The notes below the pieces were generated by a model that was not told the DNA's origin, did not search any database, and was given only the letters and a program-made list of their open reading frames with translations. From Closterium sp. NIES-65 (taxonomy: Eukaryota > Streptophyta > Zygnematophyceae > Desmidiales > Closteriaceae), in contig CANXME010000866.1 in assembly GCA_948144175.1 (NCBI GenBank), positions 1-64,000 of the forward strand: a stretch of DNA of 64,000 nucleotides, read 5' to 3'. The stretch's first letter is position 1; each line of letters begins with the position of its first letter. Of this stretch, positions 1-64,000 are shown one piece after another. The position numbers and the translations under genes were made by a program.

Positions 1-1012
1 GAATGGAATGTTCGTGTGTTTGTTTGCTTTCACAATTTTTGCTTGAAGCATTTGCAGGTACTCGCGCATTGTGCGCTTTGGCATAACATTGTACGCACTA
101 TGAACAGTACAAGCAGAAAGGACGAGCTTGCAAAGGAACCCAAGATGGATGCTTTGCGGTTCGGCTTACTTGATTGCGCAGATTCAGTTCTATCCAACTC
201 GAAATTGTACTGTTTTGTTTGGTTGACTATAGTGTAGCAGGGCAGGCACTATAGGGGTACAATCTAGGTGAAGGTTGGATGTTGTTTGTCTGTATCTGCA
301 TGCTACAGGGCCAAGGGAAACCAGCGGAACCAGCATTTGGCTGGTTGGGCAAAGACAAAACAGGTTCTGTTTTTAGGACCTGAACCTGGTTGTTTTCCCA
401 GGTTGGAAAAACAGAACCAGAGGTTGTTTACCAACCTACCACCTGTTGTTTTGTCCAGCCAGGTTGGTTCTGTTGCTTGGAATTATTTGGGATCATCCTT
501 GGTTGTTCCCAGGTTTTCTCCCAAGGTCCTTGCTAGCTAGCACTATATACTCTTTCTCTGTTTGTACCTGGATATAGTGAAATTGATTCATGCGAATTCC
601 TTCATTGCTGGAATTTCCTTTCTACGTGGCGCGACGGCGGAATGCTACCCGAGTCAACGCTAGTTCGCTAGCACTCCAACGCTAGGCTAACGGTGTCCGA
701 GCCATAACTTCGTAATGGCAAAACCTTTCTCGAGGCAACTTGGCTTATTTAAAAGCTCTTAGAGTGAGCTTTGATATAGGAAATTCTCAGCTTAATCCGA
801 TCGACGGTCTGCACGATACGCTGCGCGACGTTCAAGGTACTCTTGCTGTTTTGACTAAGTCCCTCTTGATCCCTCTCTCTACAAACTCGGACCCGAGGAT
901 AGGGGCTGGTCTTGTAGCAGGCACCCAAGGACCCTTGGAGGTGACCCCGAGGAGAGGTTTTAAGTTTGATAAAGTCTTAATAGCTTGAGTTTATTAGGCC
1001 CTTACACCAACA
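1..1012 (+). repeat. Copia-A LTR, left edge outside the window
   Basis: This stretch aligns by eye along its whole length with the 1,093-bp LTRs of the other Copia-A copies and ends with the family's CCAACA terminus. The base after the terminus is not followed by a primer binding site, so this is a 3' LTR or a solo LTR, not a 5' LTR. The first several tens of bases of the LTR lie outside the window. It differs from the young copies at scattered positions, so it is somewhat older than A1, A3 and A5. Confidence 0.9.
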
Positions 1013-1839
1013 ACAACATGACTCTTTGATCTCTCCTACCGTGTACAACCTCTCGCAAAGTTCGAACTCCTGCCAACGTTAGACCCCCTTGTACACACGC
1101 CCTTAGGTGTACCGGTAACACTGAAGCATCAGATAGTGTACTGAGTCACACTGATTCGAACTTACCATGAAAACGGGTGCGCGTACATGGGGATTAAAGC
1201 CCGAAGTCCCTGACACACACTAATAAACCTCTCACACACGGGACTTCTTAAACCCGACGCCTTTCCCGTAATAGGGCAAAACCGTAGACAACTATGCTAG
1301 TGGTATTGGCCACGATTGTCAAATTAAAATAATACAGTAAGCATTCAATTAGCGATGAAATTTTACCTTGACAAAATCAGCATAAACTTAACCCCTAACA
1401 CTGACTTGGTCACGACTTTGGGGGCACGCTGATCCATCAGCATGCCGTGAAACCAATCTAAGGGCCTGTCAGGGTAATTGAAAAAAAACCAGGATTTACC
1501 CTTTTTGAAAAAGGGAGTTCAAGTTCTCAACCTATCCATGGGCCAAACTTTCAGGTTGCACCCTGATTGTGCAAGGTGTCCTAAAACCAATTAAAAGCCT
1601 TGGTCATAACTGAGCATAAAAGGCCTAGTCTATTACTGGCCCCAGGGGCAGTCTCTAGGGCGGATGTAAAGCCCCGCGTGATAGGTTCCATAGCGCGCCG
1701 AGATTATGGGTCCACTTTAAACCTTGCCTTCCAGAAGCCGGATGGGTTGAGTTACCGATATTCCTATTCTGCTAGCGCATCACGCTTGGTTATTTTTGCT
1801 CATCTGTCTTGCCTGGTTTCTTTCTTGCAGCTTTGGTGT
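1013..1839. other. Unassigned sequence right of the first LTR
   Basis: No domain, RNA gene or terminal repeat could be recognised on either strand. The reading frames here are short and carry no familiar motif. It could be the 3' untranslated end of the LINE to its right or unrelated older sequence; no poly(A)/poly(T) boundary marks a LINE end. Confidence 0.4.
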
Positions 1840-2400
1840 ACACCTTCACATGCAGACGGAACGCCGCTTCAATCCGTCTAAGGACACGTCTCGTACAGAA
1901 ATTCTGCCCATGAAAAACACATTCGCACTCTTCGCCCAAACTTGGCGAATCGCGATAGCAACCAGTGAGGCCTCTGGAAAAGCTGGGGTGGAGGTTGCCT
2001 TGCCAAACAGTAAATCACCAAGGCCGGCCACCTTCCTCAGCGGGTTCAGCTTGCGCGGTGCCCGTTTGACAGATCCAACCACTGGTTGAATCCGTGAGCA
2101 TGTGATCAGGCAATACTCCAACGATTCTGTTTCCCCATAGGCAGACTGGCTTGCCATTCAAGAAGAAGACCCTTTTTCCCATCTGTAGATTGAGGTTGTG
2201 AATCCCCAGGAACACATAACGCGGCCGGTTAAGGTACCAGAGAGTTGCAGATTTTAACCACGCACTTCCAATCAATCGTATCTCCCTACATGTTCGCCCA
2301 CTTGTTCCTCTTGATCGAATGGAGCCTTTTTAGACTGGCAGCTCCCCTTCATCTCCTATAGCGACAACACATGCCCGTTGCCAAAAAAACCTGCGTCTAT

Positions 2401-2414
2401 GGGGGGGGGGGGGG
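2401..2414. repeat. Poly(G) tract
   Basis: A run of G bases interrupts the LINE 3' region. It is a simple-sequence tract with no evident role and could be affected by assembly or sequencing error. Confidence 0.8.
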
Positions 2415-3327
2415 AGTGAGGGCGCCTTGGAGTAGGGTAAGCTGGATCTAGAAGCTTGGCAGAGAGGAGCAGCGACTTCCTCTTCTGGAAACGCTTTCCC
2501 AGGCTTAACCTTCCCTCACATTTCCCTTGCTAGGGTTTCAATGTCCTTGATTTTCCAGCTTCCCAAGCCATCCGCGACCAGTCGATCGCTTAGGCAAACC
2601 TCCCACAGCTTCGCCGCAGACTTCTGCCCGGGCTCTGCCGTTCAGCAGGATATGGCAATTAAAGATTACGTGCTCCCGCGCAACTTCTTCCCTTGTCAGC
2701 TCCAAGGACATCTCCGCTAACGGCGACTGCATGAAGTTCTCACACAACACCTTCCACCTTTCGCTTTTCCCTCGCCATTGTTTTAGCAGCTTCACGTGTG
2801 CCACAAAAGTGTCAATCCCCAATGGCAAGTTCGCTGCTTTGAGCATGATGTCCCGCTTAAGAGCGTTCATCTCGGTGAGAAGTAACCCGACCCGTCTAGC
2901 CGTGAGGTAGGTAAACGTTATCTCCGTGTCAATTACACTGACACCACCTTCATTTCTTGCCAAGTAGAGCAGCTCCCTGCTCCATGAAATGAAACCTCTA
3001 TATATGGAAACTCCGTCAGCTTCACGATGCTCCCCCATATCCCCATAGGTGGTGAGTACACCTGCGCTTGGAAGATGATCGACAAGATATAGCAGTTGAT
3101 GACTGCTGCTATTTTCCCGGTCGTGAGATGCTGCACTTCCCACAACAGCTATTTCTCTCAAATCCGCGCAAAATCCTTTTCCCATGTTGGATCGCAGCTT
3201 TCGGTTGGTGTCACCCACACTCGTAGCAGCTACTCCACCTCATCCGCTTTTGCCCATTTGAAGCCATTCGTCTTCTAGGGCTGCCTTTTCAGGTTCTCCC
3301 AAGAGCTAGAAACACCGATTTCCCCTT

Positions 3328-3332
3328 GTTGG
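3328..3332. repeat. Target-site duplication GTTGG, left copy (A1)
   Basis: The five bases GTTGG directly left of the A1 5' LTR are repeated exactly at 10188-10192, directly right of its 3' LTR. This marks a single clean integration of A1 into the LINE. Confidence 0.95.
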
Positions 3333-4425
3333 TGTTGGGTGCAAATTCACATTGCACGACATCCTGCCGTCTGTTTGTACGAGTATGCGTGTGCGAATGC
3401 ATTTGCGTGTGAATGGTATGTTTGTGTGTTTGTTTGCTTTCGCAATTTTCGCTTGAAGCATTTGCAGGTACTCGCAAAATGTGCGCTTCGGCATAACATT
3501 GTACGCGCTATGAACAGTACAAGCAGAAAGGACGAGCTCGCAAAGGAACCCAAGATGGAAGCTTTGCGGTTCAACTTACTAGATTGCGCAGATTCAGTTC
3601 TATCCAACTCGAAATTGTACTGTTTTGTTTGGTTGACTATAGTGTAGCAGGGCAGGCACTATAGGGGTACAATTTAGGTAAAGGTTGGATGTTGTTTGTC
3701 TGTATCTGGATGCTACAGGGCCAGGGGAAACCAGCGGAACCAGCATTTGGCTGGTTGGGCAAAGACAAAACAGGTTCTGTTTTTAGGACCTGAACCTGGT
3801 TGTTGTTTCCCCAGGTTGGAAAAACAGAACCAGAGGTTGTTCACCAACCTATCACCTGCTATTTTGTCCAGCCAGGTTGGTTCTGTTGCTTGGAATTATT
3901 TGGGATCATCCCTGGTTGTTCCCAGGTTGATTCCCAAGGTCCTTGCTAGCTATAGCTATTTATTCCTTCTCTGTTTGTACCTGAATATAGTGAAATTGAT
4001 TCAAGCGAATTCCTTCCTTGCTGGAATTTCTTTTCTACGCGGTGCGACGGCGGAATGCTACCCGAGTCAACGCTAGTACGCTAGCACTCCAACGCTAGGC
4101 TAACGCTGTCTGAGCCATAACTTCGTAATGGCAGAACTTTTCGCGAGGCAACTTGGCTTATTTTAAAGCTCTTAGAGTGAGCTTCGATATAGGAAATTCT
4201 CAGCTTAATCCGATCGACGGTCTGCACGATACGCTGCGCAACGTTCAAGGTACTCTTGCTGTTTTGACTAAGTCCCTCTTGATCCCTCTCTCTACAAACT
4301 CGGACCCGAGGATAGGGGCTGGTCTTGTACCAGGCACCCAAGGACCCTTGGAGGTGACCCCGAGGAGAGGTTTTAAGTGTGATAAAGTCTTAATAGCTTG
4401 AGTTTATTAGGCCCTTACACCAACA
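3333..4425 (+). repeat. Copia-A1 5' LTR
   Basis: Starts TGTTGG and ends CCAACA, giving the short inverted ends typical of LTRs. It should carry the promoter (U3), transcription start and polyadenylation signals of the element. A conserved nested hairpin lies at 3773-3831 and an AT-rich TATA-like stretch near 3955-3963. Confidence 0.97.
3773..3831 (+). promoter_or_regulatory. Conserved nested hairpin in the Copia-A LTR
   Basis: GGTTCTGTTTTT at 3773-3784 is the exact reverse complement of 3820-3831. Inside it AACCTGG (3793-3799) pairs with CCAGGTT (3811-3817). The same arrangement is visible in the other LTR copies, in both orientations. It lies upstream of the TATA-like stretch, so it would sit in U3. 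Its role is unknown: a regulatory element or a simple old duplication are both possible. Confidence 0.6.
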
Positions 4426-4428
4426 AGC

Positions 4429-4440
4429 TGGTATCAGAGC
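4429..4440 (+). promoter_or_regulatory. Primer binding site, initiator tRNA-Met type (A1)
   Basis: TGGTATCAGAGC lies three bases after the 5' LTR. It matches the complement of the 3' end of plant initiator tRNA-Met, the usual minus-strand primer of plant Copia elements. Confidence 0.93.
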
Positions 4441-4471
4441 TGCGTTATAGTGATCCTCGATATAGGTAGCT

Positions 4472-7400
4472 ATGGCGGGCAACACCTCGGCGGTAGCTGG
4501 TGAATCTTCAGCCCAAGATCGTAGCGGCAGCCATGATTCTGGTGTTTCTGCGCCAAGGGGAGCGCGAACAAGCCAGGGCTCGCTGATCAAGGAGGTGCTG
4601 AAAAACTTCACCGTCGAGAAGTTCAATGGTGAGGGCTATGATGATTGGGCCTGGAAAATGCAACTTTATTTCCGTCAAATCGGATTGCTGAAACTAATGA
4701 TTGGGGAGGAGCCTAGACCGAGTGACCCCGCCCTTCAGGAAGATTGGGACGAGCGCGCCTCGGCTGGCTACTACTTGATGTCGCAGAGTTTGGAGCTGAA
4801 CCAGCGTCACCACGTCATGCACCTGCTGCCGGAGGTTGAGTGCGGTCCGAAGGCGTGGACGGTGTTGAAGGAGCTGCACGCCCCGACCTCCGTTGTTGCA
4901 ACATTGATGCTGGAGAGGGAGCTGTCCGCGTTGCGCCTGAGCGAGGGAGAGCCGGTACAACCTGTCCTGGACAAATTGCGCGACCTCTACGCGAAGTTGG
5001 CGACCGCAGGAATCACCTACCCGGAGCAAACAAAGTGCTTGAAGATGCTCTCGCTGCTGCCGGAATCGTGGCTTCAATTTACGAGCGGATTGAGCCTGCC
5101 GCAGAACCAGAGCTTGTGGACGCTCGAGTGGGTGCGGACGAAGATTCTGGAGGAGGACTTCCGTCGCCGCCAACTGAGGGGTGGAGACGACGGCAGCAGC
5201 GGCTACGGGATGCAAGGGAGCCGACGTGGCAAAGGACGTGGCTTCGGTGGTGCTGGACGCGGTGCAAAGAAAGACGACGACTCCAACGACCAACAAGGAG
5301 GTACCGGTTGGGGTCGCGGTGCGAAATCTGGACGTGGGGGCAAGTCGGGTGCTGGTGGCAAAATGAAAGGGAGTTGCTGGTATTGTGAGAAGGAAGGGCA
5401 CCCCTGGTTTTTGTGCTATAAGAAACCCGATGGATGGACCCCCCAGAATTGTCACCAGGATGGCGGCGCGCGGAGGAACCAGAAAAACGGCGCCAACATG
5501 GTCGCTGATTCGTCCGACAACAACCCGAAGGGCAACGGCGGTGCGGAGAAGAAGAAGGAGCGCACCGCGGGCCAATTCTTCCATATGGGAGACAAGGGGG
5601 AGCAAGGAGACGCATCTGCTAAGGCTGGAGCAGAGCTGCACCCCCTGGACTATTGGGTGTTGGACACAGGCGCTGCTTGGACAATGACGCCGCGCAAGGA
5701 CCTGCTGGACGACGTACGCGCTGCACCGATTAATGAGGTGTGCTCTGCCTCTGGACACATGTTGAAGGTGGCTGGTGCGGGACGAGCTGCATTTAAGGGA
5801 GCGGATGGCAAGCCGGTGGTGCTGCACGACGTTCTCCTCGTCCCCGACCTGAAGGCCAACCTCATCTCCCTCCGTAAGCTTGGCAAGGCTGGGGTGGACA
5901 CCAACACGGATGGGGCTCGCACTTATAAGGGGAAGCTGGGCAATCGGGTGCTTTGGGATCTGCACGAGAGCAAGGACGTGTACAGATCTATGTGGCAGCT
6001 GCCGGCGCTGGCGTGGCACGGTGGGGGGCAGGCTGGAGAGGGGTCTGCATCCCAGGGGGAGTGCAACGCCGTTGGAGGGGTTGGTGTGAAAGTGTCGGCC
6101 AGATCTGGGGAGACAGATTGGGCAACTGCACACCGACGTTTGGGGCATGTGGCAATGCCTTTGCTGAAGCAGCTGGAGAAGGATGGAGCCGTTAAGGGCT
6201 TAAAGCTGAACGGACAACCACCCGATGATAACTGTGAAATTTGCCTCCTTTCAAAGTTCACCCGTTTCCCCTTCCATAGTGTGGCTGGCAGGAGCAAAAA
6301 GCCGTTGGAGCTGGTCCACATGGACTTGGTGGGGCCGCTGCCGGTGCAAGGGCACAAGGGGGAGCGGTACTTCCTAACCATAGTGGATGACTGGAGCAGG
6401 CTAATGTGGGCGTATCCGCTGAAGCAGAAAGATCACGCCGCCTCCACGATTCAGGACGATTGGCTGCCGTTCGTGGAGAAGCAAGCGGAGTGTGTGGTGA
6501 AGCGGATTAGGACAGATCGGGGTGGTGAGTTCCTTGGAGCTGAGATGACGGCCTGGCTCAAGAAGCAGGGCATCCAGAGGGAGCTGACCACGGCTTACAC
6601 CCCACAGTCCAACGGTGTAGCAGAACGGGCGAACCGGACAATTCTGGAGACAGCTAGGGCGCTGCTCATAGAATCTGGGCTGGGCAACTTGATGTGGCCC
6701 CATGCTGTTCGGCACGCTACCGTCGCTAGGAACAGGGTACTCACAAAGGTTGGGGATGACTCGTGGGTGCCGTTGGAGAGGTGGCTTAGGAGGAAGCCGC
6801 CGGTGGACATGCTGAGGGTGTTCGGTTGCATGGCAGTCGCCCACGTTCCCAAGACCTACCGCAGTAAGTTGGGGGCGAGTGCAATCTGGTGTGTGCATTT
6901 GGGGCTGGCTGCTGAAAGCAAGGGATGGCTGCTGTGGGAGCCTTCCAAGGGTGTGTTGTTTGACAGCAGGGATGTGAAGTTTGTTGAGGGCATGATGTAT
7001 GGGAGCTGGGAGAAACAGCCGGAGGCCAGGGTGTCCCAGCAGATGGAGCAGATTACCATGCAGCTGGACCTGACTCCTAGTGTGTGGGAGGAGGGAGAGG
7101 AGGCAGCTGCAGAGGGTGGTGATAAAGAGAAGGTGCAAGAGGCACCTGCTGGTGGAGGTGATGGTGTGGAGATTAGCGGTAGCACTAGTGGAGCTGCTGG
7201 ATCCGAGGGAGGAGAGCAGCAGCAGGGGAAAACTAAGAAGCCGAAGGGTGTTATTATGAAGGGATGGGAGACACCCGTCTCCAGGCCAGGACGTACCCGT
7301 ATGGCTACTAAGAAGCTGACTGCAGGAGCTGATGTAGCGGAGCAGCAGCTTGGGACCGAGGAGGCATTGCTGATTCTACCGCATGGCTATGACCCGGATG

Positions 7401-9052
7401 AGGAGGATCAACCTGCGTACTGTTTTCTTGCCCCTGCACCAGAGGAACCAGCTAGCATGGAGGAGGCATTAGCTGGACCAGATAGGGACAAATGGCTAGC
7501 TTCCAGGGATGCTGAGTACCAGAGCCTGCTGGAGAATGGGACTTGGGAACTAGTGGTGCTGCCTGAGGGAAAGAAAGCGGTACAATGCAAGTGGGTGCTA
7601 AGGATCAAGACTGACGACAAGGGGCAGGTCACCATCTACAAGAGTAGGTTGGTGGCTAAGGGGTTTATGCAGAAGGAGAAGCGGGACTTCAATGAGATCT
7701 TTGCTCCCACTGCCAAACCCCCTACCCTTCGTATCTTGTTGGCAGATGCAGCCGTTAGTGGGAAGTTCATTATCCAGATGGACATATCAACGGCATTTCT
7801 CAACGGGATTTTAGAGGAGGAGGTGTTCATGACGCAGCCACCTGGGTATGAGGATGGTACGGGCAGGGTGTGCAAGCTGAAAAAGTCCATCTATGGCTTG
7901 AAGCAGGCGCCACGCTGCTGGTACCAGAAGTTGGCAGCTGTTTTAGAGGAGATGGGATTCAGGACCAGCAGCTGTGATGAGAGCCTCTTTCTCAAGGGGG
8001 AGGGGGAGAAGCTGGTGCTGTTTCTGGTCTATGTGGACGACATTCTTCTCTTTAGCAGCAGCATGAAGGAGATCCAGAAGGTGCAGCAGCAGCTGATGGA
8101 GAACTTCAAGTGCAAGAACCTTGGGGAGGTAAAGTACTACCTCGGGATGCACGTGGAGAGGGATCTGGATCACAGGTGGTTGAAGCTGCACCAGGAGAAG
8201 TTCATCAAGGAGCTTGGGGAGAAGTATGGAATTGAGAATGAGCGCAAGGTTGCAACTCCCCTGCCAGCAGAATTCAAGCTTGTGAAAGCTGCAGAGGATG
8301 AAGGGGTTGAAGCCGAGGAGCAGCAGCAATTTCAGTCCTTGGTGGGCAGCCTCTTGTATGCAGCAGTTCACACGAGACCCGACATCTCTTTCTCGGTTGG
8401 GCAGCTGGCTAGGGTAGTGCAGAATCCATCAGAGGAGCAGGTGGATGCAGCTGAGCGTGTGGTGAAGTATCTGAACTCTCACCCAAGCATTGGAGTTCAA
8501 TACTCCGCATCTGCACAGGTGAAGCAGAAAGGGGTTGAGGTGCTGAAAGAGAAGGGGGAGAGGCTTGGAGAAGGCAAGCTTTTTCTCACTTGCTTTACTG
8601 ATGCTACGTGGGCCTCTGAGAAGGAGGATTCCTCATCTGTGGGAGGATACATCTGCGTAGTTGGGGGAGGACCGGTTAGTTGGAGGTCAAAGAAGCAGAC
8701 GGAGACAGCACTCTCTTCCGTGGAATCAGAGTACATGGCGATGTTCCATGGGGTGAAGGAGGTGATTTGGCTGAGGAGGCTGTTGGAGGAGATTGGCCAG
8801 GAGCAAAAGGTTGCTACGCCGCTGTTTTGTGATAGCAAGGGAGCTCTTGGGATGGCCAGGAACGCTGTGCTTCATGGGCTGAATAAGCACATGCGTATCA
8901 AGTGGCACTGGCTGCGTAAGGAGGTGAAGAGGGGGACGGTGAATCCGATCTACATCAAGACTCACCAGCAGCCAGCAGACTTCCTCACCAAGAGGCTTGC
9001 GGATGAGTCTCATTGGCGTTGTGTGCGCATGAGTGGAATGAGCATGAACTAG
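4472..9052 (+). CDS. Copia-A1 gag-pol polyprotein, 1,526 aa
   Basis: One open frame encodes all element proteins. Gag occupies about residues 1-330: a capsid-like region starting with a GYDDWAWKM motif, a Gly/Arg-rich basic stretch, and a CCHC zinc knuckle (C-x2-C-x4-H-x4-C) near residues 301-314. The aspartic protease has DTGA at about 398. Integrase follows, with an HHCC zinc-binding region from about 554 and a D,D,E catalytic core from about 618 to 718 (TPQSNGVAERANRT). Reverse transcriptase has QMDISTAFLNG and the YVDD catalytic motif near 1187. RNase H begins near 1377 (FTDATWAS) and ends with the DSKGAL and THQQPADFLTK motifs. The start at 4472 is the first ATG after the primer site and is shared by the other copies. 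The frame looks whole. Protease would be expected to cut the polyprotein in virus-like particles. Confidence 0.95.
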   Translation: MAGNTSAVAGESSAQDRSGSHDSGVSAPRGARTSQGSLIKEVLKNFTVEKFNGEGYDDWAWKMQLYFRQIGLLKLMIGEEPRPSDPALQEDWDERASAGYYLMSQSLELNQRHHVMHLLPEVECGPKAWTVLKELHAPTSVVATLMLERELSALRLSEGEPVQPVLDKLRDLYAKLATAGITYPEQTKCLKMLSLLPESWLQFTSGLSLPQNQSLWTLEWVRTKILEEDFRRRQLRGGDDGSSGYGMQGSRRGKGRGFGGAGRGAKKDDDSNDQQGGTGWGRGAKSGRGGKSGAGGKMKGSCWYCEKEGHPWFLCYKKPDGWTPQNCHQDGGARRNQKNGANMVADSSDNNPKGNGGAEKKKERTAGQFFHMGDKGEQGDASAKAGAELHPLDYWVLDTGAAWTMTPRKDLLDDVRAAPINEVCSASGHMLKVAGAGRAAFKGADGKPVVLHDVLLVPDLKANLISLRKLGKAGVDTNTDGARTYKGKLGNRVLWDLHESKDVYRSMWQLPALAWHGGGQAGEGSASQGECNAVGGVGVKVSARSGETDWATAHRRLGHVAMPLLKQLEKDGAVKGLKLNGQPPDDNCEICLLSKFTRFPFHSVAGRSKKPLELVHMDLVGPLPVQGHKGERYFLTIVDDWSRLMWAYPLKQKDHAASTIQDDWLPFVEKQAECVVKRIRTDRGGEFLGAEMTAWLKKQGIQRELTTAYTPQSNGVAERANRTILETARALLIESGLGNLMWPHAVRHATVARNRVLTKVGDDSWVPLERWLRRKPPVDMLRVFGCMAVAHVPKTYRSKLGASAIWCVHLGLAAESKGWLLWEPSKGVLFDSRDVKFVEGMMYGSWEKQPEARVSQQMEQITMQLDLTPSVWEEGEEAAAEGGDKEKVQEAPAGGGDGVEISGSTSGAAGSEGGEQQQGKTKKPKGVIMKGWETPVSRPGRTRMATKKLTAGADVAEQQLGTEEALLILPHGYDPDEEDQPAYCFLAPAPEEPASMEEALAGPDRDKWLASRDAEYQSLLENGTWELVVLPEGKKAVQCKWVLRIKTDDKGQVTIYKSRLVAKGFMQKEKRDFNEIFAPTAKPPTLRILLADAAVSGKFIIQMDISTAFLNGILEEEVFMTQPPGYEDGTGRVCKLKKSIYGLKQAPRCWYQKLAAVLEEMGFRTSSCDESLFLKGEGEKLVLFLVYVDDILLFSSSMKEIQKVQQQLMENFKCKNLGEVKYYLGMHVERDLDHRWLKLHQEKFIKELGEKYGIENERKVATPLPAEFKLVKAAEDEGVEAEEQQQFQSLVGSLLYAAVHTRPDISFSVGQLARVVQNPSEEQVDAAERVVKYLNSHPSIGVQYSASAQVKQKGVEVLKEKGERLGEGKLFLTCFTDATWASEKEDSSSVGGYICVVGGGPVSWRSKKQTETALSSVESEYMAMFHGVKEVIWLRRLLEEIGQEQKVATPLFCDSKGALGMARNAVLHGLNKHMRIKWHWLRKEVKRGTVNPIYIKTHQQPADFLTKRLADESHWRCVRMSGMSMN

Positions 9053-9076
9053 TATGGAATGATGGGGATGCAGCCG

Positions 9077-9094
9077 GCAGGCTGAGGGGGAGTG
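9077..9094 (+). promoter_or_regulatory. Polypurine tract (A1)
   Basis: The purine-rich stretch GGCTGAGGGGGAG just before the 3' LTR is the expected plus-strand priming site. The same stretch precedes the 3' LTR of A2 and A3, and its complement that of A5. Confidence 0.85.
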
Positions 9095-10187
9095 TGTTGG
9101 GTGCAAATTCACATTGCACGACATCCTGCCGTCTGTTTGTACGAGTATGCGTGTGCGAATGCATTTGCGTGTGAATGGTATGTTTGTGTGTTTGTTTGCT
9201 TTCGCAATTTTCGCTTGAAGCATTTGCAGGTACTCGCAAAATGTGCGCTTCGGCATAACATTGTACGCGCTATGAACAGTACAAGCAGAAAGGACGAGCT
9301 CGCAAAGGAACCCAAGATGGAAGCTTTGCGGTTCAACTTACTTGATTGCGCAGATTCAGTTCTATCCAACTCGAAATTGTACTGTTTTGTTTGGTTGACT
9401 ATAGTGTAGCAGGGCAGGCACTATAGGGGTACAATTTAGGTAAAGGTTGGATGTTGTTTGTCTGTATCTGGATGCTACAGGGCCAGGGGAAACCAGCGGA
9501 ACCAGCATTTGGCTGGTTGGGCAAAGACAAAACAGGTTCTGTTTTTAGGACCTGAACCTGGTTGTTGTTTCCCCAGGTTGGAAAAACAGAACCAGAGGTT
9601 GTTCACCAACCTATCACCTGCTATTTTGTCCAGCCAGGTTGGTTCTGTTGCTTGGAATTATTTGGGATCATCCCTGGTTGTTCCCAGGTTGATTCCCAAG
9701 GTCCTTGCTAGCTAGAGCTATTTATTCCTTCTCTGTTTGTACCTGAATATAGTGAAATTGATTCAAGCGAATTCCTTCCTTGCTGGAATTTCTTTTCTAC
9801 GCGGTGCGACGGCGGAATGCTACCCGAGTCAACGCTAGTACGCTAGCACTCCAACGCTAGGCTAACGCTGTCTGAGCCATAACTTCGTAATGGCAGAACT
9901 TTTCGCGAGGCAACTTGGCTTATTTTAAAGCTCTTAGAGTGAGCTTCGATATAGGAAATTCTCAGCTTAATCCGATCGACGGTCTGCACGATACGCTGCG
10001 CAACGTTCAAGGTACTCTTGCTGTTTTGACTAAGTCCCTCTTGATCCCTCTCTCTACAAACTCGGACCCGAGGATAGGGGCTGGTCTTGTACCAGGCACC
10101 CAAGGACCCTTGGAGGTGACCCCGAGGAGAGGTTTTAAGTGTGATAAAGTCTTAATAGCTTGAGTTTATTAGGCCCTTACACCAACA
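9095..10187 (+). repeat. Copia-A1 3' LTR
   Basis: Same length (1,093 bp) and nearly the same sequence as the 5' LTR at 3333-4425. It is followed by the GTTGG target duplication at 10188-10192. Confidence 0.97.
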
Positions 10188-11932
10188 GTTGGTAGCTAGG
10201 CCCGAGTCACCCTTGAATTTCTCGTATAGCTCCTCTGCCTCTGGTATTTGAGCTTCCCCCTACAAGAGTAACCCAGACACGCCAGGCGGCATCCTTCTCC
10301 CGTGATTCCCAGATTCCGATTTGCCGCCTCCTGTGCCAGCGGCTCCACTGCACATAAGAACATGTAAGGAGCCAGAAGGCACCCCTGCCGCACTCTTGAC
10401 ACCACGTTCACAGCTTCACCCATGTAGCCGTTGATTAACAGTTTTGTTTTAGTATCCTCATGCAGGACCCGGATCCAGCGGATAAAACGGCTGCGGAACC
10501 GCATCTTTTCCAAGACGGTAAAACAAGAAGTCCCTCGAGATAGAATCGAAGTCCTTCTTGAGATTAACTAGCAAGAGGTACCGGTCCTCATCCTTGTTTT
10601 TGGCGGCCTAAATGACATTGGCTACCAGCCCCGCCGCATTGGCTACCAGCCCTAAATGACATTGGCTACCGGTCCTTCTTGAAATTGACTAGCAAGAAGT
10701 ACCGGTCCTAAAGCCGTCTCCCCAGTAAGACCCCCACTTTTTTGGAGAGATCACCTCATGCACAACTTTTTTTATTATGTTTGCCACTACCCGCGCCAGC
10801 ACCTTGTAAGCAAAGTTGAGTAAAGTAATCGGTCTGTAATTCTCGATCTGATTCCTCCCCACTTTCTTATGGAGCAGAATCGTGACAACGTCTTTCATAT
10901 TAGTAGGGAAAGACGCCGTCTCTAAGAAGTCCGCTACCAGCTTCATGAAGTGTTTTCCCAAAACGTCCCAATGTTCCTCGAATAGCTCCTTCGGAAGACC
11001 GTCTTTTCCGGAGGCTTAGTTCTTTGCCGTTGCACAAAATAACCCGCTCCACTTCATCCTCTGACTAGTCTGCTGCCAATTCCACCGCGGCTGCCGGTAA
11101 CAACGTTCTGCCAGCATCTGGGGACCAACCCGGCATAGTCACTTGCTTCTCTGCTCCAAAAAGATTTTTTTTTTTTTTTTTTTTAAATGCAAGGCTGTTT
11201 GTAGGAAATCTTGTTTGCTACTGGCCACACCTCCCTCCATGCTTAATTCTATGATCTGCGTGTTCGACAAGTGCGGCGACGCGACTTCGCCTTCCTGCAT
11301 TCAGCTCGGCCATCTCATGCAGCTGCTCCGGCCACACCAACTGATACCATTCAAGTTGAAGCTCCCTCTCCTCCAGCAACATCTTTGTTCTCTCACAGCT
11401 CGGATCCCGCATCCTTGCCCGCATGAGAGACGCCACCACTTGTTGAAGGTGAAGAATCATGGCTCGTATTTTTTTCTCTCTTCTTTCGCGTATGCTTTAA
11501 GTCCGGCATGGAGTCTCGAGACCAGCAACTTAAAGATGTCTCTGTGTTTCACCGCTTGACTTTCCACCACTCTGTACCCCCATTTTTCCAACCATGTGCG
11601 CAGGCAAAAGCTAGAGTCTTGGACCAGTCTGCACTGCGTTTTCACCCAAAACGCCACCCTTTCTGCAAAGCTGTGATCAGAATTAGGATCAGCTGACATG
11701 ATGTGTGAGAAGTGTTTTATGTGGGGCCATAATGATTGCGAGATGAGTGTGGGATCAATGCGTGAGCTTGATTCATTAGCCCAGGCGTAAATAGTGTACA
11801 TCCTTTTAAATAAATGCATGACTCTAAAGGCGTCTGACAAGTAAAAACTACTGCAGATTTGGTATAACAAATCACTCTCCAGCGTCTTCCTCTTCCTAGA
11901 CGATCTGTCCAATAAGGGTCCTCCACCAGATT
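10188..11932 (-). mobile_element. LINE ORF2 part: endonuclease and reverse transcriptase
   Basis: Minus-strand frames carry LINE ORF2 domains in order from right to left. At about 11457-11912 is the C-terminal part of an apurinic-type endonuclease: a DAFR..H.....YTIYAW pattern, then SSRID and a later SDHSF. At about 10689-10961 is the N-terminal reverse transcriptase with ENYRPITLLNFAYKVLARV. At about 10196-10513 is the palm region with RQGCLLAPYMF, ending in SGLATN at the Copia A1 insertion point; the rest lies at 1840-3332. The expected YADD catalytic box is not intact, and the frame shifts several times, so the copy is dead. Its 5' end is replaced at 11933 by a Gypsy LTR. The host of this LINE could be either strand's ancient intergenic DNA. 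Confidence 0.8.
11164..11184. repeat. Poly(T) tract
   Basis: A run of about 20 T bases inside the LINE endonuclease-RT linker region. On the LINE's own strand it is poly(A). It may be a simple expansion or the trace of a small inserted retroposon; no flanking duplication was recognised. Confidence 0.7.
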
Positions 11933-12012
11933 TGTGAAGATTGAAGGAACTGATTTAGAAATAATTTATTGACTGCCTGGGTACAACACAAGGCTATAGA
12001 TAGTCTCGAGAC
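11933..12012 (-). repeat. Gypsy LTR, left part (split by Copia A2)
   Basis: Begins TGTGAAGATTG, where the LINE stops, and continues after Copia A2 at 25738. The two parts together make an LTR of about 364 bp that ends CTCTCACA at 26021. A related copy at 27041-27276 runs straight through the A2 insertion point without interruption, which proves that A2 landed in this LTR. Confidence 0.8.
12008..12012. repeat. Target-site duplication GAGAC, left copy (A2)
   Basis: GAGAC left of the A2 5' LTR is repeated exactly at 25733-25737 right of its 3' LTR. Confidence 0.95.
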
Positions 12013-13104
12013 TGTTGGGTGCAAATTCACATTGCACGACATCCTGCCGTCTGTTTGTACGAGTATGCGTATGCGAATGCATTTGCGTGTGAATGGTATG
12101 TTTGTGTGTTTGTTTGCTTTCGCAATTTTCGCTTGAAGCATTTGCAGGTACTCGCACAAAGTGCGCTTCGGCATAACATTGTACGCGCTATGAACAGTAC
12201 AAGCAGAAAGGACGAGCTCGCAACGGAACCCAAGATGGAAGCTTTGCGGTTCAACTTACTTGATTGCGCAGATTCAGTTCTATCCAACTCGAAATTGTAC
12301 TGTTCTGTTTGGTTGACTATAGTGTAGCAGGGCAGGCGCTATAGGGGTACATTTAGGTGAAGGTTGGATGTTGTTTGTCTGTATCTGCATGCTACAGGGC
12401 CAGGGGAAACCAGCGGAACCAGCATTTGGCTGGTTGGGCAAAGACAAAACAGGTTCTGTTTTTAGGACCTGAACCTGGTTGTTGTTTTCCCAGGTTGGAA
12501 AAACAGAACCAGAGGTTGTTCACCAACCTACCACCTGCTATTTTGTCCAGCCAGGTTGGTTCTGTTGCTTGGAATTATTTGGGATCATCCCTGGTTGTTC
12601 CCAGGTTGATTCCCAAGGTCCTTGCTAGCTAGAGCTATTTATTCCTTCTCTGTTTGTACCTGAATATAGTAAAATTGATTCAAGCGAATTCCTTCCTTGC
12701 TGGAATTTCCTTTCTACGCGGTGCGACGGCGAAATGCTACCCGAGTCAACGCTAGTACGCTAGCACTCCAAAGCTAGGCTAACGCTGTCCGAGCCATAAT
12801 TTCGTAATGGCAGAACTTTTCGCGAGGCAATTTGGTTCATTTTAAAGCTCTTGGAGCGAGCTTCGATATAGTAAATTTTCAGCTTAATCCGATCAACGGT
12901 CTGCACGATACGCTGCGCGACGTTCAAGGTACTCTTGCTGTTTTGACTTAGTCCCTCTTGATCCCTCTCTCTACAAACTCGGACCCGGGGATAGGGGCTG
13001 GTCTTGTACCAGGCACCCAAGGACCCTTGGAGGTGACCCCGAGGAGGGGTTTTAAGTTTGATAAAGTCTTAATAGCTTGAGTTTATTAGGCCCTTACACC
13101 AACA
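12013..13104 (+). repeat. Copia-A2 5' LTR
   Basis: Full-length family LTR (1,092 bp) with TGTTGG and CCAACA ends, followed by the primer binding site TGGTATCAGAGC at 13108-13119. Confidence 0.96.
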
Positions 13105-13107
13105 AGC

Positions 13108-13119
13108 TGGTATCAGAGC
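13108..13119 (+). promoter_or_regulatory. Primer binding site (A2)
   Basis: TGGTATCAGAGC, identical in sequence and spacing to that of A1. Confidence 0.92.
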
Positions 13120-13150
13120 TGCGTTATAGTGATCCTCGATATAGGTAGCT

Positions 13151-16100
13151 ATGGCGGGGAACAACTCGGTGGTTGCTGGTGAATCTTCAGCCCAAGATCG
13201 TAGCGGCAGCCATGATTCTGGTGTTTCTGCGCCAAGGGGAGCGCGAACAAGCCAGGGCTCGCTGATAAAGGAGGTGCTGAAAAACTTCACCGTCGAGAAG
13301 TTCAATGGTGAGGGCTATGATGATTGGGCCAGGAAAATGCAACTTTATTTCCGTCAGATCGGATTGCTGAAACTAATGATTGGGGAGGAGCCTAGACCGA
13401 GTGATCCCGCCCTTCAGGAAGATTGGGACGAGCGCGCCTCGGCTGGCTACTATTTGATGTCGCAGAGTTTGGAGCTGAACCAGCGTCACCACGTCATGCA
13501 CCTGCTGCCGGAGGTTGAGTGCGGTCCGAAGGCGTGGACGGTATTGAAGGAGCTGCACGCCCCTACCTCCGTCGCTGCGACGCTCATGATGGAGAGGGAG
13601 CTGTCCGCGTTGCGCCTAAGCGAGGGAGAGCCGGTGCAACCTATCCTGGACAAGATGCGTGATCTCTACGCGAAGTTGGCGACCGCGGGAATCACCTACC
13701 CGGAGCAGACCAAGTGCCTGAAGATGCTCTCGCTGCTGCCGGAATCGTGGCTTCAATTCACGAGCGGATTGAGCCTGCCGCAGAACCAGAGCTTGTGGAC
13801 GCTCGAGTGGGTGCGGACGAAGATTCTGGAGGAGGACTTCCGTCGCCGCCAACTGAGGGGTGGAGACGACGGCAGCAGCGGCTACGGGATGCAAGGGAGC
13901 CGACGTGGCAAAGGACGTGGCTTCGGTGGTGCTGGACGCGGTGCAAAGAAGGACGACAACTCCAACGACCAACAAGGAGGTACCGGGTGGGGTCGCGGTG
14001 CGAAATCTGGACGTGGGAGCAAGTCGGGTGCTGGTGGCAAAATGAAAGGGAGTTGCTGGTATTGTGAGGAGGGGCACCCCTGGTTTTTGTGCTATAAGAA
14101 ACCCGATGGATGGACCCCCCAGAATCGTCACCAGGATGGCGGCGCACGGAGGAACCAGAAAAACGGCGCCAACATGGTTGCCGATTCGTCCAACAACAAC
14201 CCGAAGAGCAACGGCGGTGCGGAAAAGAAGAAGGAGCGCACCGCGGGCCAGTTCTTCCATATTGGAGAGCAGGGGGAGCAGGGGGAGCACGGAGACGCCT
14301 CTGCCAAGGCTGGAGCAGAGCTGCACCCCCTGGATTATTGGGTGTTGGACACGGGCGCTGCTTGGACAATGACGCCGCGCAAGGACCTGCTAGACGACGT
14401 ACGCGCTGCACCAATTAACGAGGTGTGCTCTGCCTCTGGACACATGTTGAAGGTGGCTGGTGCGGGACGAGCTGCGTTTAAGGGAGCGGATGGCAAGCCG
14501 GTGGTGCTGCACGACGTTCTTCTTGTTCCTGAACTCAAGGCCAACCTCATTTCCCTCCGTAAGCTTGGCAAGTCTGGGGTGAGCACTAGCACGGATGGGG
14601 CACGCACTTATAAGGGGAAGCTGGGCAATCGGGTGCTTTGGGATCTGCACGAGAGCAAGGACGTGTACAGATCTATGTGGCAGCTGCCGGCGCTGGCGTG
14701 GCACGGTGGGGGGCAGGCTGAAGAGGGGTCTGCATCCCAGGGGGAGTGCAACGCCGTTGGAGGGGATGGTGTGAAAGTGTCGGCCAGATCTGGGGAGACG
14801 GATTGGGCAACTGCACACCGACGTTTGGGGCATGTGGCAATGCCTTTGCTGAAGCAGCTGGAGAAGGATGGAGCCGTTAAGGGCTTGAAGCTGAACGGAC
14901 AACCACCCGATGATAACTGTGAAATTTGCCTCCTTTCAAAGTTCACCCGTTTCCCCTTCCATAGTGTGGCTGGCAGGAGCAAAAAGGCGTTGGAGCTGGT
15001 CCACATGGACTTGGTGGGGCCGCTGCCGGTGCAAGGGCACAAGGGGGAGCGGTACTTCCTAACCATAGTGGATGACTGGAGCAGGCTAATGTGGGCGTAT
15101 CCGCTGAAGCAGAAAGATCACGCCGCCTCCACGATTCGGGACGATTGGCTGCCGTTCGTGGAGAAGCAAGCGGAGTATGTGGTGAAGCGGATTAGGACAG
15201 ATCGGGGTGGTGAGTTCCTTGGAGCTGAGATGACGGCCTGGCTCAAGAAGCAGGGCATCCAGAGGGAGCTGACCACGGCTTACACCCCACAGTCCAACGG
15301 TGTAGCAGAACGGGCGAACCGGACAATTCTGGAGACAGCTAGGGCGCTGCTCATAGAATCTGGGCTGGGCAACTTGATGTGGCCCCATGCTGTTCGGCAC
15401 GCTACTGTCGCTAGGAACAGGGTACTCACAAAGGTTGGGGATGACTCGTGGGTGCCGTTGGAGAGGTGGCTTGGGAGGAAGCCGCCGGTGGACATGCTGA
15501 GGGTGTTCAGTTGCATGGCAGTCGCCCATGTCCCCAAGACCTACCGCAGTAAGTTGGGGGCGAGTGCAATCTGGTGTGTGCATTTGGGGCTGGCTGCTGA
15601 GAGCAAGGGATGGCTGCTGTGGGAGCCTTCCAAGGGTGTGTTGTTTGACAGAAGGGATGTGAAGTTTGTTGAGGGCATGATGTATGGGAGCTGGGAGAAA
15701 CAGCCGGAGGCCAGGGTGTCCCAGCAGATGGAGCAGATCACCATGCAGCTGGACCTGACTCCTAGTGTGTGGGAGGAGGGAGAGGAGGCAGCTGCAGAGG
15801 GTGGTGATAAAGAGAAGGTGCAGGAGGCACCTGCTGGTGGAGGTGATGGTGTGGAGACTAGCGGTAGCACTAGTGGAGCTGCTGGATCCGAGGGAGGAGA
15901 GCAGCAGCAGGGAAAAACTAAGAAGCCGAAGGGTGTCGTTATGAAGGGATGGGAGACACCCGTATCCAGGCCAGGACGTACCCGTATGGCTACTAAGAAG
16001 CTGACAGCAGGAACTGATTTAGCGGAGCAGCAGCTTGGGACCGAGGAGGCATTGCTGATTCTACCGCATGGCTATGACCCGGATGAGGAGGATGAGCCTG

Positions 16101-16602
16101 CGTACTGTTTTCTTGCCCCTGCACCAGAGGAACCAGCTAGCATGGAGGAGGCATTAGCTGGACCAGATAGGGACAAATGGCTAGCTTCTAGGGATGTTGA
16201 GTACCAGAGCCTGCTGGAGAATGGGACTTGGGAACTAGTGGTGCTGCCTGAGGGAAAGAAAGCGGTACAATGCAAATGGGTGCTAAGGATCAAGACTGAC
16301 GACAAGGGGCAGGTCACCATCTACAAGAGTAGGTTGGTGGCTAAGGGGTTTATGCAGAAGGAGAAGCGGGACTTCAATGAGATCTTTGCTCCCACTGCCA
16401 AACCCCCTACCCTTCGTGTCTTGTTGGCAGATGCAGCCGTTAGTGGGAAGTTCATTATCCAGATGGACATATAAACGGCATTCCTCAACGGGATTTTAGA
16501 GGAGGAGGTGTTCATGACGCAGCCACCTGGGTATGAGGATGGTACGGGCAGGGTGTGCAAGCTGAAAAAGTCCATCTACGGCTTGAAGCAGGCGCCACGC
16601 TG
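13151..16602 (+). pseudogene. Copia-A2 gag-pol, 5' part
   Basis: Gag with GYDDWARKM, a Gly/Arg-rich segment and zinc-knuckle region, protease DTGA, integrase HHCC and D,D,E core, and the first half of reverse transcriptase are all recognisable and about 95 percent or more alike A1. The sequence stops in the reverse transcriptase at the A3 insertion, just after the GLKQAPRC motif; the remaining part lies at 23463-24597. The copy is a fossil: interrupted by the nested element, with about one more break. Confidence 0.92.
16598..16602. repeat. Target-site duplication CGCTG, left copy (A3)
   Basis: CGCTG at 16598-16602 is repeated at 23458-23462, marking a clean insertion of A3 into the reverse transcriptase region of A2. 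Confidence 0.96.
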
Positions 16603-17695
16603 TGTTGGGTGCAAATTCACATTGCACGACATCCTGCCGTCTGTTTGTACGAGTATGCGTGTGCGAATGCATTTGCGTGTGAATGGTATGCTTGTGTGTT
16701 TGTTTGCTTTCGCAATTTTCGCTTGAAGCATTTGCAGGTACTCGCACAATGTGCGCTTCGGCATAACATTGTACGCGCTATGAACAGTACAAGCAGAAAG
16801 GACGAGCTCGCAAAGGAACCCAAGATGGAAGCTTTGTGGTTCGACTTACTTGATTGCGCAGATTCAGTTCTATCCAACTCGAAATTGTACTGTTTTGTTT
16901 GGTTGACTATAGTGTAGCAGGGCAGGCACTATAGGGGTACAATTTAGGTGAAGGTTGGATGTTGTTTGTCTGTATCTGCATGCTACAGGGCCAGGGGAAA
17001 CCAGCGGAACCAGCATTTGGCTGGTTGGGCAAAGACAAAACAGGTTCTGCTTTTAGGACCTGAACCTGGTTGTTGTTTTCCCAGGTTGGAAAAACAGAAC
17101 CAGAGGTTGTTCACCAACCTACCACCTGCTATTTTGTCCAGCCAGGTTGGTTCTGTTGCTTGGAATTATTTGGGATCATCCCTGGTTGTTCCCAGGTTGA
17201 TTCCCAAGGTCCTTGCTAGCTAGAGCTATTTATTCCTTCTCTGTTTGTACCTGAACATAGTGAAATTGATTCAAGCGAATTCCTTCCTTGCTGGAATTTC
17301 TTTTCTACGCGGTGCGACGGCGAAATGCTACCCGAGTCAACGCTAGTACGCTAGCACTCCAACGCTAGGCTAACGCTGTCCGAGCCATAACTTCGTAATG
17401 GCAGAACTTTTCGCGAGGCAACTTGGCTTATTTTAAAGCTCTTAGAGTGAGCTTCGATATAGGAAATTCTCAGCTTAATCCGGTCGACGGTCTGCACGAT
17501 ACGCTGCGCGACGCTCAAGGTACTCTTGCTGTTTTGACTAAGTCCCTCTTGATCCCTCTCTCTACAAACTCGGACCCGAGGATAGGGGCTGGTCTTGTAC
17601 CAGGCACCCAAGGACCCTTGGAGGTGACCCCGAGGAGAGGTTTTAAGTGTGATAAAGTCTTAATAGCTTGAGTTTATTAGGCCCTTACACCAACA
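16603..17695 (+). repeat. Copia-A3 5' LTR
   Basis: Full 1,093-bp LTR with TGTTGG and CCAACA ends, followed at 17699-17710 by the primer binding site. Confidence 0.97.
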
Positions 17696-17698
17696 AGC

Positions 17699-17710
17699 TG
17701 GTATCAGAGC
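17699..17710 (+). promoter_or_regulatory. Primer binding site (A3)
   Basis: TGGTATCAGAGC three bases after the LTR, same as in A1. Confidence 0.93.
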
Positions 17711-17741
17711 TGCGTTATAGTGATCCTCGATATAGGTAGCT

Positions 17742-20700
17742 ATGGCGGGCAACACCTCGGCGGTAGCTGGTGAATCTTCAGCCCAAGATCGTAGCGGCAG
17801 CCATGATTCTGGTGTTTCTGCGCCAAGGGGAGCGCGAACAAACCAGGGCTCGCTGATCAAGGAGGTGCTGAAAAACTTCACCGTCGAGAAGTTCAATGGT
17901 GAGGGCTATGATGATTGGGCCTGGAAAATGCAACTTTATTTCCGTCAAATCGGATTGCTGAAACTAATGATTGGGGAGGAGCCTAGACCGAGTGACCCCG
18001 CCCTTCAGGAAGATTGGGACGAGCGCGCCTCGGCTGGCTACTACTTGATGTCGCAGAGTTTGGAGCTGAACCAGCGTCACCACGTCATGCACCTGCTGCC
18101 GGAGGTTGAGTGCGGTCCGAAGGCGTGGACGGTGTTGAAGGAGCTGCACGCCCCGACCTCCGTTGTTGCAACATTGATGCTGGAGAGGGAGCTGTCCGCG
18201 TTGCGCCTGAGCGAGGGAGAGCCGGTGCAACCTGTCCTGGACAAATTGCGCGACCTCTACGCGAAGTTGGCGACCGCAGGAATCACCTACCCGGAGCAAA
18301 CAAAGTGCTTGAAGATGCTCTCGCTGCTGCCGGAATCGTGGCTTCAATTTACGAGCGGATTGAGCCTGCCGCAGAACCAGAGCTTGTGGACGCTCGAGTG
18401 GGTGCGGACGAAGATTCTGGAGGAGGACTTCCGTCGCCGCCAACTGAGGGGTGGAGACGACGGCAGCAGCGGCTACGGGATGCAAGGGAGCCGACGTGGC
18501 AAAGGACGTGGCTTCGGTGGTGCTGGACGCGGTGCAAAGAAAGACGACGACTCCAACGACCAACAAGGAGGTACCGGTTGGGGTCGCGGTGCGAAATCTG
18601 GACGTGGGGGCAAGTCGGGTGCTGGTGGCAAAATGAAAGGGAGTTGCTGGTATTGTGAGAAGGAAGGGCACCCCTGGTTTTTGTGCTATAAGAAACCCGA
18701 TGGATGGACCCCCCAGAATCGTCACCAGGATGGCGGCGCGCGGAGGAACCAGAAAAACGGCGCCAACATGGTCGCTGATTCGTCCGACAACAACCCGAAG
18801 GGCAACGGCGGTGCGGAGAAGAAGAAGGAGCGCACCGCAGGCCAATTCTTCCATATGGGAGACAAGGGGGAGCAAGGAGACGCATCTGCTAAGGCTGGAG
18901 CAGAGCTGCACCCCCTGGACTATTGGGTGTTGGACACAGGCGCTGCTTGGACAATGACGCCGCGCAAGGACCTGCTGGACGACGTACGCGCTGCACCGAT
19001 TAATGAGGTGTGCTCTGCCTCTGGACACATGTTGAAGGTGGCTGGTGCGGGACGAGCTGCATTTAAGGGAGCGGATGGCAAGCCGGTGGTGCTGCACGAC
19101 GTTCTCCTCGTCCCCGACCTGAAGGCCAACCTCATCTCCCTCCGTAAGCTTGGCAAGGCTGGGGTGAACACCAACACGGATGGGGCTCGCACTTATAAGG
19201 GGAAGCTGGGCAATCGGGTGCTTTGGGATCTGCACGAGAGCAAGGACGTGTACAGATCTATGTGGCAGCTGCCGGCGCTGGCGTGGCACGGTGGGGGGCA
19301 GGCTAGAGAGGGGTCTGCATCCCAGGGGGAGTGCAACGCCGTTGGAGGGGTTGGTGTGAAAGTGTCGGCCAGATCTGGGGAGACAGATTGGGCAACTGCA
19401 CACCGACGTTTGGGGCATGTGGCAATGCCTTTGCTGAAGCAGCTGGAGAAGGATGGAGCCGTTAAGGGCTTAAAGCTGAACGGACAACCACCCGATGATA
19501 ACTGTGAAATTTGCCTCCTTTCAAAGTTCACCCGTTTCCCCTTCCATAGTGTGGCTGGCAGGAGCAAAAAGCCGTTGGAGCTGGTCCACATGGACTTGGT
19601 GGGGCCGCTGCCGGTGCAAGGGCACAAGGGGGAGCGGTACTTCCTAACCATAGTGGATGACTGGAGCAGGCTAATGTGGGCGTATCCGCTGAAGCGGAAA
19701 GATCACGCCGCCTCCACGATTCGGGACGATTGGCTGCCGTTCGTGGAGAAGCAAGCGGAGTGTGTGGTGAAGCGGATTAGGACAGATCGGGGTGGTGAGT
19801 TCCTTGGAGCTGAGATGACGGCCTGGCTCAAGAAGCAGGGCATCCAGAGGGAGCTGACCACGGCTTACACCCCACAGTCTAACGGTGTAGCAGAACGGGC
19901 GAACCGGACAATTCTGGAGACAGCTAGGGCGCTGCTCATAGAATCTGGGCTGGGCAACTCCATGTGGCCCCATGCTGTTCGGCACGCTACCGTCGCTAGG
20001 AACAGGGTACTCACAAAGGTTGGGGATGACTCGTGGGTGCCGTTGGAGAGGTGGCTTGGGAGGAAGCCGCCGGTGGACATGCTGAGGGTGTTCGGTTGCA
20101 TGGCAGTCGCCCACGTTCCCAAGACCTACCGCAGTAAGTTGGGGGCGAGTGCAATCTGGTGTGTGCATTTGGGGCTGGCTGCTGAGAGCAAGGGATGGCT
20201 GCTGTGGGAGCCTTCCAAGGGTGTGTTGTTTGACAGCAGGGATGTGAAGTTTGTTGAGGGCATGATGTATGGGAGCTGGGAGAAACAGCCGGAGGCCAGG
20301 GTGTCCCAGCAGATGGAGCAGATTACCATGCAGCTGGACCTGACTCCTAGTGTGTGGGAGGAGGGAGAGGAGGCAGCTGCAGAGGGTGGTGATAAAGAGA
20401 AGGTGCAGGAGGCACCTGCTGGTGGAGGTGATGGTGTGGAGATTAGCGGTAGCACTAGTGGAGCTGCTGGATCCGAGGGAGGAGAGCAGCCGCAGGGGAA
20501 AACTAAGAAGCCGAAGGGTGTTATTATGAAGGGATGGGAGACACCCGTCTCCAGGCCAGGACGTACCCGTATGGCTACTAAGAAGCTGACTGCAGGAGCT
20601 GATGTAGCGGAGCAGCAGCTTGGGACCGAGGAGGCATTGCTGATTCTACCGCATGGCTATGACCCGGATGAGGAGGATCAACCTGCGTACTGTTTTCTTG

Positions 20701-22322
20701 CACCTGCACCAGAGGAACCAGCTAGCATGGAGGAGGCATTAGCTGGACCAGATAGGGACAAATGGCTAGCTTCCAGGGATGCTGAGTACCAGAGCCTGCT
20801 GGAGAATGGGACTTGGGAACTAGTGGTGCTTCCTGAAGGAAAGAAAGCGGTACAATGCAAGTGGGTGCTAAGGATCAAGACTGACGACAAGGGGCAGGTC
20901 ACCATCTACAAGAGTAGGTTGGTGGCTAAGGGGTTTATGCAGAAGGAGAAGCGGGACTTCAATGAGATCTTTGCTCCCACTGCCAAACCCCCTACCCTTC
21001 GTGTCTTGTTGGCAGATGCAGCCGTTAGTGGGAAGTTCATTATCCAGATGGACATATCAACGGCATTTCTCAACGGGATTTTAGAGGAGGAGGTGTTCAT
21101 GACGCAGCCACCTGGGTATGAGGATGGTACGGGCAGGGTGTGCAAGCTGAAAAAGTCCATCTATGGCTTGAAGCAGGCGCCACGCTGCTGGTACCAGAAG
21201 TTGGCAGCTGTTTTAGAGGAGATGGGATTCAGGACCAGCAGCTGTGATGAGAGCCTCTTTCTCAAGGGGGAGGGGGAGAAGCTGGTGCTGTTTCTGGTCT
21301 ATGTGGACGACATTCTTCTCTTTAGCAGCAGCATGAAGGAAATCCAGAAGGTGCAGCAGCAGCTGATGGAGAACTTCAAGTGCAAGAACCTTGGGGAGGT
21401 AAAGTACTACCTCGGGATGCACGTGGAGAGGGATCTGGATCACAGGTGGTTGAAGCTGCACCAGGAGAAGTTCATCAAGGAGCTTGGGGAGAAGTACGGA
21501 ATTGAGAATGAGCGCAAGGTTGCAACTCCCCTGCCAGCAGAATTCAAGCTTGTGAAAGCTGCAGAGGATGAAGGGGTTGAAGCCGAGGAGCAGCAGCAAT
21601 TTCAGTCCTTGGTGGGCAGCCTCTTGTATGCAGCAGTTCACACGAGACCCGACATCTCTTTCTCGGTTGGGCAGCTGGCTAGGGTAGTGCAGAATCCATC
21701 AGAGGAGCAGGTGGATGCAGCTGAGCGTGTGGTGAAGTATCTGAACTCTCACCCAAGCATTGGAGTTCAATACTCCGCATCTGCACAGGTGAAGCAGAAA
21801 GGGGTTGAGGTGCTGAAAGAGAAGGGGGAGAGGCTTGGAGAAGGCAAGCTTTTTCTCACTTGCTTTACTGACGCTACGTGGGCCTCTGAGAAGGAGGATT
21901 CCACATCTGTGGGAGGATACATCTGCGTAGTTGGGGGAGGACCGGTTAGTTGGAGGTCTAAGAAGCAGACGGAGACAGCACTCTCTTCCGTGGAATCAGA
22001 GTACATGGCGATGTTCCATGGGGTGAAGGAGGTGATTTGGCTGAGGAGGCTGTTGGAGGAGATTGGCCAAGAGCAAAAGGTTGCTACGCCGCTCTTTTGT
22101 GATAGCAAGGGAGCTCTTGGGATGGCCAGGAACGCTGTGCTTCATGGGCTGAATAAACACATGCGTATCAAGTGGCACTGGCTGCGTAAGGAGGTGAAGA
22201 GGGGGACGGTGAATCCGATCTACATCAAGACTCACCAGCAGCCAGCAGACTTCCTCACCAAGAGGCTTGCGGATGAGCCTCATTGGCGTTGTGTGCGCAT
22301 GAGTGGAATGAGCATGAACTAG
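17742..22322 (+). CDS. Copia-A3 gag-pol polyprotein, 1,526 aa
   Basis: The same length and domain order as the A1 polyprotein, with only scattered amino-acid differences. Gag carries the CCHC knuckle near residue 301, protease DTGA lies near 398, and integrase zinc-binding and D,D,E core at about 554-718. Reverse transcriptase has YVDD near 1187, and RNase H begins near 1377. Every catalytic motif expected for Ty1/Copia is present and the frame is open throughout, so it looks whole. The start codon is the same first ATG after the primer site as in A1. Expression is expected from the 5' LTR, though the surrounding A2 5' LTR could also read through. Confidence 0.95.
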   Translation: MAGNTSAVAGESSAQDRSGSHDSGVSAPRGARTNQGSLIKEVLKNFTVEKFNGEGYDDWAWKMQLYFRQIGLLKLMIGEEPRPSDPALQEDWDERASAGYYLMSQSLELNQRHHVMHLLPEVECGPKAWTVLKELHAPTSVVATLMLERELSALRLSEGEPVQPVLDKLRDLYAKLATAGITYPEQTKCLKMLSLLPESWLQFTSGLSLPQNQSLWTLEWVRTKILEEDFRRRQLRGGDDGSSGYGMQGSRRGKGRGFGGAGRGAKKDDDSNDQQGGTGWGRGAKSGRGGKSGAGGKMKGSCWYCEKEGHPWFLCYKKPDGWTPQNRHQDGGARRNQKNGANMVADSSDNNPKGNGGAEKKKERTAGQFFHMGDKGEQGDASAKAGAELHPLDYWVLDTGAAWTMTPRKDLLDDVRAAPINEVCSASGHMLKVAGAGRAAFKGADGKPVVLHDVLLVPDLKANLISLRKLGKAGVNTNTDGARTYKGKLGNRVLWDLHESKDVYRSMWQLPALAWHGGGQAREGSASQGECNAVGGVGVKVSARSGETDWATAHRRLGHVAMPLLKQLEKDGAVKGLKLNGQPPDDNCEICLLSKFTRFPFHSVAGRSKKPLELVHMDLVGPLPVQGHKGERYFLTIVDDWSRLMWAYPLKRKDHAASTIRDDWLPFVEKQAECVVKRIRTDRGGEFLGAEMTAWLKKQGIQRELTTAYTPQSNGVAERANRTILETARALLIESGLGNSMWPHAVRHATVARNRVLTKVGDDSWVPLERWLGRKPPVDMLRVFGCMAVAHVPKTYRSKLGASAIWCVHLGLAAESKGWLLWEPSKGVLFDSRDVKFVEGMMYGSWEKQPEARVSQQMEQITMQLDLTPSVWEEGEEAAAEGGDKEKVQEAPAGGGDGVEISGSTSGAAGSEGGEQPQGKTKKPKGVIMKGWETPVSRPGRTRMATKKLTAGADVAEQQLGTEEALLILPHGYDPDEEDQPAYCFLAPAPEEPASMEEALAGPDRDKWLASRDAEYQSLLENGTWELVVLPEGKKAVQCKWVLRIKTDDKGQVTIYKSRLVAKGFMQKEKRDFNEIFAPTAKPPTLRVLLADAAVSGKFIIQMDISTAFLNGILEEEVFMTQPPGYEDGTGRVCKLKKSIYGLKQAPRCWYQKLAAVLEEMGFRTSSCDESLFLKGEGEKLVLFLVYVDDILLFSSSMKEIQKVQQQLMENFKCKNLGEVKYYLGMHVERDLDHRWLKLHQEKFIKELGEKYGIENERKVATPLPAEFKLVKAAEDEGVEAEEQQQFQSLVGSLLYAAVHTRPDISFSVGQLARVVQNPSEEQVDAAERVVKYLNSHPSIGVQYSASAQVKQKGVEVLKEKGERLGEGKLFLTCFTDATWASEKEDSTSVGGYICVVGGGPVSWRSKKQTETALSSVESEYMAMFHGVKEVIWLRRLLEEIGQEQKVATPLFCDSKGALGMARNAVLHGLNKHMRIKWHWLRKEVKRGTVNPIYIKTHQQPADFLTKRLADEPHWRCVRMSGMSMN

Positions 22323-22345
22323 TATGGAATGATGGGGATGCAGCC

Positions 22346-22364
22346 GGCAGGCTGAGGGGGAGTG
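22346..22364 (+). promoter_or_regulatory. Polypurine tract (A3)
   Basis: Purine-rich stretch GGCTGAGGGGGAG directly before the 3' LTR, as in A1. Confidence 0.85.
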
Positions 22365-23457
22365 TGTTGGGTGCAAATTCACATTGCACGACATCCTGCC
22401 GTCTGTTTGTACGAGTATGCGTGTGCGAATGCATTTGCGTGTGAATGGTATGCTTGTGTGTTTGTTTGCTTTCGCAATTTTCGCTTGAAGCATTTGCAGG
22501 TACTCGCACAATGTGCGCTTCGGCATAACATTGTACGCGCTATGAACAGTACAAGCAGAAAGGACGAGCTCGCAAAGGAACCCAAGATGGAAGCTTTGTG
22601 GTTCGACTTACTTGATTGCGCAGATTCAGTTCTATCCAACTCGAAATTGTACTGTTTTGTTTGGTTGACTATAGTGTAGCAGGGCAGGCACTATAGGGGT
22701 ACAATTTAGGTGAAGGTTGGATGTTGTTTGTCTGTATCTGCATGCTACAGGGCCAGGGGAAACCAGCGGAACCAGCATTTGGCTGGTTGGGCAAAGACAA
22801 AACAGGTTCTGCTTTTAGGACCTGAACCTGGTTGTTGTTTTCCCAGGTTGGAAAAACAGAACCAGAGGTTGTTCACCAACCTACCACCTGCTATTTTGTC
22901 CAGCCAGGTTGGTTCTGTTGCTTGGAATTATTTGGGATCATCCCTGGTTGTTCCCAGGTTGATTCCCAAGGTCCTTGCTAGCTAGAGCTATTTATTCCTT
23001 CTCTGTTTGTACCTGAACATAGTGAAATTGATTCAAGCGAATTCCTTCCTTGCTGGAATTTCTTTTCTACGCGGTGCGACGGCGAAATGCTACCCGAGTC
23101 AACGCTAGTACGCTAGCACTCCAACGCTAGGCTAACGCTGTCCGAGCCATAACTTCGTAATGGCAGAACTTTTCGCGAGGCAACTTGGCTTATTTTAAAG
23201 CTCTTAGAGTGAGCTTCGATATAGGAAATTCTCAGCTTAATCCGGTCGACGGTCTGCACGATACGCTGCGCGACGCTCAAGGTACTCTTGCTGTTTTGAC
23301 TAAGTCCCTCTTGATCCCTCTCTCTACAAACTCGGACCCGAGGATAGGGGCTGGTCTTGTACCAGGCACCCAAGGACCCTTGGAGGTGACCCCGAGGAGA
23401 GGTTTTAAGTGTGATAAAGTCTTAATAGCTTGAGTTTATTAGGCCCTTACACCAACA
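22365..23457 (+). repeat. Copia-A3 3' LTR
   Basis: 1,093 bp, read as identical to the A3 5' LTR, followed by the CGCTG duplication. Confidence 0.97.
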
Positions 23458-23462
23458 CGCTG

Positions 23463-24597
23463 CTGGTACCAGAAGTTGGCAGCTGTTTTAGAGGAGATGG
23501 GATTCAGGACCAGCAGCTGTGATGAGAGCCTCTTTCTCAAGGGGGAGGGGGAGAAGCTGGTGCTGTTTCTGGTCTATGTGGACGACATTCTTCTCTTTCG
23601 CAGCAGCATGAAGGAGATCCAGAAGGTGCAGCAGCAGCTGATGGAGAACTTCAAGTGCAAGAACCTTGGGGAGGTAAAGTACTACCTCGGGATGCACGTG
23701 GAGAGGGATCTGGATCACAGGTGGTTGAAGCTGCACCAGGAGAAGTTCATCAAGGAGCTTGGGGAGAAGTACGGAATTGAGAATGAGCGCAAGGTTGCAA
23801 CTCCCCTGCCAGCAGAATTCAAGCTTGTGAAAGCTGCAGAGAATGAGTGGGTTGAAGCCGAGGAGCAGCAGCAATTTCAGTCCTTGGTGGGCAGCCTCTT
23901 GTATGCAGCAGTTCACACGAGGCCTGACATCTCTTTCTCGGTTGGGCAGCTGGCTAGGGTGGTGCAGAATCCATCAGAGGAGCAGGTGGATGCAGCTGAG
24001 CGAGTGGTGAAGTATCTGAACTCTCACCCAAGCATTGGAGTTCAATACTCCGCATCTGCACAGGTGAAGCAGAAAGGGGTTGAGGTGCTGAAAGAGAAGG
24101 GGGAGAGGCTTGGAGAAGGCAAGCTTTTCCTCACTTGCTTTACCGATGCTACGTGGGCCTCTGAGAAGGAGGATTCCTCATTTGTGGGAGGATACATCTG
24201 CGTAGTTGGGGGAGGACCTGTTAGTTGGAGGTCAAAGAAGCAGACGGAGACAGCACTCTCTTCTGTGGAATCAGAATACATGGCGATGTTCCATGGGGTG
24301 AAGGAGGTGATTTGGCTGAGGAGGCTGTTAGAGGAGATTGGCCAGGAGCAAAAGGTTGCTACGCCGCTGTTTTGTGATAGCAAGGGAGCTCTTGGGATGG
24401 CCAGGAACGCTGTGCTTCATGGGCTCAATAAGCACATGCGTATCAAGTGGCACTGGCTGCGTAAGGAGGTGAAGAGGGGGACGGTGAATCCGCTCTACAT
24501 CAAGACTCACCAGCAGCCAGCAGACTTCCTCACCAAGAGGCTTGCGGATGAGCCTCATTGGCGTTGTGTGCGCATGAGTGGAATGAGCATGAACTAG
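23463..24597 (+). pseudogene. Copia-A2 gag-pol, 3' part
   Basis: Continuation of A2 after the nested A3. It holds the second half of reverse transcriptase with YVDD at about 23574, the SLLYAAVHTRPDI region, and RNase H with FTDATWAS, DSKGAL and the terminal THQQPADFLTK motif. The end of the frame and the following polypurine tract match A1. It is a fragment of a fossil polyprotein and has no start of its own. Confidence 0.92.
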
Positions 24598-24639
24598 TAT
24601 GGAATGATGGGGATGCAGCCGGCAGGCTGAGGGGGAGTG

Positions 24640-25732
24640 TGTTGGGTGCAAATTCACATTGCACGACATCCTGCCGTCTGTTTGTACGAGTATGCGTGTG
24701 CGAATGCATTTGCGTGTGAATGGTATGTTTGTGTGTTTGTTTGCTTTCGCAATTTTCGCTTGAAGCATTTGCAGGTACTCGCACAATGTGCGCTTCGGCA
24801 TAACATTGTACGCGCTATGAACAGTACAAGCAGAAAGGACGAGCTCGTAATGGAACCCAATATGGAAGCTTTGCGGTTCAACTTACTTGATTGCGCAGAT
24901 TCAGTTCTATCCAACTCGAAATTGTACTGTTTTGTTTGGTTGACTATAGTGTAGCAGGGCAGGCACTATAGGGGTACAATTTAGGTGAAGGTTGGATGTT
25001 GTTTGTCTGTATCTGCATGCTACAGGGCCAGGAGAAACCAGCGGAACCAGCATTTGGCTGGTTGGGCAAAGACAAAACAGGTTCTGTTTTTAGGACCTGA
25101 ACCTGGTTGTTGTTTTCCCAGGTTGGAAAAACAGAACCAGAGGTTGTTCACCAACCTACCACCTGCTATTTTGTCCAGCCAGGTTGGTTCTGTTGCTTGG
25201 AATTATTTGGGATCATCCCTGGTTGTTCCCAGGTTGATTCCCAAGGTCCTTGCTAGCTAGAGCTATTTATTCCTTCTCTGTTTGTACCTGAATATAGTAA
25301 AATTGATTCAAGCGAATTCCTTCCTTGCTGGAATTTCCTTTCTACGCGGTGCGACGGCGGAATGCTACCCGAGTCAACGCTAGTACGCTAGCACTCCAAC
25401 AATAGGCTAACGCTGTCCGAGCCATAATTTCGTAATGGCAGAACTTTTCGCGAGGCAATTTGGTTCATTTTAAAGCTCTTGGAGCGAGCTTCGATATAGT
25501 AAATTTTCAGCTTCATCCGATCAACGGTCTGCACGATACGCTGCGCGACGTTCAAGGTACTCTTGCTGTTTTGACTTAGTCCCTCTTGATCCCTCTCTCT
25601 ACAAACTCGGACCCGGGGATAGGGGCTGGTCTTGTACCAGGCACCCAAGGACCCTTGGAGGTGACCCCGAGGAGAGGTTTTAAGTTTGATAAAGTCTTAA
25701 TAGCTTGAGTTTATTAGGCCCTTACACCAACA
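24640..25732 (+). repeat. Copia-A2 3' LTR
   Basis: Full 1,093-bp LTR preceded by the polypurine tract (24621-24639) and followed by the GAGAC duplication at 25733-25737. It shares with the A2 5' LTR a set of variants not seen in A1 or A3, which confirms the pairing across A3. Confidence 0.96.
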
Positions 25733-25737
25733 GAGAC

Positions 25738-26021
25738 AAGGCCTAGTAACCAGGTGTTAAGCAAAGGTTCCGAGGGTTGTGAAGCACTCCAAATGAAGCC
25801 TTCACGAATTCGGTAGAAGCTGTTTGGTCAAAACTGAGCAGCTCATATTTGGTGCAAGCAATCCTAGTTCGGTGCTAGAACTATAATATAATAGTTATAG
25901 GAAAACACCTGACCTAGGAAATCAAGCAAAAGCATGCATGGAAAAACATTTCTAAGGTAGATAAATCATAATAAAATAATGGCAAGCAAGTAATGCCTAG
26001 CAAAGCCGTTGTACTCTCACA
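25738..26021 (-). repeat. Gypsy LTR, right part
   Basis: Continues the LTR that begins at 11933. On the minus strand it starts TGTGAGAG, directly after a purine-rich stretch (complement of CATCCCCCTCTC, 26022-26033) that fits a polypurine tract. This is therefore the 3' LTR of a minus-strand Gypsy element. Confidence 0.75.
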
Positions 26022-27040
26022 CATCCCCCTCTCAAATATGTGAGCCATGAAATACACCTCCTTCTTGACAACATAGTCTTTGAGACCACGGCCTGCGTTG
26101 CCCATATAAGCTTTTACAACACATCTGTCCTCCAACGGGTCATATCTATTCCATCATATCAAAAGCTCAAGCGCTGTGCCTCGTTGGCGTCAATGGGTGA
26201 GACTGTGCTCCACCTTGTACTCTGGTTCATCCTGTACAGGAACGTGTGGTGGTGGCTGTAGCTATCGTCTCTGGAACTATTGGTTGGGGTCCTTGCAGGG
26301 CTTCAGTAGCTGAACATGGAAAGCGATGTGAAGCTTTCACACAATAGGTAAGCGCAAGCGAAATGTAACGGTTGTCACCATCGCCTCAAGGCAAAAGGGA
26401 CCAAAGAAGCGAGGCCGGAGCCCTGGATGAAAGATGGGTTAAGTCCAAGTTGCGTGTGTCACGGAGTTCCGCATCCTGGTAAGACGTCGCTGAGTCTGCT
26501 CCCATAGCTGCTGCATGGTGGTGACAAAGTTATGTGCGGCTTAAATGTGTGCTGATGTGGTTGGCTGCTGTGTTGTAAGTGGTTCCCATCCGTAGCACAT
26601 GATCAAAGGAGATTTTCTTACGACCGAGTCTGAAGCATTATTGTTAGCGAACTCAAGCGTTGGTAACTGTAGATCCCACTGGCTAATGCCATCTTTGCAA
26701 GCTGTGCGCAGTAACTGTTCAACCACCTAATTGAGTCGCTCTGTCTGACAGCCAGTCTGCGATGGTACGCTGAAGACATCTCAAGCTTTGTCCCCAACAA
26801 ACCCATCATTTCCCTCCGGAACAAACTTGTAAACTTGAAGTCTCTATCTAAGATGAGTGTAGCGAGGATGTCGTGGATGGTGATGATGCGGTTGAAGACG
26901 AGGCGAGCGATTGCTTCAACTGTAGCCATGGCATAGGTCGGAATAAATTGCCCCATTTTAGATTACTTATCAACCATTACGAGTATAGAGTCATGCCTTC
27001 GTAAGGTCGAAAGAAGCCCAGTAATGAAGTCTAGAAAAAA
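26022..27040 (-). pseudogene. Gypsy remnant 1: integrase and 3' pol
   Basis: The minus strand shows integrase-core sequence at about 26541-26956 (ITIHDILATLILDRDFKFTS, then SSAYH), followed leftwards by the tail that in Gypsy elements contains NNASDSVV..SP....YGWEP.T. Its closest relative in the window is the second Gypsy piece at 27447-28046, which has the same layout. The polypurine tract and 3' LTR follow at 26033 and below. It is an old fossil with several breaks. Ty3/Gypsy assignment rests on integrase style and on the reverse transcriptase of the neighbouring copy. Confidence 0.75.
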
Positions 27041-27276
27041 TGTGAGGATTGAAGAACTGTTTCAAGAATAAATTGATTGATCACAAGGGTACAACACGAG
27101 GCTATATATAGTCTCGACACAAGGCCTAAAAAGCAGGTGTTACGCAAAGGTTCCGAGAGTCGAGAAGCATCCCGAATGGAGCCTTCCCGAATTCGGTAGA
27201 AGTCGTTCGGATGAAACCGAATAGCACGAATTTGGTGCACGCAATTCTAGTTCTGTGCTATGTTATAAAACATAGG
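27041..27276 (-). repeat. Gypsy LTR copy, partial
   Basis: Starts TGTGAGGATTG and follows the same sequence as 11933-12012 plus 25738-25910. It is an independent, uninterrupted version of the site that Copia A2 entered elsewhere. It covers roughly two thirds of the LTR. Confidence 0.75.
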
Positions 27277-27277
27277 A

Positions 27278-27430
27278 AAGAGGATTCTTTGAATGATTCA
27301 CCTGGGTACAAGGCGGGGCAATATATAGGCTCGACACAAAGGCAGTAACCCTGGTGTTACTAGAAAGTTCCGTGGGTCGCGAAGCGTCCCGAAAGGGTCC
27401 TTCTCGACTGCTACTGAATGATCTCGTATT
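27278..27430 (-). repeat. Second, more diverged Gypsy LTR-like copy
   Basis: AGGATTCTTTGAATGATT, GGGTACAAGG and GGCTCGACACAAAGG align loosely with the LTR copy immediately to its left, so two related LTR pieces stand head-to-tail. It passes straight into Gypsy pol sequence at about 27450. Confidence 0.55.
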
Positions 27431-29236
27431 GTTGATCAGCATACTGCTACTGGGAGTTTTGCATCGTGGCGAGAAGTTGCTGAGTCTTCTCCCATAGCTG
27501 CTGCATGGTGGTAACAAAGTCGTGTGCGGCTTGGATGTGTGCCAGTGTGGTTGGCTGCTGTGGTGTGATTGGCTCCCGTCCGTAGCATAGAAAGAAAATA
27601 GTTTTCCCTATAGCCGTATGTGACAGGTTGTTGTAAGCAAAGTCAAGCATGGGTAACTGTAAATCCCAATGGCTGATGTCGTCTTTGCAAGCTGTGCGCA
27701 CTACCTGTTCAACCACCTGATTTAGTCACCCAGTCTGTCCAACAGTCTGGGGGTGGTACGCTGAAGACATCGCAAGCTTTGTCCCCAAAAAAACCATGAG
27801 TTCCCTCCAAAACTTACTCGTGAACTTTGAGTCTCCGTCTGAGATGAATGTAGCGGGGATGCCGTAGATGGTGATGATGCGGTCGAAGAAGAGGCAAGCA
27901 GTTGCTTCAGCTGTACCTGTGTCGTTGGTCAGAATGAAAGGTCCCATTTTAGAGAACTTATCGATCCCCATGAATATAGCATCGTGCCCTCGTGAGGTTG
28001 AAGGAAGCTCAGTAATAATGTCTAGGCTAACGACTTGCCTAGGCACTGCTGCATCTCCTTGACGTTCTCATGAACTTTCAACTTCTTGACGGCTTCGATT
28101 TTATGGGGGTCCACGCGTACGCCCTCCGCACTCACCATGTGGCCGAGATACTGCACCTTCTTCAGGGCGAAGTCGTTTTTCGATAGCTTCACATAGAACT
28201 TGTTCTCCCGCATGATCTCGCACACTTTCTGCAGATGCTTCACGTGCTTCATATTCTTGGAGTAGATCAGTATGTCGTCCAGGTACACTACTACGCACTC
28301 GTCCAACAGGGGCTGTAGGATGTGGTTCATCTCCATCTGGAACGTCGCTGGTGCATTGCAGAGTCCGAACGGCATCACTAAGTATTTTTAGGAGCTGTAT
28401 TCGGTACGAAATGTCATCTTGTGGATCGATGTCCGCCATCTTGATCTGCCAGTAACTCGACCGTAGGTCCAGCTTTGAAAACACCGTCGCACCACGCAGT
28501 TGATCTACAAAATCGTCTATGCGCGGTATGGGGTATTTGTACTTGACCGTCTGTTCGTTCAATGCCTGGTAGTCGATGCACATTCGTTAACTACCATCTG
28601 GCTTTAGAATGACGAGAACTGATGCGCCTTTGGGAGAGGTGGATAGGCAAATAAGTGTTTGTCCAGTAGATACTAAATTTTTTTCTTCATGTCTATCAGT
28701 TCGGTCGGACATAGTCGGTATGGTGCACCTGGTTCCTCCACAATCTCATGCTCGTGGGTTCGCGCTGGAGGCAATCCTACAGGCAGGTCATCCAAGATGA
28801 TGTCCTTCTACTCGTCTAACACCTAGTGTACTACTGCAGGTAGCTCCAAGTTCGGCTTCTCCTCCTCTGCTGCTGCCATCACTAATGCTAAGTAACACGT
28901 GTTACTCTCGTTCACCATCCGTTCGGACCGTGCCAGTGTTATTTTAGGAGTTTCCCTTGTATTGGTCCAGCTTTTCAGCTCCACACGTTTCTCATTGTTC
29001 TAGATGCACGCCTTCCAGTTGACCCAGTCTATCTCGCGTTTGAACCGCTTCAGAAAATCACGCCCCCAAAATAAAATGTAATCCCTTGATTTTCGTGAAC
29101 AGCAACATCGGCTTCCACCTCAATGCCCCTATCTGCAGCTGAAGTGTTGACTCGACGTGCATGAAAAGCTTTGTACCGTCCTCTATCGTTGCTGAAAATT
29201 GGGTCTCCTCCAATGACTCTCCAATTTTCTTGAACG
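27431..29236 (-). pseudogene. Gypsy remnant 2: protease end, reverse transcriptase, integrase
   Basis: Read on the minus strand from right to left. Near 29060 is an ILG-type protease end followed by FKREIDWVNW, a typical Gypsy protease-RT linker. At about 28400-28583 is reverse transcriptase [20 protein letters not shown] and [13 protein letters not shown]. At about 28080-28378 is the second half of the palm with [13 protein letters not shown] and the YLDD catalytic motif (YLDDILIYS). At about 27726-28046 is the integrase core with SLDIITELP, ATFISDGDSKFTS and SSAYHPQT, and at 27447-27716 the integrase tail with YGREPITPQQPT. RT before IN is the Ty3/Gypsy order. It is a fossil with several breaks and incomplete pol. 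Confidence 0.88.
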
Positions 29237-29782
29237 TGTTTGTGTAAGGGCCTAATAAACTCAAGCTATTAAGACTTTATCAAACTTAAAACCTCTCCTC
29301 GCGGTCACCTCCAAGGGTCCTTGGGTGCCTGGTACAAGACCAGCCCCTATCCTCGGGTCCGAGTTTGTAGAGAGAGGGATCAAGAATGACTTAGTCAAAA
29401 TAACAAGAGTACCTTGAACGTCGCGCAGCGTATCGTGCAGACTGTCAACCGGATTAACCTGAGAATTTCCTATATCGAAGCTCACTCCAAGAACTTTAAA
29501 ATAAGCCAAATTGCCTCGTGAAACATTTTGCCATTACGAAGTTATGGCTCGGACAGCGTTAGCCTAGCGTTGGAGTGCTAGCGTACTAGCGTTGACTTGG
29601 GTAGCATTCCGCCGTCGTACGGTGTAGAAACGAAATTCCAGGAAGAAAGGAATTCGCTTGAATCAAATTGACTATATTCAGGTACAGACAGAGAAGGAAT
29701 AAATAGTTCTAGCTAGCAAGGACCTTGGGAATAAATGTGGGAACAACTAGGGATGATCCCAAATAATTCCAAGCAACAGAAC
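29237..29782 (-). repeat. Copia-A LTR fragment, minus strand
   Basis: About 546 bp matching the 3' half of the family LTR on the minus strand, with a slightly altered terminus next to Gypsy sequence. It ends abruptly where a second minus-strand LTR starts, with no internal region between them. It is diverged and old. Confidence 0.85.
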
Positions 29783-30842
29783 TTTTGGTGTAAGGGCCTA
29801 ACAAACTCAAGCTATTAAGACTTTATCAGACTTAAAACCTCTCCTCGGGATCACCTCCAAGGGTCCTTGGGTGCCTGGTACAAGACCAGCCCCTATCCTC
29901 GGATCCGAGTTCGTAGAGAGAGGGATCAAGAACGATTTAGTCAAAATAACAAGAGTACCTTGAACGTCGCGCAACGTATCGTGCAGACCGTCGACCGGAT
30001 TAAGCTGAGAATTTCCTATATCGAAGCTCACTCTAAGAGCTTTAAAATAAGTCAAGTTGCCTCGCGAAAAGTTTTGCCTAGCGTTGGACTGCTAGCCTAC
30101 TAGCTTTGACTGGGGTAGCGTTCCGCCGTCGTACCGAGTAGAAACGAAATTCCAGGAAAGGAGGAATTCGCTTGAATCAAATTGACTATATTCAGGTACA
30201 AACAGAGAAGGAATATATAGTTCTAGCTAACAAGGACCTTATGAATAAATCTGGGAACAACCTAGGATGATCCCAAATAATTCCAAGCAACAGAACCAAC
30301 CTGGCTGGACAAAACAGCAAGTGGTAGGTTGGTAAACAACCTCTGGTTCTGTTTTTTTCAACCTGGGAAAACAACAACCAGGTTCAGGTCCTAAAAAACA
30401 GAACCTGATTTGTCTTTGCCCAACCAGCCAAATGCTGGTTCCACTGGTTTCCCCTGGCCCTGTAGCATGCAGATACAGCCAAATGCTGGTTTCACTCGTT
30501 TCCCCTGGCCCTGTAGTGCCTGCCCTGCTACACTATACTCAACCAAACAAAACAGTACAATTTCGGGTTGGATAGAACTGAATCTGCACAATCAATTCAA
30601 CCGAACTGCAAAGCTTCCATCTTGGGTTCCTTTGCGAGCTCGTCCTTTCTGCTTGTACTATTCATAGCGCGTACAATGTTGTCCCGAAGTGCATAATGTG
30701 CGAGTACCTGCAAATGCTTCAAGCGAAAATTGCGAAAGCAAACAAACACACGAACATTCCATTCACACCCAAATGCATTCGCACACGCATACTCATGCAA
30801 AGAGACAGCAGGATGTCGTGCAATGTCAATTTGCACCCAACA
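29783..30842 (-). repeat. Copia-A4 3' LTR
   Basis: 1,060-bp minus-strand LTR ending with CCCAACA at 30842, next to a CCCCTCAGCC polypurine complement. It carries some small differences in layout compared with the young 1,093-bp LTRs. Confidence 0.9.
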
Positions 30843-32992
30843 CAGTCCCCCTCAGCCTGCCGGCTGCCTCCTCATCATTCCATACTAGTTCATGCTCATT
30901 CCACTCATCCATACACAACCCCAATGAGGCTCATCCGCAAGCCTCTTGGTGAGGAAGTCTACTGGCTGCTGGTGAGTCTTGATGTAGATCGGATTCACCG
31001 TCCCCCTCTTCACCTCCTTACGCAACCAGTGCCACTTGATACGTATGTGCTTGTTAAGCCCATGAAGCACAGCGTTCCTGGTCATCCGAAGAGCTCCCTT
31101 GCTATCACAAAACAGCGGCGTAGCAACCTTTTGCTCTTGGCCAATCTCCTCTAACAACCTCCTCAGCCGAATCACCTCCTTCACCCCATGGAACATCGCC
31201 ATGTACTCTGATTCCACAGAAGAGAGTGCTGTCTCCGTCTGCTTTTTTGACCTCCAACTAACAGGTCCTCCTCCAACTACGCAGATGTATCCTCCCACAG
31301 ATGAGGAATCCTCCTTCTCAGAGGCCCACGTAGCATCGGTAAAGCAAGGGAGAAAAAGCTTGCCTTCTCCAAGCCTCTCCCCCTTCTCTTTCAGCACCTC
31401 AACCCGTTTCTGCTTCACCTGTGCAGATACGGAGTATTGAACTCCAATGTTTGGGTGAGAGTTTAGATACTTCACCACACGCTCAGCTGCATCCACCTGC
31501 TCCTCTGATGGATTCTGCACTACCCTAGCCAGCTGCCCAACCGAGAAAGAGATGTCGGGCCTCGTGTAAACTGCTGCTTAGAAGAGGCTGCCCACCAAGG
31601 ACTGAAATTGCTGCTGCTCCTCGGCTTCAACCCCTTCATCCTCTGCAGCTTTCACAAGCTTGAATTCTGCTGGCAGGGGAGTTGCAACCTTGCGCTCATT
31701 CTCAATCCCGTACTTCTCCCCCAGCTCCTTGATGAACTTCTCCTGGTGCAGCTTCAACCACCTGTGATCCAGATCCCTCTCCACGTGCATCCCGAGGTAG
31801 TACTTTACCTCCCCAAGGTTCTTGCACTTGAAGTTCTCCATCTGCTGCTGCTGCATCTTCTAGATCTCCTTCATGCTGCTGCTAAAGAGAAGAATATCGT
31901 CCACATAGACCAGAAACAGCACCAGCTTCTCCCCCTCCCCCTTGAGAAAGAGGCTCTCATCACAGCTGCTGGTCCTGAATCCCATCTCCTCTAAAACAGC
32001 TGCCAACTTCTGGTACCAGCAGCGTGGCGCCTGCTTCAAGCCGTAGATGGACTTTTTCAGCTTGCACACCCTGCCCGTACCATTCTCATACCCAGGCAGC
32101 TGCGTCATGTACACATCCTCCTCTTAAATCCCATTGAGGAATGCCGTAGATATATCCATCTGAATGATGAATTTCCCACTAACGAAAGCATCTGCCAACA
32201 AGACACGGAGGGTAGGGGGTTTGGCAGTGGGAGCAAAGATCTCCTTGAAGTCCCGCTTCGCCTTCTGCATAAACCCCTTAGCCACCAGCCTACTCTTGTA
32301 GATGGTGTCCTGTCCGTTGTCATCGGTCTTGATCCTCAGCACCCACTTGCTCTGTACGGCTTTCTTCTCCTCAGGCAGCACCACCAGCTCCCTTGTCCCA
32401 TTCTCTAGCAGGCTCTGGTACTCAGCATCCCTGGAAACCAGCCACTTCTCCCTATCTTGTCCAGCTAATGCCTCCTCCGTGCTAGCTGGTTCCTCTGATG
32501 CAGGGGCAAGTAAGCAGTAGGCAGGTTCATCCTCCTCATCCGGATCATAGCCATGCGCTAGAATCAGCAATGCCTGCTCTGTCCCAAGCTGCTGCTCTGC
32601 TACATCAGCTCCTGCAGTTAGCTTCTTAGTAGCCATACGGGTACGTCCTGGCCTGGAGACGGGTGTCTCCCATCCCCTCATAACAACACCCTTCGGCTTC
32701 TTAGTTTTCCCCGGCTGCTGCTCTCCTCCCTCGGATCCAGCAGCTCCACTAGTGCTACCGCTAGTCTCCACACCATCACCTCCACTAGCAGGTGCCTCCT
32801 GCACCTTCTCTCCATCACCACCCTCTGCAGCTGCCTCCTCTCCCTCCTCCCACACACTAGGAGTCAGGTCCAGCTGCATGGTGATCTGCTCCATTTGCTG
32901 GGACACCTTGGCCTCCGGCTGTTTCTCCCAGCTCCCATACATCATGCCCTCAACAAACTTCACATCCCTGCTGTCAAACAACACACCCTTGG
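30843..32992 (-). pseudogene. Copia-A4 gag-pol, 3' part
   Basis: On the minus strand from right to left: the acidic integrase-RT linker (about 32400-33000), the start of reverse transcriptase with QMDISTAFLNG (about 32150), YVDD at about 31890, and RNase H with FTDATWASEKED, DSKGAL and THQQPVDFLTK (about 30900-31400). Similarity to A1 is high but lower than among A1, A3 and A5. Several breaks; a fossil. It joins the A5 element at 32993 within codons for the KGVLF segment after integrase. Confidence 0.88.
32988..32992. repeat. Target-site duplication CTTGG, left copy (A5)
   Basis: CTTGG at 32988-32992 recurs exactly at 39850-39854 on the other side of A5. Confidence 0.95.
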
Positions 32993-34086
32993 TGTTGGTG
33001 TAAGGGCCTAATAAACTCAAGCTATTAAGACTTTATCACACTTAAAACCTCTCCTCGGGGTCACCTCCAAGGGTCCTTGGGTGCCTGGTACAAGACCAGC
33101 CCCTATCCTCGGGTCCGAGTTTGTAGAGAGAGGGATCAAGAGGGACTTAGTCAAAACAGCAAGAGTACCTTGAGCGTCGCGCAGCGTATCGTGCAGACCG
33201 TCGACCGGATTAAGCTGAGAATTTGCTATATCGAAGCTCGCTCTAAGAGCTTTAAAATAAGCCAAGTTGCCTCGCGAAAAGTTCTGCCATTACGAAGTTA
33301 TGGCTCGGACAGCGTTAGCCTAGCGTTGGAGTGCTAGCATACTAGCGTTGACTCGGGTAGCATACCGCCGTCGCATCGCGTAGAAAACGAAATTCCAGCA
33401 AGGAAGGAATTCGCTTGAATCAATTTCACTATATTCAGGTACAAACAGAGAAAGAATAAATAGCTCTAGCTAGCAAGGACCTTGGGAATCAACCTGGGAA
33501 TAACCAGGGATGATCCCAAATAATTCCAAGCAACAGAACCAACCTGGCTGGACAAAATAGCAGGTGATAGGTTGGTGAACAACCTCTGGTTCTGTTTTTC
33601 CAACCTGGGAAAACAACAACCAGGTTCAGGTCCTAAAAACAGAACCTGTTTTGTCTTTGCCCAACCAGCCAAATGCTGGTTCCGCTGGTTTCCCCTGGCC
33701 CTGTAGCATGCAGATACAGACAAACAACATCCAACCTTCACCTAAATTGTACCCCTATAGTGCCTGCCCTGCTACACTATAGTCAACCAAACAAAACAGT
33801 ACAGTTTCGAGTTGGATAGAACTGAATCTGCGCAATCAAGTAAGCCGAACTGCAAAGCTTCCATCTTGGGTTCCTTTGCGAGCTCGTCCTTTCTGCTTGT
33901 ACTGTTCATAGCGCGTACAATGTTATGCCGAAGCGCACATTTTGCGAGTACCTGCAAATGCTTCAAGCGAAAATTGCGAAAGCAAACAAACACACAAACA
34001 TACCATTCACACGCAAATGCATTCGCACACGCATACTCGTACAAACAGACGGCAGGATGTCGTGCAATGTGAATTTGCACCCAACA
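32993..34086 (-). repeat. Copia-A5 3' LTR
   Basis: 1,094-bp minus-strand LTR; the plus strand shows TGTTGGTGTAAGG at its left and GCACCCAACA at its right end. Confidence 0.97.
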
Positions 34087-34106
34087 CACTCCCCCTCAGC
34101 CTGCCG
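34087..34106 (-). promoter_or_regulatory. Polypurine tract (A5)
   Basis: The plus-strand pyrimidine stretch ACTCCCCCTCAGCC is the complement of the polypurine tract seen before the 3' LTR in A1 and A3. Confidence 0.85.
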
Positions 34107-34128
34107 GCTGCATCCCCATCATTCCATA

Positions 34129-37100
34129 CTAGTTCATGCTCATTCCACTCATGCGCACACAACGCCAATGAGACTCATCCGCAAGCCTCTTGGTGAGGAA
34201 GTCTGCTGGCTGCTGGTGAGTCTTGATGTAGATCGGATTCACCGTCCCCCTCTTCACCTCCTTACGCAGCCAGTGCCACTTGATACGCATGTGCTTATTC
34301 AGCCCATGAAGCACAGCGTTCCTGGCCATCCCAAGAGCTCCCTTGCTATCACAAAACAGCGGCGTAGCAACCTTTTGCTCCTGGCCAATCTCCTCCAACA
34401 GCCTCCTCAGCCAAATCACCTCCTTCACCCCATGGAACATCGCCATGTACTCTGATTCCACGGAAGAGAGTGCTGTCTCCGTCTGCTTCTTTGACCTCCA
34501 ACTAACCGGTCCTCCCCCAACTACGCAGATGTATCCTCCAACAGATGAGGAATCCTCCTTCTCAGAGGCCCACGTAGCATCAGTAAAGCAAGTGAGAAAA
34601 AGCTTGCCTTCTCCAAGCCTCTCCCCCTTCTCTTTCAGCACCTCAACCCCTTTCTGCTTCACCTGTGCAGATGCGGAGTATTGAACTCCAATGCTTGGGT
34701 GAGAGTTCAGATACTTCACCACACGCTCAGCTGCATCCACCTGCTCCTCTGATGGATTCTGCACTACCCTAGCCAGCTGCCCAACCGAGAAAGAGATGTC
34801 GGGTCTCGTGTGAACTGCTGCATACAAGAGGCTGCCCACCAAGGACTGAAATTGCTGCTGCTCCTCGGCTTCAACCCCTTCATCCTCTGCAGCTTTCACA
34901 AGCTTGAATTCTGCTGGCAGGGGAGTTGCAACCTTGCGCTCATTCTCAATTCCGTACTTCTCCCCAAGCTCCTTGATGAACTTCTCCTGGTGCAGCTTCA
35001 ACCACCTGTGATCCAGATCCCTCTCCACGTGCATCCCGAGGTAGTACTTTACCTCCCCAAGGTTCTTGCACTTGAAGTTCTCCATCAGCTGCTGCTGCAC
35101 CTTCTGGATCTCCTTCATGCTGCTGCTAAAGAGAAGAATGTCGTCCACATAGACCAGAAACAGCACCAGCTTCTCCCCCTCCCCCTTGAGAAAGAGGCTC
35201 TCATCACAGCTGCTGGTCCTGAATCCCATCTCCTCTAAAACAGCTGCCAACTTCTGGTACCAGCAGCGTGGCGCCTGCTTCAAGCCATAGATGGACTTTT
35301 TCAGCTTGCACACCCTGCCCGTACCATCCTCATACCCAGGTGGCTGCGTCATGAACACCTCCTCCTCTAAAATCCCGTTGAGAAATGCCGTTGATATGTC
35401 CATCTGGATAATGAACTTCCCACTAACGGCTGCATCTGCCAACAAGACACGAAGGGTAGGGGGTTTGGCAGTGGGAGCAAAGATCTCATTGAAGTCCCGC
35501 TTCTCCTTCTGCATAAACCCCTTAGCCACCAACCTACTCTTGTAGATGGTGACCTGCCCCTTGTCGTCAGTCTTGATCCTTAGCACCCACTTGCATTGTA
35601 CCGCTTTCTTTCCTTCAGGCAGCACCACTAGTTCCCAAGTCCCATTCTCCAGCAGGCTCTGGTACTCAGCATCCCTGGAAGCTAGCCATTTGTCCCTATC
35701 TGGTCCAGCTAATGCCTCCTCCATGCTAGCTGGTTCCTCTGGTGCAGGGGCAAGAAAACAGTACGCAGGTTGATCCTCCTCATCCGGGTCATAGCCATGC
35801 GGTAGAATCAGCAATGCCTCCTCGGTCCCAAGCTGCTGCTCCGCTACATCAGCTCCTGTAGTCAGCTTCTTAGTAGCCATACGGGTACGTCCTGGCCTGG
35901 AGACGGGTGTCTCCCATCCCTTCATAACGACACCCTTCGGCTTCTTAGTTTTCCCCTGCTGCTGCTCTCCTCCCTCGGATCCAGCAGCTCCACTAGTGCT
36001 ACCGCTAATCTCCACACCATCACCTCCACCAGCAGGTGCCTCCTGCACCTTCTCTTTATCACCACCCTCTGCAGCTGCCTCCTCTCCCTCCTCCCACACA
36101 CTAGGAGTCAGGTCCAGCTGCATGGTAATCTGCTCCATCTGCTGGGACACCCTGGCCTCCGGCTGTTTCTCCCAGCTCCCATACATCATGCCCTCAACAA
36201 ACTTCACATCCCTGCTGTCAAACAACACACCCTTGGAAGGCTCCCACAGCAGCCATCCCTTGCTCTCAGCAGCCAGCCCCAAATGCACACACCAGATTGC
36301 ACTCGCCCCCAACTTACTGCGGTAGGTCTTGGGAACGTGGGCGACTGCCATGCAACCGAACACCCTCAGCATGTCCACCGGCGGCTTCCTCCCAAGCCAC
36401 CTCTCCAACGGCACCCACGAGTCATCCCCAACCTTTGTGAGTACCCTGTTCCTAGCGACGGTAGCGTGCCGAACAGCATGGAGCCACATCAAGTTGCCCA
36501 GCCCAGATTCTATGAGCAGCGCCCTAGCTGTCTCCAGAATTGTCCGGTTCGCCCGTTCTGCTACACCGTTGGACTGTGGGGTGTAAGCCGTGGTCAGCTC
36601 CCTCTGGATGCCCTGCTTCTTGAGCCAGGCCGTCATCTCAGCTCCAAGGAACTCACCACCCCGATCTGTCCTAATCCGCTTCACCACACACTCCGCTTGC
36701 TTCTCCACGAACGGCAGCCAATCGTCCCGAATCGTGGAGGCGGCGTGATCTTTCTGCTTCAGCGGATACGCCCACATTAGCCTGCTCCAGTCATCCACTA
36801 TGGTTAGGAAGTACCGCTCCCCCTTGTGCCCTTGCACCGGCAGCGGCCCCACCAAGTCCATGTGGACCAGCTCCAACGGCTTTTTGCTCCTGCCAGCCAC
36901 ACTATGGAAGGGGAAACGGGTGAACTTTGAAAGGAGGCAAATTTCACAGTTATCATCGGGTGGTTGTCCGTTCAGCTTTAAGCCCTTAACGGCTCCATCC
37001 TTCTCCAGCTGCTTCAGCAAAGGCATTGCCACATGCCCCAAACGTCGGTGTGCAGTTGCCCAATCTGTCTCCCCAGATCTGGCCGACACTTTCACACCAA

Positions 37101-38709
37101 CCCCTCCAACGGCGTTGCACTCCCCCTGGGATGCAGACCCCTCTCCAGCCTGCCCCCCACCGTGCCACGCCAGCGCCGGCAGCTGCCACATAGATCTGTA
37201 CACGTCCTTGCTCTCGTGCAGATCCCAAAGCACCCGATTGCCCAGCTTCCCCTTATAAGTGCGAGCCCCATCCGTGTTGGTGTTCACCCCAGACTTGCCG
37301 AGCTTACGGAGGGAGATGAGGTTGGCCTTCAGGTCGGGGACGAGGAGAACGTCGTGCAGCACCACCGGCTTGCCATCCGCTCCCTTAAATGCAGCTCGTC
37401 CCGCACCAGCCACCTTCAACATGTGTCCAGAGGCAGAGCACACCTCATTAATCGGTGCAGCGCGTACGTCGTCCAGCAGGTCCTTGCGCGGCGTCATTGT
37501 CCAAGCAGCGCCTGTGTCCAACACCCAATAGTCCAGGGGGTGCAGCTCTGCTCCAGCCTTAGCAGATGCGTCTCCTTGCTCCCCCTTGTCTCCCATATGG
37601 AAGAATTGGCCCGCGGTGCGCTCCTTCTTCTTCTCCGCACCGCCGTTGCCCTTCGGGTTGTTGTCGGACGAATCAGCGACCATGTTGGCGCCGTTTTTCT
37701 GGTTCCTCCGCGCGCCGCCATCCTGGTGACGATTCTGGGGGGTCCATCCATCGGGTTTCTTATAGCACAAAAACCAGGGGTGCCCTTCCTTCTCACAATA
37801 CCAGCAACTCCCTTTCATTTTGCCACCAGCACCCGACTTGCCCCCACGTCCAGATTTCGCACCGCGACCCCAACCGATACCTCCTTGTTGGTCGTTGGAG
37901 TCGTCGTCTTTCTTTGCACCGCGTCCAGCACCACCGAAGCCACGTCCTTTGCCACGTCGGCTCCCTTGCATCCCGTAGCCGCTGCTGCCGTCGTCTCCAC
38001 CCCTCAGTTGACGGCGACGGAAGTCCTCCTCTAGAATCTTTGTCCGCACCCACTCGAGTGTCCACGAGCTCTGGTTCTGCGGCAGGCTCAATCCGCTCGT
38101 GAATTGAAGCCACGATTCCGGCAGCAGCGAGAGCATCTTCAGGCACTTGGTCTGCTCCGGGTAGGTGATTCCCGCGATCGCCAACTTCGCGTAGAGGTCG
38201 CGCAATTTGTCCAGGACAGGTTGCACCGGCTCTCCCTCGCTCAGTCGCAACGCGGACAGCTCCCTCTCCAGCATCAATGTTGCAACAACGGAGGTCGGGG
38301 CGTGCAGCTCCTTCAACACCGTCCACGCCTTCGGACCGCACTCAACCTCCGGCAGCAGGTGCATGACGTGGTGACGCTGGTTCAGCTCCAAACTCTGCGA
38401 CATCAAGTAGTAGCCAGCCGAGGCGCGCTCGTCCCAATCTTCCTGAAGGGCGGGGTCACTCGGTCTAGGCTCCTCCCCAATCATTAGTTTCAGCAATCCG
38501 ATTTGACGGAAATAAAGTTGCATTTTCCAGGCCCAATCATCATAGCCCTCACCATTGAACTTCTCGACGGTGAAGTTTTTCAGCACCTCCTTGATCAGCG
38601 AGCCCTGGCTTGTTCGCGCTCCCCTTGGCGCAGAAACACCAGAATCTTGGCTGCCGCTACGATCTTGGGCTGAAGATTCACCAGCTACCGCCGAGGTGTT
38701 GCCCGCCAT
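34129..38709 (-). CDS. Copia-A5 gag-pol polyprotein, 1,526 aa
   Basis: Same length as in A1 and A3, read on the minus strand with the first ATG at 38709. Gag with GYDDWAWKM, Gly/Arg-rich segment and the CCHC knuckle near residue 301 come first. Then follow protease DTGA near 398, integrase zinc-binding and D,D,E core at about 554-718, an acidic low-complexity linker, reverse transcriptase with YVDD near 1187, and RNase H from about 1377. All motifs match A1 closely and the frame looks whole. It faces the opposite way from A1-A3, so transcription from its 5' LTR would run toward the Gypsy remnants. Confidence 0.95.
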   Translation of the reverse strand: MAGNTSAVAGESSAQDRSGSQDSGVSAPRGARTSQGSLIKEVLKNFTVEKFNGEGYDDWAWKMQLYFRQIGLLKLMIGEEPRPSDPALQEDWDERASAGYYLMSQSLELNQRHHVMHLLPEVECGPKAWTVLKELHAPTSVVATLMLERELSALRLSEGEPVQPVLDKLRDLYAKLAIAGITYPEQTKCLKMLSLLPESWLQFTSGLSLPQNQSSWTLEWVRTKILEEDFRRRQLRGGDDGSSGYGMQGSRRGKGRGFGGAGRGAKKDDDSNDQQGGIGWGRGAKSGRGGKSGAGGKMKGSCWYCEKEGHPWFLCYKKPDGWTPQNRHQDGGARRNQKNGANMVADSSDNNPKGNGGAEKKKERTAGQFFHMGDKGEQGDASAKAGAELHPLDYWVLDTGAAWTMTPRKDLLDDVRAAPINEVCSASGHMLKVAGAGRAAFKGADGKPVVLHDVLLVPDLKANLISLRKLGKSGVNTNTDGARTYKGKLGNRVLWDLHESKDVYRSMWQLPALAWHGGGQAGEGSASQGECNAVGGVGVKVSARSGETDWATAHRRLGHVAMPLLKQLEKDGAVKGLKLNGQPPDDNCEICLLSKFTRFPFHSVAGRSKKPLELVHMDLVGPLPVQGHKGERYFLTIVDDWSRLMWAYPLKQKDHAASTIRDDWLPFVEKQAECVVKRIRTDRGGEFLGAEMTAWLKKQGIQRELTTAYTPQSNGVAERANRTILETARALLIESGLGNLMWLHAVRHATVARNRVLTKVGDDSWVPLERWLGRKPPVDMLRVFGCMAVAHVPKTYRSKLGASAIWCVHLGLAAESKGWLLWEPSKGVLFDSRDVKFVEGMMYGSWEKQPEARVSQQMEQITMQLDLTPSVWEEGEEAAAEGGDKEKVQEAPAGGGDGVEISGSTSGAAGSEGGEQQQGKTKKPKGVVMKGWETPVSRPGRTRMATKKLTTGADVAEQQLGTEEALLILPHGYDPDEEDQPAYCFLAPAPEEPASMEEALAGPDRDKWLASRDAEYQSLLENGTWELVVLPEGKKAVQCKWVLRIKTDDKGQVTIYKSRLVAKGFMQKEKRDFNEIFAPTAKPPTLRVLLADAAVSGKFIIQMDISTAFLNGILEEEVFMTQPPGYEDGTGRVCKLKKSIYGLKQAPRCWYQKLAAVLEEMGFRTSSCDESLFLKGEGEKLVLFLVYVDDILLFSSSMKEIQKVQQQLMENFKCKNLGEVKYYLGMHVERDLDHRWLKLHQEKFIKELGEKYGIENERKVATPLPAEFKLVKAAEDEGVEAEEQQQFQSLVGSLLYAAVHTRPDISFSVGQLARVVQNPSEEQVDAAERVVKYLNSHPSIGVQYSASAQVKQKGVEVLKEKGERLGEGKLFLTCFTDATWASEKEDSSSVGGYICVVGGGPVSWRSKKQTETALSSVESEYMAMFHGVKEVIWLRRLLEEIGQEQKVATPLFCDSKGALGMARNAVLHGLNKHMRIKWHWLRKEVKRGTVNPIYIKTHQQPADFLTKRLADESHWRCVRMSGMSMN

Positions 38710-38740
38710 AGCTACCTATAACGAGGATCACTATAACGCA

Positions 38741-38752
38741 GCTCTGATACCA
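38741..38752 (-). promoter_or_regulatory. Primer binding site (A5)
   Basis: GCTCTGATACCA on the plus strand, the complement of TGGTATCAGAGC, three bases inside the 5' LTR. Confidence 0.93.
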
Positions 38753-38755
38753 GCT

Positions 38756-39849
38756 TGTTGGTGTAAGGGCCTAATAAACTCAAGCTATTAAGACTTTATC
38801 ACACTTAAAACCTCTCCTCGGGGTCACCTCCAAGGGTCCTTGGGTGCCTGGTACAAGACCAGCCCCTATCCTCGGGTCCGAGTTTGTAGAGAGAGGGATC
38901 AAGAGGGACTTAGTCAAAACAGCAAGAGTACCTTGAGCGTCGCGCAGCGTATCGTGCAGACCGTCGACCGGATTAAGCTGAGAATTTGCTATATCGAAGC
39001 TCGCTCTAAGAGCTTTAAAATAAGCCAAGTTGCCTCGCGAAAAGTTCTGCCATTACGAAGTTATGGCTCGGACAGCGTTAGCCTAGCGTTGGAGTGCTAG
39101 CATACTAGCGTTGACTCGGGTAGCATACCGCCGTCGCATCGCGTAGAAAACGAAATTCCAGCAAGGAAGGAATTCGCTTGAATCAATTTCACTATATTCA
39201 GGTACAAACAGAGAAAGAATAAATAGCTCTAGCTAGCAAGGACCTTGGGAATCAACCTGGGAATAACCAGGGATGATCCCAAATAATTCCAAGCAACAGA
39301 ACCAACCTGGCTGGACAAAATAGCAGGTGATAGGTTGGTGAACAACCTCTGGTTCTGTTTTTCCAACCTGGGAAAACAACAACCAGGTTCAGGTCCTAAA
39401 AACAGAACCTGTTTTGTCTTTGCCCAACCAGCCAAATGCTGGTTCCGCTGGTTTCCCCTGGCCCTGTAGCATGCAGATACAGAGAAACAACATCCAACCT
39501 TCACCTAAATTGTACCCCTATAGTGCCTGCCCTGCTACACTATAGTCAACCAAACAAAACAGTACAGTTTCGAGTTGGATAGAACTGAATCTGCGCAATC
39601 AAGTAAGCCGAACTGCAAAGCTTCCATCTTGGGTTCCTTTGCGAGCTCGTCCTTTCTGCTTGTACTGTTCATAGCGCGTACAATGTTATGCCGAAGCGCA
39701 CATTTTGCGAGTACCTGCAAATGCTTCAAGCGAAAATTGCGAAAGCAAACAAACACACAAACATACCATTCACACGCAAATGCATTCGCACACGCATACT
39801 CGTACAAACAGACGGCAGGATGTCGTGCAATGTGAATTTGCACCCAACA
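38756..39849 (-). repeat. Copia-A5 5' LTR
   Basis: 1,094-bp LTR nearly identical to 32993-34086, followed by the CTTGG duplication at 39850-39854. Confidence 0.97.
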
Positions 39850-39854
39850 CTTGG

Positions 39855-42361
39855 AAGGTTCCCACAGCAGCCATCCCTTGCTCTCAGCAGCCAGCCCCAA
39901 ATGCACACACCAGATTGCACTTGCCCCCAACTTACTGCGGTAGGTCTTGGGGACGTGGGCGACTGCCATGCAACCGAACACCCTCAGCATGTCCACCGGC
40001 GGCTTCCTCCCAAGCCACCTCTCCAACGGCACCCACGAGTCATCCCCAACCTTGGTGAGTTCCCTGTTCCTAGCGACAGTAGCGTGCGGAACAGCATGGG
40101 GCCATATCAAGTTGCCCAGCCCAGATTCTATGAGCAGCGCCCTAGCTGTCTCCAGAATTGTCCGGTTCGCCCGTTCTGCAACACCGTTAGACTGTGGGGT
40201 GTAAGCCGTGGTCAGCTCCCTCTGGATGCCCTGCGTCTTGAGCCAGGCCATCATCTCAGCTCCAAGGAACTCACCATCCCGATCTTTCCTAATCCGCTTC
40301 ACCACACACTCCGCTTGCTTCTCTACGAATGGCGGCCAATCTTCCTGTATTGTAGAGGCGACATGGTTCTTCTGCTTCTGCGGATATGCCCACATAAGCC
40401 TGCTCCAATCATCCACTATGGTCAGAAAGTACCGCTCCCCCTTGTGTCCCTCAACCGGCAGGAGCCCCACCAAGTCCATGTGGACCAGCTCCAATGGCTT
40501 CTTGCTCCTGCCAGCCACACTATGGAAGGGGAAACGGGTAAAGTTTGAGAGCAAACAGATTTCACAATTCTCATCAGATGGCTGTCCGTTCAGCTTTAGA
40601 CCTTTAACGGCTCTATCTTTCTCCAACTGCTTCAACAAGGGAATTGCTACATGCCCCAAGCGTCGGTGTGCCGTTGCCCAATCTGTCTCCCCAGATCTGG
40701 CCGACACTTTCACACCAACCCCTCCAACGGCATCGCACTCCCCCTGGGATGCAGACCCCTCTCCAGCCTGCCCCCCACCATGCCACGCAAACACCGGCAG
40801 CTGCCACATGGATCTGTACACGTCCGTGCTCTCGTGCAGATCCCAAAGCACCTGATGACCCAGCTGCCCCTTGTCAGTGCGTACCCCATCCGTGTTAGTG
40901 CTCACCCCAGCCTTGCCAAGCTTACGGAGGGAGATGAGGTTGGCCTTGAGTTCAGGAACGAGAAGAACGTCGTGCAGCACCACCGGCTTGCCATCCGCTC
41001 CCTTAAACGCAGCTCGTCCCGCACCAGCCACCTTCAGCGCATGTCCAGAGGCGGAGCACACCTTGTTGATCGGTGCAGCGCGTATGTGGTCCAGCAGGTC
41101 CTTGTGCAGCGTCATCGTCCAAGCAGCGCCCGTGTCCAAGAGTTCTGCTCCAACCCTGGCAGAAGCGTCTTCTTGCTCCCCCTGCTCCCCCTGCTCTCCA
41201 ATATGGAAGAACTGGTCCGCGGTGCGCTCCTTCATCTTTTCCGCACCGCCGTTGCTCTTCGGGTTGTTGTCGGACGAATTGGCGACCATGCTCGCGCCGT
41301 TTTTCTGGTTCCTCCGCGCGCTGCCATCCTTGTGACGATTCTGGGGGGTCCATCCATCGGGTTTCTTATAGCACAAAAACCAGGGGTGCCCCTCTTTCTC
41401 ACAATACCAGCAACTCCCTTTCATTTTGCCACCAGCACCCGACTTGCCCCCACGTCCAGATTTCGCACCGCAACCCCAACCGGTACCTCCTTGTTGGTCG
41501 TTGGAGTCGTCGTCCTTCTTTGCACTGCGTCCAGCACCACCGAAGCCACGTCCTCTGCCATGTGGCTTCCTTGCATCCCATAGCCGCTGCTACCGTCGTC
41601 TCCACCCCTCAGTTGGCGGCGACGGAAGTCCTCCTCCAGAATCTTTGTCCGCACCCACTCGAGTGTCCACGAGCTCTGGTTCTGCGGCAGGCTCAATCGG
41701 CTCGTGAATTGAAGCCACGATTCCGGCAGCAGCAAGAGCATCTTCAGGCACTTGGTCTGCTCCGGGTAGGCGAGTCTCGCAGTCGCCAACTTCGCGTAGA
41801 GGTCGCGCAATTTGTCCAGGACAGGTTGCACCGGCTCTCCCTCGCTCAGGCGCAACGCGGACAGCTCCCTCTCCAGCATCAACGTTGCAACAACGGAGGT
41901 CGGGGCGTGCAGCTCCTTCAACAGCGTCCACGCCTTCGGACCGCACTTAACCTCCGGTAGCAGGTGCATGACGTGGTGACACTGGTTCAGCTCCAAACTC
42001 TGTGACATCAAATAGTAGCCAGCCGAGGAGCACTCCTCCTTATCTTCCAGCAGCGCGGGGTCACCTCGGTCTAGGCTCCTCCCCAATCATTAGTTTCAGC
42101 AATCCAATCTGACGGAAATATAGTTGCATCTTCCAGGCCCAATCGTAATAGCCCTCACCATAGAACTTCTCGACGGTGAAATTCTTCAGCACCTCCTTGA
42201 CCAGCGAGCCCTGGTTTGTTCGCGCTCCCCTTGGCGCTCAAACACCAGAATCATGGCTGCCGCTACGATCTTGGGCTGAAGATTCACCAGCTCCCGTCGA
42301 GGTGTTGCCCGCCATTGCTACCTATATCTAGGATCACTATAACGCAGCTCTGATACCAGCT
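39855..42361 (-). pseudogene. Copia-A4 gag-pol, 5' part
   Basis: Continuation of A4 on the minus strand: integrase core near 39900-40550 (TAYTPQSNGVAERANRT), HHCC region near 40650, protease DTGAAWTM near 41120, zinc knuckle CWYCEKEGH near 41400, and gag up to a start-like ATG near 42315. The primer-site complement is at 42347-42358. Many amino-acid differences from A1 and several breaks show it is an older fossil copy. Confidence 0.9.
42347..42358 (-). promoter_or_regulatory. Primer binding site (A4)
   Basis: GCTCTGATACCA, complement of TGGTATCAGAGC, next to the 5' LTR of A4. Confidence 0.9.
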
Positions 42362-43455
42362 TGTTGGTGTAAGGGCCTAATAAACTCAAGTTATTAAGAC
42401 TGTATCAAACTTAAAACCTCTCCTCGGGGTCATCTCCAAGGGTCCTTGGGTGCCTGGTACAAGACCAACCCCGATCCTCGGGTCCGAGTTTGTAGAGAGA
42501 GGGATCAAGAATGACTTAAAAAAAATAGCAAGAGTGACTTGAACGTCGCGCAGCGTATCGTGCAGACCATCGACCGGATTCAGCTGAGAATTTCCTATAT
42601 CGAAGCTCACTCCAAGAGCTTTAAAATAAGCCAAGTTGCCTCGCGAAAAGTTCTGCCATTACGAAGTTATGGCTCGGACAGCGTTTGCATAGCGTTGGAG
42701 TGCTAGTGTACTAGGTTTGACTCGGGTAGCATTCCGCCGTCGCATCGCGTAGAAACGAAATTTCAGGAAGGGAGGAATTCGCTTGAATCAAATTGACTAT
42801 ATTCAGGTACAAAGAGAGAAGGAATATATAGTTCTAGCTAGCAAGGAACTTGGGAATAAACCTGGGAACAACTAGGGATGATCCCAAAGAATTCCAAGCA
42901 ATAGAACCAACCTGGCTGGATAAAACAGCTGGTGGAAGGTTGATAAACAACCTCTGGTTCTGTTTTTCCAACCGGGGAAAACAACAACCAGGTTCAGGTC
43001 CTAAAAAACAGAACCCGATTTGTCTTTGCCCAACCAGCCAAATGCTGGTTCCACTGGTTTCCCCTGGCCCTGTAGCAAGCAGATACAGACAAACAACATC
43101 CAACCTTCACCTAAATTGTACCCCTATAGTGCCTGCCCTACTACACTATAGTCAACTAAACAAAACAGTACAATTTTGAGTTGGATAGAACTGAATCTGC
43201 ACAATCAATTCAACCGAACCGCAAAGCTTCCATCTTGGGTTCCTTTCCGAGCTTGTCCTTTCTGCTTCTAGTGTTCATAGCGTGTACAATGTTGTGCCGA
43301 AGCGCATAATGCGCGACCACCTGCAAATGCTTCAAGCGAAAATTGCGAAAGAAAATAAACACACGAACATTCCGTTCACACCCAAATGGATTCGCACACG
43401 CATACTCAGACAAACAGACGGCAGGATGTCGTGCAATGTGAATTTGCACCCAACA
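42362..43455 (-). repeat. Copia-A4 5' LTR
   Basis: 1,094-bp minus-strand LTR. It differs from the A4 3' LTR at many sites, consistent with age, and its right flank is gag sequence of another Copia lineage. Confidence 0.92.
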
Positions 43456-44600
43456 TTCTTTGCTGGCTTCCCACCTCCGCATCCTCTGCAGCCAGGCTGG
43501 CCACGCTGTCCCGGTCTAACACTTTGCTTAGTCGGGGCGGGATAGTTCACATGCGACAGGAGCTCTGTATCGCCTCATCCCGCTCGGCCTCGTGCATCGC
43601 CTCGTCCCGCAGGATGAACGAAATTAAGGAGTCTTCGTTTAGCACCGCACGCGTGCTCAGCACCACTGACAGCCGCTTCAGCAGGTTGTAGCTGCCCGGG
43701 AGCCCCTTTAGGACGTGCGTTGTACGATGCAGTGGAGTACTGCACGCTGGCAATCCTCATAGTGACGAGAAGTCGTTAAGCCCATTCGTTATTTCCTACT
43801 CGCCCATCCGCATATGCGTCATCTGCTCCTCAACCTTGCCGATGTACAGGTCGTCTGTGCCCTGGTACGTCAATTCGATGAAGTGCCACGCTTGGTGGTC
43901 GGCGTCCAGTCCCTGCATGGCTTCAAAACAATCAACACGCCCGGCAAGCAGCACCTTGAGATGACTGTAAAGGTCAGTAGCTGCACAACGCGGAACTCCA
44001 CAGACAGCTTGAGGTAGTTCTCTAACGGCGTCGCCACGGTGCCGGCGGCGAAGCCCATTAGCCCAGCCATCTCTAGCTGGTGCTCGGTAGCGTTGTTCAA
44101 AGTTAGGATGTCGGGCCGGCCGACCGGTCACAAAGATTGTATCAGGCGTAAACTTGAAGTAGCCGTAGCTCGGAGCTATCTTGCCCGCCATCACTTTGGT
44201 CGCCAGCAATCACCCTACTCTGACGTCCTCTGACGTCGCCCTGTAATGAGCCCGCAGTCGCCGACGACTACAGCCCTCGCGCCTGAACGCCGCCGATTTC
44301 ATCGACGTGAATCACACCTTGCTGCCTCGACATGCCTCCCGCACTACTGCCGACTTGGTCACAGGCATTGACACCCACGTAGATGCCGCCTTTGATGTTT
44401 ACCGGTCGAAGAGAGGCAGGTCGATAAGGGTTCTCCGTCGCCCACACGGCGTGGATGCTAGCCTCGACGACCGCCCAGGGGAGGTTCCCGTAGTCGCGAG
44501 CCTCATTGCGTCTCCTCGCATCTTCCAGCCGTGCCTCCAGGTTGTCCATCACCCCTACGTCACCTTTGGTGCCTCCCCAGACCCCACTCACTCACCACTC
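43456..44600 (-). pseudogene. Gag remnant of a different Copia lineage
   Basis: Minus-strand frames read, from right to left, an N-terminal part (starting near 44591), then FEAMQGLDADHQAWHFIELT and a MAGLMGFAAGTV-like stretch. A segment follows with VLKGLPGSYNLLKRLSVVLS and LISFILRDEAMHEAE, then NYPAPTKQ and a Gly/Arg-rich tail. The LKGLP.SY motif followed by L...I..EE/DEA is characteristic of Copia gag proteins. It is not similar to the Copia-A gag. Only gag is present and it is broken in several places. Pol is missing because the A4 element starts here. Identification is by motif only. Confidence 0.6.
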
Positions 44601-44673
44601 TCTGCTCCTCACCCCGCAATACCCACTGACACTAGGTTTTGGCATTTGATGGCCTACCATCCATAACGTGGCC

Positions 44674-44700
44674 TACCGTAATCACCCGGACATACCACCC
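44674..44700 (+). repeat. Left terminal inverted repeat
   Basis: 27-bp perfect match to the complement of 45417-45443. The similarity stops on the inner side at 44701 and does not extend outside 44674, as expected for a terminal repeat. Confidence 0.85.
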
Positions 44701-44879
44701 GCGGAAATTGAACACCCCCTGGGTGGCTTGTGCGGGGTGGGTGTTATAGCGGACCTCGTTTCTACTATACCCCTCTTTTGGGCCGATCCGGTATAAGACC
44801 CGGGGGGAAGGGGGGGGGGGGTGTTATGTATGGGAATATTTGCTGATTTGGCCTAAATCTGCGGTCCTCGCTGTGAGAT

Positions 44880-45125
44880 TTGGTGCTGGTTTTCGTGGTC
44901 GATGCGGTTGCTGCGATATCTGCTGTTGCGGCTCGCGATTTGCTGCAGGTGCTTCCGATTTGCTGCTCTTGCTGCGAGATCTGCCGATACGGCGAGATTT
45001 GCTGTTGCGATCTGCTGGTGGCGCTGCGAGATCTACTGCTGGTGTTCGGATCTGTTGCCGCTCCTCGCGATCTAGTGCTGCAACTCGCGATTTGCTGCTG
45101 CTGCTCGCGATTTGCTGTGACTGCA
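44880..45125 (+). repeat. Degenerate tandem repeat inside the MITE candidate
   Basis: About ten imperfect iterations of a unit like GCTCGCGATTTGCTGCTG spaced roughly 20-30 bp apart. Such repeats are common inside non-autonomous transposons. The 170-codon open frame (44840-45352) over it is low in complexity and probably not a gene. Confidence 0.6.
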
Positions 45126-45416
45126 TGAATCCTCGTCGAGCGACGGGGGGTGTGTTTTCGACCAATCAGGGCATGACAGAAGGCCTGTTGGAGCTTGCAA
45201 TATGGCAGCTTCCACTCGAGGCTAACGAAAAAGCCTCATCCTCGGTTTTGCGCACCCAACCAACAATCTACCACTGCAGCAAGCATGTACATTTTGTTCC
45301 CAAGCGTTTTTCCTTTAAAACAAATATACATTATGTCAAGACCCGGGGGTAATGTAGCTTTTTACCATGACAAGACCCCCTCCCCCTTTTTTTGATGTAG
45401 TTATCATAGCACCCTA

Positions 45417-45443
45417 GGGTGGTATGTCCGGGTGATTACGGTA
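45417..45443 (-). repeat. Right terminal inverted repeat
   Basis: Reverse complement of 44674-44700, ending GATTACGGTA. Confidence 0.85.
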
Positions 45444-45907
45444 CTGGTATTTGAGGAGCCAAAGGGGCTCTTCCTCATTGCAAAAGTACACAAGTTTGAA
45501 GCCAACCGAAAATGAGCATCAATGCTCAATTCTCCCAATCATTACAGTACGAACGCAAACCCATTCGACAGGCATCTCCCCTCTTCAACAATCATACCAC
45601 TGAATGAAACCCTAGTCATGCACTTCCACCCAAATGCTTCTATATACTTCTTCTGATTCCAGAAAAGCACAAAGCCACCAATTTGTTACCCGCACATCCT
45701 ACAATACCTTACCATACCGGATGTAATGAGTGGAGTCGACTCAAAAACCAAAAGCTTCTATTTCTTCCGACTCCATTGTTTCACCTTGCCACAGAGCGCC
45801 ACCTTGTTACCGGCACGCCCTAAAGTACCGTAGGTATTCGTCACAACCTGGGCCAGAACCGCTTTGCCAGCAGATTCACTGGGTACGCTCTGCTCCAACT
45901 CATACTT
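45444..45907. other. Unassigned sequence, possible 3' flank of the spliced gene candidate
   Basis: No transposon or coding motif was recognised. If the minus-strand gene candidate at 45908-46387 is real, this would hold its 3' untranslated region. A small hairpin (GAGGAGCC...GGCTCTTCCTC) sits near 45452-45476. Confidence 0.4.
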
Positions 45908-46387
45908 CTAGCTGTAGCGCTTGCGGCTTGCAGCCTCGGGGCTTGTGATGTTCACAAAAGCCAACGTTGTAGCGGGAGTTCCTGAGCAGCTTGCTGCGAA
46001 ATCATACACTGGTGAATCTCCTCCCTTGAGGTTAAAAAGCAGTACCTTAGCGTGCGCGGTGTAGGATGATGAAGAGTACCTGTCAATAGGGGGAAGCAGA
46101 GACACTCATTAGAGAGTAAATTGCCAGTTCAAACGCTTGCAGACTCAGAGGAACAAAGTGGTTGTTCATGCGGACGTCTAGTAATTGCGAGGAATCGGAA
46201 CTTGCAAGAATCTTAAAACTCATTGTGACTCCACAACGCTCATGTCAGAGCAGTCAGTGAAATGATCAAGTAAACGAGGGGGCAGCGGCGTACCTCACTA
46301 GCCTGTAGAACATTTTTCCGCTAGCTCCTTTGTTGCCGGTTACTTTCCCGTTGACCTTGGCAGGACGCAGTCTCACTGAATATTGGA
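45908..46387 (-). CDS. Candidate spliced gene fragment, unknown product
   Basis: Two minus-strand blocks fit an intron model: an internal exon at 46294-46387 and a terminal exon at 45908-46079 ending in TAG, joined across a 214-base intron (46080-46293). The donor is AG|GTACGC, the acceptor is TTGACAG|G, and the phase is consistent (codon split two plus one). The upstream exon is preceded by a long pyrimidine tract ending TTCCTAG, a good acceptor, so earlier exons should lie to the right, but none could be fixed. The joined peptide has YSVRLRPAKVNGK, KMFYRLVR, then YSSSSYTAHAKVLLFNLKGG and a C-terminal Lys/Arg-rich end. No known family was recognised. It could be a host gene fragment; a chance arrangement is possible. 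Confidence 0.4.
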
Positions 46388-48160
46388 CTAGGAACGGGAA
46401 CAATAGGAGTCGGGAAGACAAAAAAGGTGAATGGTTGTGATCTGATTCATTTATAGTCGACTCGGTCACTTCTATAAGAGGATAATTCTGTCACTATTAT
46501 CATGAACGGCAATGCAAAGGGTAGGAAAGGAGGACTCTTTTGGAAAGGAGAGTGATATATCTCAACTGCAGCGAACACTTCAGCTCCAGCAAACTCTTCA
46601 GGGTGTAGCACGTGTTCCTAGCAAGAACTTCATTTGCAACCAACATCATCAATCTACGAGCTGCACGGTTGAATAATCAGAAAGACATTCGCGTACTTGC
46701 AATCAGTTCATTCTATGTTGGCCATGTTCGAAAGTTCTGATGGCTAACACACTTACACACTACTTTTTCCTTCCAAACCAGAGGCTTGGCCTGAGAAGTG
46801 ATAGAAGCCGCAGAAGCGGAAGAATCGGCAGAAGGACCGCCGAGATGAGAAAAGAGCGGCGGGAGCAATGATGTGGCCGACGCGCCGTAGGCAGTGCAGA
46901 CGGCCGCACCTGCAGGAAAACAGGCTGACAGACAAGCCAGCAGGCAGACAGACCTGACGGAAAGTGCCTGTTGGATGACCGAACTAACAATCAGTCAGTG
47001 ACAGCACAAGGAGTCGGCCTCCAATGCGATATTGAAGCCTGCGGCATATCATCCGCCCACTGGTACTCTGAAATTTCATAACAAAAACTTACAGAGCAGC
47101 AGGCGGCAGAGGAGAGATGAAAGTGCTCGCTGCATGACGCTGATCTTAAAACCTTCGACTAGGCCGTTCCGGCGGAACTGCCAGTTTTTGGGAAGTGATG
47201 GGAAGTCAGTGGCACATTGGTGGTGGCTCAAAGAGGCAATTTATGTGATATTCTAGGCTGGGAGTATTGATATTCAATGAAAATTGTGTTTGATCTAAGT
47301 AAAGAAATGGGTCTGATTGACCTAACCTAAACATTCCCCTTAATCTGTTCACGCTGTAACAAGTTCAGGCTGCAAACCTTGTGAAATGCACAACTTCTGG
47401 AACAAGGCTGTCGATTCCAGGGCAAACGCCCTTAATGCCCAACAAGCTGAGGCTGAATTTTAGTGGCGCCGCGATTGATATGGACTAATTTCCGGGATTT
47501 TCCTGATCACTAAGGGTGGCGTCGTGCCTCACTTAACTCGTGTCATGTGGGGATTTATTCCCCAGCCCTTCATTTCTCTCTTGCCCGCTGATTCCCATTT
47601 TGCCCATCGCTCTCGCCCCTCCACGATAAAGATACTTGACTAAGTGGGTGAAGGTGCACAGCATTTTGATTGGCTAGAAAGATTAGGAAGCGGGGATTGT
47701 AGTTAATTTTCACCATCAAGATGTATAAATACATGTATTTGAGTGTGAGGAGCTATAAAACTTTTGAAATTTACAGGTTACTTGTGTCCAAAGCGGATCC
47801 GGCTCGAGTAATATCGGGTTAACGAGCGACGCACTGGACCAAGATGCGGGATAATTACCCCGAAATGGCACCACTACCGCCATTGATCAGCTTGCGCCTG
47901 GTCCGTACACCTAACGACCGAAAATATCAAGGGGTAACCCTTCCACTGATCTTGCGTTTCAAAATTATCCTGCACGTTTTCGACTGTTTGAGTTAGACAC
48001 TTACATGATTGGGGCTATGAATGACGCCTAATGCTCGAAGTTTAAAAACTCATCATGCGAATCTGAGCCAAATAACTACTCGTGTGAATGTTATTTTCCT
48101 ATTGCAAAATCCATAGCGCCACTACTCTCTTCGGGGGTCTGGAACAGACACTTGCTAAAA
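46388..48160. other. Largely featureless intergenic stretch
   Basis: No transposon domains, long frames or RNA genes were recognised. A minus-strand block near 46500-46660 reads as an open stretch beginning RLMMLVANEVLARN that might be a further exon, but no good splice sites tie it to the candidate gene. A TATAAATA sequence near 47722 could be a promoter but has no evident gene. Confidence 0.4.
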
Positions 48161-48195
48161 TTTAATGACGCTCCACACAACTCTCGGTCAAAGAT

Positions 48196-48395
48196 GTAGA
48201 AAGGGGTGCATACCAACGTATACATACCGAAAGCAACATTTAGAATTGCGGACAAGACACATGAGACACCTGAACTCTGGATCGGGACTAGGCGAACAAT
48301 CCAAAAAGGTATGTGATGATATTTTGGCTTGTCCAACTACGCCTGAACCTTGGTTCGGGACTAGGCAAACCGTCCAAAAAAGAATGGGCGGACAT
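48196..48395. repeat. Imperfect tandem duplication, unit about 72 bp
   Basis: The segments around 48270-48308 (TGAACTCTGGATCGGGACTA...) and 48342-48382 (TGAACCTTGGTTCGGGACTA...) are alike, with CCAAAAA and following bases also shared, spacing about 72 bp. It gives repeat structure to chance frames on both strands. Confidence 0.6.
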
Positions 48396-48883
48396 GGTTT
48401 TGGAAGTTGTACACTCGATAAGTTACACCGTGAACAGACCCAGCGGTTCCAGAAGTTGTGCACTGAACGTCCAAAGCGAAAGAGTGTTTACGATGGCGAC
48501 AAAAAAACTTTTCTGCGTATTCTACTGTACACCCTCTTTCTCGCTACACTAGCAACGGGATTCACTAGCTACAGTGAAACTTTTCCTTGGATGTATTCGG
48601 AAAGTTTCATTTAACCGTCTCTAGGAGGTCAGTGATTCGGAATTTCGTTACCCTGGGTACCATACCGAGCCATATCAAACGTTCAAACGACCGTCTTCTA
48701 AAGTAACTAACCTCGTCAAACCGTACGGCTGCAAAAGTCTACTATAACGCGTCCTCTGGCGCATTCAGCCACAGGGCCCATATAGCCAATGACCATGTAG
48801 CGCAAAACAGGGTGTATATGGGTGAAGCACGCAACAAAGTTTGCGAAGAAGACCGTGAACGAAGAGCAACTGAACCTAATATA

Positions 48884-48975
48884 GGGTCAAAGTTCCAAGG
48901 GAAAGAGTTACTGTAACAGGTCAAACTTCCGAAAAAACGCGTTAGAGGGGTCAGACTTCCAAGGGAAATCGTTTG
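48884..48975. repeat. Three-copy short tandem repeat
   Basis: GGTCAAAGTTCC, GGTCAAACTTCC and GGTCAGACTTCC start at about 48884, 48919 and 48949, each followed by an A-rich or AAGGGAAA stretch. Its role is unknown; it lies just left of the Copia-B7 LTR. Confidence 0.55.
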
Positions 48976-49018
48976 GATTCAGGATAGGTACTAGCGTGGG
49001 GTTCTTTAACCACTAAAT

Positions 49019-49670
49019 TGTTAAAACGATGGGTGGATCATAATGGCTATTTTGGATAGGAATGCATTCCCTTTATATGCTTTTGAGGTGAGTGTACTGA
49101 GGATAGAATATCCAAGCGATAGGAAGAAGGGATTCGATAACAACAAGAACAATCTCAATTGATAACCGGTGTTTTATTTAACGTTTAGCCCCCTATTATG
49201 TCTTGTTTTCTCCCTGCCTACTAAATTATAAAACTGCATTATGTGTCGGAAACAATTGATTTTAGGCGCCTCTGTCATGTCAAACACCAAGACACAAGCG
49301 AAGCGAAACATATCGAAGCATCGGCGAGTCAACCCTCGAAGGTTGAAGCAACTGCTGGAGGTTACGCGAAAGTCAAAGGTCAGCGACCTTTGACCTGACA
49401 AGTACAGCGCGACAGCAAGGACACACAACTGACTCGCTACAGAGCAGTTGCCCAAGTCGTCACTGTATCGAAAAGCAATAGTAAACTGTAAAGCAGTTAT
49501 AGCTGTATCTTTCATATTCCTTGTATCTCTTTGCTTTAATCAATCTACTTTGCCCTCACATACTAGCGCAAGGTGGTTCAACTGTTTCATTAAAAGCTTC
49601 CGCTATTACAACAAGTCCTACCTAGAATTCAGTCCTGCAAAAGATCCGAAGGGCTTTTCTCAGCCCAACA
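49019..49670 (+). repeat. Probable 5' LTR of Copia-B7
   Basis: Starts TGTTAAAACG and ends CCCAACA, so the TGTT/AACA ends mirror each other as in the other LTRs. A TATA-like TTTATATGC lies at about 49072. The tRNA-Met-like site TGGTATGAGAG follows with no gap. The left boundary is a best guess because the partner LTR is not in the window; the right boundary is firmer. Confidence 0.5.
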
Positions 49671-49679
49671 TGGTATGAG
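49671..49679 (+). promoter_or_regulatory. Primer binding site of Copia-B7, interrupted by Copia-A6
   Basis: TGGTATGAG at 49671-49679 continues as AGTATC at 55112 once A6 and one ATGAG copy are taken into account. It matches the initiator tRNA-Met site apart from minor differences. A6 therefore integrated inside this site. Confidence 0.65.
49675..49679. repeat. Target-site duplication ATGAG, left copy (A6)
   Basis: ATGAG left of A6 is repeated at 55112-55116 right of it. Confidence 0.93.
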
Positions 49680-50739
49680 TATTGGGTGCAAATTCACATT
49701 GCACGACATCCTGCCGTCTGCTTGTACGAGTATGCGTGTGCGAATATGTATGCGTGTGAGTGGAATGTTCGTATGTTTGTTTGCTTTCGCAATTTTCGCT
49801 TGAAACATTTGCAAGTACTCGCGCAATGTGCGCTTCGGCACAACATTGTACGCGCTATGAAAAGTGCAAGCAGAAAGGACGAGCTCGCAAAGGAAACCAA
49901 GATGGAAGCTTTGCCGTTTGGTTGAACTGATTATGCTGATTCAGTTCTATCCAACTCAAAATTGTACTGTTTTGTTTGGTTGACTATAGTGTAGCAAGAC
50001 AGGCACTATAGGGGTACAATTTAGGTGAAGGTTGGATGTTGTTTCTCTGTATCTGCATGCTACAGGGCCAGGGGAAACCAGCGGAACCAGCATTTGGCTG
50101 GTTGGGCAAAGACAAATCAGGTTCTGTTTTTAGGACCTGCACCTGGTTGTTGTTTTCTCAGGTTGGAAAAACAGAACCAGAGGTTGTTTACCAACCTACC
50201 ACCTGCTGTTTTGTCCAACCAGGCTGGTTCTGTTGCTTGGAATTATTTGGGATCATCCCTGGTTGTTCCAAGGTTGATTCCCAAGGTCCTTGCTAGCTAG
50301 AGCTATTTATTACTTTCTTGTTTGTACCTGAATATAGTCAATTTGATTCAAGAGAATTCCTCCCTTCCTGGAATTTCATTTCTACGCGGTGCGATGGCGG
50401 AATGCTACCCAAGTCAACGCTAGTACGCTAGCACTCCAACGCTAGGCAAACGCTGTCCGAGCCATAAGTTCGTAATGGCAGAACTTTTCGCGAGGCAACT
50501 TGGCTTATTTTAAAGCTCTTGGAGCAAGCTTCGATATAGGAAATCCTCAGCTTAATCCGATCGACGGTCTGCACGATACGCTGCGCAGCGTTCAAGGTAC
50601 GCTTGATACAAACTCGGACCTGAGGATAGGGGCTGGTCTTGTACCAGGCACCCAAGGACCCTTGGAGGTGACCCCGAGGAGAGGTTTTAAGTTTGATAAA
50701 GTCTTAATAACTTGAGTTTGTTAGGCCGTTACACCAACA
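49680..50739 (+). repeat. Copia-A6 5' LTR
   Basis: 1,060 bp with the family ends (TATTGGG start, CCAACA end) and many scattered differences from the young LTRs. Confidence 0.93.
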
Positions 50740-50742
50740 AGC

Positions 50743-50754
50743 TGGTATCAGAGC
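50743..50754 (+). promoter_or_regulatory. Primer binding site (A6)
   Basis: TGGTATCAGAGC, unchanged from the young copies. Confidence 0.9.
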
Positions 50755-50785
50755 TGCGTTATAGTGATCCTTGATATAGGTAGCT

Positions 50786-53700
50786 ATGGCGGGCAACACC
50801 TCGACGGGAGCTGGTGAATCTTCAGCCCAAGATCGTAGCGGCAGCCAAGATTCTGATGTTTCAGCGCCAAGGGGAGCGCGAACAAGCCAGGGCTCGCTGG
50901 TTAAGGAGGTGCTGAAGTACTTCACCGTCGAAAAGTTCAATGGTGAGGGCTATGATGATTGGGCCTGGAAAATGCAACAATATTTCCGTCATATTGGATT
51001 GCTGAAACTAATGATTGGGGAGGAGCCTAGACCGAGTGACCCCGCACTGCAGGAAGATTGGGACGAGTGCTCCTCGGCCGGCTACTATTTGATGTCGCAG
51101 AGTTTGGAGCTGAACCAGCGTCAACAAGTAATGCACCTGCTACCGGAGGTTGAGTGCACTCCGAAGGCGTGGACCGTGTTGAAGGAGGTGCACTCCCCGA
51201 CCTCTGTCGTTGCAACGTTGATGCTGGAGAGGGAGCTGTCCGCGTTGCGCCTGAGCGAGGGAGAGCCGGTGCAACCTGTCCTGGACAAGATCCGCGACCT
51301 CTACGCAAAGTTGGCGACCGCGGGAATCACCTACCCGGAGCAGACCAAATGTTTGAAGATGCTCTCGCTGCTGCCGGAATCGTGGCTTCAATTCACGAGC
51401 GGATTGAAGCTGCAGCACAACCAGAGCTCATGGACACTCTAGTGGGTGCGGACAAAGATTCTGGAGGAGGACTTCCGTCGCCGCCAACTGAGGGGTGGAG
51501 ACGACGGCAGTAGCGGCTACGGGATGCAAGGGAGCCGACGTGGCAGAAGACGTGGCTTCGGTGGTGCTGGACGCGGTGCAAAGAAGGACGACGACTCCAA
51601 CGACCAACAAGGAGGTACCGGTTGGGGTCGCGGTGCGAAATCTGGACGTTGGGGCAAGTCGGGTGCTGGTGGCAAAATGAAAGGGAGTTGCTGGTATTGT
51701 GAGAAGGAGGGGCACCCCTGGTTTCTGTGCTATAAGAAACCCGATGGATGGACCCCTCAGAATCGTCACCAGGATGGCGGCGCGCGGAGGAATCAGAAAA
51801 ACGGCGCGAGCATGGTCGCCGATTCGTCCGACAACAACCCGAAGAGCAACGGCGGTGCGGAAAAGAAGAAGGAGCGCACCGCGGGCCAGTTCTTCCATAT
51901 TGGAGAGCAAGGGGAGCAAGAAAACGCCTCTGCCAAGGTTGGAGCGGAGCTGCACCCCCTGGATTATTGGGTGTTGGACACGGGTGCTGCTTGGACGATG
52001 ATGCCGCGCAAGGACCTGCTGGACCACGTACAAGCTGCACCAATCAACGAGATGTGCTCCGCCTCTGGACACGCGCTGAAGGTGGCTGGTGCGGGACGAG
52101 CTGCGTTTAAGGGAGCGGATGGCAAGCCGGTGGTGCTGCACAACGTTGTTCTCGTTCCTGAACTCAAGGCCAACCTCATCTCCCTCCGTAAGCTTGGCAA
52201 GGCTGGGGTGAGCACTAGCACGGATGGGGCACGCACTTACAAGGGGCAGCTGGGCAATCGGGTGCTTTGGGATCTGTACGAGAGCACAGACGTGTAGAGA
52301 TCTATGTGGCAGCTGCCGGCGTTGGCGTGGCATGGTGGGGGGCAGGCTGGAGAGGGGTCTGCATCCCAAGGGGAGTGCAATGCCGTTGGATGGGTTGGTG
52401 TGAAAGTGTCGGCCAGATCTGGGGAGACGGATTGGGCAACGGCACACCGACGCTTGGGGCATGTGGCAATGCCTTTGTTGAAGAAATTGGAGAAAGATGG
52501 AGCCGTTAAGGGTCTGAAGCTAAACGGACAGCCACCTGATGTGAATTAAGAAATCTGTTTGCTCTCAAAGGTTACCCGTTTTCCCTTCCATAGTGTGGCT
52601 GGCAGGAGCAAGAAGCCGTTGGAGCTGGTCCACATGGACTTGGTGGGGCCACTGCCGGTTGAGGGACACAAGGGGGAGCGGTACATTTTGACCATAGTGG
52701 ATGATTTGAGCAGGCTTATGTGGACATATCCGCTGAAGCAGAAAGACCATGCCGCCTCTACGATACGGGAAGATTGGCTGCCATTCGTGGAGAAGCAAGC
52801 GGAGTGTGTGGTGAAGCGGATTTGGACAGATCGGGGTGGTGAGTTCCTTGGAGCTGAGATGACGGCCTGGCTCAAGAAGTAGGGCATCCAGAGGGAGCTG
52901 ACCACGGCTTACACCCCACAGTCCAACTGTGTAGCAGAACGGGCGAACCGGACAATTCTGGAGACACCTAGGGCGCTGCTCATAGAACCTTCCAAGGGTG
53001 TGTTGTTTGACAGCACGGATATGAAGTTTGTTGAAGGCATGATGTATGGGAGCTGGGAGAAACAGCCGGAGGCCAGGGTGTCCCAGCAGATGGAGCAGAT
53101 CACCATGCAGCTGGACCTGACTCCTACTGTGTGGGAGGAGGGAGAGGAGGTAGCTGCAGAGGGTGGTGATGGAGAGAAGGTGCAGGAGGAACCTGCTGGT
53201 GGAGGTGATGGTGTGGAGACTAGCGGTAGCACTAGTGGAGCTGCTGGATTCGAGGGAGGAAAGCAGCAAAAGGGAAAAACTATGAAGTCGAAGGGTGTAG
53301 TTATGAGGAGATGGGAGACACCTGTCTCCAGGCCAGGACGTACCCGTATGGCTACTAAGAAGCTGACTGCAGCAGCTGATGTAGCAGAGCAGCAGCTTGG
53401 GACAGAGGAGGCATTGCTGATTCTACCGCATGGCTCTGATCCAGATGAGGAGGATGAGCCTGCCTACTGTTTTCTTGCCCCTGCACCAGAGGAACCAGCT
53501 AGCATGGAGGAGGCATTAGCTGGACCAGATAGGGAGAAGTGGCTGGTTTCCAGGGATGCTGAGTACCAGAGCCTGCTAGAGAATGGGACAAGGGAGCTGG
53601 TGGTGCTGCCTGGGGGGAAGAAAGCCGTACAGAGCAAGTGGGTGCTAAGGATCAAGACCGATGACAACGGACAGGACACCATCTACAAGAGTAGGCTGGT

Positions 53701-54307
53701 GGCTAAGGGGTTTATGCAGAAGGAGAAGCGGGACTTCAAGGAGATCTTTGCTCCCACTGCCAAACCCCCTACCCTCCGTGTCTTGTTGGCAGATGCTTTC
53801 GTTAGTGGGAAATTCATCATTCAGATGGATATATCTACCGCATTCCTCAATGGGATTTTAGAGGAAGATGTGTACATGTCGCAGCCGCCTGGGTATGAGA
53901 ATGGTACGGGCAGGGTGTGCAAGCTGAGAAAGTCCATCTACGGCTTGAAGCAAGCGCCGCGCTGCGGGTACCAGAAGTTGGCAGCTGTTTTAGAGGAGAT
54001 GGGATTCAGGACCAGCAGCTGTGATGAGAGCCTCTTTCTCAAGGGGGAGGGGGAGAAGCTGGTGCTGTTTCTGGTCTATGTGGACGACATTCTTCTCTTT
54101 AGCAGCAGCATGAAGGAGATCCAGAAGGTGCAGCAGCAGCTGATGGAGAACTTCAAGTGGCAGTGGCTGCGTAAGGAGGTGAAGAGGGGGACGGTGAATC
54201 CGATCTACATCAAGACTCACCAGCAGCCAGCAGACTTCCTCACCAAGAGGCTTGCAGATGAGACTCATTGGCGTTGTATGCGCATGCGTGGAATAAGCAT
54301 GGACTAG
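50786..54307 (+). pseudogene. Copia-A6 gag-pol remains
   Basis: Gag from 50786 (GYDDWAWKM), zinc knuckle CWYCEKEGH near 51690, protease DTGAAWTM near 51975, integrase zinc-binding region near 52440 and core (TPQSN, ERANRT) near 52910, reverse transcriptase QMDISTAFLNG near 53820 and YVDD near 54080, and the THQQPADFLTK end near 54220 are all recognisable in the family order. Parts of pol are missing compared with A1. It is a fossil with about half a dozen breaks. Confidence 0.9.
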
Positions 54308-54349
54308 GATGGAATGATGAGGATGCAGCCTGCAGGCTGAGGGAGAGTG

Positions 54350-55111
54350 TGTTGGGTGCAAATTCACATTTCACGACATCCTGCCGTCTGTTTGTACGAG
54401 TATGCGTGTGCGAATGTGTTTGCGGAACCAGAATTTGGCTGGTTGGGCAAAGACAAAACAGGTTGTGTTTTTAGGACCTGCACCTGGTTGTTGTTTTCCC
54501 AGGTTGGAAAAACAGAACCAGAGGTTGTTTACCAACCTACGACCTGCTGTTTTTTCCAGCCAGGTTGGTTCTGTTGCTTGGAATTATTTGGGATCATCCC
54601 TATTTGTTCCCAGGTTGATTCCCAAGGTCCATGCTAGCTTGAGCGATATATTCATTCTCTGTTTGTACCTGAATATAGTCAATTTGATTCAAGCAAATTC
54701 CTCCCTTCCTAGAATTTTGTTTGTACGCGGTGCGTCGGCGGAATGCTACCCGAGTCAATGCTAGTACGCTAGCACTCCAACACTAGGCAAACGCTGTCCG
54801 AGCCATAACTTCGTAACGGCAGAACTTTTCGCGATGCAATTTGGCTTATTTTAAATCTCTTGGAGTGAGCTTCGATATAGGAAATTCTCAGCTTAATCCG
54901 ATCGACGGTCTGCACGATAATATGCACAACATTCAAGGTACTCTTGGTGTTTTGACTAAGTCCCTCTTGATCCGTCTCTCTACATACGGACCCGAGGATA
55001 GGGGCTGGTCTTGTACCAGGCACCCAAGGACCTATGGAGGTGACCCCAAGGAGAGGTTTTATGTTCGATAAAGTCTTAATAGCTTGAGTTTATTAGGCCC
55101 TTACACCAACA
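54350..55111 (+). repeat. Copia-A6 3' LTR
   Basis: Family LTR start TGTTGGG and end CCAACA, 762 bp, shorter than its 5' partner. Followed by the ATGAG duplication at 55112-55116. Confidence 0.92.
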
Positions 55112-58100
55112 ATGAGAGTATCAGGGCGAACTCATCTACTATCAAGACACCTACAACATCAGAAGACATAGCTACCCAAAAGGAAAGAATTTCCTCTAAT
55201 GGTTCTCCCGGCACTACTCCTACTCCTACTCCACCTCCTGCTTCTGGCCTACAGACAGGGGAGGGTACGGCAACAAGACCAAAGGCAACGTCTACCGAAA
55301 CTCCTGCGAATCAACCTGCAGGCTTCGACAAGAGCATGGTGGAGAAGTTCTTCTCCTTCATGTCCTTCTACGAACAACACCAGCAATCGGCACCTGCGCA
55401 GTCAAACTACAGCAACAACAACAACGATGTGACTCCCATGAGTCTTGATGGCTCATCATACGCGCGCGGAAATCAACAGCAGCAGCCTTTACCTGGACAA
55501 GAGAAGACATTGGACGCACTACAAGTTCAGACGCAATTTGCACACGTTCTGAAGTTGTCAAGACCCTTTGACGGGAAGGAATTCTTTATCTGGTCATTTG
55601 AGTTCGAGCTGATGATGGAAGGCGCGCAAAATCTTTGCTTCTTGGATGGATCCCTGCCATACCCAACAAATAGCACACAGTACGACAAGCAGCAGTACAT
55701 TTATCCGTCAATGATGGCGTACACAATCCTACTGAGCAACATCACTCCGAATCAGCAGCAGAATATACGGACATACCGGAGACACGGCAACTCCGCCGAG
55801 CTCGCATACAGCCACTTGAAGAATCTGTATCACGCAACAGACAGCATCAACCAGAGTCGGTTAATGGCACAACTGACAACAGTTGAAATGAAACCAGGCG
55901 AAAGGGGGATGGCGTATATCAGTCGCTGTCGCGAGTTGCGCGACAAGCTTCTTCGATGCGGAGGAACAATATCCGAAGACGCCTTCGTGACAGTCATCAT
56001 CGGCGGCCTTGGTCCTCAATGGCGCTCCACAAAAGCCATTCTTCGAGCCCACGGAAGAATTTCCGAAGCAGCACTTTGCGCCGAGATTCACGCCAAACAG
56101 CAAAACATGGACCTGCAAGAAGAACGACTCAAGAAGAAAACGTCAGCACCGGAATTCGTTTTTCACACTCAATGGCGCTACAACAACAATCACAACCGGC
56201 ATCAACCAAAGCCCGCACCTCCGTTCTATCATATCTGCAAGACGTCAGGGCATCCTCGCACACACTGCCCCAACCGACAGCAATCAACATAGACACAACG
56301 GCAACTTCGACCTTCGAGCAGTCAAGTCGCCTCAACACAAGCGAATCTCACCACTCAAGTACAAGTCTCAACGACATCGACAGGACAACTTGCACAAGGA
56401 GCAAGAAACATTGTCAGCTGCATGGCAAGATTGACCGACTCCTGCATCACTGAGTCATCGCCACATTACTCACCGGAAGAACAGCTCGACAACAGTACGC
56501 CCAGCCGCGAGTCACTTCAACCGAACCCGACGTATGCAGCTATCGCCCAAATTGAGCCGTCCGGAAAAGACACTTGGTTCTTGGACAGTTGCTGCGGGCA
56601 GCATATATGCTCTTCAGGACGCTTTGTGCAGCAAGAGTACCAACTCGAACGCGAAGTAGTTATCACCGTCGCCAATAACCATAACCTGCGCACACAACGA
56701 CAAGGCATGGTTCAACTTCAGTCACGGGAGACAAACGTTATACTGCAGATGTCGAAGGTTTTAATAGCAGAAGGCCTCGGCTACAACTTACTCAGCGTTA
56801 GTCAGCTGATGGCAAAAGGCATCCACCTGGAGGCAGACAGCACCACCCAAGAATTCAAGTTGTACCACGGGAGAGGAGGCCTTTACATTGGAAAGGCAAT
56901 CCTGAAGAACAATGTCTTTGTCCTCGATTTCGTTCCCGACCTCGGCACGGCCGACAGCAACGGAATTGTGACCTTCACCTCCTGGATGCACTCCAGATCT
57001 TGAATCAGACTTCAGCCCCGGCAGTTTCTGGCATTCTCACACGATACCTGAGGCAGAACGAACAAGAGTGTTAGCAACGATTCAACAATCAGCAGCAGCA
57101 GAGACAACACCAGCAGCAGCAGGGACAACATCAGCAGCAGCAGAGACAACATTGGCAGCAGCAGAGACAGCACCAGCAGCAGTAGAAACAACACCGGCAA
57201 CGGGAACAACAATGACGCCAATCGCTGGTCCTTCAACGACACCAATCTTCGTCGACGATTCGCCACCAACACCCGCGCAGCAGCTAGCTCCGACTCAACA
57301 AGAAGTCTATTGAAGCACCAACTTCACCGCCGGCTTCTACTCCAACTCCGAAATGTATCAGCGCTCACCTGGACATTGTGCCAGCAAAGAAATCTGGCAT
57401 GCACGGATGGGACACCCAAGCAATACAACGTTAAACAATACAATAAGAGCAGGAGTGTTCGACAAAGATTCGCTCCTACTACACGACGGGAGAGAACTCC
57501 AACGAGCAAGAGGAACATGCTTCACCTGCCCTGAAGCCGACTTACCGCATCTGCCATTCGTCCTTCACCACAACCCAAGTGCAAGCTTACGCACCACTCG
57601 AAAAGGTGTACAGCGACATCTTATACAATCGCGTACCAGGACAAGGAGCCTACAATTACACCATCACCTTCATCGACGCCGCCACACGATACGTCTGGCA
57701 CCTGAATCTCCCGAGCCGCGACATGGCTTTCGAAGCCTTCTATGTCTGGCTTCTAGCAGCAGAACGAGAATCGGGGGTGAAGCTAAAGAGTTTTCAGTTA
57801 GATGGAGGCGGAGAATACACCTCACAACGCTTCAAGGACTACCTGGCAGAGAAGGGAATCAAGAAGCTCATCTCCCTTTCTTACGCCCATCAACAGCAGG
57901 GTGTAGCAGAAAGGATGAACAGAACTCTCCAGAACACCATGCGCAAGCTGCTACATGGCATGCGGCTACCCAACCACCAGTGGCCCGAAGCAATGGACCA
58001 TGCCGTGATGCTGCACAACATGCTCTCGTCATCATCGCTCCCGAACAATGCATCACCGTATCTGCTGTGGACAGGAAAACTTGGCAGCACAAAAATGTTG

Positions 58101-59541
58101 CGCGTCTGCAGCTGCATGGTACAGTACTGACCCCCAACTGCACGAGCCGGCCGATTCTCCCAACGCGCACAGTGGGGACTACACCTGGGCATCGAAAAGA
58201 ATTACAACGCATGGAAAATTTTCGACGTTCAGACAAAGGAAACAGTGGCAGCACGTGATGTCATTTTTTACGAACGACTCACCCTCGACTCCTACCAAGC
58301 CAACTTGGCAGAACAGTGAGACCTCACCAGTGGATTTCGTGGAGACCGAGCCTTCGCTTCGGCAGCCGACGAAGCTGACTTTGACGAGCAAAATGTGGAT
58401 GGAGCCTCGGAAGAATCCGGACCACTCCCATACTGCTGGATGGATGTACCGATGGATGACGACAATCCTTGGGAAAGCGTCAACGCCGAAGTCTTCTACA
58501 ACCTCGCCGACGAGGGTTACGTTATACCTGCACAATTCAACACCGACGAAGCAAAACGCGTAGGACCCAATTTCATACCTGATCCAGAAACGGGAGACAA
58601 AGCAGTCTATCCCGAGGATACAAGACTCCCCCGCTACACACAGAGTGGACTCCAGATACTCGGACTCGTCACCGCAGTCCACGGCACGGCGATTCCTAAG
58701 GAGCCTGCCATAGTTCAGCAGACTCTGGGGGGGGAGCATAAGGAAAAATGGCGCGAAGCCATGGACAGGGAGCTGAAAGCACTCGAGGAACGCAGCACCT
58801 GGAAAGTTGTTCTCATCGGAGTGGCACGAAACAAGACTATACTCACCAGGAAGTGGGTCTTCCGTGTGAAAACAAAGGCAGACAGTACCATCGACAAGTT
58901 CAAAGCACGCTGGGTAGTACGCGGCTTCGACCAGGAACATGGACGCGACTTCACCGAGACATTCGCCCCGGTCAGCCGATACACATCACTACGGATTCTC
59001 CTCGCGATCGCCGCCATGAAGAAGAAGAAGCCAAATCGACATCACCAACGCGTTTCTTTACGCACCCGTCGACGCAGAGATTTTCGTCGAGCTACCACAT
59101 GGCTCTAGCACGGACTCCAACCACGTCTGTGAGCTGTTGAAGTCCTTGTACGGGATCAAACAGGCCCCGAGACTGTGGCAGCAGTATCTTCACGCCCGAC
59201 TCATTCGCATCGGATTCCACCAACTACCGCACGAGTAGGGCATGTACCGGCTCACAAAGGGAACCGACTACATTCTACTCATCGTCTACGTAGACGATCT
59301 TCTCTACATCGGCCGACCGACGGTGTTACTACCTGGTTTGAAGGGGAGCTGCAGAAGGATCTCACTCTCACAATCTCATCTACCATCACGCAATACCTCG
59401 GCCTCAACATCGAAGAAAAGGAAAACGCGATCTATCTCAGCGCCGCGAAGTACGCGGACACCATCGCCAAACGCTTCGCACTCACACCGACTACCATCTC
59501 CACACCATACCGCTACACGGCAGGAAATTACAAGGAGGGAT
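55112..59541 (+). pseudogene. Copia-B7 gag-pol remains, a second Copia lineage
   Basis: A Copia polyprotein unrelated in gag to Copia-A. Gag runs from about 55130 to 56290: a Pro/Thr/Gln-rich N-terminus, then an FDGKEFFIWSFEFELMMEG domain and a knuckle-like SGHPRTHCP. Protease-like sequence with WFLDSCCG follows near 56575, the pre-integrase WHARMGHPS near 57395, and the integrase core with FIDAATRYVW, QLDGGGEYTS and QQQGVAERMNRT at about 57600-57925. Reverse transcriptase is at about 58740-59320 with KWVFRVKTK, RDFTETFAPV, YGIKQAPRLW and YVDDLLYI. It ends abruptly at 59541, before RNase H is complete. Protease-integrase-RT order marks Ty1/Copia. It is a fossil with several breaks. Its leader and primer site are separated from it by A6. 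Confidence 0.87.
57083..57205 (+). repeat. CAG-rich tandem repeat in Copia-B7
   Basis: About five units of a 24-bp motif like CAGCAGCAGAGACAACAC lie between the protease and pre-integrase regions of B7. Such low-complexity spacers expand by slippage; it is not a separate gene. Confidence 0.75.
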
Positions 59542-60572
59542 ATATGGAAGAACTGGCCCACGGTGCGCTCCTTCTTTTTCGCACCCCCATTGCTCTTCGG
59601 GTTGTTATCGGACGAATCGGCGACCATACTCGCGCCGTTTTTCTGGTTCCTCCGCACGCCGCCATCCTAGTGACGATTATGGGGGGTCCATCCATCAGGT
59701 TTCTTATAGCACAAAAACCAGGGGTGCCCCTCCTTCTCACAATACCAGCAACTCCCTTTCATTTTGCCACCAGCACCCGACTTGCCCCCACGTCCAGATT
59801 TCGCACCGCGACCCCAACCGGTACCTCCTTGTTGGTCGTTGGAGTCGTCGTCCTTCTTTGCACCGCGTCCAGCACCACCGAAGCCACCTCCTCCCCCACG
59901 TCGGCTCCTTTGCATCCCGTAGCCGCTGCTGCCGTTGTCTCCACCCCTCAGTTGGCGGCAACGGAAGTCCTTCTCCCGAATCTTTGTCCGCACCCACTCG
60001 AGTGACCACGAGCTCTGGTTCTGCGGCAGGCTCAATCCGCTCGTAAATTAAGCCCCGACTCCGGCAGCAGCGAGAGCATCTTCAAACACTTGCTCTGCTC
60101 CGGGTAGGTGATTCCCGCGGTCGCCAACTTCGCGTAGAGGTCGCGCATCTTGTCCAGGACAGGTTGCACCGGCTCTACCTTGCTCAGGCGCAACGCGGAC
60201 AGCTCCCTCTCCAGCATCAACATTGCAACAACGGAGGTCAGGGCGTGCAGCTCCTTCAATACGGTCCACGCCTTGGGACGGCACTCAACCTCCGGTAGCA
60301 GGTGCATGACGTAGTGACGCTGGTTCAGCTCCATACTCTGCGACATCAAATAGTAGCCAGCCGAGGATCGCTCGTCCCAATCTTCTTGCAGCGCGGGGTC
60401 ACTCGATCTAGGCTCCTCCCAATCATAAGTTTCAGAAAACCGATATGACGGAAATACAGTTGCATTTTCCAGTCCCAATCATCATAGCCCTCACCATTGA
60501 ACTTCTCGACGGTGAAATTCTTCAGCACCTCCTTAACCAGCGAGCCCTGGTTTGTTCAGCTCCCTTTGGAGG
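59542..60572 (-). pseudogene. Copia-A gag fragment, minus strand (left arm of inverted repeat)
   Basis: Minus-strand sequence covers Copia-A gag from just after its N-terminal end (near 60572) to the region upstream of the protease (near 59542), including the zinc knuckle near 59740 and the Gly/Arg-rich segment. It has no LTR or primer site at either end. Its left edge is fused to B7 reverse-transcriptase/RNase H sequence and its inner edge faces the gag of A8. A broken fossil piece with a few breaks. Confidence 0.88.
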
Positions 60573-60605
60573 GGCTGGGTGGACGCCTCAGTGAACTGGC
60601 AACGC
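60573..60605. other. Short spacer between the opposed gag fragments
   Basis: About 33 bp that do not match Copia-A sequence and have no recognised origin; possibly filler DNA from break repair. Confidence 0.5.
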
Positions 60606-62224
60606 CTGCGTTATAGTGATACTCGATATAGGTAGCTATGGCGGGGAACACCTCCGCGGTAGCTGGTGAATCTTCAGCCCAAGATCGTAGCGGCAGCCAT
60701 GATTCTGGAGTTTTTACGCCACGGGGAGCGCGAACAAGCCAGGGCTCGCTGATCAAGGAGGTGCTGAAAAACTTCACCGTCGAGAAGTTAAATGGTGAGG
60801 GCTATGATGATTGGGCCTGAAAAATGCAACTTTATTTCCGTCAGATCGGTTTGCTGAAACTAATGATTGGGGAGGAGCCTAGACCGAGTGACCCCGCCCT
60901 TCAGGAAGATTGGGACTAGCGCGCCTCGGCTGGCTACTACTTGATGTCGCAGAGTTTGGAGCTGAACCAGCGTCACCACGTCATGCACCTGCTGCCGGAG
61001 GTTGAGTGCGGTCCGAAGGCGTGGTCGGAGTTGATGGAGCTGCACGCCCCGACCTCCGTTGTTGCAACATTGATGCTGGAGAGGGAGCTGTCCGCGTTGC
61101 GCCTGAGCGAGGGAGAGCCGGTACAACCTGTCTTGGACAAATTGCGCGACCTCTACGCGAAGTTGGCGACCGCGGGAATCATCTACCCGGAGCAGACCAA
61201 GTGCCTGAAGATGCTCTCGCTGCTGCCGAAATCGTGGCTTCAATTCACGAGCGGATTGAGCCTGCCGCAGAACCTGAGCTTGTGGACGCTCGAGTGGGTG
61301 CGGACGAAGATTCTGGAGGAGGACTTCCGTCGCCGCCAACTGAAGGGTGGAGACGACGGCAGCAGCGGCTACGGAATGCAAGGGAGCCGATGTAGCAAAG
61401 GACGTGGCTTTGGTGGTGCTGGACGCGGTGCAAAGAAAGAGGACGACTCCAACGACCAACAAGGAGGTACCGGTTGGGGTCGCGGTGCGAAATCTGGACG
61501 TGGGGGCAAGTCGGGTGCTGGTGGCAAAATGAAAGGGAGTTGCTGGTATTGTGAGAAGGAAGGGCACCCCTGGTTTTTGTGCTATAAGAAACCCGATGGA
61601 TGGACCCCCCAGAATCGTCACCAGGATGGCGGCGCGCGGAGGAACCAGAAAAAAGGCGCCAACATGGTCGCTGATTCGTCCGACAACAACCCGAAGGGCA
61701 ATGGTGGTGTGGAAAAGAAGAAGGAGCGCACCGCGGGTCAATTCTTCCATATGGGAGACAAGGGGGAGCAAGGAGACGCATCTGCTAAGGCTGGAGCAGA
61801 GCTGCACCCCCTGGAATATTGGGTGTTGGACACAGGCGCTGCTTGGACAATGACGCCGCGCAAGGACCTGCTGGACGACGTACGCGCTGCACCGATTAAT
61901 GAGGTGTGCTCTGCCTCTCGACACATGTTGAAGGTGGCTGGTGCGGGACGAGCTGCGTTTAAGGGAGCGGATGGCAAGCCGGTGGTGCTGCACGACGTTC
62001 TCCTCGTCCCCGACCTGAAGGCCAACCTTATCTCCCTCTGTAAGCTTGGCAAGGCTGGGGTGAACACCAACACGGATGGGGCTCGCAATTATAAGGGGAA
62101 GCTGGGCAATCGGGTGCTTTGGGATCTCCACGAGAGCAAGGACGTGTACAGATCTATGTGGCAGCTGCCGGCGCTGGCGTGGCACGGTGGGGGGCAGGCT
62201 GGAGAGGGGTCTGCATCCCAGGGG
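60606..62224 (+). pseudogene. Copia-A8 5' fragment: leader, gag, protease (right arm of inverted repeat)
   Basis: Begins in the family leader just after where the primer site would be (GCGTTATAGTGAT) and runs through the gag start at 60638, zinc knuckle near 61540, and protease DTGAAWTM near 61835, to the A9 insertion at 62225. No LTR or primer site remains on its left. Broken, with about two breaks besides the insertion. If its other half survives, it lies right of A9, outside the window. Confidence 0.9.
62220..62224. repeat. Presumed target-site AGGGG, left copy (A9)
   Basis: The five bases before the A9 5' LTR. The right copy is outside the window, so the duplication cannot be confirmed. 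Confidence 0.6.
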
Positions 62225-63317
62225 TGTTGGGTGCAAATTCACATTGCACGACATCCTGCCGTCTGTTTGTACGAGTATGCGTGTGCGAATGCATTTGCGT
62301 GTGAATGGTATGTTTGTGTGTTTGTTTGCTTTCGCAATTTTCGCTTGAAGCATTTGCAGGTACTCGCAAAATGTGCGCTTCGGCATAACATTGTACGCGC
62401 TATGAACAGTACAAGCAGAAAGGACGAGCTCGCAAAGGAACCCAAGATGGAAGCTTTGCGGTTCAACTTACTTGATTGCGCAGATTCAGTTCTATCCAAC
62501 TCGAAATTGTACTGTTTTGTTTGGTTGACTATAGTGTAGCAGGGCAGGCACTATAGGGGTACAATTTAGGTGAAGGTTGGATGTTGTTTGTCTGTATCTG
62601 CATGCTACAGGGTCAGGGGAAACCAGCGGAACCAGCATTTGGCTGGTTGGGCAAAGACAAAACAGGTTCTGTTTTTAGGACCTGAACCTGGTTGTTGTTT
62701 TCCCAGGTTGGAAAAACAGAACCAGAGGTTGTTTACCAACCTACCACCTGCTGTTTTGTCCAGCCAGGTTGGTTCTGTTGCTTGGAATTATTTGGGATGA
62801 TCCCTGGTTGTTCCCAGGTTCATTCCCAAGGTCCTTGCTAGCTAGAGCTATTTATTCCTTCTCTGTTTGTACCTGAATATAGTGAAATTGATTCAAGCGA
62901 ATTCCTTCCTTGCTGGAATTTCTTTTCTACGCGGTGCGACGGCGGAATGCTACCCGAGTCAACGCTAGTACGCTAGCACTCCAACGCTAGGCTAACGCTG
63001 TCCGAGCCATAACTTCGTAATGGCAGAACTTTTCGCGAGGCAACTTGGCTTATTTTAAAGCTCTTAGAGTGAGCTTCAATATAGCAAATTCTCAGCTTAA
63101 TCCGGTCGACGGTCTGCACGATACGCTGCGCGACGTTCAAGGTACTCTTGCTGTTTTGACTAAGTCCCTCTTGATCCCTCTCTCTACAAACTCGGACCCG
63201 AGGATAGGGGCTGGTCTTGTACCAGGCACCCAAGGACCCTTGGAGGTGACCCCGAGGAGAGGTTTTAAGTGTGATAAAGTCTTAATAGCTTGAGTTTATT
63301 AGGCCCTTACACCAACA
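62225..63317 (+). repeat. Copia-A9 5' LTR
   Basis: 1,093 bp with TGTTGG and CCAACA ends; a few bases differ from A1. Confidence 0.96.
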
Positions 63318-63320
63318 AGC

Positions 63321-63332
63321 TGGTATCAGAGC
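63321..63332 (+). promoter_or_regulatory. Primer binding site (A9)
   Basis: TGGTATCAGAGC three bases after the LTR, as in the other copies. Confidence 0.92.
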
Positions 63333-63363
63333 TGCGTTATAGTGATCCTCGATATAGGTAGCT

Positions 63364-64000
63364 ATGGCGGGCAACACCTCGGCGGTAGCTGGTGAATCTT
63401 CAGCCCAAGATCGTAGCGGCAGCCATGATTCTGGTGTTTCTGCGCCAAGGGGAGCGCGAACAAGCCAGGGCTCGCTGATCAAGGAGGTGCTGAAAAACTT
63501 CACCGTCGAGAAGTTCAATGGTGAGGGCTATGATGATTGGGCCTGGAAAATGCAACTTTATTTCCGTCAAATCGGATTGCTGAAACTAATGATTGGGGAG
63601 GAGCCTAGACCGAGTGACCCCGCCCTTCAGGAAGATTGGGACGAGCGCGCCTCGGCTGGCTACTACTTGATGTCGCAGAGTTTGGAGCTGAACCAGCGTC
63701 ACCACGTCATGCACCTGCTGCCGGAGGTTGAGTGCGGTCCGAAGGCGTGGACGGTGTTGAAGGAGCTGCACGCCCCGACCTCCGTTGTTGCAACATTGAT
63801 GCTGGAGAGGGAGCTGTCCGCGTTGCGCCTGAGCGAGGGAGAGCCGGTGCAACCTGTCCTGGACAAATTGCGCGACCTCTACGCGAAGTTGGCGACCGCG
63901 GGAATCACCTACCCGGAGCAAACAAAGTGCTTGAAGATGCTCTCGCTGCTGCCGGAATCGTGGCTTCAATTTACGAGCGGATTGAGCCTGCCGCAGAACC
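63364..64000 (+). CDS. Copia-A9 gag-pol, N-terminal part (continues beyond window)
   Basis: The first 212 or so codons of the family polyprotein are open to the window edge. They carry the capsid-like gag region with GYDDWAWKMQLYF, the MSQSLELNQRHHVMHLLPE segment and the LPESWLQFTSGLSLPQN segment. The start is the same first ATG after the primer site used by A1, A3 and A5. Zinc knuckle, protease, integrase and reverse transcriptase would lie to the right of the window, so completeness cannot be judged. Confidence 0.9.
   Translation, partial: MAGNTSAVAGESSAQDRSGSHDSGVSAPRGARTSQGSLIKEVLKNFTVEKFNGEGYDDWAWKMQLYFRQIGLLKLMIGEEPRPSDPALQEDWDERASAGYYLMSQSLELNQRHHVMHLLPEVECGPKAWTVLKELHAPTSVVATLMLERELSALRLSEGEPVQPVLDKLRDLYAKLATAGITYPEQTKCLKMLSLLPESWLQFTSGLSLPQN

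Follow-up and report, generated by a model that had tools for sequence, protein, structure and literature searches.

Facing Copia-A gag remnants form an inverted repeat on one of two homologous contigs of Closterium sp. NIES-65

Facing gag remnants and their surroundings

Towards the right end of the 64,000-nt stretch of Closterium sp. NIES-65 DNA analysed here (the window), two gag fragments of the retrotransposon family Copia-A lie head-to-head. The left arm (59542-60569, minus strand) is a gag fragment with a broken frame, and contains stop codons in all three frames of its own strand. The right remnant (60606-62224, plus strand) comprises gag and the start of pol, with Pfam matches to Retrotran_gag_2 (PF14223, E 3.2e-15) and Pol_BBD in 60941-62224; the part that pairs with the left arm is 60724-61752. 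A BLAST comparison of the region with the window aligned 59542-60564 with 61752-60724 on opposite strands at 90.96% identity over 1,029 nt, with 4 gap openings, and an ungapped repeat finder recovered the arms as stacked inverted pairs (I1, I2, I3 and I5). Chance is ruled out for a 1-kb repeat at 91% identity. These data bear out the first-pass annotation, which had described head-to-head Copia-A gag arms of about 1 kb and proposed alignment as a check of their identity; at 91.0% over 1,029 nt the arms align well. The limits that it gave need some adjustment, as the homology of the left arm stops at 60569 rather than 60572, and the matching part of the right copy, present at 60724-61752, belongs to a copy that is longer as a whole. 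The spacing between the paired parts (60569 to 60724) is about 155 nt.

The left arm is 91.5-92.6% identical to six other Copia-A gag copies within the window (BLAST) and 98.5% identical to its counterpart on a second contig of the assembly (C1850). The right remnant matches the full copy at 4440-6058 at 97.2% over 1,619 nt, and the second contig at 98.4%. Assignment to Ty1/copia is supported by the gag domain, and by the paired LTRs and 5-bp target duplications present in the family. The copia gag domain, LTRs of the form TGTTGG...CCAACA, 5-bp target duplications and nested insertions are all shared with nested and deleted Ty1/copia remnants of plants, from which nothing essential separates the locus; there is just a chance orientation that gives a short-loop inverted repeat.

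Both arms lack an LTR on the inner side, as had been noted before. The left arm breaks off within gag, while the right remnant begins at the end of the primer-binding site. Its first bases are CTGCGTTATAG, which on the second contig and in a young copy come after a sequence that we take to be the primer-binding site, presumably of the tRNA-Met type, as in plants. On its right side the remnant is cut by a younger Copia-A (62225-64000, plus strand, running on to 68167), whose LTR extends from 62225 to about 63317 and is followed by the internal region, with a Retrotran_gag_2 match (PF14223, E 1.8e-17) at 63364-63999. The second contig is uninterrupted at the site of this insertion.

A transcript through the locus would, as first proposed, fold into about 1 kb of double-stranded RNA, which alignment and folding support in the form of an imperfect duplex. 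The alignment of the left arm with 60718-61752 comprises 1,035 columns (939 identical, 89 mismatched and 7 with gaps), in which identical runs of at least 21 nt measure 119, 39, 39, 32, 28, 26, 25 and 23 nt and provide 171 perfectly paired 21-mers and 147 perfectly paired 24-mers. The predicted folding energy of the central 461 nt of RNA is -286.3 kcal/mol, compared with a mean of -144.3 (sd 7.3) for shuffled sequences, none of 100 shuffles being as good.

The sequence immediately to the left of the left arm belongs to a different, older copia element, B7, in agreement with the earlier description. Its internal part (55112-59541, plus strand) has Pfam matches to Retrotran_gag_2, rve and RVT_2 in decayed remains of gag, integrase and reverse transcriptase, and is truncated within the last of these at the start of the left arm; this junction (59541/59542) is also found on the second contig. 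The 5' LTR region of B7 corresponds to 49244-49678. Just inside the end of this LTR a Copia-A is inserted (49680-55111, plus strand), flanked by the target duplication ATGAG (49675-49679 and 55112-55116); about 330 bp are missing from within its 3' LTR. A chimera of a Copia-A LTR and a B7 interior, which the contact between a Copia-A LTR end and B7 might suggest, was considered and rejected, as the Copia-A sits in B7 with the ATGAG duplication and the 5' LTR region of B7 lies beyond it. At 54155-54159 about 790 bp of the second contig are missing from the window, with 5 bp common at the junction. B7 had been put forward as the source of transcription through the inverted repeat. This proposal is weakened, and a B7 promoter is doubtful, because the 5.4-kb Copia-A separates the 5' LTR region of B7 from the locus. 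Among the LTRs mapped, the nearest upstream one in the correct direction is the 3' LTR of that same Copia-A.

A colinear homologue and the junction between the arms

The window is part of a 68-kb contig (C865) that ends at 68167, and its own assembly (874 Mb, 2,400 contigs) was searched with the left arm. Among the best 40 of 2,856 candidates scored, contig C1850 (390567-391594) ranked top at 98%, the next match being at 94%. The two contigs form a colinear chain in which window positions 1-3333 correspond to C1850:357672-361003 (98.7%), 10188-12012 to 360998-362824 (98.8%), 25733-32992 to 362820-370077 (97.8%), 39847-54159 to 370070-384449 (97.6%), 54155-60569 to 385236-391594 (97.85%) and 60606-62224 to 399522-401140 (98.4%), the last three blocks being in the same order and on the same strand. 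The window stretches that fall outside the chain before 40000 are Copia-A insertions absent from C1850 at those places. With the copy at 62225, five insertions in the window are missing at the colinear positions: 3333-10187 (e1), 12013-25732 (e2), 16603-23457 nested within it (e3), 32993-39849 (e4) and 62225-64000.

C1850 holds both gag copies in the same orientations as the window, with 7,927 bp (391595-399521) between the points equivalent to the junction. Beside the left copy are Copia-A LTR pieces in tandem on the minus strand (391722-392620 and 392618-393713). Beside the right copy an LTR end (399362 to about 399507, plus strand) is followed by the primer-binding site. The sequence between the copies contains further LTR pieces and, judging from its translations, decayed copia pol. 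In the window 36 bp of filler (60570-60605) stand in place of the 7,927 bp. The stretch 60582-60606, which is 24 filler bases and the next base, matches C1850:397916-397940 at 24 of 25 nt in the same orientation, within the segment missing from the window; the junction stretch scored 45 in local alignment, and when the segment was shuffled base by base 100 times the highest score on either strand was 34. Alignment to the missing segment identified no source for the remaining 12 nt (60570-60581). The 24/25 match therefore shows that the ancestor of the window contained the segment, and that the change is a deletion in the window's lineage.

The junction is found once. A pattern of 72 bp across it, with up to 3 mismatches permitted, occurred once in the 874-Mb genome; a 66-bp query in a DNA search of the genome matched itself alone; and in a third search no other place among the best 40 of 1,390 candidates scored covered more than 2 filler bases. 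An amplified hairpin element, which was also considered, is rejected on these grounds.

These data support a simple sequence of events. Two separate Copia-A insertions in opposite orientation very probably supplied the arms, which came face to face when the C865 lineage lost about 7.9 kb. The inner LTRs are very probably missing because the same deletion, lying between the two insertions, removed the LTR sequence of both. The break may have been sealed by end joining, leaving the filler, of which 24 bases would have been kept, or copied anew, from the segment that was lost. Filler copied from nearby is common at end-joining and deletion junctions in plants. The first-pass annotation had held that two ordinary insertions could not explain arms without inner LTRs; this argument fails, since C1850 keeps inner LTR sequence at both copies and the window is without the 7.9 kb between them.

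C865 and C1850 are probably two haplotypes of one region, because they are colinear and because other contig pairs exist in the same assembly: a pair carrying a Piwi gene is 97.8 and 98.3% identical over two overlapping stretches, a divergence like that of C865 and C1850, and matches to RNase III likewise fall on a contig pair. C1850 might instead be a diverged segmental duplicate, in which case the deletion would hold and its description as polymorphic would fall. As its own arrangement is complex, with two tandem LTR pieces next to the left copy, C1850 need not be the exact ancestor of the window's state.

Arm sublineages and rival origins

Comparison with the young full copies e1 (starting at 3333), e3 (16603) and e4 (32993) separates the two arms. 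The right arm is 96.7-97.0% identical to these copies and the left arm 92.9-93.1%, and, on these identities, the right arm groups with the young copies and the left arm lies on another branch. The arms of the window are 91.3% identical to each other, and their equivalents on C1850 91.1%. Among the 25 ungapped columns that differ between the contigs, 12 are paired only in the window, 10 only in C1850, and pairing is unchanged in 3. Homogenisation of the arms by gene conversion, suggested by the identical run of 119 nt, is rejected: the run is also present in C1850, and every one of seven further copies compared with the left arm, five from the window and two from C1850, shares with it an identical run of 75-122 nt (window copy e2 was aligned as well, its run length not being among the seven). 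The arms thus display no homogenisation and no clear gain of pairing, and they have not evolved as a pair.

The comparison with Mu killer of maize in the first-pass annotation implied that the repeat arose in place, by inverted duplication of a single gag copy through fold-back or template switching, a process that would yield the inverted geometry and the short loop directly. Such an origin is extremely unlikely, and is rejected, as the arms belong to different sublineages and both counterparts lie separately on C1850, each with LTR sequence. In favour of a false join of two Copia-A copies during assembly are the short 68-kb contig, which is dense in near-identical copies of the family and ends inside one, and a homologue without the junction. 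A fold-back read artefact is excluded because the arms differ by 9%. The filler, with 24 bases from the missing segment and one mismatch, is more in keeping with DNA repair than with a false overlap, and both flanks of the junction stay colinear with C1850. An assembly artefact is therefore improbable on balance; the position of the junction, about 7.6 kb from the end of the contig, leaves a misassembly a small residual chance.

The locus is accordingly a real inverted repeat of ordinary origin, made of rearranged retrotransposon remnants on one of two homologous contigs. The arms are very probably relics of two divergent insertions joined by the deletion of about 7.9 kb, and are very probably without a selected role. 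As decayed transposon sequence, the locus would become a source of double-stranded RNA only where read-through transcription chanced to pass through it.

Two Copia-A gag copies in comparable orientation occur elsewhere in the assembly. On contig C435 (81000-87500; locus L065) minus- and plus-strand copies face each other head-to-head with arms of 1,468 nt at 93.5% identity. Facing gag copies on opposite strands are shared with the present locus, although the loop is about 1.8 kb because a whole LTR remains between the arms. Contig C427 is identical to this pair over 3,155 nt. A small survey of gag loci, each spanning about 3-4 kb, took in 35 of them (L003-L008 and L016-L044), a non-random set of high-scoring arm matches that includes the right-copy locus of C1850 (L018); L001, L002, L014 and L015 were left out, as were the retrieved stretches of C1850 and C865. 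Matches longer than 100 nt in both orientations were found at 2 of the 35 loci (L033 and L034, on C435 and C427), which are mutually 100% identical and so represent one arrangement. Because of this selection, and because the genome searches scored the best candidates (40 of 2,856 and 40 of 1,390), the counts give no genome-wide rate. In the same assembly, rbcL, which sequence and structure matches suggest is of a green-plant type, is present in two or more copies per contig, in both orientations, on C40, C75, C97, C162, C824, C1848 and C2174; these copies may reflect chloroplast sequence that the assembly has concatenated, or plastid DNA located in the nucleus.

Copia-A activity and the silencer hypothesis

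All three full-length Copia-A copies tested have target duplications (GTTGG, CGCTG and CTTGG), and their LTR pairs are 99.8, 100 and 99.9% identical. When joined, the sequences on either side of e1 have C1850:360853-361152 as their sole match. For e4 the joined flanks align with the colinear C1850 sequence (369928-370227) at 98.0%; since e4 is itself nested in a Copia-A, they align equally well or marginally better with other copies of the family (up to 98.3%), and its empty site in C1850 is shown by the colinear chain. The sequences flanking e3 are part of e2 and have several copies as matches. The e2 copy, with e3 nested in it, is absent from C1850, where window positions 12012 and 25733 meet at 362820-362824, and e3 is missing because its host copy is absent. 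These features show that Copia-A was recently active and do not support effective silencing of the family, although the activity may have preceded or followed the deletion.

A rival reading of the locus is that of a natural hairpin silencer, in which read-through transcription would yield about 1 kb of double-stranded RNA, and from it small RNAs acting in trans against Copia-A, in the manner proposed for Mu killer. Several features are compatible with such a role. The arms are foldable and share many perfectly paired 21-mers, and arm 21-mers are also found exactly elsewhere in the window, outside 59001-63332 (369 of 1,008 for the left arm and 647 of 1,015 for the right). The genome contains 22 matches to Piwi domains and 26 to RNA-dependent RNA polymerase domains, and on each of two contigs it has a pair of RNase III domains with a spacing of about 3 kb (C1994:73710-77041 and C2079:1949946-1953436), candidate alleles of one Dicer-like gene. 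With these domains present, processing of a hairpin transcript would in principle be feasible. Against the proposal are arms that have stayed at 91% identity without homogenisation, the 12 sites paired only in the window barely exceeding the 10 paired only in C1850; a junction found once in the genome; the severing of the 5' LTR region of B7 by the 5.4-kb insertion; and the three Copia-A copies with LTRs of 99.8-100% identity on the same contig, which may have inserted before or after the deletion. Judged from these data, a silencing role is possible but unsupported, and we consider it very unlikely.

The resemblance to Mu killer lies in partial inverted copies of a transposon gene with the potential to form a hairpin RNA. 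In one account, Mu killer contains a portion of MuDR that has been duplicated and inverted, and its transcript forms a perfect 2.4-kb hairpin that gives rise to 26-nt siRNAs (PMC2563033). According to another, short antisense transcripts are present where silencing occurs, and read-through sense transcripts where it fails (PMC3440606). In contrast to Mu killer, which is known through its silencing of MuDR, the present locus is known from sequence alone. Inverted partial copies are present at both loci, but near-perfect arms derived from one element are not found here: the hairpin of Mu killer is perfect and stems from one inverted duplication, whereas identity between the present arms is 91%, and they trace back to two insertions belonging to different retrotransposon sublineages. 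Hairpin transgenes in plants are described in a further report as becoming methylated and silencing themselves, with mismatches preventing this (PMC9263138); for a hairpin with 9% mismatches the result cuts both ways.

It is very doubtful that the haplotype-specific deletion represents the one-step origin of a hairpin small-RNA locus directed against a recently active copia family, and thus a naturally segregating silencer. If it did, the deletion-free C1850 would serve as a built-in control. Whatever its activity, the locus provides a clean natural case in which one deletion makes a short-loop inverted repeat from two divergent insertions, and the assembly also contains the homologue that lacks the deletion. 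Should small RNAs from the locus occur in carriers of the deletion only, the origin of hairpin silencers would become directly testable.
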